From Paramacrobiotus metropolitanus (Eukaryota; Tardigrada; Eutardigrada; Parachela; Macrobiotidae), in contig NW_026570230.1 of NCBI RefSeq assembly GCF_019649055.1, forward strand, positions 1,426,001-1,490,000: a stretch of 64,000 nucleotides of DNA, read 5' to 3'. A model generated the notes under the pieces. That model ran no database searches. It had not been told where the DNA came from and was given only the letters and a program-made list of their open reading frames with translations. A program made the position numbers and the translations under genes. Positions 1 through 64,000 of the stretch are shown piece after piece; position 1 is the first letter of the stretch, and each line of letters opens with the position of its first letter.

Positions 1-200
1 ATCCAAGGTTTACCAATTGCAACTTTAAGCTGGGTGTGGAAGCGCATTTCCATTGGTGGAAGTATAATTTCTGACAAACCGACTTCCCAAGATCCATCTA
101 AATCAATTGGACGAGCTAATTGTGTAATGTAATTACCTGCTCTATTGTCAGGAAACAACTGATGTGACGCCGAACTCGGCAATGACATATAAAAACTCAT
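1..200 (-). CDS. Probable Polinton virion-associated protein, N-terminal part only
   Basis: Sixty-six residues are visible before the window ends. The start, MSFYMSLPSSAS, is followed by a PDNRAGNYITQL stretch and the motif GSWEVGLSEI. I know this pattern (a short N-terminus, then asparagine-rich 'N-x-x-x-xYxxxL' and 'WEVxLxEI') from proteins that recur in animal Polintons and in Hydra and arthropod genome annotations. They are thought to be virion components, but the exact role is not settled. The ATG overlaps the end of the integrase gene by 4 nt, as at other junctions in this array. It is cut by the window edge. Confidence 0.55.
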   Translation of the reverse strand, partial: MSFYMSLPSSASHQLFPDNRAGNYITQLARPIDLDGSWEVGLSEIILPPMEMRFHTQLKVAIGKPW

Positions 201-1213
201 TTTAAATTATCTTTATCCTCCCAAGAACCATAAGCTGGCCCGTAGCCGTACCATCGGACAAGGTACTGCTCTCGTCCTTTATGCTGTCTTGTCTTCAATA
301 TCCGTGATATTTTATGCATTGGGCGCTCCGTCATAATAAATTTCGATAATTCACTTGCATAAAATAAACCATCTACCGGCACACCATTCAAATCAGCGAC
401 TTCATATAAATACATCTTTCCCTTAGAGAAAACATTAATCACTTTAAATATTTCCTCTGTAAAATTTGTTTCATATCCTTTTTCAAACGTCAGTTTTTTC
501 TTTGCAAGTCGTACATAGTCTCCTTGTGTAAATACTGGCTTGGTCTGCCGTTCAAGTTGTTGCTCGTCAATCATTTTCTGTCGAATAATACGTGCTTCGT
601 CTATTCCAACTTCATTAGGTGCAAAGCCTGTTGTTGAGTGTACAGAGTTATTGTACGACTCAATTACATTAGGAAGCACATCAATATACCTATAGGTTTG
701 ATTCTCGGTCATGTATACATGCAAACGCTCTTTGATAGTTCGATTCAGACGCTCGACCATAGCACACTTTATATCATCATTTTTTGTAGTAAAGAAAATA
801 ACACCGTTTTCTTTGAAAAACGTCTGCACTTCCTTTCCAATAAATTCTTTTCCGTTATCGCTCTGGCAGCGATTAGGCGGTCCTTTCTCCTTGTATACAT
901 TAGTAAGTGCAGCAACTATATCTTTAGGTTTTTTGGACGCAACCGGTATTGCCCAAGCATACCGCGAAAAGCAATCGATGCACGTTAACAAGTACCGTAC
1001 CCCATCGTTCTCTTTATGAAATTTCTGCATATCTACAAGGTCGATCTGATGTTGAGCATTCACATCAACACATATAATCTTTCTTCTTTTAAATTTTGAG
1101 CGATACGGTCGGTGCTCCGTATACGTATCCTTTGACAATAGATACCTTTTCACCTGCGCCCTTGTAAATCCATATTTACTGGCTTCGTTGTACAGTCTTT
1201 CGACTCCACCCAA
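197..1213 (-). CDS. Polinton integrase (retroviral-type rve core with C-terminal chromodomain)
   Basis: A 338-residue DDE integrase that would join the linear element to host DNA. The core shows the three acidic positions of the rve family: D in QIDLVDM (about residue 58), D in CQSDNGKEF (about 118) and E in VERLNRTIKERL (about 153). These are followed by YNNSVHSTTGFAP, typical of chromodomain integrases. The C-terminus carries a chromodomain (about residues 300-338) with YLVRWYGYG and SWED, which in this class can direct insertion to particular chromatin. The N-terminal zinc-binding region is short or absent in this reading. It lies downstream of the 383-aa ORF in the same direction and overlaps the following ORF by 4 nt. 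The identification is firm. Confidence 0.93.
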   Translation of the reverse strand: MGGVERLYNEASKYGFTRAQVKRYLLSKDTYTEHRPYRSKFKRRKIICVDVNAQHQIDLVDMQKFHKENDGVRYLLTCIDCFSRYAWAIPVASKKPKDIVAALTNVYKEKGPPNRCQSDNGKEFIGKEVQTFFKENGVIFFTTKNDDIKCAMVERLNRTIKERLHVYMTENQTYRYIDVLPNVIESYNNSVHSTTGFAPNEVGIDEARIIRQKMIDEQQLERQTKPVFTQGDYVRLAKKKLTFEKGYETNFTEEIFKVINVFSKGKMYLYEVADLNGVPVDGLFYASELSKFIMTERPMHKISRILKTRQHKGREQYLVRWYGYGPAYGSWEDKDNLK

Positions 1214-1259
1214 ACTGCCTGGACTGGATGGTCCAGATATAGTTCATCCAGAGAAACCA

Positions 1260-2411
1260 TTATGCATAAGATATCCAGCCAGCGCCGCTTTGGTTATTTG
1301 TTTTCAACTTTTTTAATGGTGGTTGATTCTTCTCTGACCGTTTGGATCGTTTAACAATCTCTTCAGGTTTATGTAATATTGCTGGTACAGCTGTCTTTCT
1401 ATGCGCAATTGAGGGTGTCCTATATGTTAAAGCTTTCATAGCCGTCGGTGCGGGCAAACTGCGCTGTTCGTATGTTAAAGCTTTTCTTAAAGGTGGCGCT
1501 GTAACACTAGGTAGTTCGTATGTCAAAGCGTTCTTGGGAATTGGTGCGGTTAAGCTAGGCTGTTCATATGTCAGTGCCTGAGGTACATGCGACTGTGTAT
1601 AAACAAGCGCTGGTGCAGTATTGCTACTGAGTAACTGCGGCTGGTGGTATGTTAGCGCTTGTGCTGTTACTGCAGGCTGCAGTGATAAATTTTGCGGTAC
1701 GGCTGCTCGAGTGTGGACGGAATGCTCGTCATCGCTGTCTGGCCATTCTACTTGCGGTAGTGGCGCATTGTGAGCCAGCTCTAATGTTGGAGATGGACTG
1801 CGTTTCTCCCAGTAAGACAGTTCTGGCAACGGATTTTGATACGTGATCTGATTGAGTTGATGCGTCATATTCTCTACCGCTGGAACAGTGTTGCCAGTTC
1901 GAAAATTGCGCGGTGGTCTTGGTCTCACACGCACCGGTTTAACCACACCTTTCTTCTCTTTCGATTTGTATACGTGTTTCACAAGAGTTTTTCCCGGAAC
2001 TGGAACGTAACTTGTTATCGGTACTGGGACAGGTACGTCTTTTGTGACGTACTGAGTAATAGGATCGGATTGTATTACTATTGGTGGAGCGTCGACCTGA
2101 GCCTGGTGATCAAATGATTCGGGTTTTGGTCTGTCTATGTATTCAGTTATTGGCTGGGTGTCTACTTGTACTCCGTGGTCTTGTGTTGGCCGCGACTGGA
2201 GTGGTTTGTCCGATACTGGTAAACCCCGTTGTGGTGGTGATGGTGGTGATGCAATCGATTCCGTAGGGATTTTAGCATGCGCCATACGGTTATCATTTTG
2301 TAAATGGCGTTCAACTTCGCTACGTATTTGATAGGACTTTGTCCACGGAGTTGGACATGGTTTTATCACATTGTTGTATTCCGCTTCTGGCACAAGCACG
2401 TAAGTTTTCAT
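1260..2411 (-). CDS. Polinton proline-rich repeat protein of unknown function
   Basis: A 383-residue protein, rich in Pro, Thr and Gln and largely without predicted fold. The C-terminal half holds about six imperfect repeats of an ALTYEQPSLTAP type (about residues 255-345), seen in the DNA as repeats spaced about 60 nt apart between 1400 and 1660. Basic clusters occur near residue 150 (SKEKKGVVKPVRVRPRP) and at the end (KRSKRSEKNQPPLKKLK), which could bind nucleic acid or serve as a nuclear signal. It overlaps the upstream pX-like ORF by 4 nt. Its place between ATPase/pX and integrase suggests a virion or packaging role, which is inference from position only. I do not recognise a family. Confidence 0.6.
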   Translation of the reverse strand: MKTYVLVPEAEYNNVIKPCPTPWTKSYQIRSEVERHLQNDNRMAHAKIPTESIASPPSPPQRGLPVSDKPLQSRPTQDHGVQVDTQPITEYIDRPKPESFDHQAQVDAPPIVIQSDPITQYVTKDVPVPVPITSYVPVPGKTLVKHVYKSKEKKGVVKPVRVRPRPPRNFRTGNTVPAVENMTHQLNQITYQNPLPELSYWEKRSPSPTLELAHNAPLPQVEWPDSDDEHSVHTRAAVPQNLSLQPAVTAQALTYHQPQLLSSNTAPALVYTQSHVPQALTYEQPSLTAPIPKNALTYELPSVTAPPLRKALTYEQRSLPAPTAMKALTYRTPSIAHRKTAVPAILHKPEEIVKRSKRSEKNQPPLKKLKTNNQSGAGWISYA

Positions 2412-2728
2412 TTTGAAATAAATGTGGATAATAATGTTCCAAGGATTGGAAGCAGTGCACTTATAAAACCACCCTTTTGCTGTAAAATCTTTTGCTTTCT
2501 TTTACGTGGTATATCACGGCTGGCCAGACGCTTAATGCTTGTTGCATACTTTTTAGCTAGTGTCAGTTGCGCTTTGCTTAACCCGGTAGGATTTTTCAAC
2601 AGATTCAAACACGCCTCTTCTATTGCATGCAACTGTTTTGTCGTTGACTGTGCAAAATAATTCCTGCGCTGAAGAGGTGTCATAGCCTGCAAAGCTCTAA
2701 CTACGTCAAAAATATCAGCAGGCTTCAT
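2408..2728 (-). CDS. Polinton pX-like small basic virion protein (putative)
   Basis: A 106-residue basic protein. A helical N-terminal half is followed by PRKRKQKILQQKGG and then a hydrophobic, glycine-containing tail (FISALLPILGTLLSTFISK). Basic stretch, 'QKGG', then an apolar glycine/leucine tail is the layout of adenovirus pX/protein VI-like proteins and of the small virion proteins reported from adintoviruses and Polintons. A role in DNA condensation or membrane disruption would follow from that likeness and is not shown here. It overlaps the ATPase gene by 4 nt upstream and the Pro-rich ORF by 4 nt downstream, so the three probably share a transcript. Confidence 0.6.
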   Translation of the reverse strand: MKPADIFDVVRALQAMTPLQRRNYFAQSTTKQLHAIEEACLNLLKNPTGLSKAQLTLAKKYATSIKRLASRDIPRKRKQKILQQKGGFISALLPILGTLLSTFISK

Positions 2729-3423
2729 TGCGTGTATATGCGTCTATGTGTAAACATATGCGACTGTAATCGTAAATTGTCCGGTGTTTCTGAGCGTAAA
2801 TTAACAACTAAATAGCCAAATGGTTCCTTAATGGCCTTTCGGTATGCTTCTTCTAAGTGCTTCATTCCGAGTTGTTTTGCCAAAACACGAATTTGTTGTA
2901 GATCTCGCACAGATTTAAATAAAATTAAGTACTGAGCGTTCAGTGTTATATCGCGCATTGCTTTGCCTTGTTTGAAAAGATTTTGCGACGTAAATATTGC
3001 GGTTATATTCTTGTGGTGAACATCACGAGTAAAAAGAGTTGACGCTTTTACACTGCTTGATAATTCTTCCATTAAATCGTCTAAGATTAGCAAGGTTGGT
3101 TTATTATAATCAAAAAATCCATCATCGAAAAGTTTATTAAATTCAGAAACTAATTCTATTGATGGAGGGAATTCCTTGAACTCATTCTGCCACGTTCCGT
3201 ATGCGTAGACAATGCGCTTGGGGCACGGGTAGAAATATTTTTCTGGAGCTTTCAATAGTTCTACTATTAAAGTAGATTTCCCGGACATGGTTGGACCACT
3301 TACGTAAACCGAACACGGGGTTTTAAATCTTAAATCAAAGCGGATACGTTCCATTTCTGAGTTTCCGTTTACTTTATCGAGTATATAAACATATTGATTC
3401 AGTTTTCCCCGCTTAATGAGCAA
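2725..3423 (-). CDS. Polinton genome-packaging ATPase (FtsK/HerA, A32-like)
   Basis: A 232-residue P-loop ATPase expected to drive DNA into the capsid. Walker A is SGPTMSGKSTLI (about residues 42-53). Walker B is PTLLILDDLMEEL (about 107-119). A sensor-like asparagine follows in IFTSQNLFKQGK, which is typical of A32/Polinton ATPases. Its length fits the family. The start ATG lies 8 nt below an upstream module that also occurs before the TBP-like gene (see 3431-3507 and 5167-5244). It heads a run of 4-nt-overlapping ORFs (ATPase, pX-like, Pro-rich). Confidence 0.9.
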   Translation of the reverse strand: MLIKRGKLNQYVYILDKVNGNSEMERIRFDLRFKTPCSVYVSGPTMSGKSTLIVELLKAPEKYFYPCPKRIVYAYGTWQNEFKEFPPSIELVSEFNKLFDDGFFDYNKPTLLILDDLMEELSSSVKASTLFTRDVHHKNITAIFTSQNLFKQGKAMRDITLNAQYLILFKSVRDLQQIRVLAKQLGMKHLEEAYRKAIKEPFGYLVVNLRSETPDNLRLQSHMFTHRRIYTQ

Positions 3424-3430
3424 ATGACCA

Positions 3431-3507
3431 AAACAGCAACGAGTTCAACCTGGCCGAAGACAAGTTAAACCCGCCACAGTTTTGGGGCATGGCCCTCTTT
3501 TTTTTGG
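3431..3507 (-). promoter_or_regulatory. Repeated upstream module, copy 1 (before the packaging ATPase)
   Basis: About 77 bp that aligns with 5167-5244 at roughly 80% identity. Shared on the plus strand are CCTGGCCG(A/T)AGACAAG, then TTTGGGGCA, then GCCCTC followed by a run of T ending in GG. On the coding strand it reads as an A-run, GAGGGC, TGCCCCAAA and CTTGTC. It ends 8 nt before the ATPase ATG. The repeat is seen directly. A promoter role is inferred from its position before two separate genes. Confidence 0.6.
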
Positions 3508-3678
3508 AACAGTTTTAGAGTTATTTATCTAATAATTCCAAGCCAAAGAAAGTACAAAAATTTCTAGAAAGAAAACACAATTTTAACAACTGTTTGCATG
3601 GTAATGCTATACAGTGAACGAAGATTTAATGTCTGAAAAACGGTTAAGAAAATCTCCCAAAACAACGGCGCCAATGAT

Positions 3679-4060
3679 CTAAAAATGACAGTATAATTCT
3701 GAAAATGTAGGAGTTTTACCAAACCAATCAAACAAATCCATTTCCATATTGTCCGTGCAAGCCGGACTCTGAACGATTTGGTCCACAGAACTAAGAGAAT
3801 CGTCTGTTTGCAGCTCTTCCTTCGTAGCAGCTGCAGTGTCTTGGACCTTTTCAAACCATTCAAATAAGTCTTCACTTTCACCAACGCAGGGCGGGCTTAG
3901 AACGATTTGGTCTACCCAAGCAAGAGGGTCGTCTGTCTGCGCAGTTTCTTTGGTATCGGCTACAGTGTCCTGGACTCTTTCAAACCAATCAAATAAATCT
4001 TCATCTTCTGCAGTACACATTGGGCTAAGAACAATTTCGTCCACCCACGCCAGATGATCT
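3679..4060 (-). repeat. Three in-frame 129-nt repeats coding acidic DLFDWF modules
   Basis: The 3' part of the TBP-like gene is a tandem array with a 129-nt period. It is made of two full units, DHLAWVDEIVLSP...QTD and DPLAWVDQIVLSP...QTD, and a shortened third, DSLSSVDQIVQSP...DLFDWFGK. Each 43-residue unit carries an aromatic core in an acidic context (DLF[DE]WF). This resembles acidic activation motifs that bind Mediator, TFIID or histone acetyltransferase surfaces. The repeat structure is seen directly. Activation function is inference. Confidence 0.75.
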
Positions 4061-4983
4061 TCAGTGGTGGTATTCACCTCAGTCTTACCCGGTTCGTTTA
4101 CGCAGTCTTTCGCAGGCAAAATTTCATTGTCTAAAATTGTAATCCATTGATCCAAATCACTGTTGTCTTCCACTTTTAGTAGTTGGGATGGCTCAGTTTC
4201 GGTTGGCTCTAAATCCGTTCGGTCTGGTTGAGTTGTACTTTGTGCGCTTGGAGGTGCCGTCTTCTGCTTAACCGGTCTCGAGCTATCTGGTTCTGATGCT
4301 TGTCTCTTACGTTTCCCAGTCTTTGCTTTGGCATTGTCGACTGCCTTAGTTGTTTCGACCGGTTCAGATTCTAAAATCTCCTTATCAAAATCAGCAAACC
4401 ATTTCTCCCATTCATGCGTGTTCAACGATTTCCGATTTCTACGTGGTGGTGGTGGAGGCATTTCAGCTCCAGGAGGAGGCGGATGCGCTGGTAATGTAGC
4501 TTTGAGACGGGCAATGCATTCTTCCACAGCTTTTACTGTCTTGGCGCCCATGATCACACATTTGCCGGTACTGAAGACTTTCACTGTGGTTCCAAGATCC
4601 TCGTAACGCAATTGAACATTATCAATTCGCTCCGGTTCATACCATAGCTTGTTTGCGGATGCAAACTTAAACAGATTTATCGGAAATTCTTGCTGATGTG
4701 TAGCCATAATATTTGCGGTCTTCTTATCCAAGATGTTAGCAGAGTAACCCAAATGCGTTAAACGTGCCCGATAACGTTTGACAAGATTACGCACTTCCAG
4801 TTCATTTGATCCACCGTTAATGATCACTTTCCCAGATCTAAAGACCTGAATGTAACTTCCGTCTTTGGATGTAAGAATAACTGCATTAAAATCTTTAACA
4901 GGGCGAGAAGCTGTTGATCGAGTTATATGTCTCAAATCAAACTGGCAGTCGAACGTTAGGACAGTAATAATGTGGTGAATCAT
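3679..4983 (-). CDS. TBP-like protein with C-terminal acidic repeats, encoded by the Polinton
   Basis: A 434-residue ORF. Residues 1 to about 165 align by eye with both halves of the TATA-binding-protein saddle. Repeat 1 has FNAVIL and VFRSGKVIINGG, then RARLTHLGYSANILDKK. Repeat 2 has FPINL, WYEPE, LRYEDLG, and KVFSTGKCVIMGAK. These match the TBP signatures F-SSGK-V-TGAK, LGF-AKFLDFK, FPIRLE and YEPELFPGL. The phenylalanine before SGK/TGK, one of the DNA-kinking positions in TBP, is kept in both halves. A proline run (PPPPGAEMPPPPPR), a basic NLS-like stretch (GKRKRQ) and then about three 43-residue acidic repeats with DLFDWF follow. It would bind promoter DNA in the nucleus, recruiting Pol II machinery. 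Divergence from cellular TBP is large, so origin from a viral lineage or an old capture is open. Confidence 0.8.
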   Translation of the reverse strand: MIHHIITVLTFDCQFDLRHITRSTASRPVKDFNAVILTSKDGSYIQVFRSGKVIINGGSNELEVRNLVKRYRARLTHLGYSANILDKKTANIMATHQQEFPINLFKFASANKLWYEPERIDNVQLRYEDLGTTVKVFSTGKCVIMGAKTVKAVEECIARLKATLPAHPPPPGAEMPPPPPRRNRKSLNTHEWEKWFADFDKEILESEPVETTKAVDNAKAKTGKRKRQASEPDSSRPVKQKTAPPSAQSTTQPDRTDLEPTETEPSQLLKVEDNSDLDQWITILDNEILPAKDCVNEPGKTEVNTTTEDHLAWVDEIVLSPMCTAEDEDLFDWFERVQDTVADTKETAQTDDPLAWVDQIVLSPPCVGESEDLFEWFEKVQDTAAATKEELQTDDSLSSVDQIVQSPACTDNMEMDLFDWFGKTPTFSELYCHF

Positions 4984-5076
4984 TTTAGCAAAAGATATTC
5001 AAAACTTCGAAACAGGAAAAGTTGAAACTAAAAGATTGGTTTGGTTTCCCGAAGCTACATGTACTTTTAGCAGTAT

Positions 5077-5098
5077 TTTTCTTAAGGACTTCTGTCAC
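5077..5098 (-). promoter_or_regulatory. Conserved 22-bp upstream box, copy A (TBP-like gene)
   Basis: Plus-strand TTTTCTTAAGGACTTCTGTC(AC). This is one of four copies of the box TTTTCT(C/T)GTAGACTTCTG(T/C)CAC. It lies 94 nt before the TBP-like ATG and downstream of the copy 2 module at 5167-5244. It is the most diverged copy in its left half. Confidence 0.6.
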
Positions 5099-5166
5099 TG
5101 CAAATTGACCACTGTCCAGACAAAAAGGCGTTAAGATTTCACCCAGCAGCCAATGAGTGTATCCCA

Positions 5167-5244
5167 AAACCGCAATGCTTTCAGCCTGGCCGTAGACAAG
5201 CTAAGAGAAATGCAGATTTGGGGCAACGCCCTCTTTTTTTTTGG
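5167..5244 (-). promoter_or_regulatory. Repeated upstream module, copy 2 (before the TBP-like gene)
   Basis: This copy partners 3431-3507 at about 80% identity over about 78 bp. It shares CCTGGCCGTAGACAAG and the ATTTGGGGCA..GCCCTC plus T-run block. It lies 184-261 nt upstream of the TBP-like ATG, and box copy A lies between. The two modules make this the most elaborate upstream region in the element. Confidence 0.6.
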
Positions 5245-5325
5245 CTTTTCTATTTGTCTATACTAGATGCTGTTGTACGAATCTATTTAGTGTATATTAC
5301 CTGACAGTGAGGGAAAAAAGTGGTA

Positions 5326-7313
5326 CTGTAGCCGCTAGATGAAGTGGCTCCACAGAGTCTGGTGTACGAGAAAAGGCACGACGTATATACATACGCTGAA
5401 TTGAATAAAAAAATTGAATTTTTGCTGCATTTTTGATTTTCAGTCATTTTAACAGGTTTTTGAACCAAAATTGTGTACCTGAGCTTGATTTTATAGTGAA
5501 TAATTGCATTTCGGCTGTGGATAGTATTTGAATCAGAGCTCTAATTTGTCGAAATGGGCCGTAAGCAGCGTAGTTATACAGAGGAACAGATTCGAGCATT
5601 TCTGATCGGTTTTGCTGCCGCTGATGTGAGCGCACGGAGTTACGCAAATAACATCGGAGTTCCATGGAGAACTTTCACGCGCTGGAAAAGGTACAGCTAG
5701 ATTTTTAATTTATTATCTACTTGCGTGTTTTTGAAAGCAGCCAGTCTACCTGCAGCAGGTTGAAGAAGAACGAGCCTCTTCGAAAGCAGAAACACAAGCG
5801 AAAGCCGGAGCACTCAGACATAGAGGACGCCTTGTACGAATTTCTCCTGGCCGAACGGAAGAAGGGTCTTATTGTGACACGTCTGGAGCTGAAAAAAAGA
5901 GCGCTAGAATTAGCCCAGGCGAAAGGAGCTCCTACCTTCAAGGCTTCAGACTGTTGGCTTACTTGCTTTTTGAGGAGAAAGTGCCTGCGATATCGTGTCC
6001 CAACTCGACATGCTCGCAAGTCTGAATTCACGGAGGAAGATCTGGTAAGTTGAATTTTTTTAACATTATAAATGAGAGCTCTGACAATTTTCTAAAAAAC
6101 AGGAAGAAGAGCTGGAGTATTTTCTCCGCTTACACAATTCCATCGTTCTGGATGAAACTCCCGCTGACCGCGTATTCAATTTCGATCAGACGATGATTCG
6201 CCTTGTAGCGCCGAAACCGAAAACACTTTCTCCCATTGGAGTGAAAGAAGTAATTCTATAGCTTTTAATCAATTTATAACAAACATTTATAACAAAAGTT
6301 ATGAGAATTGTGAGAGCTCTGATATTTTATTAATTTATTGAATCTGGTTTGTTGTGCTTTTTGGGGTGCCCCTGGCCACCGGGGGGGGGGTGGTTCCTCT
6401 GGAAAGCTGACTGTGAACGGCTTTGCAGGTTACTGTTAAACAGCCTCCTGGCGAAAAAGAAGGAATAACTGTGTCTTTAACGATCCGTGCGGATGGAGGA
6501 AAATATCCTGCTGTAGTGGTGCTAAAGGGGGGAAAGAATGGGAAGCTGTCAGAAGGGATAATGAACAAGCTGAAAGTTCCTCCTAATATTTTTGTTGAGA
6601 GCTCTTACTCTACTTGGTGGACGGAGCAGATGGATCTGGACTGGATAAAGTATACATTTCCCGAAGAAAAGCAAAAGCGTGTTTTAGTTCGAGACCAGGC
6701 ACCGGTCCACAAAAAAGAACCATCGGAGCTCCTACTTAGAGAACGAAATGTCGAGCAAATCTTCGTGCCTGCTGGTCGCACAGGCGATTATCAGCCCCTT
6801 GACGTCAGCGTTAACAAAGCAATGAAGGCCTCTTTTCGTAGCGAATATCAGCTTTGGCGAGCAACTCATCATGAAGTAACAAAATCGGGATATCTGAAGA
6901 AGCCAGGGCGCCAAGACTTCCTGGATATGATCTCTCGTGCATGGCAAAGCGTAACCCCAGATCTTGTCCGTAAATCGTTTTTCGCTGCTCAGGTGCTTAA
7001 GAATGATGACCGAGATCATGATTATGAGAGCTCTGAAAATGATTATGAGAGCTCTGAAATGGATAAGGAAAATCTAGTTGATGAAAGCGATTCTGAAATG
7101 GAGATTAGTTTATTCAGTGATAGTATTTTAGAGAGTGATGGTACCTGTGAGATAGAAAACGGTTTACCAAAGTAAAAGAGTACTAAAATAAAATGAATAA
7201 AATAAACTTTACGTGTGCGCTGCCCGTTGGCGGTAAGCACCGTGCTCAATGCCCGACGAGGGGAAGGCAGCGCCCGGATCTAACAGTGGAGCCACTTCAT
7301 CTAGCGGCTACAG
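5326..7313 (+). mobile_element. Pogo-like (Tc1/mariner superfamily) DNA transposon, complete, inserted in the Polinton
   Basis: A 1988-bp element with perfect 28-bp terminal inverted repeats beginning CTGTAGCCGCTAGATGAAGT, flanked by TA on both sides (5324-5325 and 7314-7315), the pogo/mariner target duplication. It carries one plus-strand transposase gene of four exons with an AATAAA cluster just after its stop codon. Perfect ends and an open transposase point to a recent insertion. It sits between the 146-aa ORF at 7350 and the TBP-like promoter region, facing against the Polinton genes. Six copies of the palindrome AGAGCTCT are scattered along its length (see findings). Confidence 0.92.
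5554..7175 (+). CDS. Pogo-like transposase (psq HTH, CENP-B-type HTH, DDE), four exons
   Basis: Exons I infer: 5554-5690, 5741-6044, 6103-6249 and 6429-7175. All have GT-AG borders and phases that fit (2, 0, 0). The start MGRKQRSYTEEQIRAFLIG is a psq-type helix-turn-helix. Exon 2 (SDIEDALYEFLLAERKKG) fits the CENP-B/Tigger second HTH. The catalytic triad is visible as D in FNFDQT, D in VRDQAPVH and D in DYQPLDVSVNK, as in pogo/jerky families. The C-terminus is acidic and carries two DYESSE repeats produced by the AGAGCTCT sites. No in-frame stop was seen, so it may be functional. Expected role: cut-and-paste transposition at TA sites in the nucleus. Confidence 0.87.
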
Positions 7314-7349
7314 TATTTTTACTGCTTTCATGCTAACATAATAGAAGAA

Positions 7350-7790
7350 CTAATTATTTGAAATCAACTGAGAGAGAAGGTTGCACACGCTCCGAAAATT
7401 CCGATATGCAAAAGTTACTGAGCGGCCTTCGTGGTTAAATGAAACCATTCGACCAAACATGCAGTGGTATGCCAGCTTCACATCAATGACATCATCTTTG
7501 GCGTTTCGGATTACCGTATGCGTATTTCGGTCTTCTACGGAGGCTTTATCGAGTAATTTGCGGATTTCTCCATTGTTAAGCAAGATGAGGAGATTATTGA
7601 TGGCTGGTAAATCCAAAATGAAACCGCGATTCCCCGCCTCAGAGTAAGCTTCCGGAGTTGGCGAGGTGCAGCGTGCAAAAAGGGCGGTCTTTGGATCTGT
7701 ATCAAACCATACAAAACAGACTTTAGTGACTCTGTAACATTTAACCGTACCCGCCTGCGAAACGAATTCTAATTGAGGAAAATTATCCAT
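7350..7790 (-). CDS. Polinton accessory protein, 146 aa, paralogue of the ORF at 8837-9277
   Basis: No named family recognised. From about residue 55 it aligns with the 146-aa ORF at 8837-9277. Shared positions include a leading R with hydrophobics, LLD-A (KLLDKASVEDR against DLLDTAILKNR), the pair THTVI/THLIL, an acidic D-D-D patch, VTF/VRF and a closing LxxL helix. The pattern of beta strands, a helix, then strands might suit a small DNA-binding fold such as PC4/Sub1. That is only a suggestion from layout. The ATG lies 84 nt below conserved box copy B. It is the last accessory gene before the transposon insertion. Confidence 0.6.
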   Translation of the reverse strand: MDNFPQLEFVSQAGTVKCYRVTKVCFVWFDTDPKTALFARCTSPTPEAYSEAGNRGFILDLPAINNLLILLNNGEIRKLLDKASVEDRNTHTVIRNAKDDVIDVKLAYHCMFGRMVSFNHEGRSVTFAYRNFRSVCNLLSQLISNN

Positions 7791-7873
7791 TTTCTGGTAT
7801 TGATTAAGTTAATATCTAGCAATGATCATAGCTTTACAAACGAAAGTGAGCTTCCTTAACGTCTACAACATAC

Positions 7874-7895
7874 ATTTTCTGGTAGACTTCTGACC
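7874..7895 (-). promoter_or_regulatory. Conserved 22-bp upstream box, copy B (146-aa ORF at 7350)
   Basis: Plus-strand TTTTCTGGTAGACTTCTGAC, 84 nt before the ATG at 7790. The similarity extends leftward (CAACATACATTTTCT here, CAACATATACTTTCT at copy D). It lies just past the stop codon of the BIR gene. Confidence 0.6.
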
Positions 7896-7911
7896 ATACG
7901 ATGTCACCTCG

Positions 7912-8394
7912 TTAGCGAGGAGGATGCATAAAACACGGACCATCGATAACGTCACCAGTTGGCCCTTCCTCCATGTTACAACTGCAGTACCCGCCAAAAC
8001 TGAAGACTTTACGATTCCAGCGTTTAAGTGTCCATTCACTGCAAGAATCTGCCGCTTCCAATACTCCGTTGATGAACTGTGTGTCAACAACTGTACGCAA
8101 ATGATCGCAAAGTGGACGATTAAGTGCATGGTGAACATTGATGTCCTCAAACGGAAGTAAATCTTCCAAACCCAGACCGCAGGCATAACAGTAGATACGC
8201 CCCATACCCACACAATAAAAACCTGCTGCCGCTAGCTCTGCTGGTTTGAGACCAGGAAAACTCGAAAAATGGCCGAAAAATGATGCGACGCGCTTATCGT
8301 TATTCTGCATGTTTAAATTGTAAATTAAAGTATAATCTTGATAATCATTTCGCAGCTCAGTAAATGTGGGTGTCAAATCACTTTCTGTAGCCAT
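7912..8394 (-). CDS. BIR-domain protein (IAP-like), Polinton accessory gene
   Basis: A 160-residue protein with one BIR domain at about residues 38-100. RVASFFGHFSSFPG (R-x-x-[ST]F) is followed by AELAAAGFYCVGM and then the zinc ligands in the exact BIR spacing C-x2-C-x16-H-x6-C (CYAC, second H of VHH, RPLC). No RING finger follows. The C-terminus instead has a short Cys-rich tail (YCSCN). BIR proteins bind caspases or IAP antagonists, and dsDNA viruses use them to delay cell death. That role in the host cytoplasm is inferred. The ATG lies 105 nt below box copy C, with a TATAAAG sequence further upstream on the same strand. Confidence 0.85.
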   Translation of the reverse strand: MATESDLTPTFTELRNDYQDYTLIYNLNMQNNDKRVASFFGHFSSFPGLKPAELAAAGFYCVGMGRIYCYACGLGLEDLLPFEDINVHHALNRPLCDHLRTVVDTQFINGVLEAADSCSEWTLKRWNRKVFSFGGYCSCNMEEGPTGDVIDGPCFMHPPR

Positions 8395-8498
8395 TTTAAC
8401 AATACCTGTCGAATATTACACTGAATAAACGCGCGAGTGGCAAGCAGTTGTGATACCTTGTTGCTTGCGTGACAGCTCCTTAGTGCAATAAACTATAC

Positions 8499-8521
8499 TT
8501 TTCTTCGTAGACTTCTGCCAC
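8499..8521 (-). promoter_or_regulatory. Conserved 22-bp upstream box, copy C (BIR gene)
   Basis: Plus-strand TTTTCTTCGTAGACTTCTGC(CAC), 105 nt before the BIR ATG. On the coding strand a CCTATAAAGG TATA-like sequence lies about 40 nt upstream of it. The box ends in AGAAAAGTATAG, which could also read as a 5' splice site. Confidence 0.6.
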
Positions 8522-8526
8522 AGAGT

Positions 8527-8606
8527 AAGAAAACCCAAACTGCAGCCAGACCAGATCGCCTTTATAGGACAATTTAGCACAACCGCAGATTGGGGTTTTT
8601 TTTCTC
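8527..8606 (-). promoter_or_regulatory. Degenerate third copy of the upstream module
   Basis: This region keeps GCAGATT(T)GGGG followed by a T-run with CTC, a weak GCC-GACC block and an overall spacing like the modules at 3431 and 5167. Similarity is much lower than between those two. It is upstream of the BIR gene and box copy C. Confidence 0.35.
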
Positions 8607-8830
8607 TTTCTTTTCTTTTTTTTTTAAATATTTTTTCCATTTTTTTTAAACCATTTTTTAAGCAGCTTTTTTCAGTTTATTTCGATTTTTTTTTACCCCT
8701 TTTTTTTTATTTTTTTCGAGTTTTTTTATTTTTTTTTCTGCATTTTTTATTTTAGCTTTTTTTTTCTCCATTTTTAAATAATATTTTAAGTACAACATGC
8801 TGTAAAAAAAATAATCATGCAAATTATCAA
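8590..8830. repeat. T-rich low-complexity tract
   Basis: About 240 bp of runs of 5-10 T broken by single other bases (plus strand), between the BIR gene and the 146-aa ORF. On the coding strand it is A-rich. It may be a polyadenylation or nucleosome-free region, or slippage-prone filler. No coding signal. Confidence 0.8.
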
Positions 8831-8836
8831 ATTTAT

Positions 8837-9277
8837 TTACAGAGCATCAGGAGAAGGAGAAGGACAGCAGAACGATTCCAGAGCGGCAAACATATCATGA
8901 AATTTCTTATGCGAAAATCTTACGGTCGTTCTATTTTTCTTTTGCTTAAAAAAGATACAACAAAATTTTCCAGCTTTAAAGGAAATATCAAGTTCGTCGT
9001 CGTCATTACCGTCGCCTTTAAGAATAAGATGCGTCGGTCTGTTCTTCAAAATGGCAGTATCCAAAAGGTCCTGGATAGTATGATTGGCAATGGCCTGGAA
9101 AATCTGACGAAGAATATGACTGGATAATTCCATAGCAGTATATACATAGCGTTGGTCTCCTTCTGTCGAAAATATGCGGCAAAAGGTGACAGCTTGCGTC
9201 TTCTTATGAAATCCAACATAACGCTCGTCTTTAAAATTGAACCACTTCGTCGTAGCATCTTCGAGGAAAACTTTCAT
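8837..9277 (-). CDS. Polinton accessory protein, 146 aa, paralogue of the ORF at 7350-7790
   Basis: Same length as and related to the ORF at 7350-7790 (see there). The N-terminal part, TKWFNFKDERYVGFHKKTQA followed by VTFCRIFSTEGDQRYVYTAM and a long helix, is strand-hairpin-strand-helix. This is loosely like the ssDNA-binding PC4 fold, but I see no decisive motif. The middle has an acidic GDGNDDDELD loop and the end is Cys/Pro-rich. The two genes flank the BIR gene, so the block is paralogue, BIR, paralogue. Duplication followed by divergence is inferred. Confidence 0.6.
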   Translation of the reverse strand: MKVFLEDATTKWFNFKDERYVGFHKKTQAVTFCRIFSTEGDQRYVYTAMELSSHILRQIFQAIANHTIQDLLDTAILKNRPTHLILKGDGNDDDELDISFKAGKFCCIFFKQKKNRTTVRFSHKKFHDMFAALESFCCPSPSPDAL

Positions 9278-9446
9278 GGTTGTGGCTCGTTATCAAACAC
9301 GCTCAAACTGGCAAAAAGGAATCACTCGACCGGCTGAGACGCTGGCTGGGTTTGGTCTAACTACAGAACACAAGAACCAACAATGTAAAGACTACTGCTT
9401 CATCCTAAGCGAGTATGCTTAACTGCTTCATGCTCTGCAACATATA

Positions 9447-9468
9447 CTTTCTCGTAAACTTCTGTCAC
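9447..9468 (-). promoter_or_regulatory. Conserved 22-bp upstream box, copy D (146-aa ORF at 8837)
   Basis: Plus-strand ACTTTCTCGTAAACTTCTGT(CAC), about 170 nt before the ATG at 9277. On the coding strand GTATATATTGCC, TATA-like, lies about 30 nt upstream. It overlaps the extreme 3' end of the PolB region. Confidence 0.6.
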
Positions 9469-12400
9469 GTTAAAAGTCTCAGCTGGCAATATATACGTAC
9501 CACGCTTTTCAAACCAAAAGGGGCGGTACGAAAATCATCCAAAAGGATCCGCTTATCATAGACCAGTCGCAAGTGCTTGGTAAGCTTCACCGTACAGATC
9601 TCTTGTGTTTTCACATTACGGGTAATGTGTTGCGGATACACAATCTGCAAAAAAAAATAGTGAAATAATGCCTCTGTAGTATTAAACCACATAACAAGAA
9701 CGTGCAATAAACTTGTATTAACCTTCATTGAATTTCGGTCTTTGAGCAGTGTCTCCAATGCGTCGAAGTTCAACTCGCGACCGGTTCGGACCATTTCTTC
9801 GTCCAAGATGTCTTCCGTGTATCCATTCTGGGTAAGCCCCTTCACTTTCAATTCAACGCGACCTGTGTCGGTCTCGTAGCTGTAAACTTTGGGACCGCAA
9901 GAAACAAATCGGACAATATGAGATTCCCCGGGCTTAAGCTCATTCGTCCATTTTCCAAGACCACATCCTGACTCGGGGAGCCAATCGCCGTCTTTATGAA
10001 CGAAGATAACGGAATCCGTGTCGTAATATAACAACCGCTCCCCAAGACGATTCATGGTCTCAAGAAGCTTTAAGCGAGCATGGCTGGTCGTAAAAGCAGC
10101 GATGGCGACATTCACACCGTCACTGCCTTCGTTATATTCATCCCGCTTTGCGTAGGTGACCATCATACAGTGCGGCGTCACAGCGTGTATGCTGAAGATG
10201 TCAAAGGCTTCGGATCGCAATAAATCGTGAAATTCCTTCGGTGAATAGATAAAACGCGTTTGATGTAGATTATCTCTTTGTCCAAATTTCCCCCAGAAAG
10301 AATTGAGCATAAGCTTTGCTACGGCACGGCGGGCAGGGTTATCCTCAACTTTGTGGTATTCTAGACGGATTCCATCACGCTTAAATACTTCTTCGATGTA
10401 GGCGCGCTTCTGTTCTTCTGTACTACAGTTGACGGGGAAGCCGCTCGCTTCAATCTTTTCCTTCAAAAACATGTTCACGTAGTCTTCGAATAATCCGGAT
10501 CGTCTTTCCGGCCAATGCCATACTTCATACGTTTCAACCACTTTGTATCCTTTTGCTATCGCGTAGTTGAGTTCTGGGGTACACCAGACGCCATCAATAC
10601 ATCGTTCCTGGTCTGTGTGTGGACAGTAATCATTCCTGCACTGCTTGGCGCACTCACCGCATAAAGCGAACATCAACTTGCCGTTTATCGTCGTTGGCAG
10701 CACAGGATAGCGCAGTCGTTCAGGTGGAAGAACTTTACAGTGAACAAACCCAAAGTACTCCGTGACTGGTTTAAAATTAGACACGATGATATCAGGATGG
10801 CCAATAGGATACTCTGCCGTCTTGTTCACAAAAGGATACAACGAAACGATATCGTAATGCAGTATCTTTTCTCCTTCTTCGACCACTTTGTATAGTCGTG
10901 AAGCGTTGGTGCGACCGCCTTTAAAGGCATTTCTTGGTTGCAAAGGATCACGCAAGTTCTGATTGAGGATAAACTGCGCAATGTCCGGATCCTTTCTCTC
11001 TTTCAACCATTCACAGGACCACTTGACTTCGACTTTCAGGTTACGGCTTTTCAGGTATGCTTCCTTCTCTTTCCACTCTTCATAAACTTCCCGCATAGTT
11101 TTGTTTGAATATGGAGCACGATCTTCCTCTTCTGTGCATTCCGGATGTCCATGATGAACACAGCCGTTATATTCGTAAACCGTTTTTGCTGGTTTATCGT
11201 AGCCATCCACAAAATATCGACCAACTCTAGCTTCTTTTCCAGCACGACCATGCTCTATGCCCGGGTGATCCATCTTTTCCCATTCCAACCATTGCGTAGC
11301 TTCCATACTTGTTCTCCGGTTTGCCTGATAACCGTTCCCGGAAATTACAGCGATTTCATTTGGCTTCAGAAGTTGGGTTTGATAATATTTCTTGCAGGCA
11401 GATGCTATCGTAACACTGGCAAAGGGGTCAATTTTCGTCATATTAAGGAAGTTCTGGCGGAATCTTAGTGCGCATTTCCTTAATATGGTGACGTCCTGAG
11501 AGCAATACGATGCCATTTCTTGCCGAAAATCGAACAAACCTAAAAAGTTTAAAAAAAATTAAAAGAATTGAACGTTTTGTTTTGTAAAAGAAATTAGATA
11601 CTTTCTAAAACATTACCTTTTTTCGTTGTTTTTCTTCTGCGTGCCACTGTTCAAATTCTCTTCGCGACTTCCTGTTGAGCCCTTCATACATGTACTTGTC
11701 CGTATTCGGAAACGGAACGACTTTGTCGAAATTTTCAGGATGACTGAGCCCATGGGGAAACGTTCCCTTTTCTTCGCATTCATCTAAACCAACAGCCTTC
11801 GGAAACGCCGACAACTTTGTCATCACAAAATTCAATGTATCTCGAGCGTTCATATCCAACGCCGGATATCTGATGTCCAGAAGTTGACTTCCCCGCCTTA
11901 TTACTTCCACACCTTTTAAGTTGTTCTCCAAAAGGTATGATAGTAGAAAGTGTCCGTCATAGCCACGCAGGTTATGTGCAATGAGTGTGAAACCCCGGTG
12001 CTTTTCAGAGTAAACCCATTGGCCAAATTCTTTTTGCACATCGTAACCTTCCATTGGTGTCCCGTCGGGCGGGAACCGAAACTCCTGCCCGTCCACATAC
12101 TGGGCAACAACATAACACGGCCTATGCACGCCGTCCGCATCCTGGTAGGTTTCGTAATCGAAATATATGTGCTGCGGCGTCGATGGATATACTCGACTTT
12201 CGACTGGCTTCATGAAGCAGCGGTGCGATTGTAGCACCCACTCTTTACAGATTCCGCAATACATCTCATCACATACATGCTTCTGGCCAGGTCGTCGCAG
12301 TAGACTAACGAACTTGTTACAGGACCCACAAACAAAAAGCTGTTCGCAAAAGGTCAGCTGGTTTTTTCTAGGCTTTTCGTGTAGTTCAAGACATTTCCGG

Positions 12401-13788
12401 TTGTTAAAGGTGCGGCCGCAGTTGTTACAAAAAACCTTCTCCTCTTCAACACATTTATCTTTACTGCGATAACATCCATTGCAAATGTTTTGGCACCTGT
12501 GACGCTCTTTGTGGTCGTGTGGGAGGTCACATTCGTGACAACAGTAACCACGTCTGTGAAATCCTGATGGTTTCGTAATTAGGTCGAAATGGTCGTCCTC
12601 ATGTAAGATATAGATTATCTTACGACTGCCACGCTTTTCAGGATAGCGGGCAATCACTTGATTCAAGGTGGAAGCGGAAACCACTTTAATTTGGAAGTTC
12701 TTTAACACGGTCGTTTGGAAACGCGGGATATCGGCAATTCCGAACTTGTCTCCAACCGTAAGACCAACCTTTTTTACCAATTCTTCCGCTTCATTTTGCA
12801 AGCGTTTGCAGCGACTGTCAGTTAGGACTTTCCAGGCTTTCTTATCTTTGTGAACAGCGTTATGATATTTACCAAGGATAAGGCAGGCGGGCAGGCACAA
12901 ATTCTTTTTGACTTTCACTTGCACAATAGACTTGCTCCATTTTTTCCGATCAAAGGAAGAATGGATATGCTTCCGTGGCGTTGCACCACCTCTTGGAAGC
13001 GCAACATGTGTAACCCGAACATAAAAGCTTTCGTCAATGCAAAGCTTATCTCCGGAATTGACCAACGAAACAATCTGCATTATATCTTCAACGCGTAAAT
13101 TTTCCAATTTTCGGATAGGAACGTAAATAGCGCGTTTCTCAGATTCGAGCGCGGAACTACTAATCTCCAATCCGACTTTGTCATCTTTATGGAAACCTTC
13201 GGTGCATAAACGCAGAACTTCTTCCAACGCGTCCGGCAGTACGAGAATCGACGTAGGACCGTCGAATTTAGCCGGTAAGTTTTGAAAATGCGTCCTCCAA
13301 TAAACCTTCGATTGGCCCCATTGTCGGTTGGCCGCTCTACCATCCCTATGCAACTCGAACACGTTGCTCCAGTCATACTTAACGGGAACTGCTGCTGGAA
13401 CTATCAAATTTCGCGTTGTCTGGTCGGCGATTGGTGCATACCCGTTCAGATCTTCCGTAACCAGATCTCCTTCCTCGACATTTGGCTGCCCTGTAGTCGA
13501 AGTGGCACCACCATCTTGATCGGTTTCCATGGGAAATATCTCTTGACTCTGGGCAATGGGTAGCGGTTGCACGATTATGGGGACGAGTTCTCCGTTTGGC
13601 ACCGCTTCGCTGTTTTGGGCAACTTGAGCCGCGAGGGCATCTGGATCTATTGTATCCCAGTCCATTCCACCGGATGGAAAATCCATCTCCTCCGATGTGG
13701 CAACGGATGATGGCGGCGACTCATACATGTCAAAATTGAATCCGTCATTTGCAAAAGGATCCATTCCTTTTACAAGTTTCTCCGGCAT
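9465..13788 (-). CDS. Polinton protein-primed DNA polymerase B (PolB) region
   Basis: The polymerase core of the element. Motifs in order along the minus strand are: a Cys/His-rich zinc-finger region (CCHECDLPHDHKERHRC and following CxxC pairs), Exo I FDYETY, Exo II LIAHNLRGYDGHF, Exo III YCSQDVTIL, Pol A DIVSLYPF, Pol B KLMLNSFWGKFG and Pol C YYDTDSVIF. These are the signatures of protein-primed family B enzymes, which start replication on a terminal protein at linear ends. The coding sequence occupies more than one open block. Splicing or decay cannot be told apart here. Downstream of its end lies box copy D. Confidence 0.92.
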
Positions 13789-13849
13789 TATTTTCCTAAA
13801 AAAGTTGGCTAGATGTAAAACAGCGGTATAAATTAGCTTAAGTTCTGAC

Positions 13850-15166
13850 TTACCTGTTCTTAGTCATGAAATCCATCAGCCGATCCGACATAAGGCTCAT
13901 CAAGTAGCTCCCACCCATGTAGTTCTGCACAAGATCAGCTACGTTGTCACGTTCTTCTCTGTTTTTCGGCTTGTTGAGTCGGAATGCGTCGTCCACAGTG
14001 TAGTCGCTAGCCTTTTTTAGCAACAGGTCCATGCTCTTTTCGCTGTCAAACTGAAAGAAAATAAATTAAAACTTATTCAGAAATTGTACAAGTGCGAATT
14101 TGATAAAAATAGCCTACGTTGTGCAGGACGTTGGTAATAAAGAGGCGCGATAGGCAATAGCAAGAATCTTGCAGGTAATCACCATCTTGCTGGAGGTTAT
14201 AGCTGTTCAGCGGCTTTGGCGGTCGGTCTTCCCATCGGTCATCACCAAAACGATCCAATAAATCTGGATGTTTGCGCGCTTTTTTACGGATAGCTTGAAG
14301 CAGAGCACTGACAATCACTTCGTGTCCGGGGCTTTCACCACAAGAGTCAAAAACGAAACATTTGACTTTGGCGTCTGCAAACGCATTATAAACTGGTTTA
14401 CATCATCAATTTAGGTTAAGAAAAAAACGTAAGCCTTACACGTAGCAACGATGCATAAGACACACATATGGCTGAATTGATCGCGTTGCGATGCTGTACA
14501 GATAACAAGAGGAATGACGAGAACATTCGACCGCGACAGCTCCACAAGAAACTCTCTCAAGGTAAGCCCCATACTGTTGGTCAACAATTGCAAATTCCAT
14601 TCGTCGGTATATTGGCGGCTCTTGTAATCGACATTATACTTGAACGCATCGTGTGCCTTGGCTAAACGCACACCGAGCGTTTTGGCTAGTGCGTTATGGA
14701 ATCCATCTTCAAAGTGCATAAACTCCAACGGGGGACACTGGAAGTGTGATAAGGCCAGGTATGCCTTCTCTGTGGTGGTTTTGTCCTTTGCGTAAAACTG
14801 GTCGAGCTGATCGCGCGCGAATGGGCAGCCGTTGAAAAGGTGTGATGGAAGGCGGGATGGTTCGACAACGAGCAGACAGCATGGGCATTTTGGTACCAGC
14901 GAGAGTAGGACGGGGTCTGGCAGCGACTTCTGGAATAGTGGCTTTTTCTTTCGGATTCCGGTAGCCAGAACCTTTTTCCGGTCCATCGTTCTAAACATAG
15001 GAAGCATATGCATTCTGAGTATATAGGTGTGTGCAAACTGGTGCGTATTAAAGCGTAGAAGAGCGGGACAGAGTGGCATGGCGCTGAGTAGTGCCTTCAC
15101 AGTGTACACATAGTGCGGTTCGCACAACCGTTGATGTTGTTGAGGAAGCCGCAGAGTTTTGATCAC
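13850..15166 (-). CDS. Unrecognised Polinton gene(s) upstream of PolB
   Basis: Several open blocks on the minus strand before PolB. The most upstream contains a Cys-rich finger (KCPCCLLVVEPSRLPSHL followed by NGCPF) and a basic DRKKVLATGIRKKKP stretch. Later blocks are helical and charged (NKPKNREERDNVADLVQNYM). They could be an N-terminal extension of the polymerase gene, such as a terminal-protein region, or a separate gene. I do not recognise a family. Donor- and acceptor-like sites flank some blocks, so splicing is possible. Confidence 0.4.
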
Positions 15167-15959
15167 TACTGCATATTGCGGGCAGGGCGTGGGATATTAC
15201 GGGCACATCGTGGGCACGGCGTGGGATCGAACAATGTACTAGTACATATACAGTAAAATACTGTGATAAATACACTGTATTACGAGGTTACCGTTCGCAG
15301 TTTGCATTAGACGTTGGGTAACTGCATTATGCACCCGTAGCGTTTCTACACAGCTGCAGAAGCGGTGTGGTACAATAGACTGCTGAAACCCGATGCAAAG
15401 ACGGCGTCGCATCAGGCCAGCAGACATACTGGTGCATGTGCAGTATATTATATGTAGTTGGCACATTGTACGGCTCTAGCTATTGTATACTGCGGTGTGG
15501 CCGACGCGCCACCTGATACTGTGCGGTAAGGCCGGCTGCATCCGGAAGCGCAGCGCTGCGCGGCGATGTCGTGGGAATGCGCTAGCTTGCACACTGTGTA
15601 CAGTGTTAAGCAAAGAAGGGGGGGGGCCTCCTGGCTGATGTGTAGTTACCTAACACTGATTACACAGCTTGGTTAGTGTGACATCATATTTGCAACCGAC
15701 GCGTTGCGGGCACCACCATCAGACACAGTACGTGTGTAGTACGCAATACCCACGGCATCTGTTATGCACAATGTGTTTAGGGCCACCGTGGACTTCTCGG
15801 ATGCAGCACCGGTGTGTGGTGAGCAACAACAGACGCGGTGCGCCCATGCCGTGCAGTGTGGTACAGTATGATTGGTACCGCCGCGGACGTGGCGCATGCA
15901 GCTACAGCTAGCGACCGGCGCGTGTTTGTCATGTACAGGATGGTACAGTGTGATTAGCA

Positions 15960-16900
15960 CCACCAGCGAGTGCAACCAGCAGCCGGTGTGCAACCAGTAA
16001 CCGGTGTGCGAATACCGTCCACGGTGCATGGACGTCGTGGGTGTAGCAGCCGGGGTTGTGTGGGGATACCGTGCACGGTGTGGCAAATGCGAACACCGTC
16101 TTGGACGCCGCGGGCGGGTGTGAGGTGTGTGCAGCCGGCGCACGGCGTGCGGATGCCGTCCACTTTGCGTGGACGTTTGTGGGTGCAGCAGCTGGTGTTG
16201 CGTGGGCATGCCGTGCACGGTGGTGCTACTGCAAACACCGCCGTGGACGTCGCAGGGGCGGGTGTGTGGTGAGGGCATGCCGCGCACGGCATGTGTACTG
16301 TTAATACCACCGTGCACGCTCTGAGTGCAGCCGGCGTACCGTGTGCGGATGCTGTCTACGATGCGTGAACGTCGCTGGCGTAGCAGCTGGGGTTGTGTGG
16401 GAATGCCTGCACGGTGTGGCCATTGCGAACACCACGATAAACATCGCGGGGCGGGTGTGTGGGGCGCACGTCCACGTCCACGTTGGGTGAATGTTGCGGG
16501 TGCAGCAGCCGGTGCTGTGCACAGTGGCGCAACTGCGTACACCACCGTGGACGACGCGGGGCGGGTGTGTGGGGCGGCCGTCGTCGTCCACGTTGGGCGG
16601 ATGTTGCGGGAGCAGCAGCCGGTGTTGTGTGGTGTGCCGTGCACAGTGGCGCAACTGCGTACACCGCCGTGGACGTCGCGGGGCGGGTGTGTGGGGCGGC
16701 CGTCGTCGTCCACGTTGGGCGGATGTTGCGGGAGCAGCAGCCGGTGTTGTGTGGTGTGCCGTGCACAGTGGCGCAACTGCGTACACCGCCGTGGACGTCG
16801 CGGGGCGGGTGTGTGGGGCGGCCGTGCACAGTGGCGCAACGGCGAACACCGCCGTGGACGACGCTGGGGCGGGTGTGTGTGAATGTGTGGTGTGCGGATG
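15960..16900. repeat. GC-rich degenerate minisatellite, 122-bp period
   Basis: Two near-identical full 122-bp units start at 16547 and 16669. A shortened unit (about 63 bp) starts at 16791 and increasingly diverged units run leftward to about 15.96 kb. Units contain GTGGACGTCGCGGGGCGGGT, GCAGCAGCCGGTGTTGTG and CCGTGCACAGTGGCGCAAC. The array is rich in CpG and in GCAC/GTGC palindromes. It leaves long open frames on both strands that repeat the same peptides. It lies at the outer side of the Polinton and may be part of a terminal repeat. Confidence 0.85.
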
Positions 16901-16990
16901 CCGTCCAGTTGCTAGGAAACGTTGTTGGTGCTGCTGTCAGTTTCACCGCCGTTGAGAACAGTATCTTATACTGTGTGGCAGTCGATGCAT

Positions 16991-17928
16991 TGTAAATTAT
17001 ATCATCATTACGTTAAATAATTAGTATGCACTCTAAAATATCGTTAGCCAACAAAGATATCACCATGCAAATTATCGCGTGTCACTTTCCGTGAAAAAAC
17101 CAGCTAGAAATAATCATGACAAGGGGGGGGGATGTTAGTGGTGATTGGTACTGAGTAGTTATTATGTATTATATATCATTGCATTGCCTTTGCATGTTTT
17201 TTTCATCTGTAGCTGTTAAAAATTGGAAAATCGGGCAGGGGTTTGCCCTGTTTTATTAAAGTTTCCATTTTCCCTGGAGTGCTCACACTATCTGCCAGCG
17301 CAAGATTAGTGTTGGCAGGGAAAATAATGCACAACTGCGTTCAGAAACGCGTCGTTTTATTCGTTTTATCGGTTGCTGTGAGAAAAAACATGTAGAACAC
17401 CACGTATATGTGCATACTTACATGCCGTATACAGACTGTATACCATAAAGAACGTTTCTCTTCCTTCGGAATTTGATAAACAAAAGTGTACAGGGTTTAA
17501 AAAAAAGAGAACTGCACATCAGAAATAGTTTCACATTTTATTCTGTCGTTGTAGTATGCACAATGTTACGTAAGTCAGTGATGCAATATGGCGTGAAGAC
17601 GCCGTTCTGTCCTCTCTGGTCAGTCTGTTTGCAAACGCAGGGCGGAGTAAAACACCAAGCCGAAACGCGCCACCTATACTTAAGAACAGCGTCCTGAGCC
17701 ATCTTGGATTAAATAAATACTGCAATTACGAATCTGAATTTGGTTTTTACTTCTACTCTGCTTATATAGAAGTAATTTTTTTTTGTGCCATATACTTGCT
17801 ATTATTTTAGTGTTTTACATACTCGTTGTACAAAGGTAAGAACAATGTAATTATGCTACATATACGCGTACACATTTATTTTCTTTTTATATCGTGTACG
17901 AGTATTTATTCTCTATTGCCGTATTCAG
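16991..17928. other. Non-coding stretch between the repeat array and the coiled-coil gene
   Basis: AT-rich. A G9 run lies near 17122 and a GC-richer block (17540-17700) carries only shadow frames. The last 100 bp hold a likely 5'-UTR intron: a donor (AAAGGTAAGAAC) at about 17831 and an acceptor (GTATTCAG) directly before the ATG at 17929. No recognisable gene or Polinton terminus. Confidence 0.5.
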
Positions 17929-18699
17929 ATGCCGCAACCCCCAGCAAAGAAAGTCAAGACCGCCAGAGCCGACACCGATGCCCACGAGACGGAGCAGTTG
18001 CGACGCGAGTTAGGGAAGGCCAAAAGCAGAATTCGGGAGTTGGAAATTCAGCTAGCAGCATCAAAGAGTAGTTACGACGGTTGTCTGGCGCGTTTAAACA
18101 GTGAACGCGAATTTTGGCGGACCGAAAGAGGACGGATCGCGGCCACGACTGACGAGGTTATAAACAGCAGCGACGCGAATGGTAATCTGAATAATCAGAT
18201 TATTCCCATTTCGCGGAAAATTATTAGTTTGCAGAGGGAGGGTCAGAAGGCTCGCGATTATAAAAAGTCGCTGACGCACGTGCTGAGCTGTTTTAAAAAG
18301 CGCGAAACTCCGCAAAACATGCCGTGCAACCTAAAGCACTTAAAAGAAATGAGTGTTTATCAACGGTATACCCGTTTTGAAACTTTAAAAAGAGACGAGC
18401 ACCTGGATGACGCATTATGGGCTTATCGCGTCACTGCGGTACAGTTTGAGTTAGATGACACTGAGCGTGAGGTCGAGAAGTTGAAAAAAGCTGAAGAAGA
18501 GGAGTTTGAAACAGTCGCTGATGTGTTCGGGAAGACCCGGGCAAATCAGCTGAAACTGGCGTGCGCGCAACAGTATGCCAACCAAAAGCATAATAAGTCG
18601 CTTCCGGGGTTTCTGGAGAACTTACCCGTCTTTTTACCACACGTGCTCACTATGGAACAACTGATGCAATGTGACGGGATTATGACGGGGGTTTTTTAA
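17929..18699 (+). CDS. Orphan coiled-coil protein, 256 aa, single coding exon
   Basis: No family recognised. The N-terminus PPAKKVKTARAD looks like a nuclear localisation signal. Residues about 20-65 are a heptad-patterned coiled coil (ETEQLRRELGKAKSRIRELE). A basic/polar middle follows, then a second coiled coil at about 165-195 (TEREVEKLKKAEEEEFETV), and a hydrophobic C-terminus (LPVFLPHVLTMEQLM). The ATG immediately follows a good splice acceptor, which suggests an upstream non-coding exon. It lies just outside the Polinton repeat array and runs in the opposite direction to the Polinton genes. It could be a host gene or the remnant of another element. It is intact and has no sign of duplication in the window. 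Confidence 0.55.
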   Translation: MPQPPAKKVKTARADTDAHETEQLRRELGKAKSRIRELEIQLAASKSSYDGCLARLNSEREFWRTERGRIAATTDEVINSSDANGNLNNQIIPISRKIISLQREGQKARDYKKSLTHVLSCFKKRETPQNMPCNLKHLKEMSVYQRYTRFETLKRDEHLDDALWAYRVTAVQFELDDTEREVEKLKKAEEEEFETVADVFGKTRANQLKLACAQQYANQKHNKSLPGFLENLPVFLPHVLTMEQLMQCDGIMTGVF

Positions 18700-20515
18700 C
18701 ATGCCGATCGGCGGTATTGATGGCAGTTAGTTTGCGCGGCGGCGGCGATGGTGGGTCAGCATGGGCGGCGGCGGTGGCCGTGTTGGTGTTAGTGGTGGTG
18801 GGTGTTTGTATTATGTAGTTATTATATTTTTATACCGTACTGCATCTTATGTTGTGTTTGTATTGCAGACCTTGCTTATGGTTATCGTATTACTTGTTGT
18901 CTTATCGCTCTTATGTACAGTACTTGTTAATTATTTTTTATGTTCATAATATTGTTAATTATTAATAAAAGAAAGCGGGAAGGCGGTGGTGTTGTCTTGT
19001 GTAAAGTACGAGTACTTACTACATATAATTTATAAACATCTGTGCGCAAGCGGCACTGTAGCTGTACACTACGCCAGAGTTACGGACAACAGGCACTTTC
19101 CGCTATTTTCTCGGACACGGTCCGCTATTTTCTCGGACACGCTTCCGCCACGCGATGGTCCCTTCTTCTTACAAAACCACTAATCGTAGAATGCCGAAAT
19201 TCCCGTTTGAAACATGAGTTATTGCTGCTCGGTCCGCGTGCTAAACTCTCTCTTGCCGAATTGACTTTATTTTAAAAAGCCATCAGAATGCCGAAATTTC
19301 CGTCTGAAACAATGAGTAAGTGCGTCCACTTGCTAAAATGTTTTTAATTTGACATGTATTTTGCATTTGGTGATCACGCGTGCTAACTGAGCAATCGGTT
19401 TTCGAGGCAATTACTATAAATACTGATTTTCATTATTATCAGTATTATTATTCATTATTGTTATAGTTTGTTTATTTCTAATAGTAGATATATTATTAAA
19501 TAATTATTCCTTATTAATTCTAAGTATTATTTTTTTGTTTTCAATACTGAGTACAGAGCTTTGTTTTGTATTAAAGGAAAAACATTTCTGCTAAAAGAAT
19601 TAGTTAATAAAATTATCGATAGAACTATTATCTAGTTTACGCCTTTACGGAATCATATAAGCAACAACGGTATAACGAAAGTCCAGCCTGATGCCGCGAG
19701 TGAATGTCCGCATAATGAAATTTATTACATGTGCTGAAATGACTTCATGGAGAAATGGGAGAGCACCGAAACACCACTCTTCGATTAATCAGTAGAGTGC
19801 CAGCGCTTGCAATGTTTTGTTATTTTATTTTGATGGCTATTGCATATAAAACCACATATCAATAACCTAAGCATTTTTGTGCAAAACTTTGTTTCCGGCT
19901 TCGCTTCGGTCTAATAGTGCTAGCAAAAAGCGGTGCACTTCCCTAGTAGTTTATACGTAATCCGTTGCCGTACAGTTATTTGCGCTATACTGGTTCCCTT
20001 TCATCTTTCCGCCAAAGAAATCATACTGCATTATCGCTCTGCCAATTACGAAATTTCGACAAACAGGAGTATTAAATTTTACTGATTACTGATGTACCGC
20101 AGTTTTTATGTCCCAGTTTGCCACGCTGTGTCAGCAGTTTCCGTTCGAAAATATACGCATTTCCGCCAATCCACATTATCCACTAATAAATACTTTCTGA
20201 TGAGCCAATCAGCGAAATTCGTTTTGGCCATGTTTCGTAATTCGAAGAAAAAGAAGATCGAAAAACTAAAGTTGTAGGGACAAACTACAGGATTTTAGCC
20301 GTTTTTTAAGCTATCGAACGAAATTCTGCGCCGGACAGTGTTGGAGGAAAAGGGAGAAAAAGAAACGGCGGAGTTAGGATTGTATATATAATAAATGTTG
20401 AGTTGCCTAAAACTAAACGACAACCGATTTAAAATTGTGCTTCGCATTTATTTTTTTAACATAGTACTTTAAAAACTTAACCGTTTACACGACAATTTAA
20501 TCAATATTCTTCATA
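18700..20515. other. Intergenic with short duplications
   Basis: Holds a GGC-rich tail (18730-18800), a perfect 22-bp tandem duplication at 19099-19142 (TCCGCTATTTTCTCGGACAC plus 2 bp, twice) and a diverged repeat of about 60 bp at 19187-19250 and 19285-19345 (AGAATGCCGAAATT). The rest is AT-rich, with no coding signal seen. Confidence 0.6.
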
Positions 20516-20523
20516 TTAATGGC

Positions 20524-21253
20524 TAGGGTTGTTAACGGTGCGGTGCGGTGTACACCGGTGTGCCGTCGGTGCGGTTTTGTGCAAGAAATCGCACTTACCT
20601 TACCGGTGTAAAGGGAAAACCGCACCAAACGGTGCGGTGAAAAATCAAAATCGCACCGCAATTTTGACACTGCTATCGTTAAGCCTTCTAAGGGCATGAC
20701 TAGCAGACTAGCAGGATGTATCCAGTCGTAGCAAAACTGTCACGAAACGTAAAATATCGAAAACAAATTCTCTAAGAATTTCTGTGACGAAAACAAACTC
20801 AATGTAGAGCGTGGAAAATCAAGCTGTCTTGTTCTTGCGCAGCAGTGCTACGCATTTTCTTTCTTATGGCAACCCGGTTGCTGCAGCAGCTACAAGTTGA
20901 AACTAGGGAGTTCCGTAGGGAGTGTGAGTGAGCACTGAGTACTGTACTTGTCAGTTTTCATACGATTTTGAGACGTACGATCGTCACAGCCCGTGCTTCC
21001 CGTGGGCGTGTGCACAGCTTGCAGCGTCATCGCATAAGTATTATTTATGATAATTATGAATTTAGGAATATCGTCGATTAACCGGTGGTTAACCGGTGTA
21101 CGTCAACGCGGTTTCCCAAACGCACCGGTGTGCGCCGGTGCGGTTTTTCTCAAAAACCGCACCGCTTGTACCAATTTGTTTTTCAAAATCGCACCGCAAT
21201 TTTTTCAAATTGCACCGGTGCACTGGTAAAAAACCGCACCGTTAACAACCCTA
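20524..21253. mobile_element. Non-autonomous hAT-type element (730 bp) with intact target duplication
   Basis: The ends are TAGGGTTGTTAACGGTGCGG and its perfect reverse complement. Both sides carry the 8-bp duplication TTAATGGC (20516-20523 and 21254-21261), the hallmark length for hAT elements. Many copies of (A)CCGCACCG/CGGTGCGG and CACCGGTG cluster in the first and last 200 bp in both orientations, like subterminal transposase-binding sites. The interior lacks a transposase ORF. The perfect duplication and ends indicate a recent insertion. Confidence 0.9.
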
Positions 21254-21309
21254 TTAATGGCACTACAATTTGTTGGGCCGATGCGCTCGAATTCCGCACC
21301 GACCACATA

Positions 21310-22246
21310 CAGAGGGTTATTCAGCCAAGTGTGGACACTTTTTGGGAAATTTCTCCTTAGCCGTCGCACGCTCATTTTACTTTTTTAAAAATTTTATCAG
21401 GTAGCCACAACATCCAGTCATACTTTAAATTCAATCGAGTCATGATTTTCTCATCCTGTAGCTCAGGAAAAAATTAAGTTTGTGCCCCCCATGTTGGCAA
21501 CAGTTGACCAGTTCAGCTATAGGAAATGGATTCCCTTTATTCAAAATTCATCTAAAATTTGGATTTTCGCCATAACCCGTTAAAAACCTGTCGGGGGTTT
21601 CGAACAATCCTTTTTCTGAAGGAATTACTAGTATTAGAGGATTGGGAAGCTGCATCCTTGTTTACTCAGCAGTGCTCCCGGGAGCACGTCTCGGATTCTG
21701 GATGACTTCTTCTTCCCTGCCAGGCTTGATCCGTGGAGCGTCTTTCTCGACCAATGAACATTGTAAACGGTAGAGAAAGACTTGTTTTACAACTTTAGTT
21801 TATGGAGGGACGGAAAGGATAGCTATAGCTGCGTGCATAAGAGTTCGCGCAATGGGCATGGCTCCTGCGGGTCTCTTCCTGTTTTCGCGTTTTTTCCAAC
21901 CGTCCTACCGTAAGAACGCGCAAGAATATGAAATCGTTCTTGCTATAAAAAATATTCGGATCGTCGTTTCTCGCAATTAAAACCATGAAGATTGGAAAAA
22001 TTGACGATCTTTTTAAGGCCAGGTGACCGAAGGCCAAATTTTGACTGGTCAAGGGTTAGTAGTCGGCGACTTTTGGTTAACAGACAATATCGCAAGCATT
22101 TTTCGCTGGATTTTCACCAAAATTTGCAAAACGCATTCAGATTAGTTAGTCGTCATATTGAGATGCTTATGGCATAATTTCTCTTAAAATGAAATTTCTA
22201 AAGAATTTTTTTTCGAAGTGTCCACACTTGGCTGAATAACCCTCTG
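21310..22246. mobile_element. Non-autonomous Tc1/mariner-like element (937 bp)
   Basis: Terminal inverted repeats of about 31 bp, CAGAGGGTTATTCAGCCAAG and onward through TGTGGACACTT, are bounded by TA on both sides (21308-21309, 22247-22248). No transposase-length ORF is inside, only short open frames. TA target and a CAG start fit the mariner/pogo superfamily. It lies about 50 bp from the hAT-type element. Confidence 0.82.
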
Positions 22247-22253
22247 TATATGG

Positions 22254-22271
22254 AGTCACTATATAGTGACT
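22254..22271. repeat. 18-bp perfect palindrome
   Basis: AGTCACTATATAGTGACT immediately right of the mariner-like element and about 140 bp downstream of the SOD stop codon. It could form a short hairpin. No function is implied. Confidence 0.6.
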
Positions 22272-22407
22272 CGCACTTGAAGTGTTTTAATCAGACTGAA
22301 TAACAAGACATCCCGCAATCAGAGTTTCACGGTCACGTTCCACGATCAGCTTTTTTTAAAATGTCATCAATGCACTGACGAAGAAACCGAAAACCAGTTA
22401 ATTTTTA

Positions 22408-23431
22408 TTACCGCAGAAATTGTCCCAAACTAATAGTCACAAAGAATGCCGTAATCAATCCCATACAGCGTCGACACTCGTTTGCCGCACTGACACCCAC
22501 GACTACCATGTCATGCTCCTGGTCATATCTATCGATATCAGGTTCGCCGGTGTTAAGATCAACGCCATTGATAATCTCCTCTGTGATCCCGATGACCCCG
22601 CACGCCAACCGCGCCCCCGAATGCCCGTTGACCTTACTGTCGCTGGCCTTGCCCTGACCGAGATCGTCCACATCGGCGTGGACGACCACCGACCGTCCGA
22701 TAATGCTGAAATCACCGTTCAGTGTGAAGGCTTCGGTGTTGACGTTGATTTCCGCCAGACCGTCCGCTGCAAATAAACTGCATTGTAACCGCACGCGACT
22801 TTGATGTACGTACAGTAGTCGAGGCTATGTGTACTATTGGCAATGATGTTTCCCAGATCCCCGGCGTGCCGAACGGCATCGTACACGTTACCGTGGGTGT
22901 AGTTGTCCGGGTTGTAGTGGTCACCGGCGGCATTACAGTCGTCTTGCAAATTGCCATACTCCTACAGCGCAATGATTATGACATACTGCAATCAACCGAC
23001 GCACCATCACTACCCTACGGTTTAACAACGTTTGTACCTACAGACTGCACTTCGTATTAGCAACAAAATAAAAGCATTTTAGATCAAGCCAAACAAATTT
23101 AAGCAATAGTAAGTCGAATATTCTGCTTTATTATTGTCATTTTCTATTTACCTTCTAAGACAGTAAGGTGTATATACATAACCGCTGCGAACTTACATGA
23201 ATATGGAACCCATGCGGTCCTAAAATCAGAAGCAAAACGCATCAGTATATAATTAGGTGCAGTTTACTGTGCGTGCCCGTGTCGATGATCACCTCACCTG
23301 GTTGCAGTCCGGTGATGGCGCCGGTTACGGATACCAAGCCTTTACCGTCTGCTTGATCGAACTGGATGGATCCATGAATGGTGCCATTTTTGGATATAAT
23401 GTACGCTACCGCTTGAGTCGTTACGACTACG
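22408..23431 (-). CDS. Cu/Zn superoxide dismutase (first exon not resolved), with C-terminal extension
   Basis: Exons on the minus strand: 23298-23431, a 23-nt microexon at 23197-23219, 22835-22961 and 22408-22766. All junctions are GT-AG with matching phases. All metal ligands are present: both His of HGFHIH (in the microexon), DHYNP, YTHGN, RHAGDLGN (His and Asp) and VVHADVDDLG. The signature GHSGARLACGVIGI is complete. The enzyme turns superoxide into oxygen and peroxide. After the usual end (ACGVIGI) the frame runs on for about 53 residues, through an acidic stretch to a hydrophobic tail, CRRCMGLITAFFVTISLGQF. This looks like a membrane or GPI-type tail. An upstream exon must supply the start. 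AVAYIISKNGTIHG is the first recognisable strand. Confidence 0.92.
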
Positions 23432-24544
23432 CTATGCGAACAAAAACACCCTCAAACTGCATAATTTTTAATACTAGTTTTTGAAAAACTTAACGCACAA
23501 AATATCTGAACGAATTACCACCCTGTCTTCCTGCATGAAAACTGCTTACTTATGTACTTCTATATAAACTTTGTGCATGTAACACTACCGTACGCGTGGG
23601 TTTACCTTCTTGGACATCCTGGCTCCCTGTCAACAAATACTGATTCCGAGTAGACAATCGTTGTCGTCGGTGTTGCACTCCTTTTGCAGTCGACACAAAT
23701 GAATAACAGAAAACCAAGAAACAGTTGTCTCAGCCGTAGTTCCGCCATTCTTCCAACTTGTATAAGAATTCTTCTTCAAAATGTCACTCCGACAGGGACA
23801 GGTTTTAGTTCCCTGCATGTCGTCCAGCGAATTACATAGTAAAAACGGACGCATTCAGCATTCGTAAAAGCGTAGACAGACGTTTTGCCGGTATACGGAA
23901 GCAACCCAAGAAAACATGCGCTAATACACACCCCAGGGCATTTGACCTCCGGTTGCTTTTATGAAGCCTTCGGTGCACATCAGTGTACGCTCTATATTAC
24001 ACTGTAGACAACGGATTTGTCCAAAAGCGATAACATGCTAAAACATAAAATTACTGTACTAGTGGTAATGAAAAATCTGTATTTAAATAACAGTTTGCCA
24101 AAGCCCATCGTACGTGCCATGTTTCATCGTCATTAATTGTGGAACTAGCGCTATGTAATTAATGTAGGTTTTGTCAAAAAACTTTTGTTATTAACCTTCC
24201 TACTGGTAATAATACTAAATCCATGTGGTTTTTATGCGTGTTTTGCAGGTAAACGTACTTATTTTACTCAAAGGGCATGGTCCAGAAGTGGCGGACTTTT
24301 CTAGAATTTCCTTCACAGTACGCTTGGCCATCTTGTACGCAAACGATTTGCGCCAATCATTATACTCGTAAAACGTTTTGAAAACGCAGACAAATACAGC
24401 ATAAAAAATGCAAAAGACGAGCGCACGTTCGACCGAAAACAATAAAATACCGATGGATGAACACGACTGCCATTTGCTCACAGTTCACACCAAGCCATAC
24501 GAAAGGTCACAAGCCAGTTTTTGAAAAGTATCAAGATCTGCAAT
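23432..24544. other. Intergenic / upstream of SOD
   Basis: It should contain the SOD first exon. One candidate ATG (MSKK at about 23606) has a donor in the wrong phase, so it was not called. An 88-residue minus-strand open frame at 24215-24481 with a hydrophobic N-terminal third (GILLFSVERALVFCIFYAVF) is possible, but it has no supporting homology or splice evidence. Otherwise AT-rich. Confidence 0.4.
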
Positions 24545-25240
24545 CTACAGCCTGGAATACATGTGCACATTTGGTTGGTTGACATGGATCTGTCGTAGTC
24601 GCAACTCCCGATCGCGTTCCAGTAGGCTTTCTGCCGTTTTGACCGTCCGCGGACGCTCCGGCGCCCGCACCGAAAACCGTGACAACCCGGACGCTGTGGA
24701 GTTGTTGGTCACATCATTTTCGTTTTCATCCTCTTCATCGTACGCCCGGGGCACGGCGGCATCCTCCGGTGTCTCCTTGCTGCGATACTGTCCCTTGTAT
24801 CCCGTCGGGATGGCCAGTTCATCCGCCGTCAGCGCCCGGGCAGTGTAGTAGGTGGCGGCCCCCGAGGGCGCATAGATGACCGGGGGCGGATGGACTTCCG
24901 GTGGACCGAAGCCCAGCCGGCAGCACTGCATCCAGTCCACGGAACTGGGGTGGGCGCTGTTGGAGGTGTAGGGCTCGATCTTCTTGGCGATGCCGGTGGC
25001 CACGTAGCCGGTGGCGCATGTAGTAAGGAAGGCGCCGACGTTGTCGTAGAATTCAAAATACGGATCGTGGGTACTTACATAGTAGCAGGACATGTAGTCG
25101 ATGTAGTAGCCGGTAGGGACACGGCAGCACTTTGCCAGCGCCAGATTGGGAGGGTCCGAGATGTGGAAGAAGAAGTTATTGGCCCATAAACCTGCCATAA
25201 GTAGCGCTGCATAATCGTAAAAGAATGCCACATCACGCAT
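24545..25240 (-). CDS. Conserved-looking Cys-rich secreted or membrane-tethered protein, terminal exon
   Basis: Up to 231 residues in GC-rich, clearly coding sequence. The likely exon start is the acceptor near 25191 (TTATGGCAG), so an upstream exon with a signal sequence is expected. The domain has KCCRVPTGYYIDYMSCYYVS, THDPYFEFYDNVG, TTCATGYVATGIAKKIEP and WMQCCRLGFG. This gives paired CC motifs and about seven cysteines, suggesting a disulphide-bonded extracellular module. I believe similar uncharacterised proteins exist in arthropods, but I cannot name the family. The C-terminus is charged and disordered (DEEDENENDVTNN, then an Arg-rich end). It lies two genes upstream of SOD on the same strand. 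Confidence 0.65.
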   Translation of the reverse strand: MRDVAFFYDYAALLMAGLWANNFFFHISDPPNLALAKCCRVPTGYYIDYMSCYYVSTHDPYFEFYDNVGAFLTTCATGYVATGIAKKIEPYTSNSAHPSSVDWMQCCRLGFGPPEVHPPPVIYAPSGAATYYTARALTADELAIPTGYKGQYRSKETPEDAAVPRAYDEEDENENDVTNNSTASGLSRFSVRAPERPRTVKTAESLLERDRELRLRQIHVNQPNVHMYSRL

Positions 25241-25383
25241 AATAAGTAGTAGCTGTTTAATAGCTTAATATCTGCAACCACCAGGAGTAACCTGCACGAG
25301 GCGTGGACCGCTCAAAACAGAAAAAGACTCCACAATAGCGGAAGTTCAATAAATTAAAAAGTAAAACATTTAGGAAATGGTTG

Positions 25384-25725
25384 TTGTCACCCCCTTTGGC
25401 TATTGTCACTCTTTAGTCCTTACCAACGCCCTTTTGCAGTGGCTATAGCCACCATCTTTCGATGTGTTCTAGATCTTATAAACTCGCCAGCAGCGGTTCT
25501 TCTTTAGTTCTATTCCTGCCACCACCGGCAAGGAAAGGCTGCATCGAAGGTCATCCAAGCAACAGTGCCTTGTAAGAAATGAGAGTGACAATAGTCAAAG
25601 GGGGTGAAAAAGTGGTGACTGTAGTTTAAGTTATTTTATTTTATTTGAAAAATAGGGGTGGCAAAAGCCTAGAGGGAGGGGGTGACAATAGTCAAAAGGG
25701 GGTGCCGGGGAGAGACAATAATCGC
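25384..25725. repeat. Fold-back element with three related arms
   Basis: GTCACCCCCTTTGGCTATTG at 25386 is repeated in reverse at 25585-25605 (CAATAGTCAAAGGGGGTGA), with about 40-bp arms at about 85% identity. A third arm with AATAGTCAAAAGGGGGTG follows at 25686-25706. It is probably a small MITE or fold-back element. The exact ends and target duplication are not clear. Confidence 0.55.
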
Positions 25726-27210
25726 ACCCAACATTTAAAGCTTCAGCAATACAGTATCTATATGTCCATACACACGTAGGTATACTGAAATCGTTACAAA
25801 AACACTAGCGTGGCGACCCTCGTAAACGTCGGGACACTTCCGGAGGCGTGAGTGTTTTTTGCAAATTTTTAACTCTTTTTACAAATCTTAACTCTTTTTT
25901 TGCCAGTTTCAGCAAGGCAGCTATGTCCAATTGCCCATTGCCCTGCCTTCTTCCACATAACATGCATCTCCCTTGCGTTAGCGTTTCTGTCTCCTCAGTC
26001 ACAGAACTCAGAATTTCATTGCTGTCTGTCCAGTGTTAACATTAACAGAGCTACCTTGTGTTACAGAATTACAAGTTTACACTTTCTTAGGGCTACTCTC
26101 AAAGTCCAGCTAGATCTGGTTACGGTGCAGCAGCTCCACCTCATGAGGTGGTTTTGCGAACCGTATTTGTCGGCGTGGACACTTCATGTAGCTATCTCGT
26201 GCGGTGGAGCAGCTGCATCATACTTAGCTACGTTCAGAACTTGAGCCGGCCTTAACAGTTCCCAAGATAGGAAACGACCTGAATCCATGCCTAAAGGCAA
26301 TATATATATTAAGACTAGTCTTACATATATATATACGTACGTACGTAAACGTACGTATCTTGCCTTTAGAAGTACGCACTATACAGCGCTACGCCTCCGG
26401 AAAACCTCTTCTATTGTATCGATGTTTCCTTTATCTTACGAAATATAAACCTTTGGCTCTTTACATCGCATTCTGTTTTTTAATATGTACACACTGTTTT
26501 CTCGTATACCTCTATACGAGTACTTAAGCAATAATTCGAATTCTGCATTTGCTAACGGGAAATTTAAAAATTAGTGCTGCTGCAACCATGTAATTTACCT
26601 TTGAAATTTGTTAATTCTGAATGTACAAAAACCAAGGACGAAATTGCATTTTCGATTTTGTACCTGTTATAAAAGAATGGATTGTCCGCTGCGAATCGTT
26701 TGCATCGAAGCAAAAAAACTTTGTCGAATACTCGATAGTGTGGCACCTGCAAAAATTATAATAATTATTATTGCGCGAACAGCGGCATTAACATTCATGG
26801 TTGTAGGTATATCCGTTTAAAATGTACTTTATGTATAGATATATATATCTATATATACTTTACAATACAACCTTTGTGAATGAATACGTACCCAGTATAA
26901 AAAGGATACATGTTTGCCGGTGGCTTATAAGGAAACATAAATTTGCACCATACTTGATCCACTCTCTGCAATTAATTTATGGAACGTTTTAATGCAGTAA
27001 TAATACGCCGCATAATATCTATAATTTTATCTGATTTGTCAATCTAACATCATCAGTACGAGAACAGTATTACGCGTTACATATACCAGTAAAAATAAAC
27101 AAAAACTTATTACTGCAAGGAGATACGTAATCTATTGCGTACTCACCGCGAAATCGTTTACGGAATCCCTACAACAAAAACTGAAATGATGCGGTGATTG
27201 GCATTTTCAG
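25726..27210. other. Intergenic
   Basis: AT-rich. It contains an ACGT/TACGTACG simple repeat (26320-26360) and a TATAGATATATATATCTATA palindrome (about 26835). Open frames at 25805-26244 are on both strands and show no family signal. Confidence 0.5.
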
Positions 27211-28315
27211 TTATGGTATAGAGGCAATTTTAAAACACGGAAAACTCCAGAATACTATGGTATCTATTGTTTTATCTGTTCTCCCATCGTATTCGTACCC
27301 GATCCCAATCTGAAAAAGGAAAGTAATCTTGTGACCGGTTGATTTACTTACTAGTTACAGTAAGTACATAACATTTGTACCGGTACGCAGTTTTTAAGCA
27401 TACAGTTTAATAAAGTATTCGTGTGCTTCAGAAGAAACTGCAAATGCGTAAAGCAATAGACAAAAAGCAGAATGCTCTATACTGTAAATTATGCTGAGTT
27501 CATCCCTATCAATGCCACTAATCCGTAAAACACAGTTAATAATTAAAAAAACGACTTACGATAGCTTCCCCGTCTAAGCACTCGACGTTCCATTTGTGTT
27601 GAGTGTTATTTGGTCCAAGATGGATATGAAATGTTTGGATCATCGTATCCCCCTGAAACCGTAATCCCGAACACGTAATTATATATAACAACTACGTATA
27701 CGTAATTATACGTAATTATATACAACCACAGAAATCTACAACAGGTACGATCGTAGCTTTGGCCGGACAAAAGATCGATTAATACATTTGTGTTGTTAAT
27801 TTATTTCGCAATACGTACAAGGCGAGCTTCACTCAACAAATATGATCAAATGAAGAATTTGTCCCAATTAACATGGGAAGGGAACTTTTGTGTTACTCTA
27901 TCAGTGCAGTTCACACTAATTCAACCGAATTACGCTAATTACTGTTAATCCGTCAAAACCGTTTGCGTTGCAGATATTCTGTATGCCGTATTTTATGGTT
28001 CTTCCATATCAATATGTATAACTCATGTACTGACGGTTAAAAATTATTACAACTCTATTTGTGAATCAATAACAACCCGCTGGATATCAGCAAAAATATT
28101 TATCCTGGCATGTTTTTTAAAACTTTTAAACAGGTGTTAAATCTACGACACTAAAGTTTTGATAAATGTATGCGCAAACTCCGGCAGACCGCAAGCCAAA
28201 TGCAACTCACACTTCCATAACTAATGTAGGAATTGTAATAACGATTTGTCGATAATATTGAATCCAAACAGATAAACCATACAACAAAACGCAGTATTAT
28301 TACAGGAGCTTCCAT
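27211..28315 (-). CDS. Small secreted protein, exons partly resolved, family unknown
   Basis: Three minus-strand exons fit each other in phase 0 with GT-AG borders. Exon 28211-28315 (35 codons) starts MEAPVIILRFVVWFICLDSI, a good signal peptide. Exon 27560-27652 (31 codons) carries GDTMIQTFHIHLGPNN and NVECLDGEAI. Exon 27211-27309 carries IGIGYEYDGRTDKTIDTIVF, then FPC and the stop. A possible 36-nt exon near 27930 (NICNANGFDGLT) is also phase 0. One or more middle exons may be missed. Cysteines in the last exons suggest disulphides. I do not recognise the fold. It lies in a 6-kb AT-rich stretch and would be missed by ORF length alone. Confidence 0.42.
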
Positions 28316-31300
28316 TTTGCAACGAAGGCGATTTCAAGATAAAAGGCAATTAAACAGCAGGTTTATAAATAACAATCACAGACGAACAACCTTGTAAATC
28401 CCGACAGATATCGATAACTGTAGTAGTGCTAATTCATTATCGGTGATCCCGAATCTTAGTGCAATCCCACAACCTGATGTGATATCGAGTTATTAAATCA
28501 GTCCAATACCATAGTGTTGTGGCAGACCTATCAAAAACTGATAACTTGAAGTCTTGGCAAAACAATCTTTGAACGTAGAAGAGCGATGGCAAAAACGAGA
28601 AACGGCACATTAAATTTTTTGTCAATAAAATGTCGGCTGCCGGCAAGAAAAAAATCCGAGTACAGTTTAATTGGATACTGGGCGATAGATGGATGCAAGC
28701 ATGTTGTACATTATAACCGTATAAAACCGGTAGTATGGCAGTTTACAAGTGGCTAACTGGCAAGTCAGTAATTGCAGTCGGTACTTAATACGAAGTTTTT
28801 CTGTAACCGCGATCACATCTTGTATAATAAAACATAGCGCCGTATAAGCAGATACTTTGTAATTAAGGAACTTTGCGTGCAACAATATAAAGAACCAGGA
28901 TTTGGGATCAAATTCAACAAAATCAAAACTGTTTTTTCGCATCAAGCTACGATATACGCGTACAACTGCGTTTTGTAAATTCCATTCGGTAGGAAAACCG
29001 CACACTTATTAATTACGAGTTCACGACTAAATAGTGCCGACATACATCATTCCCAAATTTGCAAAGATAATCAATGTCATGTAACGCCGTAACGCTGTCA
29101 TAAATTTGACAGCTGATCCTGACGACAATAATTAACTAATACGCTCTGCAGGTTAATTCTCCGAGTATTAAGGCTAGAAAGGAATTACAGACGTCGATCA
29201 TGTAAGGAAATAGTCGACGCGCTAAGAAGTCTTGTCGAAAAACCATTTATTTATAACAACTGCGGCAACATCATCGAATTATCATCACCCATCGTCAACT
29301 CTCACTCATCGTACAACTCTACTATACAGAAGACGTGGCGGGTCATCGAAGCGCAAAACCTCCAACAAGAAGCGGCGTTGACTTTTGAAGTATCGAAAAA
29401 TTGCAATCTCATTGTGAAAGAAGTGTGCAGCAGGTAGAGTCCGTTCCGGTCAGAAAAAACAACAATACCGGCATTTTCAACGTTGTGCTGCCTGCAGGTT
29501 GCTGATAATGATTGTCGCATTTTGAGCATGATGCATGAGGCTAGTGTGGCGGAGGCTGTGAGAGAACAATTAAAAGATACATACCGGCTGAAATATATAA
29601 GCAGTAACTGTCGCTGACTATTGTCAAGTTAAGTATTACGTTGATGTTTTCCCATCGTTGTAGAGTAAAGCAAATTGTAGGTACCATTGTAATAAATCAT
29701 CCTTATTTCATTATCGTTCTTGTCTCGTTAATTCTGAGCAATGTTTCTAAAAGAATATGATTCATTTCTGATAGTTGTTCAGAATGTATTCAAAATAAAC
29801 AGTTATATAATATTAACTGCAAGTCATACGCGCAGAAACGTTTTGCCTGATTACTAGCACCCGTATCGAAAATGTATCCGGACAGATTCTGCCTCTCAAG
29901 ATAGATCCACACTCAAAATCTAAAGGTCAAAGCTAAACATATGTTATGCACTCTATAGGTCTGACATTCCGGGCGCGAAATATTATATGATCCGTAAAAA
30001 ATTGTTCCGAAAGTGAGGAGTTCCCATGTGATGCAACCGGGACCTACGGGCCGATCAGGAAACGACGGGAGAGACGTACCTGACGGTCTGATGCTAATTC
30101 CTGTCCGGTATTTCCTGTTCGTGGTGTCACATGTGGTTAAGAAACCGCGCATGTCCGGTCCGTTGCGCGTACGTACGGTAAACCTCCGCGTTCATCACCA
30201 AGCGGTTTCGGCCGCTGCAATCGTCGACGGGATTATCATCCAAACTTCTTTACCTTTTAACAGAACTATGCTCTGGTTGGTCCGACAAGGGGCACGTGGA
30301 CCGTCGCCGTTTGCTTTTACTCTTGTACGGCTGTGTCATAATATATTGAATGGGAGTCGCTATACCCGGCGTTCGGGCTTTCGCGAATTTACGTTGCCTA
30401 AAATCCTGAACCGCTTTTATTGGTCGGCCGCGTTCGCACCCGGCATATCGCAATGATAAGCGCAGCAAAATTTAATAGTGAACAGTGCACATTTTTCTAT
30501 TTTATAAGTAATACCATAATATTCAAAACCTAATAATTTGTAATAATATATAAAATGTATATCCGTATAGAACTATATGTACACGCGGAGTAAAATTAAT
30601 ACTTCGCGGTCAGATACCGGCCGGGCGTACAGCCACTTTGCTTCATGTCCGGAATGTGAGGGCACACATCCGTTTGGAAAAAATAATACAAACAGGAACG
30701 CAAATGACCGATTAACCTTTATTTCGGGATTCCCCATTTAAGTTCAGCTAGTTCGCAATTATCGCAGTACACAAAAGTGATAAACCGCATGTTTCAAAAG
30801 CCAAGTTTTACGTATATGGGTTATAATGGGTATTCGCACTTCGGCAGACAGTTTAAATACTTCTCTAATTATCATTAAACTAAAAGATTTAAAACTTCGA
30901 TGGTATTTCAGAAAAACAATTAACATCACTTCGCATAATCGCAGATTAAACAAATTTGCCGGTTACTTTACTGACAATCGAGAGATGAGTTGCATTTGTA
31001 CTTCCGGTTCCGGTGGCCGTGTACTGTACTCCAGTGCATTGAGGGTAGCCAATCAGAATAGAGTTATCCTTATCGTCAGACAAATCGCAAGGCAGCATGG
31101 TAAAGCTCTGCATAAAGCACGATTGTGCCGCGATACACCAAAACACTTTCGATATGCGCAAGCGTAGCCATCATCGTTTCGTTGCACTTTTTGCCTCGCA
31201 TCAATTGCACTCGTACCGGCCGTACGGCATACGCAGCCATTTCGAATACAGTGCGCAATCCTGGATCGGTGTTTGTTAAGCTGATTGTTTTCCTTTATTG

Positions 31301-31363
31301 CTTTATAGTACAATCTGCGTTCCCATTTTTCTGGGATACAGATTAACCTTAAACACTTGTTAA
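28316..31363. other. Intergenic, upstream of the hnRNP gene
   Basis: Mostly AT-rich. A GC-richer island at about 30030-30450, with an ATTGG box near 30420, could be promoter sequence. A minus-strand frame at 30946-31161 has an internal acceptor (TTTATGCAG) and plausible coding text (FTMLPCDLSDDKDNSILIGY), but nothing else supports it. No RNA gene recognised. Confidence 0.4.
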
Positions 31364-34300
31364 ATGACGGATTTTGCGAGCGATATAACGACCGCGGAAG
31401 CACACACTAATGGTGAGCGCTGCTACGCTGGCATTCGAATTCATGTGGCCTTGATTCCTGCTTTGCCATTTGTTGTGCTGGTTTTTCCTGTTAACACTTA
31501 ACATTAATCATTGCACTTCGCATTGATCCCGCTTGCATGCAGTATCTGTTTCATGTTTTCCCGGCTGACGAATTGCATTGTGCGGATCGTTGCAGGTGGT
31601 GCTGAAGAGGAGAATAGTAGCAGTCAGAACACGGATACTGGTACGGGTGAGAATAGTGAGATGCAGTTCAAAGAAGAAGAAATCGAGTCAGAACAGACGG
31701 GGGGTTCCTCGCAGCAGCAGGAGCCCACGGAGCAGGGCCAGAACGGGGGAACCGCTGCACCGGCAGAGAATGCCAACCAGAACCCCCCTGAGCAAACCCA
31801 TTTTCAGAATGTAAGTGCGGAGTGAGTGTTGGATGAGATTTTTCGTGGGACTTTCATGTTGGCGACCTCAGCAGATCTGTGATATTATTATTCATCTTAC
31901 TCAGCGCTTTTTTATTCTGTGGTTAGTGTGGTATTTTCATAAGTCAGAAGCCACAGCTATTTATTTTTCATTTAGATTTGGATTTGAATTGATAAAATCT
32001 GTTTCGGAAGAATATATTTCTAAATGATTTAATTTTTTTTATTGTAGTAACTTTATTTACAATCTAATAATTTTAGTTTATGTTTTGTTAATATAGTGCT
32101 TCAACATAATTTTTTGTAAAGAATTGTTTTTAGACTTTTTACTGCTGCAGCGTTTTTGTAAACGTCGCTCGCTCCATGCTATGCAGCTTTAATGATTTTT
32201 TAGTCTTTTGGATTACAGCTATTCATTTTGTCACGTTATTGTTTTCGCTTCGGTATCATGGGCTGTGAATACCAGTATGACTTGATTGTAGGATAAGGGC
32301 CAGCAGGAGCCGGAGCAGATGCGGAAGCTCTTCATCGGCGGCCTGACATACAACACCACCGAAATGGATCTGCGCAGCCATTTCTCCAAGTACGGCGACA
32401 TTGTCGACGCCGTGGTCATGCAGGATCCGCAAACCAAGAAGTCACGCTGCTTCGGCTTCATCACTTACCGACGCGCCTCCATGGTGGATGAGGCGCAAAA
32501 GAATCGGCCCCACATCATCCACGACCGCACTGTCGAGCCCAAACGAGCCATTCCCCGCGAGGTAAGCATACTTGTCGGATAGAACGCTCAGAAAAAGCAT
32601 TAACATTTTATTTTGTAATGATAAAATTTATATTATTATTATTATTTCATGCCCGTGTAAAAATGCTTCACGAATCACGATACGTATTAGAACCGTGAAT
32701 CTATCGATCATTGCCACTAATGACTAACAGTAATGAAACAGATTATGATGAGTAATGTTGTGGGAATAATTTTAATGATGTCATTGATGTGCAAGGCTGA
32801 AGTTGTACAAATGATTTTGGCTGTACTGAGTAATTATTCGTTCTTGAGCAGTTAATTTCAACGGCATTACTAATGCGGTTTGTTTATCTAGATGTCTGGT
32901 AAACCTGGTACACAAGCCACAGTGTGCAAGGCTTTCGTGGGCGGCATCAAAGAAGGCCTGGAAGAAGCGGACCTGCGTGATTATTTCAGTAAATTCGGCG
33001 CCCTCACCAGTGTGGACATCATCACGGAGAAGGGGTCTTCCAAGAAACGCGGCTTCGCTTTCGTCACATTCGAAGACTACGATGTTGTCGATAAACTTGT
33101 CTGTACGTTGAACAATGTATCCTAAAAACTACTAGTACTCTAGTTTTCCAGCCGATAAATAGACAGTATTTAATAGTCAGTATTAAACATTTTCATTTTT
33201 TTATAGTAATGAGGAATCACCATGTGAAAGGATTCAGATTAGAAGTACAGAAGGCCGTCGCCAAGGAAGACATGCGGGAGAGTGGCGGCGGCGGTGGTGG
33301 GCGTAATGATGACCGCGACTACCACCGCGATGGCGGCCGTGGCGGCGGGGATCGCTATGGTGGAGGCCGAAGCGGCGGAGGTGGCGGTTACGGTGGGGAA
33401 CGCGAGCGCGAAAGACGGCACGATCGGGGCGACCGTGGTGGTCGCGGTGGTGGCGGCGGTCGTCACAGTGGCGGTGGTGGGGATTCGTATCGGGACGATC
33501 GCGGATATGGCGCTGGGCCTTCCCCGCGGGGCGGTGGTGGTCATGGTGGCGGCGGCGGAGGTCGCATGGGTGGCGGAGGCGGCGGGGATGATCGGTACGC
33601 TTCGTATGGATCTCGCGGCGGCAGTGGTCCCCAGCAGCAACAGCAGTATGGAGGCCCGCCTGGTAAGTCAGCAAGATCACATTTTTGTACGATTTTGTCA
33701 GGCTTTATTTATTTTACTTAGCTGGAAATTCTGGCGGTTCGCGTGTAGCAGAATTATGTAAGCAATGAGACTTTGTTGTATTTTATTGCGCTGAAAATTA
33801 TGGTGGTGCATCACTGCATCATATTCGTAGGCTTGTGTAACACTTTGCTTTGTTTTATTTTACTTAGCTGGAAATTCTGGTGGTGGATCGCGTTATGTAG
33901 AATTATGTAAGCACATTTATTTTACTTTATTTCATTTTATATTGCTTCGCTAAAAATTCTGGTGGTGCATCGTATCTTGTAGAATTATGTTTCTTTCTTT
34001 TACGTAGCTGGAAATTCTGGCGGTGGATACGGGCGTAGCAGTCACAACGCCAGCGGATGGAACGCCGAGCCGGCCGGAAACGACTATGGCGGTGGTTATG
34101 GTCAAAGTAACGCCGGAGGCTACGGTCAGAATAGCGCCCCCGCGGCGCCGTCGTACGGGTACAATCAGGGTGGTGGAGCGCCCCAGCATTACGGCGGAAG
34201 CAACAGCGGAGGGGGTGGTGCGGTTCCCGCCTATTCCAGCTATAGCCAACAGCCGGCCAATGACTACGGGCGCTACAGCCAGCAGGCGCCGCAGTATCAG

Positions 34301-35279
34301 CAACAAGCAGCTCCACAGCAGCAGTATGGGGGCGGCGGATACGGCGGTGTCGGTGCGCAGAATATGGATTATGGAGATGACTATGGCGGGGGTGGTGCAG
34401 TGGGCGGTCCCATGCGCAGTGGCGGATATGGGCAAGGCGGAGGAACGCCCGTAAGCGGCGGTGGACAGGGCGGGGGCGGTCGGCCTGGGCCCTATCAGCA
34501 GAGGAAGTCGCCGTATCCTGGTCGTAAGTCTGGTACGTGAAAAATATTGAACTTTTTCTGGCATTTGGTCGACTTGAAAGATGTGTTATCTCATGGATTA
34601 CGCAGTTGTTTTTTCATACAGAGAGTCAGACAAAGAGAGTAGAAGATTATAAGTAAAGTAGCAAAAATCCTGAAAGTAGCAAAAATGTCACAACCAAGAT
34701 GAATGAGCAGCAATTTTGTTGACGTAATATTATTTGAACAGATAGTTTATTTCTTCTGTCGAACAGTATGTATTTCCTAGTGGTTTATTCCTTATTTTAC
34801 AAGAACAGTAATTTTATCTTACTTAGCAGTGACGGAGAAGCCAGTACTATAGGAATGTTAATTTAATAATCGGTCCTACCGACCGACAGAGTATGAGGTG
34901 ATATCTCAGTGCGGTGTAGCTTTCTATCTAGAAACTGCATCTCCTACGATAATTTAATTGGTAATTCCGAATACTGCCAAAACTCAGAATGATACCGCAA
35001 CCGCAGTTTCGAACGGTTGGTGATCAAAACCACATTTCGATCTATACTACCACCCTCGTACAGCAGATATATTCCGTTAGCAGTGCATTTTCGGATTCCG
35101 TCAAATTCGTATATCATGTGTATTGGTTAACTTGTATGACTGACTCTTTCACGGTGGGAATTCCGTTGAGTTGGCGTTGATTATTTCTAGAAGAAGGTGG
35201 ATACGGCGGCGGAGGTGGTGGAGGACGTGGAGGCCGCGGCGGTGGTCGTGGTGGCGGCGGCGGTGGATTCCGGCGTTGA
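31364..35279 (+). CDS. hnRNP A/B-type RNA-binding protein (two RRMs, Gly-rich RGG tail)
   Basis: Exons with matching phases: 31364-31412, 31596-31810, 32292-32561, 32892-33102, 33207-33662, optional 33722-33757 and 33868-33906, 34008-34523 (alternative donor at 34532) and 35191-35279. The N-terminus is acidic and Gln-rich ([18 protein letters not shown]). RRM1 has RNP2 KLFIGGL and RNP1 [11 protein letters not shown]2 has KAFVGGI and RGFAFVTF. The tail is Gly/Tyr-rich with RGG/RGRGG and ends [17 protein letters not shown] ... [14 protein letters not shown] stretch resembles the M9 PY-type nuclear signal. Expected role: nuclear pre-mRNA packaging and splice-site choice, with shuttling. A donor (ACGGTAAGAAT) follows the stop by 4 nt, suggesting a 3'-UTR intron. 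Confidence 0.95.
33719..34025 (+). repeat. Tandemly duplicated 3'-splice-site/mini-exon cassette inside the hnRNP gene
   Basis: Five related units start near 33720, 33790, 33866, 33947 and 34006, each about 60-80 bp. They carry (C)TTAGCTGGAAATTCTGGxGG or a decayed form. Units 1 and 3 keep an acceptor (ACTTAG) and a donor (TTATGTAAGC). They form 36- and 39-nt exons, phase 1 to phase 1, without stops in frame. Units 2 and 4 have lost the acceptor. Unit 5 is the start of the constitutive exon at 34008. Confidence 0.85.
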
Positions 35280-37197
35280 GACGGTAAGAATCTTTAATAC
35301 TTCTGAAACGCAGCGTGAGAGAAGAACTTCGTAAAGAGATTGATGTCTCTGCTGGTCTTGAGCTAGTTGAGGTGAGTTGTGATTGAGAATGCATTGTGCT
35401 GATGTTGTTGTTTGCCTTATGGTGTAGGTCAGAAATCAGTGAAGAGGCAGGGAGAGCGTGTGCGCGCGAGCGAGCTTATGTTGTTCGGTTCAATGGTTGA
35501 TTCTCTGCAGGAGGTTTCAGTGAGAAAAGTTGCGTTGATATTCATCGCGCGTTCTAGCAGCGACACTGCAGCCCACACATGTGTATCTCATAACCGTTTC
35601 TGTTGTCCTTATATCCGCCGCGATTCATGCATTAGCCAGATATAGCAGGAGTGTATTTATCGTTTTTTTGTCTTGGGAATGTCTGTTGCGGTTTAATATT
35701 TACTGTTTTTTTGTTGTGTACACATGGTTGGATTCCATACATTCTTGTCACTATTACCGATTCTTCCTGTTGAATTCGAGGTTGGTTTCCCTGCGTCCAG
35801 ATTGGTTGGTTGGTTGACCTTTTTTACATTTGATCTGTATAGTTTTGGCGTGCATCCGCGCCGACTTGATTTGGTGAGTTAACTATTAATGCAAGTGCAT
35901 TTTATTAGCACGATATGTTAGTTGTTAATGGCTTGGATGATAATTATTATATAAAGAAAAGAGAGAAAAGGCATTTCAAGACAATTCCCGGGTATTCTAG
36001 ACAGCTTGCGCTAGCGAAAAATTACATTTCGGAAATTCAGTACCGTTTGTACAATAAAAAATATTGAAAATATTCGGTGCGCAGTTTTGCGATGCAATAA
36101 ATACTGCAAAAGAATTGGTTGTTCTGAAGACAAAACAGGTGAAAATGCAGGTAGTAGAAATATGGCTAGGTGGAGCTGAACGTCGCTGTTTGAGGATCTG
36201 AGAGTCCCGGATATGAGGATTCAGGAAAAACTGGATGTGCGCCGTAAAGATTCATGCACCGATTGTTGCTCAATGTGTAAACAGGCGCGTCAGTCGTCAG
36301 GCAGACAACGAGACAGAAGTTTGGAGAAAGTGTTGTTTCTGTGCGGGTTTTGTTTTTCTTCTACGGATAACGGTACCTTTTCCCTGCAGAGATCCTTTGC
36401 TTTCTGGGGCGACGCGCATGCGGAGTTGGTTTTCCATTGCAAAGCTGTTGAAATCTGTATTTGCCGTATGTAAACCTCTGAACAAATTTCTGTGATATTT
36501 GTTTCCTATAATTTCATTCCTGCTGTTTTATGGCGGTAGATTTTTAGCGGTTTTTGAAGTGCCTGATTGTTGTGACTTGTTAAGTTGTTATTTGTTTACA
36601 AAATTATATTTATTTAAAGTGCCTGAATGTCATCACTCGGAACAAAACAACCTATTTTTCGAGCATTACTCGTAAATCATTAAAACTATTATTCAACAAG
36701 AAACAAAACGTAAATCCATCCAAACGACTAGAGGACAGTGAAGACCCATTTCCTTCTCATTCTCACTAGTCTAATTACTACTATCCAGAAAAACGCAAAA
36801 CAACAACATCACCGTTATCATATTAAAAACAGACACAAATTAGGTTAAGAACCGGTTCCCAAAAAAATCAAAATAACACGTCTTCTACCACAGACAACGC
36901 GCCGGGATTCTTTCAGGGGACACTCAACACGTCCTCCTCCACACCAAGAAACCACCCGATAAAAAGCACCTCTCTCGCCGTTTCTCCACAAAAATACTCC
37001 ACATCATCAATCGCAAAAATAAAACCATTACATTTCCCCACGACAATTATCTCTAAAAAGTCAACCCACCCGCGCCGAAGCAAAATTAAGTTCCACTTGG
37101 GGTAAGTATCACATTCTGTTTGTTAATAAACGCGCGCGCAACAAACAACATCCCGCACAGCACACACTTTGGTTAGCAAAACGCCCGCCACGGCCCA
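35280..37197. other. 3' region of the hnRNP gene and intergenic
   Basis: A probable 3'-UTR intron (donor at 35284, possible acceptor at about 35330 or 35428). It is GT-rich then AT-rich, and no coding signal is seen. It ends against the convergent R3H-SUZ gene stop at 37198. Confidence 0.5.
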
Positions 37198-40100
37198 CTA
37201 ATTCCCTTCGGCCTGATTGCCCTCCTTGGGCGACGGAGACCGGTACTCCTGCTTGTAATACCCGACATTCTCCGCCGAACTCCGTCCACTACTCGACGAC
37301 TGTCGCGCTACACCATCGCCCGTCGCCGCCGCCTGGTTGGCCGCCGGCGGTGGCGGTCGGGGCGCCGGGATCTTTAGGAACATCCCGCCGCCCGGCTGAC
37401 CGGGCAGCTGCAGCGGAATAATCCACCCTTCATGCGGATGTCCGCCGACGGCCCGTGCCGCTTCGGGGTGGTCCAGCAGCGGCTGCCGGATCAGCGGCGG
37501 CCCGAAGCGCGGATCCTGAGTGGGGGTGGGTGGCGCCTGTCGCGGATTGGGATCGTACATATAGGGTTGTGACTCCGTGGCCGCCGGATGCGGGAGGTAG
37601 GCAGTATGCGGACCGGGGCCGGTGACGGGCATCTCCAGGGGCGGGGCGGGGTAAGGAGCGTACAGATACTGGCCGGCAGGTTGGTCATACATTGAAGGAG
37701 TTTGGCTGGGATCCATCGTGTTCTGTCGGATAAAAAAGGCAACTTCAGTAGCATTATTACGATTTCCTTTGACACTAAATGCGAATGCATCTGTTGAGTT
37801 ATGTATAAAGCATTACTGTATTTAAAAGCGTTTCAAATCAAGCAAAGGCGTAAAACACTCAACTATACTTCACACCAAACACTATACAATACTCTATACT
37901 TTTCAGACTGGAAAATACTTAAAAGTGACAAAACATAATTAAGCTGCAAGTGCTAAAAAATTAACAGTTAGACCAAGATTGTGAAAGCCAATTACATTCA
38001 CTGAATGCCTTAGATAACTGACTACAACTGGCCACAGCTCTGGCTTTCAGTTTGCTCCAACTCGGAAAGCAAATGTATCGTCTTAATTGAACTATAACTG
38101 CATATCGCATTTTTTGCTTGTTTCGGTACTGTTGTAAGTGCTTAGCTTTAAAACAGATAGTGATGGTCATACCTGTGCAGGAAAGTACTGTTGCGGGAAC
38201 GTCTGCTGCTGCCCATAGGCCACTCCGGGATACACCAGGGACTGGGCGGGCACATACTGTGGTCCATACATGGGATAGTAGGGCGGCTGGGCGCCCACGT
38301 AGCCCCCCGCGTACGCACTGGCATCCACGGCCATCTCCGGGTTCCCGTAGCTCATCATCGGGCCGGGATAGATGTAGGGCGACGGGTACATGCCCATCGG
38401 CTGCACCATGATAGGTCGACCTGCCGCAATGATCCATTAGAGTAATTCAGTCTCCCTGTACCAAGCAGAGCGTGCGGAAGTTGCATTTACCGGCAAATTG
38501 GCCGTATGCCAGCCGATTCTGGTGCTGTTCGTCGAATGCTGCTTCACTGCCGGTCTCGCTAATGGCACTCCGGGACCGATGATAGCCAACATGATTGCCA
38601 TCCGACCTCTCACCATGATGCGGATCCAGTCCGTATGGTTTTGGCATGTTGTCCTGCAGTAAAATAATTCCACGATACGCGCAGTGTGACTGCTTTTACG
38701 CCCATATTCACGCATGTTTTGCCCGATAAAAAAATCTTCAGATATTTTTTCAGCAATGATTTAACAGAGTTCGTCCTGTAACACACAAAAACGGGATTCG
38801 AAATAATCACAGCAATCTTACTCATATCCCAAGTGGCCAACTTACAATCAGCCCACCAGTGTCCAAACAGCCACTGAACTACATTATTCCCCAAAACCTA
38901 ACAAACAATCTAATAAAGCGCTATCTCCATCCTGAAAATCGCCAACACTTTTACCGTAAAACATGGTGTATTGTGTACCACAGTAGGTTTGCGGCTCCAT
39001 TAATAACGGTAACTGCACTTCAATTTTCGTGAATATTGCCAAGCGCGACGAAAACCACGCCAGCAAGTACATCCGGATATTCAGCATTAAACAACTTGCT
39101 GCGCTATGACATTACATATCTATATAATATATACAAAACCTTCCGTTTTGGAGAAAAGCCTACTCCATAATATACGAATGCTTTTTTCTTCATAAATTCA
39201 AAATCCTCAAATGAATTTCAATCTCTATGAATTCTTCACATTATAATTCATCCGGAGCAGCAATTTTCGCCGGTTTCAATCCCAACAAAAGACCAACAGT
39301 TTTATCCCCATTTCCACTTTGTAGGCAGAATGCTTGCATTTATATTCCCTGATTACTGCTGGCTACTGCCTTTTACATTACTTTTTGTCCTTGCATACCC
39401 AGCAGAAAGCATAACATTAAACCATACAGCATTAGTCAATTCTTCTGCCAATTCTTCTGCCAATATACCTCACGGTCATTAGCGCCCGCAAAAGCGTCTC
39501 CACATAAAAACCTGCTTTAATTAAACCCACCACAACACGGACCATTCTTCCCGCATTACCCGTCTAACAGCTCCCTGCCAATGGATGGCCCCCAGGCAAT
39601 TGTCAACTTTTACCAACTGCTCGGCACCACCCGGCTTAAACCACACTCCTGGGAACCCTCTTTGCTTCGTTGCATCAATCGATGCTGCCAGCGCTAGCTC
39701 TTAAGCTCTGCGTATGCAAGGAGAACACACAGCCAGAGTAAAATGTGTCCTTGAACCGGGCGTGTGTCAGCCGACCGGAAGCCAAGAGCAACACATTGTG
39801 CCCTTCTCGCACATGCCCAGCGCTGCCAAGCGCACATGTCAAAAAACGCACACCCAATCGATAATAACGACCCAGCACATCTGCTGTATGCGGCTAGGAG
39901 CGGCAGTATCAAACGAGAGAGAGAAACAGCTGATTTACTAGCCCTATAACCTCCTGCTCTTGACAATTTTAAAATAATTACGGCTAGGCTCTTCGGGGAA
40001 AATTATGTACCAAACCCTTGTTTTTAATTGGGCACTCGTGAAACACGGATTCTGTACCACTTCGTCAACAAAATTGACACGGGCCAATCAATTACCTCTT

Positions 40101-42613
40101 ATTCGATCATTTATTATGTGAGAACGTTCCAATTTCGCAGTTGCACCAGTTTCAACAAAAACGGGAGTCTATTTAAAAAACGGGAGTCTATTTTAATTTT
40201 TTTCAACTCTCATTTACAAGTGTAAAATTAAAAATTTTCAGCAAATCCATTTAGTATCTATCAATTTAAGGTTAACAAATGACGAAACCACCCTGCGACA
40301 GTTTGCATTACGTGATCAAGGGGAACAAAATTTATGAAATTATTAATGCTTTAATTTCGAAATAGAACTGCTACGCTGATCGTTCCGATGAACTTATCCT
40401 CGTTAACTAATGAATCAAATGCCACCTTATGCGTTAAAGGAAATTCTAACTGTTGTTAATTTGGCGATGCCAGAGCTAGACTTACCGTCCCGTGATCCGC
40501 GGTGTTGAATATCCGTTCGCGGACCTGATCATAATGGGCCTGACGTTCTTCCAGGGATCTGGCCGGACGCATGACATGCGCGGGAGCCGGCAGTGAGTTG
40601 CTTTCCGGTAGGGAATTATTTTTAGGCCGCTTCAATAATGCCTTGCCCGGCTCATCAGGCACTCTATCGGCCATATCACGGAATAATTGATCCGGCCTAC
40701 AATAAGTCCCGCCAAAATAAACATTCATCAACACTTCAACAACACCACACACAATACCAACTTTCTCTCCCTAGATAAATACCACATCGACTACAATATA
40801 ACAATATCCAGGAACGTACCGTGGCAGCATACTCGGACTACTAAACTTGCATTATTACAACAGTTATTGCATATTACCGGCAATGTTACAGAAAACTACA
40901 TAATGTTCTTACAGTAAAATAAATCAAACAGGAAAAAAATTAAAATTTCGTCCAAGCATGAAAAGACAAATGTCAGAAAGCTTTAAAAATAACTATGAAG
41001 ACGGCATTCTACTTAGCGTTAGAAACCCAACAGTACGCCAACATACTTTTTACTATCCTCCGTAATTTTCAAGGAAATCTTCGCCTGGCCATTGACACTG
41101 ACAAGATTATGTTCCACACCCCACACATCCGCCAGACGGTGCAGTAGCATGCGGTAATAGGAGTTCAGTCCGCCCACATAATGCTCTTCGCGCCCATTAA
41201 CCAGATCTTCCAAGAGTTTCTCATTCTGTAGTAGAAACTGTCGATCCTTATGATTGGTGTGCCATGTGTGCATAAGGAACTCCGCCGTCGTAGCAAACTC
41301 TTCCGTATTCCGGTCAGTCGTTCCATAAGATTCGTCTACAGTGCCGTCAGTGATTGAACACCGCTGCTCTATCTCATTGACAGTCGCCAATCAAGCTGGC
41401 ATTTTGAAAAATTACCTTGTAAAGATCCTTGAAGGGATAATGTTCCCATGTGCCGGCTTAAAGCATCCGCATCACAGATCGATGATTCTTCTGAAACGGG
41501 GTGCAGCTCATTGAGAAACATATGCACCACTCAGTCATCTCGTAAAAAAACACACCCGACTTTTTAATTTCAATTGTAAAATCAACTATTTGTCTGTGCC
41601 GTCTCAATCCAGAAATCGTAGCGCAGTAGTGTATAACAAAATCGCGCTCATGTACTCAAGTCAAAATCCAACCTTAATCTGCCGTACCATTTCTTATCGT
41701 TACAATAATTTATTCCAAATTTGATCACGTCTGTGCAATTACCAATCTTTAATATTTTGTTTAAGTTATGCCTTACCGGTTGACAGGCTCGAAAAGGCCA
41801 GCGAGCCTAAATGGCGCTGCGGTGTGGCCAGCTCGCTGCGCTTATGAAACTCCCCGGTTTCCGTAATGTGAACATGTGCCACGGGCACCGATGATTTTCT
41901 CGCGTGCGCATCACCTTCCGATTTCATCAGGCTCTTTTCACCGCCCGATGGAGCACTCTACAAAATTAAACCTTGGAATTACTAATCAAACATTCACATA
42001 AAGGCAGAGTGTGACGGGCAGTGTTCGTCCTGAGGATGTCAATATCGTGAATAATTTTGCACCTGATCTCTTAAAATATTTCCGATACTGAGATAAAACC
42101 ACGAACACACTGAACAACCGCAAAAATGGTAACAAGACAAATTAGACAATTAACGTGATCCTGGCTGCGGACTGAGTGAGGAGCGCAGACTCAAACGCAA
42201 TATTTATAAAATACGAGAAACCGGAAACATAACATACGATAAGCAATGAATGATCGACGCAATAAAAGTTTAACCAGAGACGCTACAACAGCCTTACAAA
42301 GCGGCGTTTATCTTATCAGTCGCGCTTAACAAAATGACAGCTTAACTGCGACAACATACAACAGCGATAAGATAATCCTCACCGTCTGTTTGGGCAGCTT
42401 CTCCGCCACAATCCGCGGATTGGGTGGTCGTTCGGGATGGGGCGATGTGCCCTTCTTGGACTTACGTCGTGATGTCTGCTTGGCCGGTGGTACGGCTGGC
42501 GGTTGCTCCTTGACCGTCTCCTCCTCCTCATCCGACTGCACCTCAATTTCATCCTGCTTCTCCAGTTTATTCTTCACCATGGTACTGCGGGCGTCGTACT
42601 GGGGCTCGGTCAT
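37198..42613 (-). CDS. R3H-SUZ domain protein (encore / R3HDM1-ARPP21 family)
   Basis: A multi-exon gene on the minus strand. Recognisable coding exons are about 42384-42613 (start MTEPQYDARS, acidic and Lys-rich), about 41779-41957, about 41425-41540 (FLNELHPVSEESS), about 41045-41340 (R3H), about 40472-40690 (SUZ), about 38490-38650, about 38173-38420 and 37198-37716 (last). The R3H domain shows FLMHTWHTNHKDRQFLLQNE, then GLNSYYRMLLHRLADVWGVE and HN, matching the R-x3-H core. The SUZ domain is RSLEERQAHYDQVRERIFN. The C-terminal third is Pro/Tyr/Gln-rich (PYYPMYGPQYVPAQ) as in encore and R3HDM. The family binds RNA in the cytoplasm and acts in mRNA stability and germline control. Some exons are probably missed. 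Confidence 0.87.
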
Positions 42614-45600
42614 GGCTGTCGACCGCGAAAGACTCTACACACACAGGGGAGAGAAAAGTTAAAAGGAGGCTTAAGTCGTCTGGCATGCATCCAAAAAGCC
42701 GGGGTGGATTTGGAGTTTCTATCAAAGAGAGCTCTCCGGGGTTAAAAATAGGGTTAATCTACAAACACGAGACGGGATGTCGTCGTCGGCGGCTCGTGTA
42801 TGTATGTGGTGAGTGTGTCAAAAACGACCGTTTTCTACCTCTTCGAAAATGAATCACGATAACATACAAAATGCAATCTCACTGACGCACGATAGTGTAT
42901 TCAGCGCGCCTCATCTCTCTCTCACAGCCCGGCCAGCAGCGGAACAGGATTGATTACCAGCTGTGCTACAGAATCCCACTGGCGTTTTTGTGTGTACACA
43001 GTTTGCAAAGCCGGCCCGGTCTCGACCCGGATGCTGCCGGCAACATGCAGGCAGGCAACTTCTCCTTTCCCAGTAGACAAAATCAACAAAAAGCAGAATT
43101 TTTTCTTTAACAGCAGAACGTTTCAGGAGCTCTCGAAATACACGGCTAGGATTGATAATACATATACTGCTTTAACGCTAATCTAACTTCAAGAAAACCC
43201 AAATCCTCCCTTTTCTTCCTCTGAATATCAGCAGCATACAATACCGGGTAACTTAAATTTTCTTGCCTAGAATGCAGAGATAAGGGGAGCGTAAATGAAC
43301 GGGCAAGCGCTGCTAGTATGATTTAATAAAGCGATTTAACTTTTATAGAATACTGTGTAATTTTTCCTCTGGAGATTTGAACAATTCAAGGGCACTCTGG
43401 GATAATCAGTTAATCAGCGGGAGCGGGAAAAAATTGTCTGAATCTCGCTGGATAACCGGTTTAGAATGCCTCGATGGCCGGGCCCCGCTTATCAAGATTA
43501 CCAGTTGCGGAATACACAACGAACCGCAGCCAGTCAATCAGGATGAAATTTGCCGCACGTGCCGGCTCAAGTGATGCGTAATGGATATTAAGAGCGCCAT
43601 GTGTGTGCACTTACGTACAGACCGAGGCAGCGGATCGAACTCTCTACTACCCCAGCACAATCTCCCCGCTTCTTGGAAGCTCTCCAAGATTAATTTCAAA
43701 TTGGACGTATTGTGCGCCCAAATGCTGCGACAAACAGCGTGCAGAAACCGCGCCCCGCTTACCTGCTCACGAACCAGGTCTACGCTCTCCCGAATCCTCC
43801 CCGACGCTCAATTCATTCACCTACAAAGTACAAACCCCATTACCCCACAAACACGTCAGTCAAAATAATCTCAGTAATCAGTATTAACTCATGCAAATCA
43901 AAATGTAAATGTCAGAAATATTTTAATTTTCTCCGAATTCCTAAAAATGCATATGCCAACACCAAAGACAAAGTATTGACATTATCTTTACATTTAAAAA
44001 AGACTCTTCAACTGCGTGGTCAATAAAGTATCGATTTTTCGATTAAAACAGTCTTCAATGTATCCGTTAACACAACAGTAAATTAGAGTTTTATTACTTT
44101 TATATGCGTAATACTCATGGCTCGTACATAACAAGCTAACAACATCTACGCTGCTATTAGATAGAAACCCTGCTTCAGAATTTAGGCTGCTGTTGAATAC
44201 TGCAAGCCAGGTTTATCAAACCTTATGCTCGTCAACGATTTTTCATGATTACGGTACTATTGAGGAAATTTAACAATGTTAATAAGCGACCTCATAATTC
44301 CGCTTTGACGCTCATAAATTACACCGCAGTCTACTTACCGGGAGCAAGATAACTTGAAGCGATGCAGAACGATGATACGGTACCGTGGCAGCCGTGGCGC
44401 AATCTCCCGATCAGCACATGCGCCTGCTCCCTAAGCCCCGAATAAGACAATCATTAAGCGCAGTCTACCAGAAAACTCCCTGCTTCTTATGCAATAACGC
44501 AGACTACGGTGCTGCGGCGCGCAACAGAAGGGTTCCTGACAATCCCGACAGCTGGTTCGCTGTTGGCCGATTGCCGAAAACCTGCTCACTCCTGTGCAGA
44601 CGACGGGGAGATGATCGGTTACCTTAGAGGTAGGATGATGGAGAATATACGCAGGATGAGGATAATAACGGGTGGAAGGAGGTAAGATTAAATTTCCGGG
44701 TTGACAAGGAGCGAGGCCTGCTATCAAATCAACATTTTCATGTGCTGCAGCCAGCTTCGCGCGCAGGCATCGACTGATGCAGTCCAGCCCAGCTGCTACT
44801 GCAAAATACGCTTGACTTTGCCGTACGGCTGCCAAGTAGAACAATGGTGGACGGTGGGGTTCACGAAGTATTAAATCGTTAAACCGGTCATCAGATTTAT
44901 GCTTTACGCAATTACGCAGCTTTAGTATTACTTTTGGATTTAGTCAACTAAATTAGATAAAATAATTGTATCTTTTTATTAATGATGCCGTTGAAGTTTA
45001 CTGGCTTTTAGTGCGATACCTGTATAATGTATTCATTGGTCGAGAAATGTATCAGCTCCCCTCCGGCCGTAACTACATGGGATACGGTTTGCTGCTGCCA
45101 GTGGGAAGTGCCATACAGCTTTTTTCTTTTCGAGTGCTTGCGCTAATGCCTGTGCATGCCTTGCAGCTTGCTTTTTTCCTTTACCGGTTTTCGCGCTTGC
45201 GGATTTCCCTTTTAACGCTGCTGGTAGCAATGCGCGCCCACTGCCATGTGGCACGCTCGCGTGATCACGATAGCGAGCGCATCGCGAAGGATTTCGGATG
45301 GAATAAATCAGGGATTTATGGAGACTTCGGATTTAAGCACCTACTTACAGTAACTAAGGGCACGTGCCGCAGGATGTTCGTGCTCTTTGACAGTCTTTGT
45401 ATTATTGTTATTGGACGATGGGAGAAAACTGCTAAAGTATGCGTAATTTTCGTTTCTGTCATTCAGGGTATGAACGCAAAACACGCAGAACGTCGACTAG
45501 GTACCTGTTATGCATGCTCAACCGGCACAGTGGCACAGTGTACTGTGACCGGAAGTGCGACAATAAGTCCTGCACACTGCGGCCTACTCTAGGTTTTCAA

Positions 45601-47064
45601 AAACAGCAACGTCCAGAGGTGGTGGTATTATTGCAGCTTCTAACGATCACTCAAGCTCTGAATACAAAGTATGCGAGTATACCGAAGAAGTGGAAATTCA
45701 TCAATAAAACGCTTCTGCAGACAACGATCGCGATAGAGGCGAATACAGTACGATCGAGTACAATACTAAGAATATCTATTATCTATATTATACTCGTATG
45801 TGCAAGGACTGCACTTATTGTACTGTACTTACCAGGTTAAAAACATATAATACATACCCGCAAATTATGGGCCATAATTATTATTGTAAATCACAATTAA
45901 AATACTATAATAATTATTTGTAATTAATTTGTAATTGTTACGGAGCCAGAGCGAATCAATTCTTTTCTTTACGTTGTACGGAATGAATGCGTAATAATGC
46001 ATTGCCTTTTATTTTAAACCATTTTGCATAATATTACCACGTTGCAAAGTCTAGGGAGATTTCTCAAGTTTTTTGTATTGTCTACTATAAAGGTGCTGCA
46101 CAGGACTAATTCGGCAATTTGAGAGTTTTTGCTGTTTCGCTTAATATTCACAAATTAAAGGTACAACGGCAGCACGTCCAACGGTGCGGTACGCCACACT
46201 CTAATTGTACATCAACGAATTCCGACAATAATGACCTTTTATATTACTACAAAATTGCGTCATCCGAATTCAAAAATGTATCGTAAGTACCGCGTGCAAA
46301 TAACGAGTCGGTTAAAATAATTTATATTTTTTACAAAATATGTATGTACAGTCAACCTACGCATGCGTCAGTACGTGTGATGTAAAGATGCATACAAGAA
46401 CACGAACACCAGCTACATGCAGACGCCTGTATGGACGTCTCGACTACCGTCGACGTCCGTCGATCACCTTTGTGTAACTGTACATGTTTGTCCAGGTCAA
46501 TATTACTTACCGTTGCCGAGAACATTAAAGGCTCACGTAAGATTGAATCCGATCCGCTTAGACGTATTGAACGGGATTGTTGGCGTGTGGATGACTGCTG
46601 TTGCAAATATATCGATTTTTTCAGGTGTAGGCTGGAGTATTATGAAACAAATTCCTTAATGCGTTGTCCCGCGGCGCACCATCGGCATCCAACCAGAATC
46701 CTTGTGCAGCCGGTTCAACGCATCTGACGATCCGGTTTTAAGTTTGCATTTACGCCGGTCAGTAGGAAAAAAAGTGTTTACCTGTGATACGACGACGTGT
46801 TCTTGTGTGGGGAGTAAAGTCAAACGATTTTCCCCGTTAAATGGCACTTCACATGGGGCCTTTCATTTTATAACATCTGCCGGAGCGCCGTCCGTGTCCC
46901 ACATTACATACATCCTGGAACTTCCATATACTGGATCCTGTATAAGCGTGATAATCTGCGGAACTTCTACATGAAATACATTCGTCAATTTATGACATAG
47001 TTAATAATTTCACCAATAATTATTTGCCGAACGGATAATTTATTAGCACACCATACGCGAAAGA
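42614..47064. other. Upstream of the R3H-SUZ gene / intergenic
   Basis: Several minus-strand donor-like sites (GAGCAGGTAAGCGG near 43756, CCCGGTAAGTAG near 44336) suggest alternative 5'-UTR exons for the R3H gene. Open frames at 44431-44844 and 44966-45592 overlap on opposite strands and show no family signal. A minus-strand frame at 45033-45254 is Lys/Ala/Gln-rich and unsupported. 45840-46350 is AT-rich with nothing seen. Confidence 0.45.
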
Positions 47065-48984
47065 ATGAGTGTGGTATCCCGAAATCCTTCCATCTCGGTC
47101 CAAAATATGAAGTGAGTAATTAAAGTACTATGTGAATAAAAATAACTAGAGCCGTACAACTGTATTCTGCACATCCTACTGATTATAGTACGTATATTGT
47201 GCAGTTAAGTGTTAATGTATTATTTATGGCACCCCATTTGTACTTAATTAATGGCGCACGGAATATGTACAGTAACCGTTAGCGTTTGTTTGCACGCGCA
47301 AAGATGATGCGCACCAATATCACTACTCTACTCTTCAACAAATTACGTTATACAGCTTTGTATTATTTACAATGGATTCATTTGCAACAATACATGGCAA
47401 ATAAAGTCCATTGATCGAACTGCAATCCACCGCGCGTGTTTTTATTTGCACAGTAAAACCACCAGCAGCGTGGGCCATATTTGGTCTGAGACGTCGACCA
47501 AGTCTTCCAAAATTGATCATCCCGCATCGACATCGAAGAGCCCGTACATCCGGGAGATCCACACCAATGCGGCACGCAGAGTAGAACGGCAACAACAACA
47601 ACATCTTCGCTCGCGTCCCTCCCTGCCTTCTTCGCACCTATCATCAACCCTACCCAAAGGTCGCGCCGTCCCCCGTAAGTGTTTTGTTTAGTATGATTTA
47701 GGCTGGGATGTTTTTCAGCGTGCGCGTCAGTTCAGCGAATTTTGTTATGTTTACCGACGTTTCTTTCCAATTTGTTGATTGCCGCGGAAACACCCATAAA
47801 TTTGTTGAAATGTTGCATACGCGGTGGTAGATACAATGTATGATAATAGTACGTAGTTGTAATGTAACGAAAACCAGGACAACCCATCTGCAATTAAGTA
47901 ATCATTTATACTATGAATCTGTTGCACGTATCGTGCGATTAGGTACACGCGCATCGGGATCGTTAAGTAGTGGGTTCATTCCGGGGACATTTTCCAACGG
48001 TGCCAGCAGCATTTCCGCTCTGTCCATAACCGGCACCGTCGAGCATGATGAACTAGATCTGGGATATCAGGGTCATCTTTCTGATCGCACTTCGGCGCGC
48101 AGGACGGATGTGTTTACGGTTTGTGATGTGGAAATTCAAGGTAAGAGCATAATTTTATTAGCTGCTGTTCAGGCGTAATAGTTACGCCTTGACTTTTGAT
48201 AGAAGTACCGTATGTATAGTTTATAAATGCACTGTAATTGCAGAGCGGTTTCAGTAATGATTACTGTAATATTCGTTGAAGTTGTCTATCATTCGTATAT
48301 ATAACCGGAAATTATGAAATTAATACAACAGCTGTTGATCTGAGCACTTTTTATTACAAGATTTGGCACAATCTAGAAAGTGAAAAACTTTAGTTATCCA
48401 CATCGAACCATCATAAGCGGTCGGCCTTGATCGGCCAGGGTCAAAAAGAGGGAGGAATTTGGAGAGGGAGGAATTTCTGCCTGGTCAAAAAGAGGGAGAA
48501 TTCTAAAGCGAGGGAGGGAGGAATTTTGATATGGTCAAAAAGAGGGAGGAATTTTTTCGAAGTTCAAATGAAGTACTTAGTGACCTCGAACCCAGGTCTC
48601 CGATGTCGCCACCAAGATTTTCTCATTATTTGCACAGTATGAAGGGCTGAGTCGAACTGAAGTGCTCGGGGACCTCGAACCAGGGTCCCCGAGGTCGCCA
48701 CCGAGATCTTTTTGACCCTGGCCATATTGATTGAGGCCAATATTGATCAGAGATTCGCATACTTTATGCTTCACATATTATTTCTCTTAATCGAGGTTCG
48801 AATTTTCTAAATTTACAAAGAATACATTGTGTATATACTTGGTTATAGTAAGGTCAAAAGTTACTGACAAATCGGTTCAAGCGGACGATATGGCTGATGA
48901 ATCCGTCCTTTCCACTGTTCAGAAAGAAAACGAGGAAATTATGGAGGAAAATTTTAAATTGCGGCGATTAGTGGAAGACTTGAG
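47065..48984 (+). CDS. Coiled-coil protein, 5' four exons, 3' end not found
   Basis: Exons 47065-47111, 47454-47674, 47943-48140 and 48849-48984 join with matching phases (2, 1, 1) and good GT-AG sites. The text starts MSVVSRNPSISVQNM. It then has a Ser/Thr-rich region with SPYIREIHTNAARRVERQQQ, a second low-complexity part (GYQGHLSDRTSARRTDVFTV), and a final acidic coiled-coil segment, VQKENEEIMEENFKLRRLVE. Exon 4 ends in phase 2 with GTAAAT, so more exons should follow. The next 2.3 kb is an LTR-retrotransposon fragment on the other strand, and no matching exon is seen before the SLC18B1-like gene at 52.3 kb. The gene may be truncated by that insertion or have a distal exon I missed. Family unknown. 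Confidence 0.6.
48423..48738. mobile_element. Small MITE-like element in an intron
   Basis: The ends are imperfect inverted repeats sharing GGCCAGGGTCAAAAAGA (plus at 48433-48449; reverse at 48708-48725). Inside are three GGTCAAAAAGAGGGAG repeats and a diverged direct repeat of about 50 bp (48570-48620, 48659-48711) containing GACCTCGAACC and GTCGCCACC. It lies in the third intron of the coiled-coil gene. A target duplication was not found. Confidence 0.5.
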
Positions 48985-49052
48985 GTAAATTCTAGAACAG
49001 ATCGCAATAGAGCGTAGGATGTAGGACGGATGTCATATTAATGTGTCCCACG

Positions 49053-51334
49053 TCAATATATGTCGTGCCATATGCGCTTCGATATTGTCCGCATTGTGGC
49101 GTGCATGGTGTAGCACATGGCGCAGTAATATGACACATTTGCAGTTTTAATTTTATGCACATTTGGGATTGTGACGAAATCATAGCCGTTTTGTGGTGTA
49201 CCGGCTTTCTCCGTTTTAATGTTTTCCATTGTACAACTGGTTAAATCGCATGCCGGTTGCGGTTTGTAGGGATCATTTACCGGCGATTCAGAATCGGAAG
49301 GTGAGATGCATGAATCAGAGGAAGTGCAGCTGGATGGCGTTAGCACTTCAGGTCTTGTTGTATTCAGCGGTGATAACGATGCTTTCGAATTAACTTTTCG
49401 CAACGTCGGCTGGTCGCGGCGAGACGGCGAAGCGGTCACGGTGGCATCCATTGTGTCCACTGTAGACTTTATGATGGAAAGTGGCGGCGGGTTGTTCCTG
49501 GTGCCGGCGAGCGGTGTAGGGCTTAATGTTTCCAAAGGTTCTGGTGTTGACGTAGTGGGCTGATACTGTGAGTCATTGTTGTAACTTGGACTCGCACTGG
49601 AAGAGTGACGGCGATCAGTTTTAATGTACGGTGTCCGAGGAATTAGCGGTTCGGACACATTGAAATGCACAGTCGGCATCCGTACACGCTGGCCTAATGT
49701 TCGTGTACTTCGTGGTGTAGTGGCATCCCGTTGAGGGTTATATAATTTAACTTCGGCTTCAGTGTAGCAGACAGGTGGAACGTAGTCACGTCCATATGGA
49801 CCTCCTTTTCCGTAACGTCTCATCCGTTTTCCTTGAGCGGTGAACCAAAAGTCGTCTCCATATTTCCAGAGCATGTAGGAGATGTAGTCGTCATATGCAG
49901 TTTGTACTCTGGCTTTGACATGGTCCGGGCATATGCGTTGAATACTGTATTTATCGTCGTAGTCGGCTTCTGTGCATTCTCGATATGAATGCAGGAAATC
50001 TTTGCATTTCGGGCAAAATAGCTTTCCATTCTTCAGTCTGTAGCTGTCGAAGTCGATATGTCGAGGATGGATTCTTCGGTAATTTTGGGAACAGTTCCTT
50101 TGCTTTGGAGTGTGGTGCTCGTATCGATAGTCGTCGGCGTCGCGGTAACGGTCAAAACCACGTTCCATTGTAATATTTTGCTGGTCAGGTGCATAGTGGC
50201 GTTGTGCACGTACTGACCGATGACTATTGTAGTCGTAGTCATCATCCCGTTGGTTAGCCGTTGTAATCTCAACCGGGTCTGGTGGTAAACGAGATTGTTC
50301 TTTATGCTCAAACTTGTCTAATCTTATGAGCATTAACCGTATTTTGTGAACAGTGTTCAAACCGATCATAAATTTTCGGTGTTTTAATTTGTAGTCGAAT
50401 GCACGGTGTATTTCTTCGACTTTTTGTGCTTCCGGCATGTCAGGATTAATTTCATAGAATAATTTCTCCATTTCATTAAAGAAATCATTAATATCGGTAC
50501 CGTCTGTGTACTTTTGCAACGCAGCAGTTTTAATTTGGTTGCTCTATAATCTTCCAGTTCATTTAATGTAGGTTCTGTTGAAACAGCTGATAATATGCGT
50601 GCACTGTGCACGTTTAATTTACCGGCGTTAATTTTACTCGTACTCGTATTATCAATATGGGCGCGGTGTGTATGCGCAGATAATTTCGCTTCCGTTGATG
50701 CGCATGCAGTGCTATCTGTGCGTGCTTCTGTGGTGGGCTGCTTAAGCCACTGCATAAAGTTGGCTGCGTGCTGGGCAGCGGATAGCTGCAATGACTGAGT
50801 TGTCGTCAGTCTGCTGAATGCATGATAGAGCAGCACGGCGGATCTGCATAAGCACTGCGTTATCCAGAAAGTAGCTTTCCTTCCGTTAGCGAACGACTGA
50901 GATTTTGGTACTTCTCTCTATACAGCTCAGGTTCAGGGAAGAGACTGTAAGATGCGACGCTGCACTAGCCATTCAGTGGTCTGTTCTGTCTCGCTCACTG
51001 TGCTGGAAGCAGGGGAACTTGCAGGCACGGGTTGTGGCTGTGTACTGTCTGTGCCTGTGACTACGGCTGTCTGACTGCCCACGGGAAGAGTGTGCAAGGA
51101 AATCTCTCGGTGTGCCTGCTTTGGGTCATCAGTTGTTGCTTGTAACAGATGCTGCTGCACACTTGACAATGGAATATTATTTGCCGATATGTATGCAGAT
51201 AATTTTTCCACAAAATGCTGTCTCTTCTTCGCTTTGTTAATGTTTAGACTGAATTGTTCGCTAAGCCAGCGCAGCTCTGACTTTGACGAACAGTTCAGAA
51301 GAGACAGGAGAAGAATCTTCTCTGAAGATTCCAT
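49053..51334 (-). mobile_element. LTR-retrotransposon fragment, Gag-like only, fossil
   Basis: Minus-strand coding remnants read like a retrotransposon Gag. They include a SAP-like helical start, a capsid-like segment (DFFNEMEKLFYEINPDMPEA), a Cys motif (CPKCKDFLHSYREC) and a long Ser/Thr/Pro-rich tail. No protease, reverse transcriptase or integrase was recognised, and no flanking long terminal repeats were identified in the window. It is incomplete and broken, with at least one or two breaks, and looks moderately old. It is probably Ty3/gypsy- or BEL-like. The family is uncertain without pol. Confidence 0.6.
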
Positions 51335-52344
51335 GGATCTGCTGAGCGGAACGCTTAATGCTTTCCCATGGAGAAAAGATCTGTCTGTGCTCTTACAGTC
51401 TCATCGGATGCGGGAACACAGTATTCAATAATTTTGCTACAGTATGTACTGTATATATGTACTGTAGACAAAGGACAGGGTGTGGCAAAATTATCGGCAA
51501 TGACAAAATAATATGATTTCCAACAATTTTTTAAGAGCCAAACAGTTACAGTAATCAATCTATTCGCAATTTTAATTTAGTAAATAATTTCGCTAATGTA
51601 CTTTCGAAATTTTATGTTAATATTTTTGCACAAAAGCCACTCAGAAAGTTATGTACGATTATGCAAAAAACAGCGGCAAAATGGGAATTATGCAATTCAA
51701 ATGTCTAATTTGGCCAGAATTATACACTAAAATCGAAAATTCGCAATAGTGCTACCGATGATTACAAAAAAGTAACAACTCACTGAACGACAACTGGCAA
51801 AATGATGGCGTCGGTCGGCTTCCTGGTATCCTGTCGGGTTGGTTCGGAAACCAGGAGCGCCATGTAACAGCAGCCGGTTTGACTGCTGTTCTAGTGGGTT
51901 GGTTAATCCACCTTACCACGATCTGTCGGCTGTTAGTGTGGGAAAGGCTGGCACGGTCGGCAGCGATGCTGACCGGAAGCTGACTACCGTTTACATGGTG
52001 GCAATGATGGGAGATGCACGATCATCCCATGGCGATTACGCAACACAACACAAGGTCATCGCATGAGTTTATTAGCAAGTACACTAGCAAGATTCGGCGA
52101 GCAACGCAAGCTGAGGAGCAAGACGCATAAGCGTTGAGCAAGAAGCGCGGAAGGCGCGTTAGCAAGATTCGGAGCAAGCTGCAGCAAGACTAATTTCAAG
52201 ATGTTTCTGACCGTGAGATGCGGTCGGTGAAAGTAGGAAAACTAGGATTCTGATCCTCATAACACAACAACCAATAAACGGTAGAGAAAGGCAATTAACA
52301 CTCCTACTGGCGGTACATCTAATTTCTATCGCTACAATATTATT
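51335..52344. other. Intergenic
   Basis: The right part (51790-52200) is GC-richer and has many AGCAAG/GAGCAAG repeats (52065-52195) without coding sense. It could be terminal sequence of the neighbouring retroelement, but no matching second copy was found. AT-rich elsewhere. Confidence 0.4.
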
Positions 52345-55229
52345 ATGCCTGATCATGACAGCCCTGGTGCGGTGTGCCAAGAAGACGATCCCCTCCTTCA
52401 TCCCGATCGCAGTACAGGGAGATTGCGCAAGCAGGATGTCTATCTAATTGGGATGATGTTCGTGGTTAACTACTGCAATTTTGTCTGCTTTTCCTTGATA
52501 GCGCCATTCTTCCCTAAAGAGGCATGCTTTAATCTCGAGTAATTCTACTTTGTTTCTTTTTATATGATGTATCATGTTCAGATCGCCGCAAACTGGGACA
52601 CTGTGCATAAAACTGACAAATAATGTTCCAGGTTGTTACAAAAGGAGGAACACAAGCGCTGGCCTCATGGATTTTTGGCTGCTACCAGTTGGTGGTCTTT
52701 TTAGTGTGTCCGCAAGTCGGCAAGCATGTACGTCTCCATATTGGCCACGGCACATTTACTGTATTTTGCGTACGAAATTCAATCCGGCATCTGACTTTCC
52801 TGGCTTTGCATTATTAGGTCAGCCACCTGGGAACGACATTCCTGTTTGTCGCGGGAACATTCGTAACCGGCACCGCCTGTGCGCTCTTCGGGTAAATAAG
52901 TAACTGGACTATGAATGTGAACTGTACATGTGCAGTATGCAGCAGAAATGCGTAGTGGTCTATAGTACGGTAGTGTTGCACAGATAGTACTGCGTTGTCT
53001 GTGTAACTATTACGATTACCGTCTAAGTAAGTATCCTTCGCGTTCGCTGCCGATGGAGTAATTTCCGGTCTTTGTAGATTGTTATCGATGGTAGAGGATT
53101 TTCATGCGTTTATCGCACTGGCTTTTGCCATCCGCATCGTCGAGGGCGTCGGGGCCGGTGCCTACCTGACCGCGTCATTCTGCATCGCGGCAACTGAATA
53201 TCCAGCTAGAATGGCTTTTGTACAGGTAGCAACTTTTAGTGCTTGATTGGGCTTCCATAAATGATAAATTAATAAACAAGAGCGAAATTGGTACCGGATG
53301 TGCCAATCTTACAGTGGTTACCTTTCAGACTTTAAACAACAATAAATAACTGACGAAGTTTCACATCCAACGTACAGTCACAAAACAAATTACGGTGACT
53401 GTATGTTTTGTTATAATATTAAATATAATACAGTTTATATAGTTTAATACAATCTTGATAATAATAATAATATTTTTGTAGGGTCTGCTGGAAACAGCGA
53501 GCGGCTTGGGGTTGAGTACCGGACCGACAATTGGCGGTGCGTTATATACCGTAAGCTGAATGATTGCCGGCTGTATATACTGCAACAGCAGTGCTTACTA
53601 TTTGCTGCGTAGAACTAGTACCGATCTTTGCATTGATAATTTGTAAAACCGGGCAGTTATATTGCTGTCGAAGTTCCGAAGATGTCTCACGGATCTGGTG
53701 TTTAGGCGGGCGGCTACTGGATGCCTTTCGCTGTCGTAGGAAGCATTCTTGTAATTACGGGACTGCTCTCTACATTTGCGTTGCAAATGCACTCTAGATC
53801 TCGAAATGATTCTCGTGCCCACCGGAAGGGTAAAGAAAATTAATCAACTGATGCCCGTGAAATTCTCATTGAACTGTCTTTGCTGGTTTTTAACACCGTT
53901 GCGTCTGGTTGCTTGCAGTAATCAACCATGCATCCGGATCCCTGTGGGATCTGCTCAGGATTCCTGATGTACTCGTTTCCGGTATGACAATTGTCTGCGG
54001 TGCTATGTCCATTGGATTCTACGAGCCATCTCTGGAATTGCATATTGATAAGGTAGACTAATCGGTTACACAAACTGCCTTTCCATGCTGGCAGGTGTTT
54101 CGAATTAATTTTCTCTTTTCCGCTAGTTTCTGAGTTCACCTTTCGAAGTGGGATTGGTCTTTCTCGCATCAGCCGGATCCTACGCTCTATTTTCGCCTCT
54201 GTGGGGCGCAGCGGCGGACCGGATGAAGCAGCCAAAGAATCTCATGATCTGTGGAAGCTGTATTGTGTCCACTGCCTTGGTACTCATGGGACCGGCTCCG
54301 TTTCTTGGTGTCAAAACGTACGCACGCGCTTACAGTTTGTTATAAAAAAATTATAATTGCCGTATATGTTGCTTATGTTAGCCGACAAGACTTAATTTTG
54401 ATTCAGCGCATGCCCACATATATATCTTAATAGACTATAAAATACGCACTGTAGTGTGGGCTGTACAATAATACCGATTCCGGAAGAAGTATGGGTATCG
54501 TGAGATTGTTGGCTTGATAGGAAATTATGGATCGTCATATTGGCACTCTTGTTACATGGGATCGGGGTTGGCGGTCAGCTGGTGCCGCCTCTGCGGGATA
54601 TGTTGACCGCAGCATTGTAAGTGGCAACGCCATTACGGCATACGCAAAACTGTTAAATAGATGGTTTTTGTAGCGAATTTGTATTAACAAATTAATTTTA
54701 CGATAATGTTTAATTATACCGGCTGATGAAATGACAAAGGTGTTGAATTATTAATAACGAACGGTAGTTGTATTCAAGACCAAGCATTACATATGTACTC
54801 CAGGTGTCAAGTCCGCCATCGCATTGGCGTTTAGTGCTGGTATGCGGTAGAAATCGTTTACTTCGTAATTACTAAAACCACTTGTTGTAATTTCATGTAA
54901 GCAGTGAGTAGCGATTTTTCACCGGTTAGTGGTTACTGTCTATTAAACTGTCCACATACTAGTAACTGCAGTGTATTCTTTTTAGGAGAAACGGTTTCCG
55001 AGATGATGTGAATACACACGGTCTGGGATCGGGATTATTTGCGTCCGCATTCTCATTAGGCGCTTTTCTCGGTCCGTTAATTGGTGGTTCGCTAATTGAT
55101 GTGATATCCTTTGAGTGGTCGGCCTTTCTGATCAGCTGTATAAATGCATCTGTAGCAGTGATACTCCTTATGATAGTTTTTCTGCGGCACCGTGCAGCGC
55201 ATAATTGTCAGAGTGCTAATAATTTTTAG
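52345..55229 (+). CDS. SLC18B1-like MFS transporter (vesicular polyamine transporter family), about ten exons
   Basis: The coding text follows mammalian SLC18B1 along its whole length. The first exon has DVYLIGMMFVVNYCNFVCFS and PFFPKE. Exon 2 has ASWIFGCYQLVVFLV. The exon near 52820 reads VSHLGTTFLFVAGTFVTG. At 53.1 kb is FHAFIALAFAIRIVEGVGAG. At 53.5 kb is GLLETASGLGLSTGPTIGG. At 53.7 kb is GGYWMPFAVVGSILV. At 53.9 kb is VLVSGMTIVCGAMSIGFYEP. At 54.1 kb is EVGLVFLASAGSYALFSPLW. At 54.5 kb is WIVILALLLHGIGVGGQLVP. The last exon (54986-55229) has HGLGSGLFASAFSLGAFLGP. About 12 membrane segments are expected. It carries out proton-coupled export into vesicles. The first intron seems to use a GC donor (AAAGAG|GCATGC) rather than GT. 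Confidence 0.9.
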
Positions 55230-55846
55230 ATGAGAATAATGATTCGGCCGTTCATACTGGTTCGGGTTATGGCTCAATAACAGCCTGAATTTTGAAGTGA
55301 ATGATAAAACTGTGGGAAATTTTCTGCAAGTCCAGTAATGCAAATCTGCATATTCCAAATCGAAATGCTTGAAATGACAAACTGCGAGTGTATTGGCTGA
55401 GATGAAACCCTTCGTAAAAAGTAAGTTAGCAAGTTATAAAACTGCTTAAGTTTTAGAATAACTACCCTAGAAAACTACTGATGGTGAGTAGTAGAACCAA
55501 ATCAGGTTCCAATCTGAAGTTACAGAACCAAATCAGGAGAGCAAAGAAGTCATGGACTGCAGAAACGTAATGCTGATTTCGACAAAATGAACATCGGAAA
55601 AAACTGCATTTAGTTTAAAAGATTACAATCAACTTTTATTACTCAAAAGTGATCTCTCATAAATGAATGAGCGACAAATGTATACTGCGATAATAAAGCA
55701 GCAAAGCATACCATCGACAGTGTGGGACCATGTTTAATCCAACGATAACGGCGTTTGACATCCGAATCCCTGTACAGCGAATCAATCACACCAGACAGCT
55801 AACAGAAACACACCACAAGCACCGAATTTGCTCTTTCGTTTAAGTT
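55230..55846. other. Intergenic between convergent genes
   Basis: AT-rich 3' regions of the SLC18B1-like gene and of COX6B. It contains a short direct repeat (AACCAAATCAGG at about 55496 and 55525). Nothing else seen. Confidence 0.6.
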
Positions 55847-56197
55847 TCAATGATGTTTCTTGCCATGATCCTTGGTGGCTTCTCCACTATGTTCCCGCAA
55901 ATCCTGTTCAAAATCAAATGGTAGTGTTCCGGCCTCCAGCTGTTCGTTCCATTTGGCCACCCACGCATGAGGGCAGATAGTACGAAACACCTTCTTGAAG
56001 TAGTAGCACGGCTCGTAGTCCTCGCCCTTCAGCTTCTTGCAGCGCTGGTAGTCTAGGTAGTTCACCCAGCAGCGCTTGGCCTGATTCTGGTTGGGAAATC
56101 GCGGATCAAAGGGTGGCGCCCAGAATTCACCGGCCATAATTTTACGGCGGATTTCTTCATCGTTTTCCTCCCGTTCTTCGTGAGCTGGTAGCGACAT
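55847..56197 (-). CDS. COX6B: Cytochrome c oxidase subunit 6B (COX6B/COX12)
   Basis: A 116-residue single-exon coding sequence. FDPRFPNQNQAKRCWVNYLD is the COX6B signature. The twin cysteine motif is exact: C-x9-C (CWVNYLDYQRC) and C-x10-C (CYYFKKVFRTIC). It is imported into the intermembrane space by the Mia40 route and sits on complex IV at the dimer interface. ICPHAWVAKWNEQLEAGTLP also fits. The N-terminus (MSLPAHEEREENDEEI) and the charged C-terminal tail (GEATKDHGKKHH) are longer than in mammalian COX6B1, as in some invertebrates. An acceptor-like sequence just upstream suggests a 5'-UTR intron. Confidence 0.95.
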   Translation of the reverse strand: MSLPAHEEREENDEEIRRKIMAGEFWAPPFDPRFPNQNQAKRCWVNYLDYQRCKKLKGEDYEPCYYFKKVFRTICPHAWVAKWNEQLEAGTLPFDFEQDLREHSGEATKDHGKKHH

Positions 56198-56982
56198 GTT
56201 GGTGGATTAGCACCTGCAACAGCAAAATAACGGGATCAAACTCTGAGCTACACTCTCCACGCAATGCCTCCAAGTTCCAACAAAAGATCAAACCACAGTT
56301 ATGATGCAACACTAAACAATCCTATATAACTATATAGGATCATACCTGCGCCTTGCAATAAAAACAAAATATTCCCACAATAATAGCTTAAAAACCAAAA
56401 AAGATGCGATGCTTTTATTTTTTAAATGAAAACTATTGCCACAGTAAAAATTAATGTTCACATGATACAGGTAGCGAGCTAGAGATGGGTTTGATTCTGA
56501 CTTTCTGCCCGGTTACTAAACAACGTCCTCGGCGGGTGGCTTAAGAATAGGTACGACTCTCTTAAAGATTGCTGGGGTTCGTATCTGTTCTGAGTTTTCG
56601 CACATTTTTGGTCAGTTTAATTGTTTAAACTTTGAAGTTTTAAAATTTTTATTTTTCAAAATTGTTCTTATTGAGTGCTGGTAATCTGGTATAGAAAGTT
56701 TCAATTTCTGCAGTTTATGCTGTGTAGTGTTTAGGTTTATACATTTACCACAAGGACCCAGAACGGAAGCGCAGAAGTGTTGATTTCGTCCTCTGAAATT
56801 ATCCGGAATCGGATTCGTTGCAGTCATTGCATGAGCGAACAGTCAAACTGAGTCAATCGTCCGTGCGTGTGGAAAGTCTGGGACGGAATCTCTGGAAAAT
56901 TTATTCCCTGTGTCCCTGTTGGCCGCATTCGAGAGTTGCAGTACAATCCTAATTCCTAAGTGAATCCTTCGCCGTATCATTC
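56198..56982. other. Divergent intergenic region between COX6B and Nxt1
   Basis: Upstream regions of two divergent housekeeping genes, about 790 bp. They could share a bidirectional promoter. A short repeat ACTATATA(A)GGATCATA lies near 56330. No coding signal: the minus frame at 56612-56827 is unsupported. Confidence 0.5.
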
Positions 56983-57748
56983 ATGGCATCGCAAGCATTG
57001 ACAGCCCGCGAATTGCGGATATCTCAGACTTGTCTGACAGCCAAAGCATTCACGGAGCGCTTCTATCAGCGCTTGAACACCGAGCGACACGTAAGTCGCT
57101 GGCCCGTATCTACCCATCCAGCGCATTTATTTATGGATTCTATTTGTTTGCAGTTGGTGAAGAGTATGTACGAAGAAAGTGGTAAACTGATTTTCAATGG
57201 CCATGGGTATTGCGGTCCGGAGGCGATTGGAAAGTTCTACGAAAATCTACCCAAATGCACACCGACGATACAAGGCTTTGATGCCCACGAGATTGACGGT
57301 ATGAACACAATCAGAAGTACGAGTACGTCAAGCTATATTTTGCTAGCTATAATTACATCGGTGAGCCAGAGTGTGAAGATGGTGTAAGCTTTTTTCTGAT
57401 TTTTTTTGCTGAAGTGGGGACTTGTTACTTTCAGGGTTAGTTTTGTCGAATGGGTTACAAACTGCATGTGTTCGTTGTGTTTTTGCAGAGAAGTATCTGG
57501 GCGGCACGCCAGCCATTGTCATCTCGGTTGCGGGACATGTGCGCTACGGTAACCGCGGTGATCCGTCCAGTTCCAGTTACGATGAGCGTTCCACGAATCT
57601 GAAGGGCGTGCTGAACTTCTTCGAGACCTTCGTCATCACCGCCAAGAGCGGTACCTGGAAAATCCAGTCCGACAGTTTTCGCCACCAGAACTGCAATACC
57701 GATTCCATGCTGAAGGCCGACTCTTGGAATACCAGCATGCAAGAATGA
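56983..57748 (+). CDS. Nxt1: NTF2-related export protein (Nxt1/p15)
   Basis: Three exons, 56983-57090, 57154-57298 and 57489-57748, with GT-AG sites and matching phases (0, 1). The protein has the NTF2-like fold: helical start CLTAKAFTERFYQRLNTER, then KLIFNGHGYCGPEAIGKFYE, a strand PAIVISVAGHVRYG, then NFFETFVITAKSGTWKIQSD and FRHQ. In Nxt1 this domain pairs with the NXF1 NTF2-like domain and helps bulk mRNA export at nuclear pores. The length (about 170 aa) is a little above the usual 140. The extra residues are the loop GNRGDPSSSSYDERSTN and a short tail. It lies divergently to COX6B. Confidence 0.93.
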
Positions 57749-59587
57749 ATGACGTTGTTGTTTTGTTGGTTGTTGATAATAACGCTAAGCAAGGATGCGG
57801 AAAGGTACAAGTAGTATGTAGAAATTAAATTTCCCACTCTGCAGAACATCGAAATTAAAACACTTGTTTACACCGCTTTTTCCAGTTGAAAACTTGGAAC
57901 TGAACATTCCTTAGCCCAGTACATTCTCGCCGAGAATTTAAAATTTAGAATCGGGAATAACCGTTTTAAACTAGATCTTTTTTGTAGTTTAAATCCAAAA
58001 TTGAAAATCTCTCTTGACGTAAACGTTTTCCACACAAAACCATTTTTTAATGTTATCAGTAATAACGGTTGGGATCGCCTCCATCATGGCGATTCAAGCG
58101 TGCAGAGCTTTTCCGCGTCCTTGCTTTGCGATCTTCACTTTAGAGTCTGTGATAAAATGTAGTCGATGGACATTTTGTAAGTTTCGTTGTTTTTAGGCAG
58201 AATATTGAGGTACAAAGTGTTGTTGCTGCGTTCGCCTTGTTATATATATATATATATATCTCTACTGCCGCCAGCGGTTATGCAGCGGTTTTGTTGTTGT
58301 TGTACTTCAGAATTTTGGAAAATGAATTTCTGAATTTTGTTGCCGGATTGTCAAGAGGAATAACGTACAGATAGTTTGTCCTGCCCGGGGATAATCTCAG
58401 CGATGTTGATAATTTTTGGTTTCGGTGTAATTTTTGGTGTAATTCGGGGTAATTTTTGGTGTAGGCATGTTGATTTTGCAAGTAATCGATTGTCCCAGCA
58501 AGAACGGCTGTCTTAGAACGCTGCTGCCTGACACAGGTTAATTGTTACTCTTCTAAATTCTCCTGTGAATTGCGGAATAACTTGAAACTACCGCTTCTGC
58601 AAGATGGTTTTGGTACTACGCTAGTTCGTCTCTGTGATGATTTTACTTCTGTACTGTTCAATACAGATGCTGACTGAAGATGAGTTAACTTAAAGCGTCG
58701 CTTGCGCAGACTAACCATTTTTATTAAAAATTATAATTAGTGAACTCGATAATTATTTCTAGAATACTGTATTGCACCGGCGGCATCGCTGACTGATTCG
58801 TTTAATCAGTTTTATGTACTCTTAGCATAATTATGTCTGTTTAGATGCGGAGATCAAAGGGAAGCGGTGAGTTACTGTATGTTTATTTTATGTAATACTC
58901 AATAAATTGGACTCTGTCGCAGTTATTTTTTGGTAATTTGAAATGCAGCGGTCAAAAGTGGAAATTCTAAATTAAAGTAGGATTGGAGTTACACAACTGA
59001 TAAAATTAATGCAGTTTAAACCCAACGATCCTAGAAGGGTGTTACGAGGTCGGAAGACCTTTTGCGATATTAAAGCCTTAGAACTTTCGAGGTCACGGGC
59101 GATGGTGTGCCGCGCACGATTTCAGTATCCGTATCAGTATGATTTGTATGTTTAGTTTCTTTATCACACTACTGTGTGGAAGCCGATTTGTTTAGATACT
59201 AATTACTGTGCTGTAAAATGGAAGCGCTTAATTAATTATTGTAGGTGAGCACATACGGTTAATATGGTTGAGCACACGATAAATGTCGTCTTAACAGATA
59301 ACCGCTTACTTCATAAATATTGGGGATAATGCTATTTCCTATCACAATCACATGTCCAACTGCCTTTGACTCACTAATAAGGACACGATATTCCAAGATT
59401 GTTCGTGAAAATTACAACAATCGCTAATAAATCTTCTTATCAGCCCGTACCAGGAAACCAGAAAGGCCACTGATATCCGCATTCTAATTTTTGTGGCAAC
59501 GTTGCTGGACTATATAAAGAACATATTTATCAGCAACAGCAGCATCCATTTTCTTTTCTCCGCTACGGAATTATTACCTCTGCAAAC
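57749..59587. other. Intergenic
   Basis: Contains a (TA)10 run at 58240-58259 and a short tandem motif GTAATTTTTGGTGTA (58427-58462). The last 100 bp before 59588 should hold the protease promoter and 5' UTR. No gene recognised. Confidence 0.6.
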
Positions 59588-62500
59588 ATGTTGACCATTG
59601 CCGCTGTTCTACTGGCTGCGGCCGTTGCCGTCAACGGGCAAAGTAAACAACATAGCATCCGGAATTTATTATACAATAAATGATGTTCAATGGAAATTTT
59701 GTTTAGGTTGCGGTGGCTCCATCACCGTTGGTGAAGGCTCTCCAGTCCTCATTCAGTCACCCAATTATCCCGACCAGTATCCCAACAACGCCCAGTGCAC
59801 ATGGAGTGTGCGTGGAGTTGCCGGAAAGGGACTTGAGGTGAGTTATATGTACTATCACATCTCCTTATGAACCTTCAACCGCTAGAATAAATACTCGTAT
59901 AAATAATACCTTGATCTATTACTGATTCATCGTTAAAAAATTAAGAAAAAGCATGTAAATACGAGTAATATAAGTAGTATTTGTTACTGACAAAGGAAAT
60001 CTAGCAGCCCAACTGAAGTAACGACTACTTCTGGTCTCGCGCTTGTGCGCTCTACTGAGTCTACTCCAAATATACTAGTACTCGCGTATATGTACTTACA
60101 TAGTTTAATATCTATATATAAACATAGTTTAAATATTTTTCACTTCATGCGTAGATTGACGTGCAATATAAACTGACACAACGGTCGCTCTTGCTTGTAG
60201 TTCAGCTCCATCGCCTTCAACCTGGAAGGTGGCTCGTGCACATACGATGCCCTGACCATTGGATCTCAATCGTTCTGTGGCACCAGTGGCCCGAATAACT
60301 TCGTTACCGGTGCCTCTGTGGTAAGGCAAAATTTTCGAAACCATATATTACAATTTGCGTATATATTCCTACCTTACACGTTCAAATAATCATTGCTGTT
60401 TTATTGCAGACCGTCTCTTTCCGCACGGACGGCAGTGTCCAGTACTCTGGTTTCCAAGTGGCCATCCGGGTTACCGACGGAGCTCCCCGTAAGTACTTTA
60501 TCACTTTCAACAACTGGTAGCAATCTTTAGTGCAATCTGCTGTTGTAATGGAAACAATAATATCTGCAAAAACATATCTGTGGCATTAATTGTGCCGGAT
60601 CGTCACTATGTTGCCGCATTGTGACAAAGTGTTTCGTACGTTTGTGCAGCCAGCAGCGCTTGCGGAGGTGATGTTACCGTGGAGGATGGAAAGACCTCCT
60701 ATATCACGTCGCCTGGCTTCCCTGGCCAGTACCCCAACAACGCCGACTGCACCTGGACCATCAGTGGCCCGGCTGGAAAGGCTCTGCAGTTCAACACCGT
60801 CAGCTTCGACACCGAAAGCAACTACGACTACCTGGCCCTCAGCGAAGTGGTCAACGGTGCCCTCACTGAATTCTCCCGCTCCTCCGGCAGTGGACCCAGC
60901 AAAGTGCGCAGCCGCACCGGCGAAATTACCGCTGTTTTCCGATCTGACAGCAGCGTCCAGCGAGCTGGATTCAACGTCTCCATCAAAGGTCAGTGCTGAC
61001 AATAAGCCATATTGTATATATCGTGCATGACTATTGCGGACCCCGTTGGTATCGAAAAAAATCACAGCTTCATTTCCATAGCTGCAGAAATTATCGTACA
61101 AAATATTAGCTTTCACCAGCACGTACGTTGTCTCATACAATAAAAAATTATCATACCTATATGATTGTGTGGATGTCTGGGTTCGTGTTTCTTCATTGGA
61201 ATGTTTTTTACATATAGTCGAGTTCTGCGCTCCGGGTACCAGCCTGTGTCCCGGCAGTGAGACGCACTGCGTCGCCCCTTCGGCCTACTGCAACAACGTC
61301 GCCGACGAATGCCCTGGTAACATCGATGAACAGTACTGCAACGCCGAATGCGGTATCGCTCCCATTGCGCCCAATCTGCAACCCACCCGCATTGTCGGTG
61401 GACAGGAAGCTACTCCCCATTCGTGGCCCTGGCAGGTGGCTTTCCTCACCTCCAGTGGATCGCAGTTCTGCGGTGGCTCTGTGGTACGTGTTACTTTTTG
61501 CTCTGTACGCTGGTATATAAACTCGGTTCTTAAATATTCTAATTTCCTATAGTTAGAGCGCCGATTTACAACACTTCATAATACGTAGATATGTACTGTA
61601 CGATGCTGTATGCTTAACTGCATTCACTGGAAAGTAAGAAATATGTATGTATAATTTTTTACAAGTATTTGCCAATTAACATTAAAAACTAAAACTAGCG
61701 ACTACTTGTAGTCCAGAATGGACTTAAGACGGTTATAAGTAACTGAATAATCTACAGATCAGCAACCGCTGGGTGATGACCGCTGCTCACTGCTGTGCCG
61801 GACGCAGCCCATCCAACTCCAAAGTCCTGTTGGGTGGTCATCGCTACTCCAACCCCGAAGAGGGCTCCAAGGTGCACGCTCTGCGCCGCATCGTTATGCA
61901 CCCCACCTACGGCAGTCGCCCGGCTACCCGCTACGACTTCTGCTTACTCGAACTGGAAGAGGTACACCATCCCCACCGTAATTAATGGCGCACTGTTATT
62001 GACCGTACCGTTGTATTGTCTCCACAGCCTGCACAATTCAGCCGCACCATCGTCCCCGTCTGCCTGCCCACCGCCGCCGATGGTGCTCCCGGCAGCAAAT
62101 GCTACGTCACCGGCTGGGGTAACACCGGCAAACGCACCGCTCTGGGCTTCGGCGAATACCTTCGTCTGATCGAAGCCGCCGATGCCGGCAAACTGCCCAA
62201 GGATGTGGCCAACATGCTGCGCGGTACCTCCGTCATCCACCAGGTGGACGTTAACATCAGCGAACAGTCCTACTGCAACACCCAGTACGGTGGTGTCATC
62301 GATGACAGCATGGTCTGCGCTGCTGCTCCCGGCAAAGACACGTAAGTACCACTATTTTTTTACCAAGGTCCTCCTCGTTTAGCGACAGGGTGGCAACAGG
62401 GATGGGCGCATCCGTGTAAAGGTCAGGAACACCGCTTAATGATGATTGGCGTTGCAGGTGCCAGGGTGACAGTGGTGGCCCATTGGTCTGCGACCGCGCT

Positions 62501-62697
62501 GATGGCCAGCCTGGATTCGTCCTGGTCGGTGTAACCTCGTGGGGCCGGTAAGTTGTGATTAATCAGTGGAGCAGTTGTGCATGTATTTAATGAATTGGTG
62601 TTCTTACAGTGGCTGCGCTCAGGCTGGTTACCCTGGCGTCTACGGTCGCACTGCTCACGTACTCGACTGGATCACCGAAACCATGTACTCCAAATAA
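59588..62697 (+). CDS. Secreted serine protease: signal peptide, two CUB domains, LDLa-like module, trypsin domain
   Basis: About ten exons. Exon 1 (59588-59642) encodes the signal peptide [21 protein letters not shown]1 has [20 protein letters not shown] and NNAQCTWSV (exons near 59707, 60200 and 60411). CUB2 has [10 protein letters not shown] and NNADCTWTI (exon near 60650-60990). A Cys-rich LDLa-like module ([17 protein letters not shown]) follows in the exon at 61217. The S1 domain begins [16 protein letters not shown], with the activation cleavage before IVGG. The catalytic triad is [14 protein letters not shown] and CQGDSGGP. D six residues before the active Ser predicts trypsin-like Lys/Arg cleavage. 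Last exon: [20 protein letters not shown], stop at 62695-62697. It is likely a gut or haemolymph protease. Confidence 0.95.
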
Positions 62698-63031
62698 ATC
62701 ACTAAATTTACGCTTCTCCAGCTTTCACGCACTGCTTTTTACCGGTTTTAATTAATTGGTCTGGGTACAGGAGATTTTTATGCAAAATGTTGTTTTTGCG
62801 AAACACACAGGTTGCCACTAATTATGCATGAGCAACTATCAAAAATGCAAAAACGAAGCAAAAGATCGAAATAAAAGTGGCAAATACTAAAGCGCCCGGT
62901 TTCGTTACACAGATTAAACTTGATATATTTGTGCTTATGTGCAGCTGGGACAAGCCACGCCAATCTAAAGATCATAAGAAAAATTAATTAAGTCACATTT
63001 GCAGATACTAGTATTATATCTTGAACATTTT
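62698..63031. other. Intergenic, 3' of the protease
   Basis: AT-rich 3' flank between the convergent protease and the minus-strand exon ending at 63032. Nothing seen. Confidence 0.6.
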
Positions 63032-63272
63032 TTAATAAACAATGGTAACACGCAAGGAAGATTTTCGAGGTTTTGCCACGTCTAATCGTTGTGACGATTC
63101 CGCGACAGATCCCTGACGGCTTTGTTTAGTACTCTTATCCAAAACAACCATAGCCGTGCTGTAACGCCTGGTAAATGCGTCCATCCGGGCGAACTTTTGT
63201 AAATCTTCCTCGTCTTCCTTGCTCAGTTGGGAAATCTTGCGCTGACTGTCTTTCCTGGCCCTCGCTGCTGCT
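63032..63272 (-). CDS. Terminal exon with MDAFTRRYS motif, family unknown
   Basis: A minus-strand exon after an acceptor near 63273. It reads ARKDSQRKISQLSKEDEEDL, then QKFARMDAFTRRYSTAMVV, and ends KPRKSSLRVTIVY and stop. Its core matches the exon at 63447-63694 (LRQLAKMDAFSRRYS), so the two are duplicated exons of one gene or neighbouring paralogues. It is basic and probably soluble. The start lies outside or to the right. Not recognised. Confidence 0.5.
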
Positions 63273-63446
63273 TATAAGATGCAAAAGCATTGTCTGACGA
63301 ATTTGTTTTAAACATTAAATGCTTGTAAAAAAGGTCTTACTGTACTTGTACAAGAATTTCGATAAATAAAAATGTGTATAAGCCTGGTGTACAATTAGCG
63401 CCTAGCGTTAGCTGCGCATAAAAATTATTATGAATCATGTGGAAAA

Positions 63447-63694
63447 TTACAAAAAAAATTGCAAATTCTGAATTGCGTAAACTTTACGTTTTATTCGGGG
63501 TGGACGATTGTCCGTTGAACGGGATATCCTCGGGCTCCAGCGCAGATCAGCGCGGGAACATCGTGGGGTCACGCGCGGAACACCCAAGCTATACCGCCGA
63601 GAAAAAGCATCCATTTTCGCTAATTGTCGTAGATGTTCGCTCTCATCCAAATTAATTAGTTCGCATTCGGCACCGGGAGTGCTTGTCTTTTCAC
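63447..63694 (-). CDS. Second exon with MDAFSRRYS motif, partial gene
   Basis: A minus-strand exon beginning after the acceptor GGTATAG at 63695. It reads EKTSTPGAECELINLDESEH, then LRQLAKMDAFSRRYSLGVPR, and becomes Arg-rich (RWSPRISRSTDNRPPRIKRK). A donor-like AAACGTAAAG near 63492 could join it to the exon at 63032-63272, giving one protein with two MDAF[ST]RRYS repeats. Upstream exons should lie beyond 63.8 kb. Function unknown. Confidence 0.45.
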
Positions 63695-64000
63695 CTATAC
63701 CAATAATTAACAAGAGCACTGTTGATAGGTTTTTTATGTATTTGCTCCCAAAGTCCCAATTCCCCAAAAATGGAACTGTTGCGTAAATTTAGCACTTGAT
63801 GGAGTTCGCAGCAAGTATTTCCATTACAGTTTTAAGAAGATATATATGTACAGTATTTACATACAATTTAATTTTATGTGTAATCAAGCAATGCATTATA
63901 ATGACTGATATGTTTAGCTACAGGCCATAACGCGCTGCATACGGCACATATTGTACATAATTAGTAATGAAGTGTAATACGTTAGTATACTTCTGTGGAC

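Follow-up and report, generated by a model that had tools for sequence, protein, structure and literature searches.

A TATA-binding protein with a changed DNA-reading face is a standing gene of Polintons in the tardigrade Paramacrobiotus metropolitanus

The TATA-binding protein (TBP) is a standing, selected gene of several Polinton lineages in the genome of Paramacrobiotus metropolitanus, and in these element-borne proteins the residues that bend DNA and contact TFIIB are largely retained while the base-reading face is systematically changed. The reading we favor, at a probability of roughly 0.6, is that an element TBP of altered specificity recruits host TFIIB and RNA polymerase II (Pol II) to element promoters. 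The evidence comes from a 64,000-nucleotide stretch of contig NW_026570230.1, hereafter the window, and from searches of the genome as a whole (169.8 Mb in 533 contigs).

The gene lies at positions 3679–4983 on the minus strand, a 434-codon open frame from its ATG exactly where an earlier note on this DNA had placed it, and the TBP-saddle motifs quoted there are all found in the translation in the order given. The Pfam TBP profile (PF00352) matches the 434-aa protein significantly in two stretches (E = 9.7e-23; bit score 80.3, cut-off 22.9), PDB TBPs align to residues 3–155 (best E = 4.9e-13), and ten NCBIfam archaeal TBP models match as well, the best at 2.1e-15 and all under their own strict cut-offs. 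A profile made from seven element copies retrieves 35 distinct PDB sequences (best 3.2e-23), which are named as TBP, as TFIID or TFIIIB constructs with TBP, or as the ECU04_1440 protein. For the TBP core, residues 1–163 with two repeats (4495–4983, minus strand), AlphaFold2 run on a 36-sequence alignment gives a mean pLDDT of 92.1 and a pTM of 0.81, and the predicted order of strand, helix, three strands and helix occurs twice, the saddle fold being judged by element order only. The C-terminal extension, residues 166–434 (3682–4488, minus strand), is acidic, with 58 D/E vs. 25 K/R overall and 33 vs. 5 in residues 301–434, and contains three DLF(D/E)WF motifs, at residues 329, 372, and 416, features by which the tail may resemble an activation domain.

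The element around the gene is a Polinton of ~24.5 kb, of which positions 1–19169 fall within the window and ~5.4 kb continue leftward into the adjoining stretch (L009). Its right terminal inverted repeat of 126 bp (19044–19169) has its partner at L009 2638–2763; the two are 100% identical over 127 aligned bases, which the target duplication trims to 126, and that 6-bp duplication, TACAAA, can be read from the flanks (19170–19175). Downstream of TBP the minus strand encodes a P-loop ATPase of presumed packaging type with the motif GPTMSGKS (2725–3423), conserved proteins of 106 aa (O2408, 2408–2728) and of 383 aa (O1260, 1260–2411; of unknown function and without Pfam match, but at the same place in the compared elements), and an integrase with rve and chromodomain (INT, 197–1213; PF00665 4.1e-14, PF00385 4.2e-8). 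Upstream of TBP, on the same strand, follow a 146-aa protein (O7350, 7350–7790), a BIR (inhibitor-of-apoptosis) domain protein (7912–8394; PF00653 4.5e-7), another 146-aa protein (O8837, 8837–9277), a family B DNA polymerase of presumed protein-primed type (PolB, 9465–13788; PF03175 5.6e-34 and 3.4e-7) in two open frames (11605–13788 and 9465–11537), and, upstream of PolB, a 251-aa frame (O14411, 14411–15166); O2408, O7350, O8837, and O14411 are recognized as conserved by synteny. Between TBP and O7350, the next Polinton gene, sits a nested DNA transposon of ~2 kb with perfect 30-bp inverted repeats (5324–7315, plus strand), whose ORF at 6423–7175 looks DDE/Tigger-like by eye only. The packaging assignment of the ATPase draws on weak AAA matches of the window protein, a Pox_A32 match of 0.024 in L028, and a conserved place, with at least 150 scored homologous places. 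To the left of the window lie genes resembling those for penton, pX, a 450-aa major capsid protein (MCP), and a protease, labels taken from place, size, and sub-threshold matches. The adenain-like protease candidates match Peptidase_C5 at 4.5e-4 in L028, just under the cut-off, and at 0.037 in the window element, and compare with the S273R protease structure at 0.0023. The MCP-like gene occupies the expected capsid place and is without a Pfam capsid match; other capsid comparisons are weak (a DJR-like domain at 0.067 in L015 and, in the PDB, only Scone-E at 0.047). The earlier note's picture of a two-half TBP saddle inside a Polinton, on the strand that carries INT, ATPase, BIR, and PolB, is thus borne out by family match, predicted fold, terminal repeats, and target duplication, together with the synteny of several copies described below.

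Some further features of the element deserve mention. Several short proteins of 135–156 aa (window 7350–7790 and 8837–9277; L009 2895–4554) may belong to one very divergent family; a PC4-like identity for the short 135–160-aa proteins was considered and is unsupported by profile comparison, the alignment used being poor. A stretch with long overlapping ORFs in several frames at 15673–16995, with a GC of 0.52 over 16001–18000, is probably repetitive.

The gene order O14411-PolB-O8837-BIR-O7350-TBP-ATPase-O2408-O1260-INT recurs at eight more places in the genome, on contigs C19, C27, C201, C44, C17, C133, C29, and C62. Identity exceeds 90% in the closest copies and elsewhere is ~50–80% for most proteins and 25–48% for O14411 and O1260. 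Interruptions affect several of these copies, and the C62 element has lost or rearranged O14411 along with most of PolB; a copy on C19 has PolB as one long open frame, as opposed to the two of the window element. Two merged searches, with 97 of 272 candidates scored in one and 150 of 493 in the other, yield at least 181 TBP-like loci genome-wide, host TBP and fragments included, and most of the listed copies have uninterrupted frames. Set against at least 179 ATPase and at least 79 PolB loci at a distance of 16 kb, totals and links alike being lower bounds, an ATPase homolog lies within 16 kb of at least 147 of the 181 TBP loci, where 6.0 would be expected by chance; counting ATPase or PolB raises this to at least 155, and adding PC4 (see below) to at least 165, so that among the matches listed 16 loci are unlinked to any of the three, one of them being the host TBP. 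Three main arrangements account for TBP and ATPase: ATPase directly downstream of TBP in the same orientation (at least 62 loci), 6–16 kb upstream on the same strand (at least 43), and divergent at less than 1.5 kb (at least 34); at L029 the coordinates place the first ATGs of the two genes in one shared CATG. The TBP core has dN/dS values of 0.042–0.337 in 11 of 14 chosen pairs, the other three being dS-saturated.

Several observations concern the neighborhood of these copies. The BIR gene is a standing neighbor of TBP across the compared elements, its domain scoring 2.6e-21 in the element on C81, and the public gene model P0153, "XIAP-like [Paramacrobiotus metropolitanus]", fuses a Polinton TBP start to the BIR gene. 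A similar-looking gene of 152–170 aa, with no significant Pfam match, stands directly upstream of TBP at L027 4844–5302 and L028 1575–2087, and a SAP-domain protein (L029 501–1034; PF02037 9.3e-11) is encoded near a Polinton TBP on C5. On C36 a 2.8-kb inverted repeat (99.5% identity; L170/L171) and on C13 a 3.3-kb one (99.8%; L172/L173) carry the TBP region at both ends.

What sets the element proteins apart becomes visible when 50 element-type rows are compared with 40 cellular TBP rows (Arabidopsis numbering throughout). Eight columns, 72, 74, 80, 82, 116, 161, 171, and 173, are fixed differently at thresholds of >80% and >70%, the element-type substitutions including L72Q (47/50), F74Y (38/50), V80T (38/50), T82N (48/50), V161T (44/50), V171N (38/50), and T173L (46/50). 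Six of the eight fall on 15 positions that we take as DNA contacts (hypergeometric p = 0.0097 over 46 conserved columns, a guide only because the compared rows are related). Conservation is equally marked: N117 and F165 are present in all 50 rows, N27 in 46, and F57 and F148 in 48 each, so that Phe at the four intercalating positions 57, 74, 148, and 165 is found in 48, 12 (with Tyr in the other 38), 48, and 50 rows. Glu146 is present in the window copy, as it is in 47 of the 50 rows. In PMC10005294 the four Phe are named as DNA-contact residues and E146 is described as the main TFIIB contact. Lineage I, which includes the window copy, keeps F74 and is mostly hydrophobic at 80 and 171, and lineages II and III and the Meta rows (see below) mostly have Y, T, and N at these positions. 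The window copy itself departs at two contact positions, with I at F148 (leaving three of the four Phe) and H at N27; because of these two changes and a polymerase split into two frames, it may be decaying or differently specialized.

A second transcription-related gene accompanies TBP in some of the lineages. In the C81 element a gene for a protein of 237 aa (L028 2355–3068) matches the transcription coactivator PC4 (PF02229; 1.9e-8, 34.1 bits vs. 25), and at many loci this gene is divergent from TBP. Genome-wide there are at least 122 PC4 matches at no fewer than 107 loci. Among the 107 loci listed, 58 lie less than 3 kb from an opposite-strand TBP gene and 70 within 16 kb of TBP (3.6 expected), 37 having no listed TBP in 16 kb; a search of the window lineage for PC4 found none. 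TFIIB (PF00382) gives six matches at three loci genome-wide, on contigs C45, C100, and C28, where no TBP, ATPase, or PC4 appears among the matches listed. No TFIIB expansion matching that of TBP was detected genome-wide with PF00382, a profile that a divergent TFIIB could escape; the elements, in which TBP and PC4 have multiplied, show no TFIIB visible to this profile.

Together, the kept bending and TFIIB-contact residues, the changed face, purifying selection, and PC4 linkage suggest that the element TBP would direct Pol II assembly to the element's own promoters, as the earlier note had proposed. Where a TATATAAAG box precedes the TBP gene, host TBP would turn the element TBP on first; the latter would then bind element promoters of a different sequence, bending them as cellular TBP does, and on those promoters would recruit host TFIIB and Pol II, with the element's own PC4 helping in PC4-bearing elements. 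The tightly packed capsid module would be the likely late target, and such a working mode would be like that of the beta/gamma-herpesvirus TBP, presumably reached independently. More tentatively, and at somewhat less than even odds, we envisage a partly separate transcription start in animal Polintons, in which a TBP of altered specificity would read promoters that host TBP does not, aided by PC4 or, in the window lineage, by the DLFxWF tail, with host TFIIB and Pol II retained and a two-stage early/late program accommodated in ~25 kb.

Candidate promoter motifs bear on this scheme. Among 17 upstream regions, TATATAAAG stands ~47 nt before the TBP ATG in five copies of two arrangement-I lineages, and TATAAAAAGG is found upstream of the C201 copy, so that 6 of the 17 copies have a canonical TATA box ahead of TBP, the window copy not among them. 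When the genome was scanned for TATATAAAG at this spacing upstream of the start peptide, 60 matches came up, and none for the reversed control; because the search selects for the motif, the 60 matches speak of spread, not conservation. In the window lineage a different candidate element, the CAGAAGTC box, occurs 76–122 nt before five genes, namely TBP, BIR, and three small genes: at 5087–5094 (minus strand), ~110 nt before the TBP start, with further boxes at 7885–7892 before the 146-aa gene and at 8510–8517 before the BIR gene. The motif is weak against whole-window shuffles (5 in the window vs. a mean of 1.63, with 2 of 100 shuffles reaching as many), and of the two other copies in the window one falls within coding sequence (14925) and one beyond the element (61935). 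When the motif was lengthened and one mismatch allowed, it occurred 4 times vs. a mean of 0.98, matched by 1 of 100 shuffles. In the upstream regions TGTAAA was considered as a late motif and has no consistent placement by eye, nor could a motif other than TATA be established for the remaining Polinton genes.

The same residues can be read in other ways. Retention of E146 in 47 of 50 rows alongside changed base-reading residues would also suit a decoy that titrates host TFIIB or sits on host promoters and so damps host transcription, and the proximity of TBP to a BIR gene, with its likely host-directed function, fits such interference; a pure TFIIB sponge, however, would have no need of the DNA-facing residues, of which N117 and F165 are invariant in all 50 rows, nor does the co-location of a PC4 coactivator gene at many loci favor it, and we regard it as unlikely. 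Somewhat less probable still is a role in replication or packaging, with the element TBP binding and bending origins or terminal repeats instead of serving transcription. The presence of the TBP region in the near-identical 2.8- and 3.3-kb inverted repeats of C36 and C13 would be in keeping with this, as would PC4, since PC4-like proteins also bind single-stranded DNA. Replication would not, however, require conservation of the TFIIB-contact residue, and protein-primed replication is not known to depend on TBP.

A third question is whether the element genes are simply host TBPs. The host has its own TBP gene at C4:406165–406662, on another contig than the window Polinton, and the protein is 86–90% identical to 120 listed rows, those named by organism being animal TBPs. 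A search for SL1 RNA, taken as a marker of nematodes, gave no match, its control being uninformative. The earlier note had allowed for a host TBP exon captured by assembly error; the recurrence of gene and neighborhood in other copies, with the host TBP elsewhere, rules out such a misplaced exon. Against 5.8 billion proteins, the 434-aa window query returned 4294 candidates and none at E ≤ 0.001, and the 172-aa TBP of the C81 element returned 32 matches of 69 candidates, 2 of them from P. metropolitanus and 30 from jgi, ena, lgn, and src, mostly on short contigs. We label these 30 "Meta"; they may be metagenomes or other-animal assemblies and are known from their TBP sequences alone. In IMG/VR neither of two TBP alignments found relatives, and neither did the MCP-like protein or the C part of PolB. 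A tree of 90 TBPs was built from 23 element copies, 27 of these 32 relatives (rows shorter than 160 aa being dropped), 13 animal, 3 other eukaryotic, and 24 archaeal sequences, the last hand-picked from 77 loci with a match. In the best tree a branch with support 100/100, to be read with a long-branch warning, divides the 40 cellular from the 50 element-type rows; eukaryotic TBPs cluster at 95/92 and archaeal ones at 90/98, and Meta rows interleave with element rows. The best topology places element-type TBPs outside the sampled eukaryotic and archaeal groups, but AU tests do not reject their grouping with animal TBPs (p = 0.377) or with the host TBP (p = 0.366), and a close capture of host TBP is accordingly disfavored by the best tree and yet not rejected by the tests. 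That the copies are ordinary TRF-like host paralogs, or captured host copies hitch-hiking functionless in Polintons, could draw on these unrejected groupings but is the least probable reading: frames are uninterrupted in most listed copies, Polinton genes flank at least 165 of the 181 loci, the sampled copies are under purifying selection, and the best tree puts them outside the sampled eukaryotic TBPs.

If the element TBP does recruit host TFIIB and Pol II to the element's own promoters, then a small, animal virus-like element carries a Pol II promoter-recognition protein, a gene reported from large DNA viruses, and staged gene expression in Polintons and adintoviruses becomes testable. One genome would also offer more than 100 natural TBP variants in which base-reading residues have changed and the frame has been kept, material for work on how TBP specificity changes. 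The relatives in other sequence collections, known from TBP sequences alone, suggest a gene that extends beyond a single assembly.

Like cellular TBPs and TRFs, the element proteins have the two-repeat fold, mostly keep the bending Phe and central Asn, and retain Glu146 in 47 of 50 rows; unlike them, they are element-borne, have changed base-reading residues, and in the best tree branch apart from cellular TBPs. A yeast TBP mutant that reads TGTAAA reportedly carries the substitutions I194F, V203T, and L205V, and we take V161T and L163V to be the equivalents of the latter two. By this list the element-type rows resemble the mutant at the V203T-equivalent (44/50) and L205V-equivalent (35/50) positions and differ from it at the I194 position, where S, R, T, K, or Q predominate and F never occurs. 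The passage of PMC10005294 on a triple second-repeat mutant that reads TGTAAA leaves its residues unnamed; we found no paper naming the substitutions.

One viral comparison is with ORF24 of KSHV which, according to PMC12529657, relies on a polar DNA face comprising four Phe and six Asn, reads TATTWAA late promoters, and is without the TFIIB-contacting Glu residues. The face of the element TBPs has changed in the same general way, polar and Asn-enriched; unlike ORF24 as portrayed there, they keep E146 in 47 of 50 rows, and because of this we do not file them as herpesvirus vTBPs. Among other viruses, PMC10132985 reports that 59% of mirusvirus genomes encode TBP. PMC7221094 counts 107 dsDNA virus genomes with TBP-like sequences and reports a TFIIB-like gene in almost all TBP-bearing viruses except poxviruses, and a TBP is also reported for the giant virus Megavirus chilensis (PMC11464507) and for CpV-BQ1 (PMC12085832). 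With mirusviruses, giant viruses, and other large dsDNA viruses the elements share a TBP encoded by a virus-type element; unlike those viruses, as these accounts describe them, they measure ~24.5 kb and have no detected TFIIB expansion. PMC10675990 also discusses, together with mirusviruses, elements that carry TBP but lack DNA polymerase and double jelly-roll genes.

For Polintons, Mavericks, and adintoviruses, we found no report of a TBP, with or without reference to tardigrades, among the open-licence PMC papers listed; in the passages covered, PMC11071308 has no mention of TATA or TBP, PMC12220804 has them in its references only, PMC8547959 has nothing, and PMC7786948 is unrelated. The earlier note's impression that none is known in Polintons or adintoviruses agrees with the literature on that scope. 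Like Polintons/Mavericks and adintoviruses, the elements combine PolB and integrase with a presumed packaging ATPase, a candidate adenain-like protease, and an MCP-like gene (the last three recognized by weak matches or place), terminal inverted repeats, and a 6-bp target duplication; unlike those described in the papers covered, they have a standing TBP gene, joined in some lineages by PC4.
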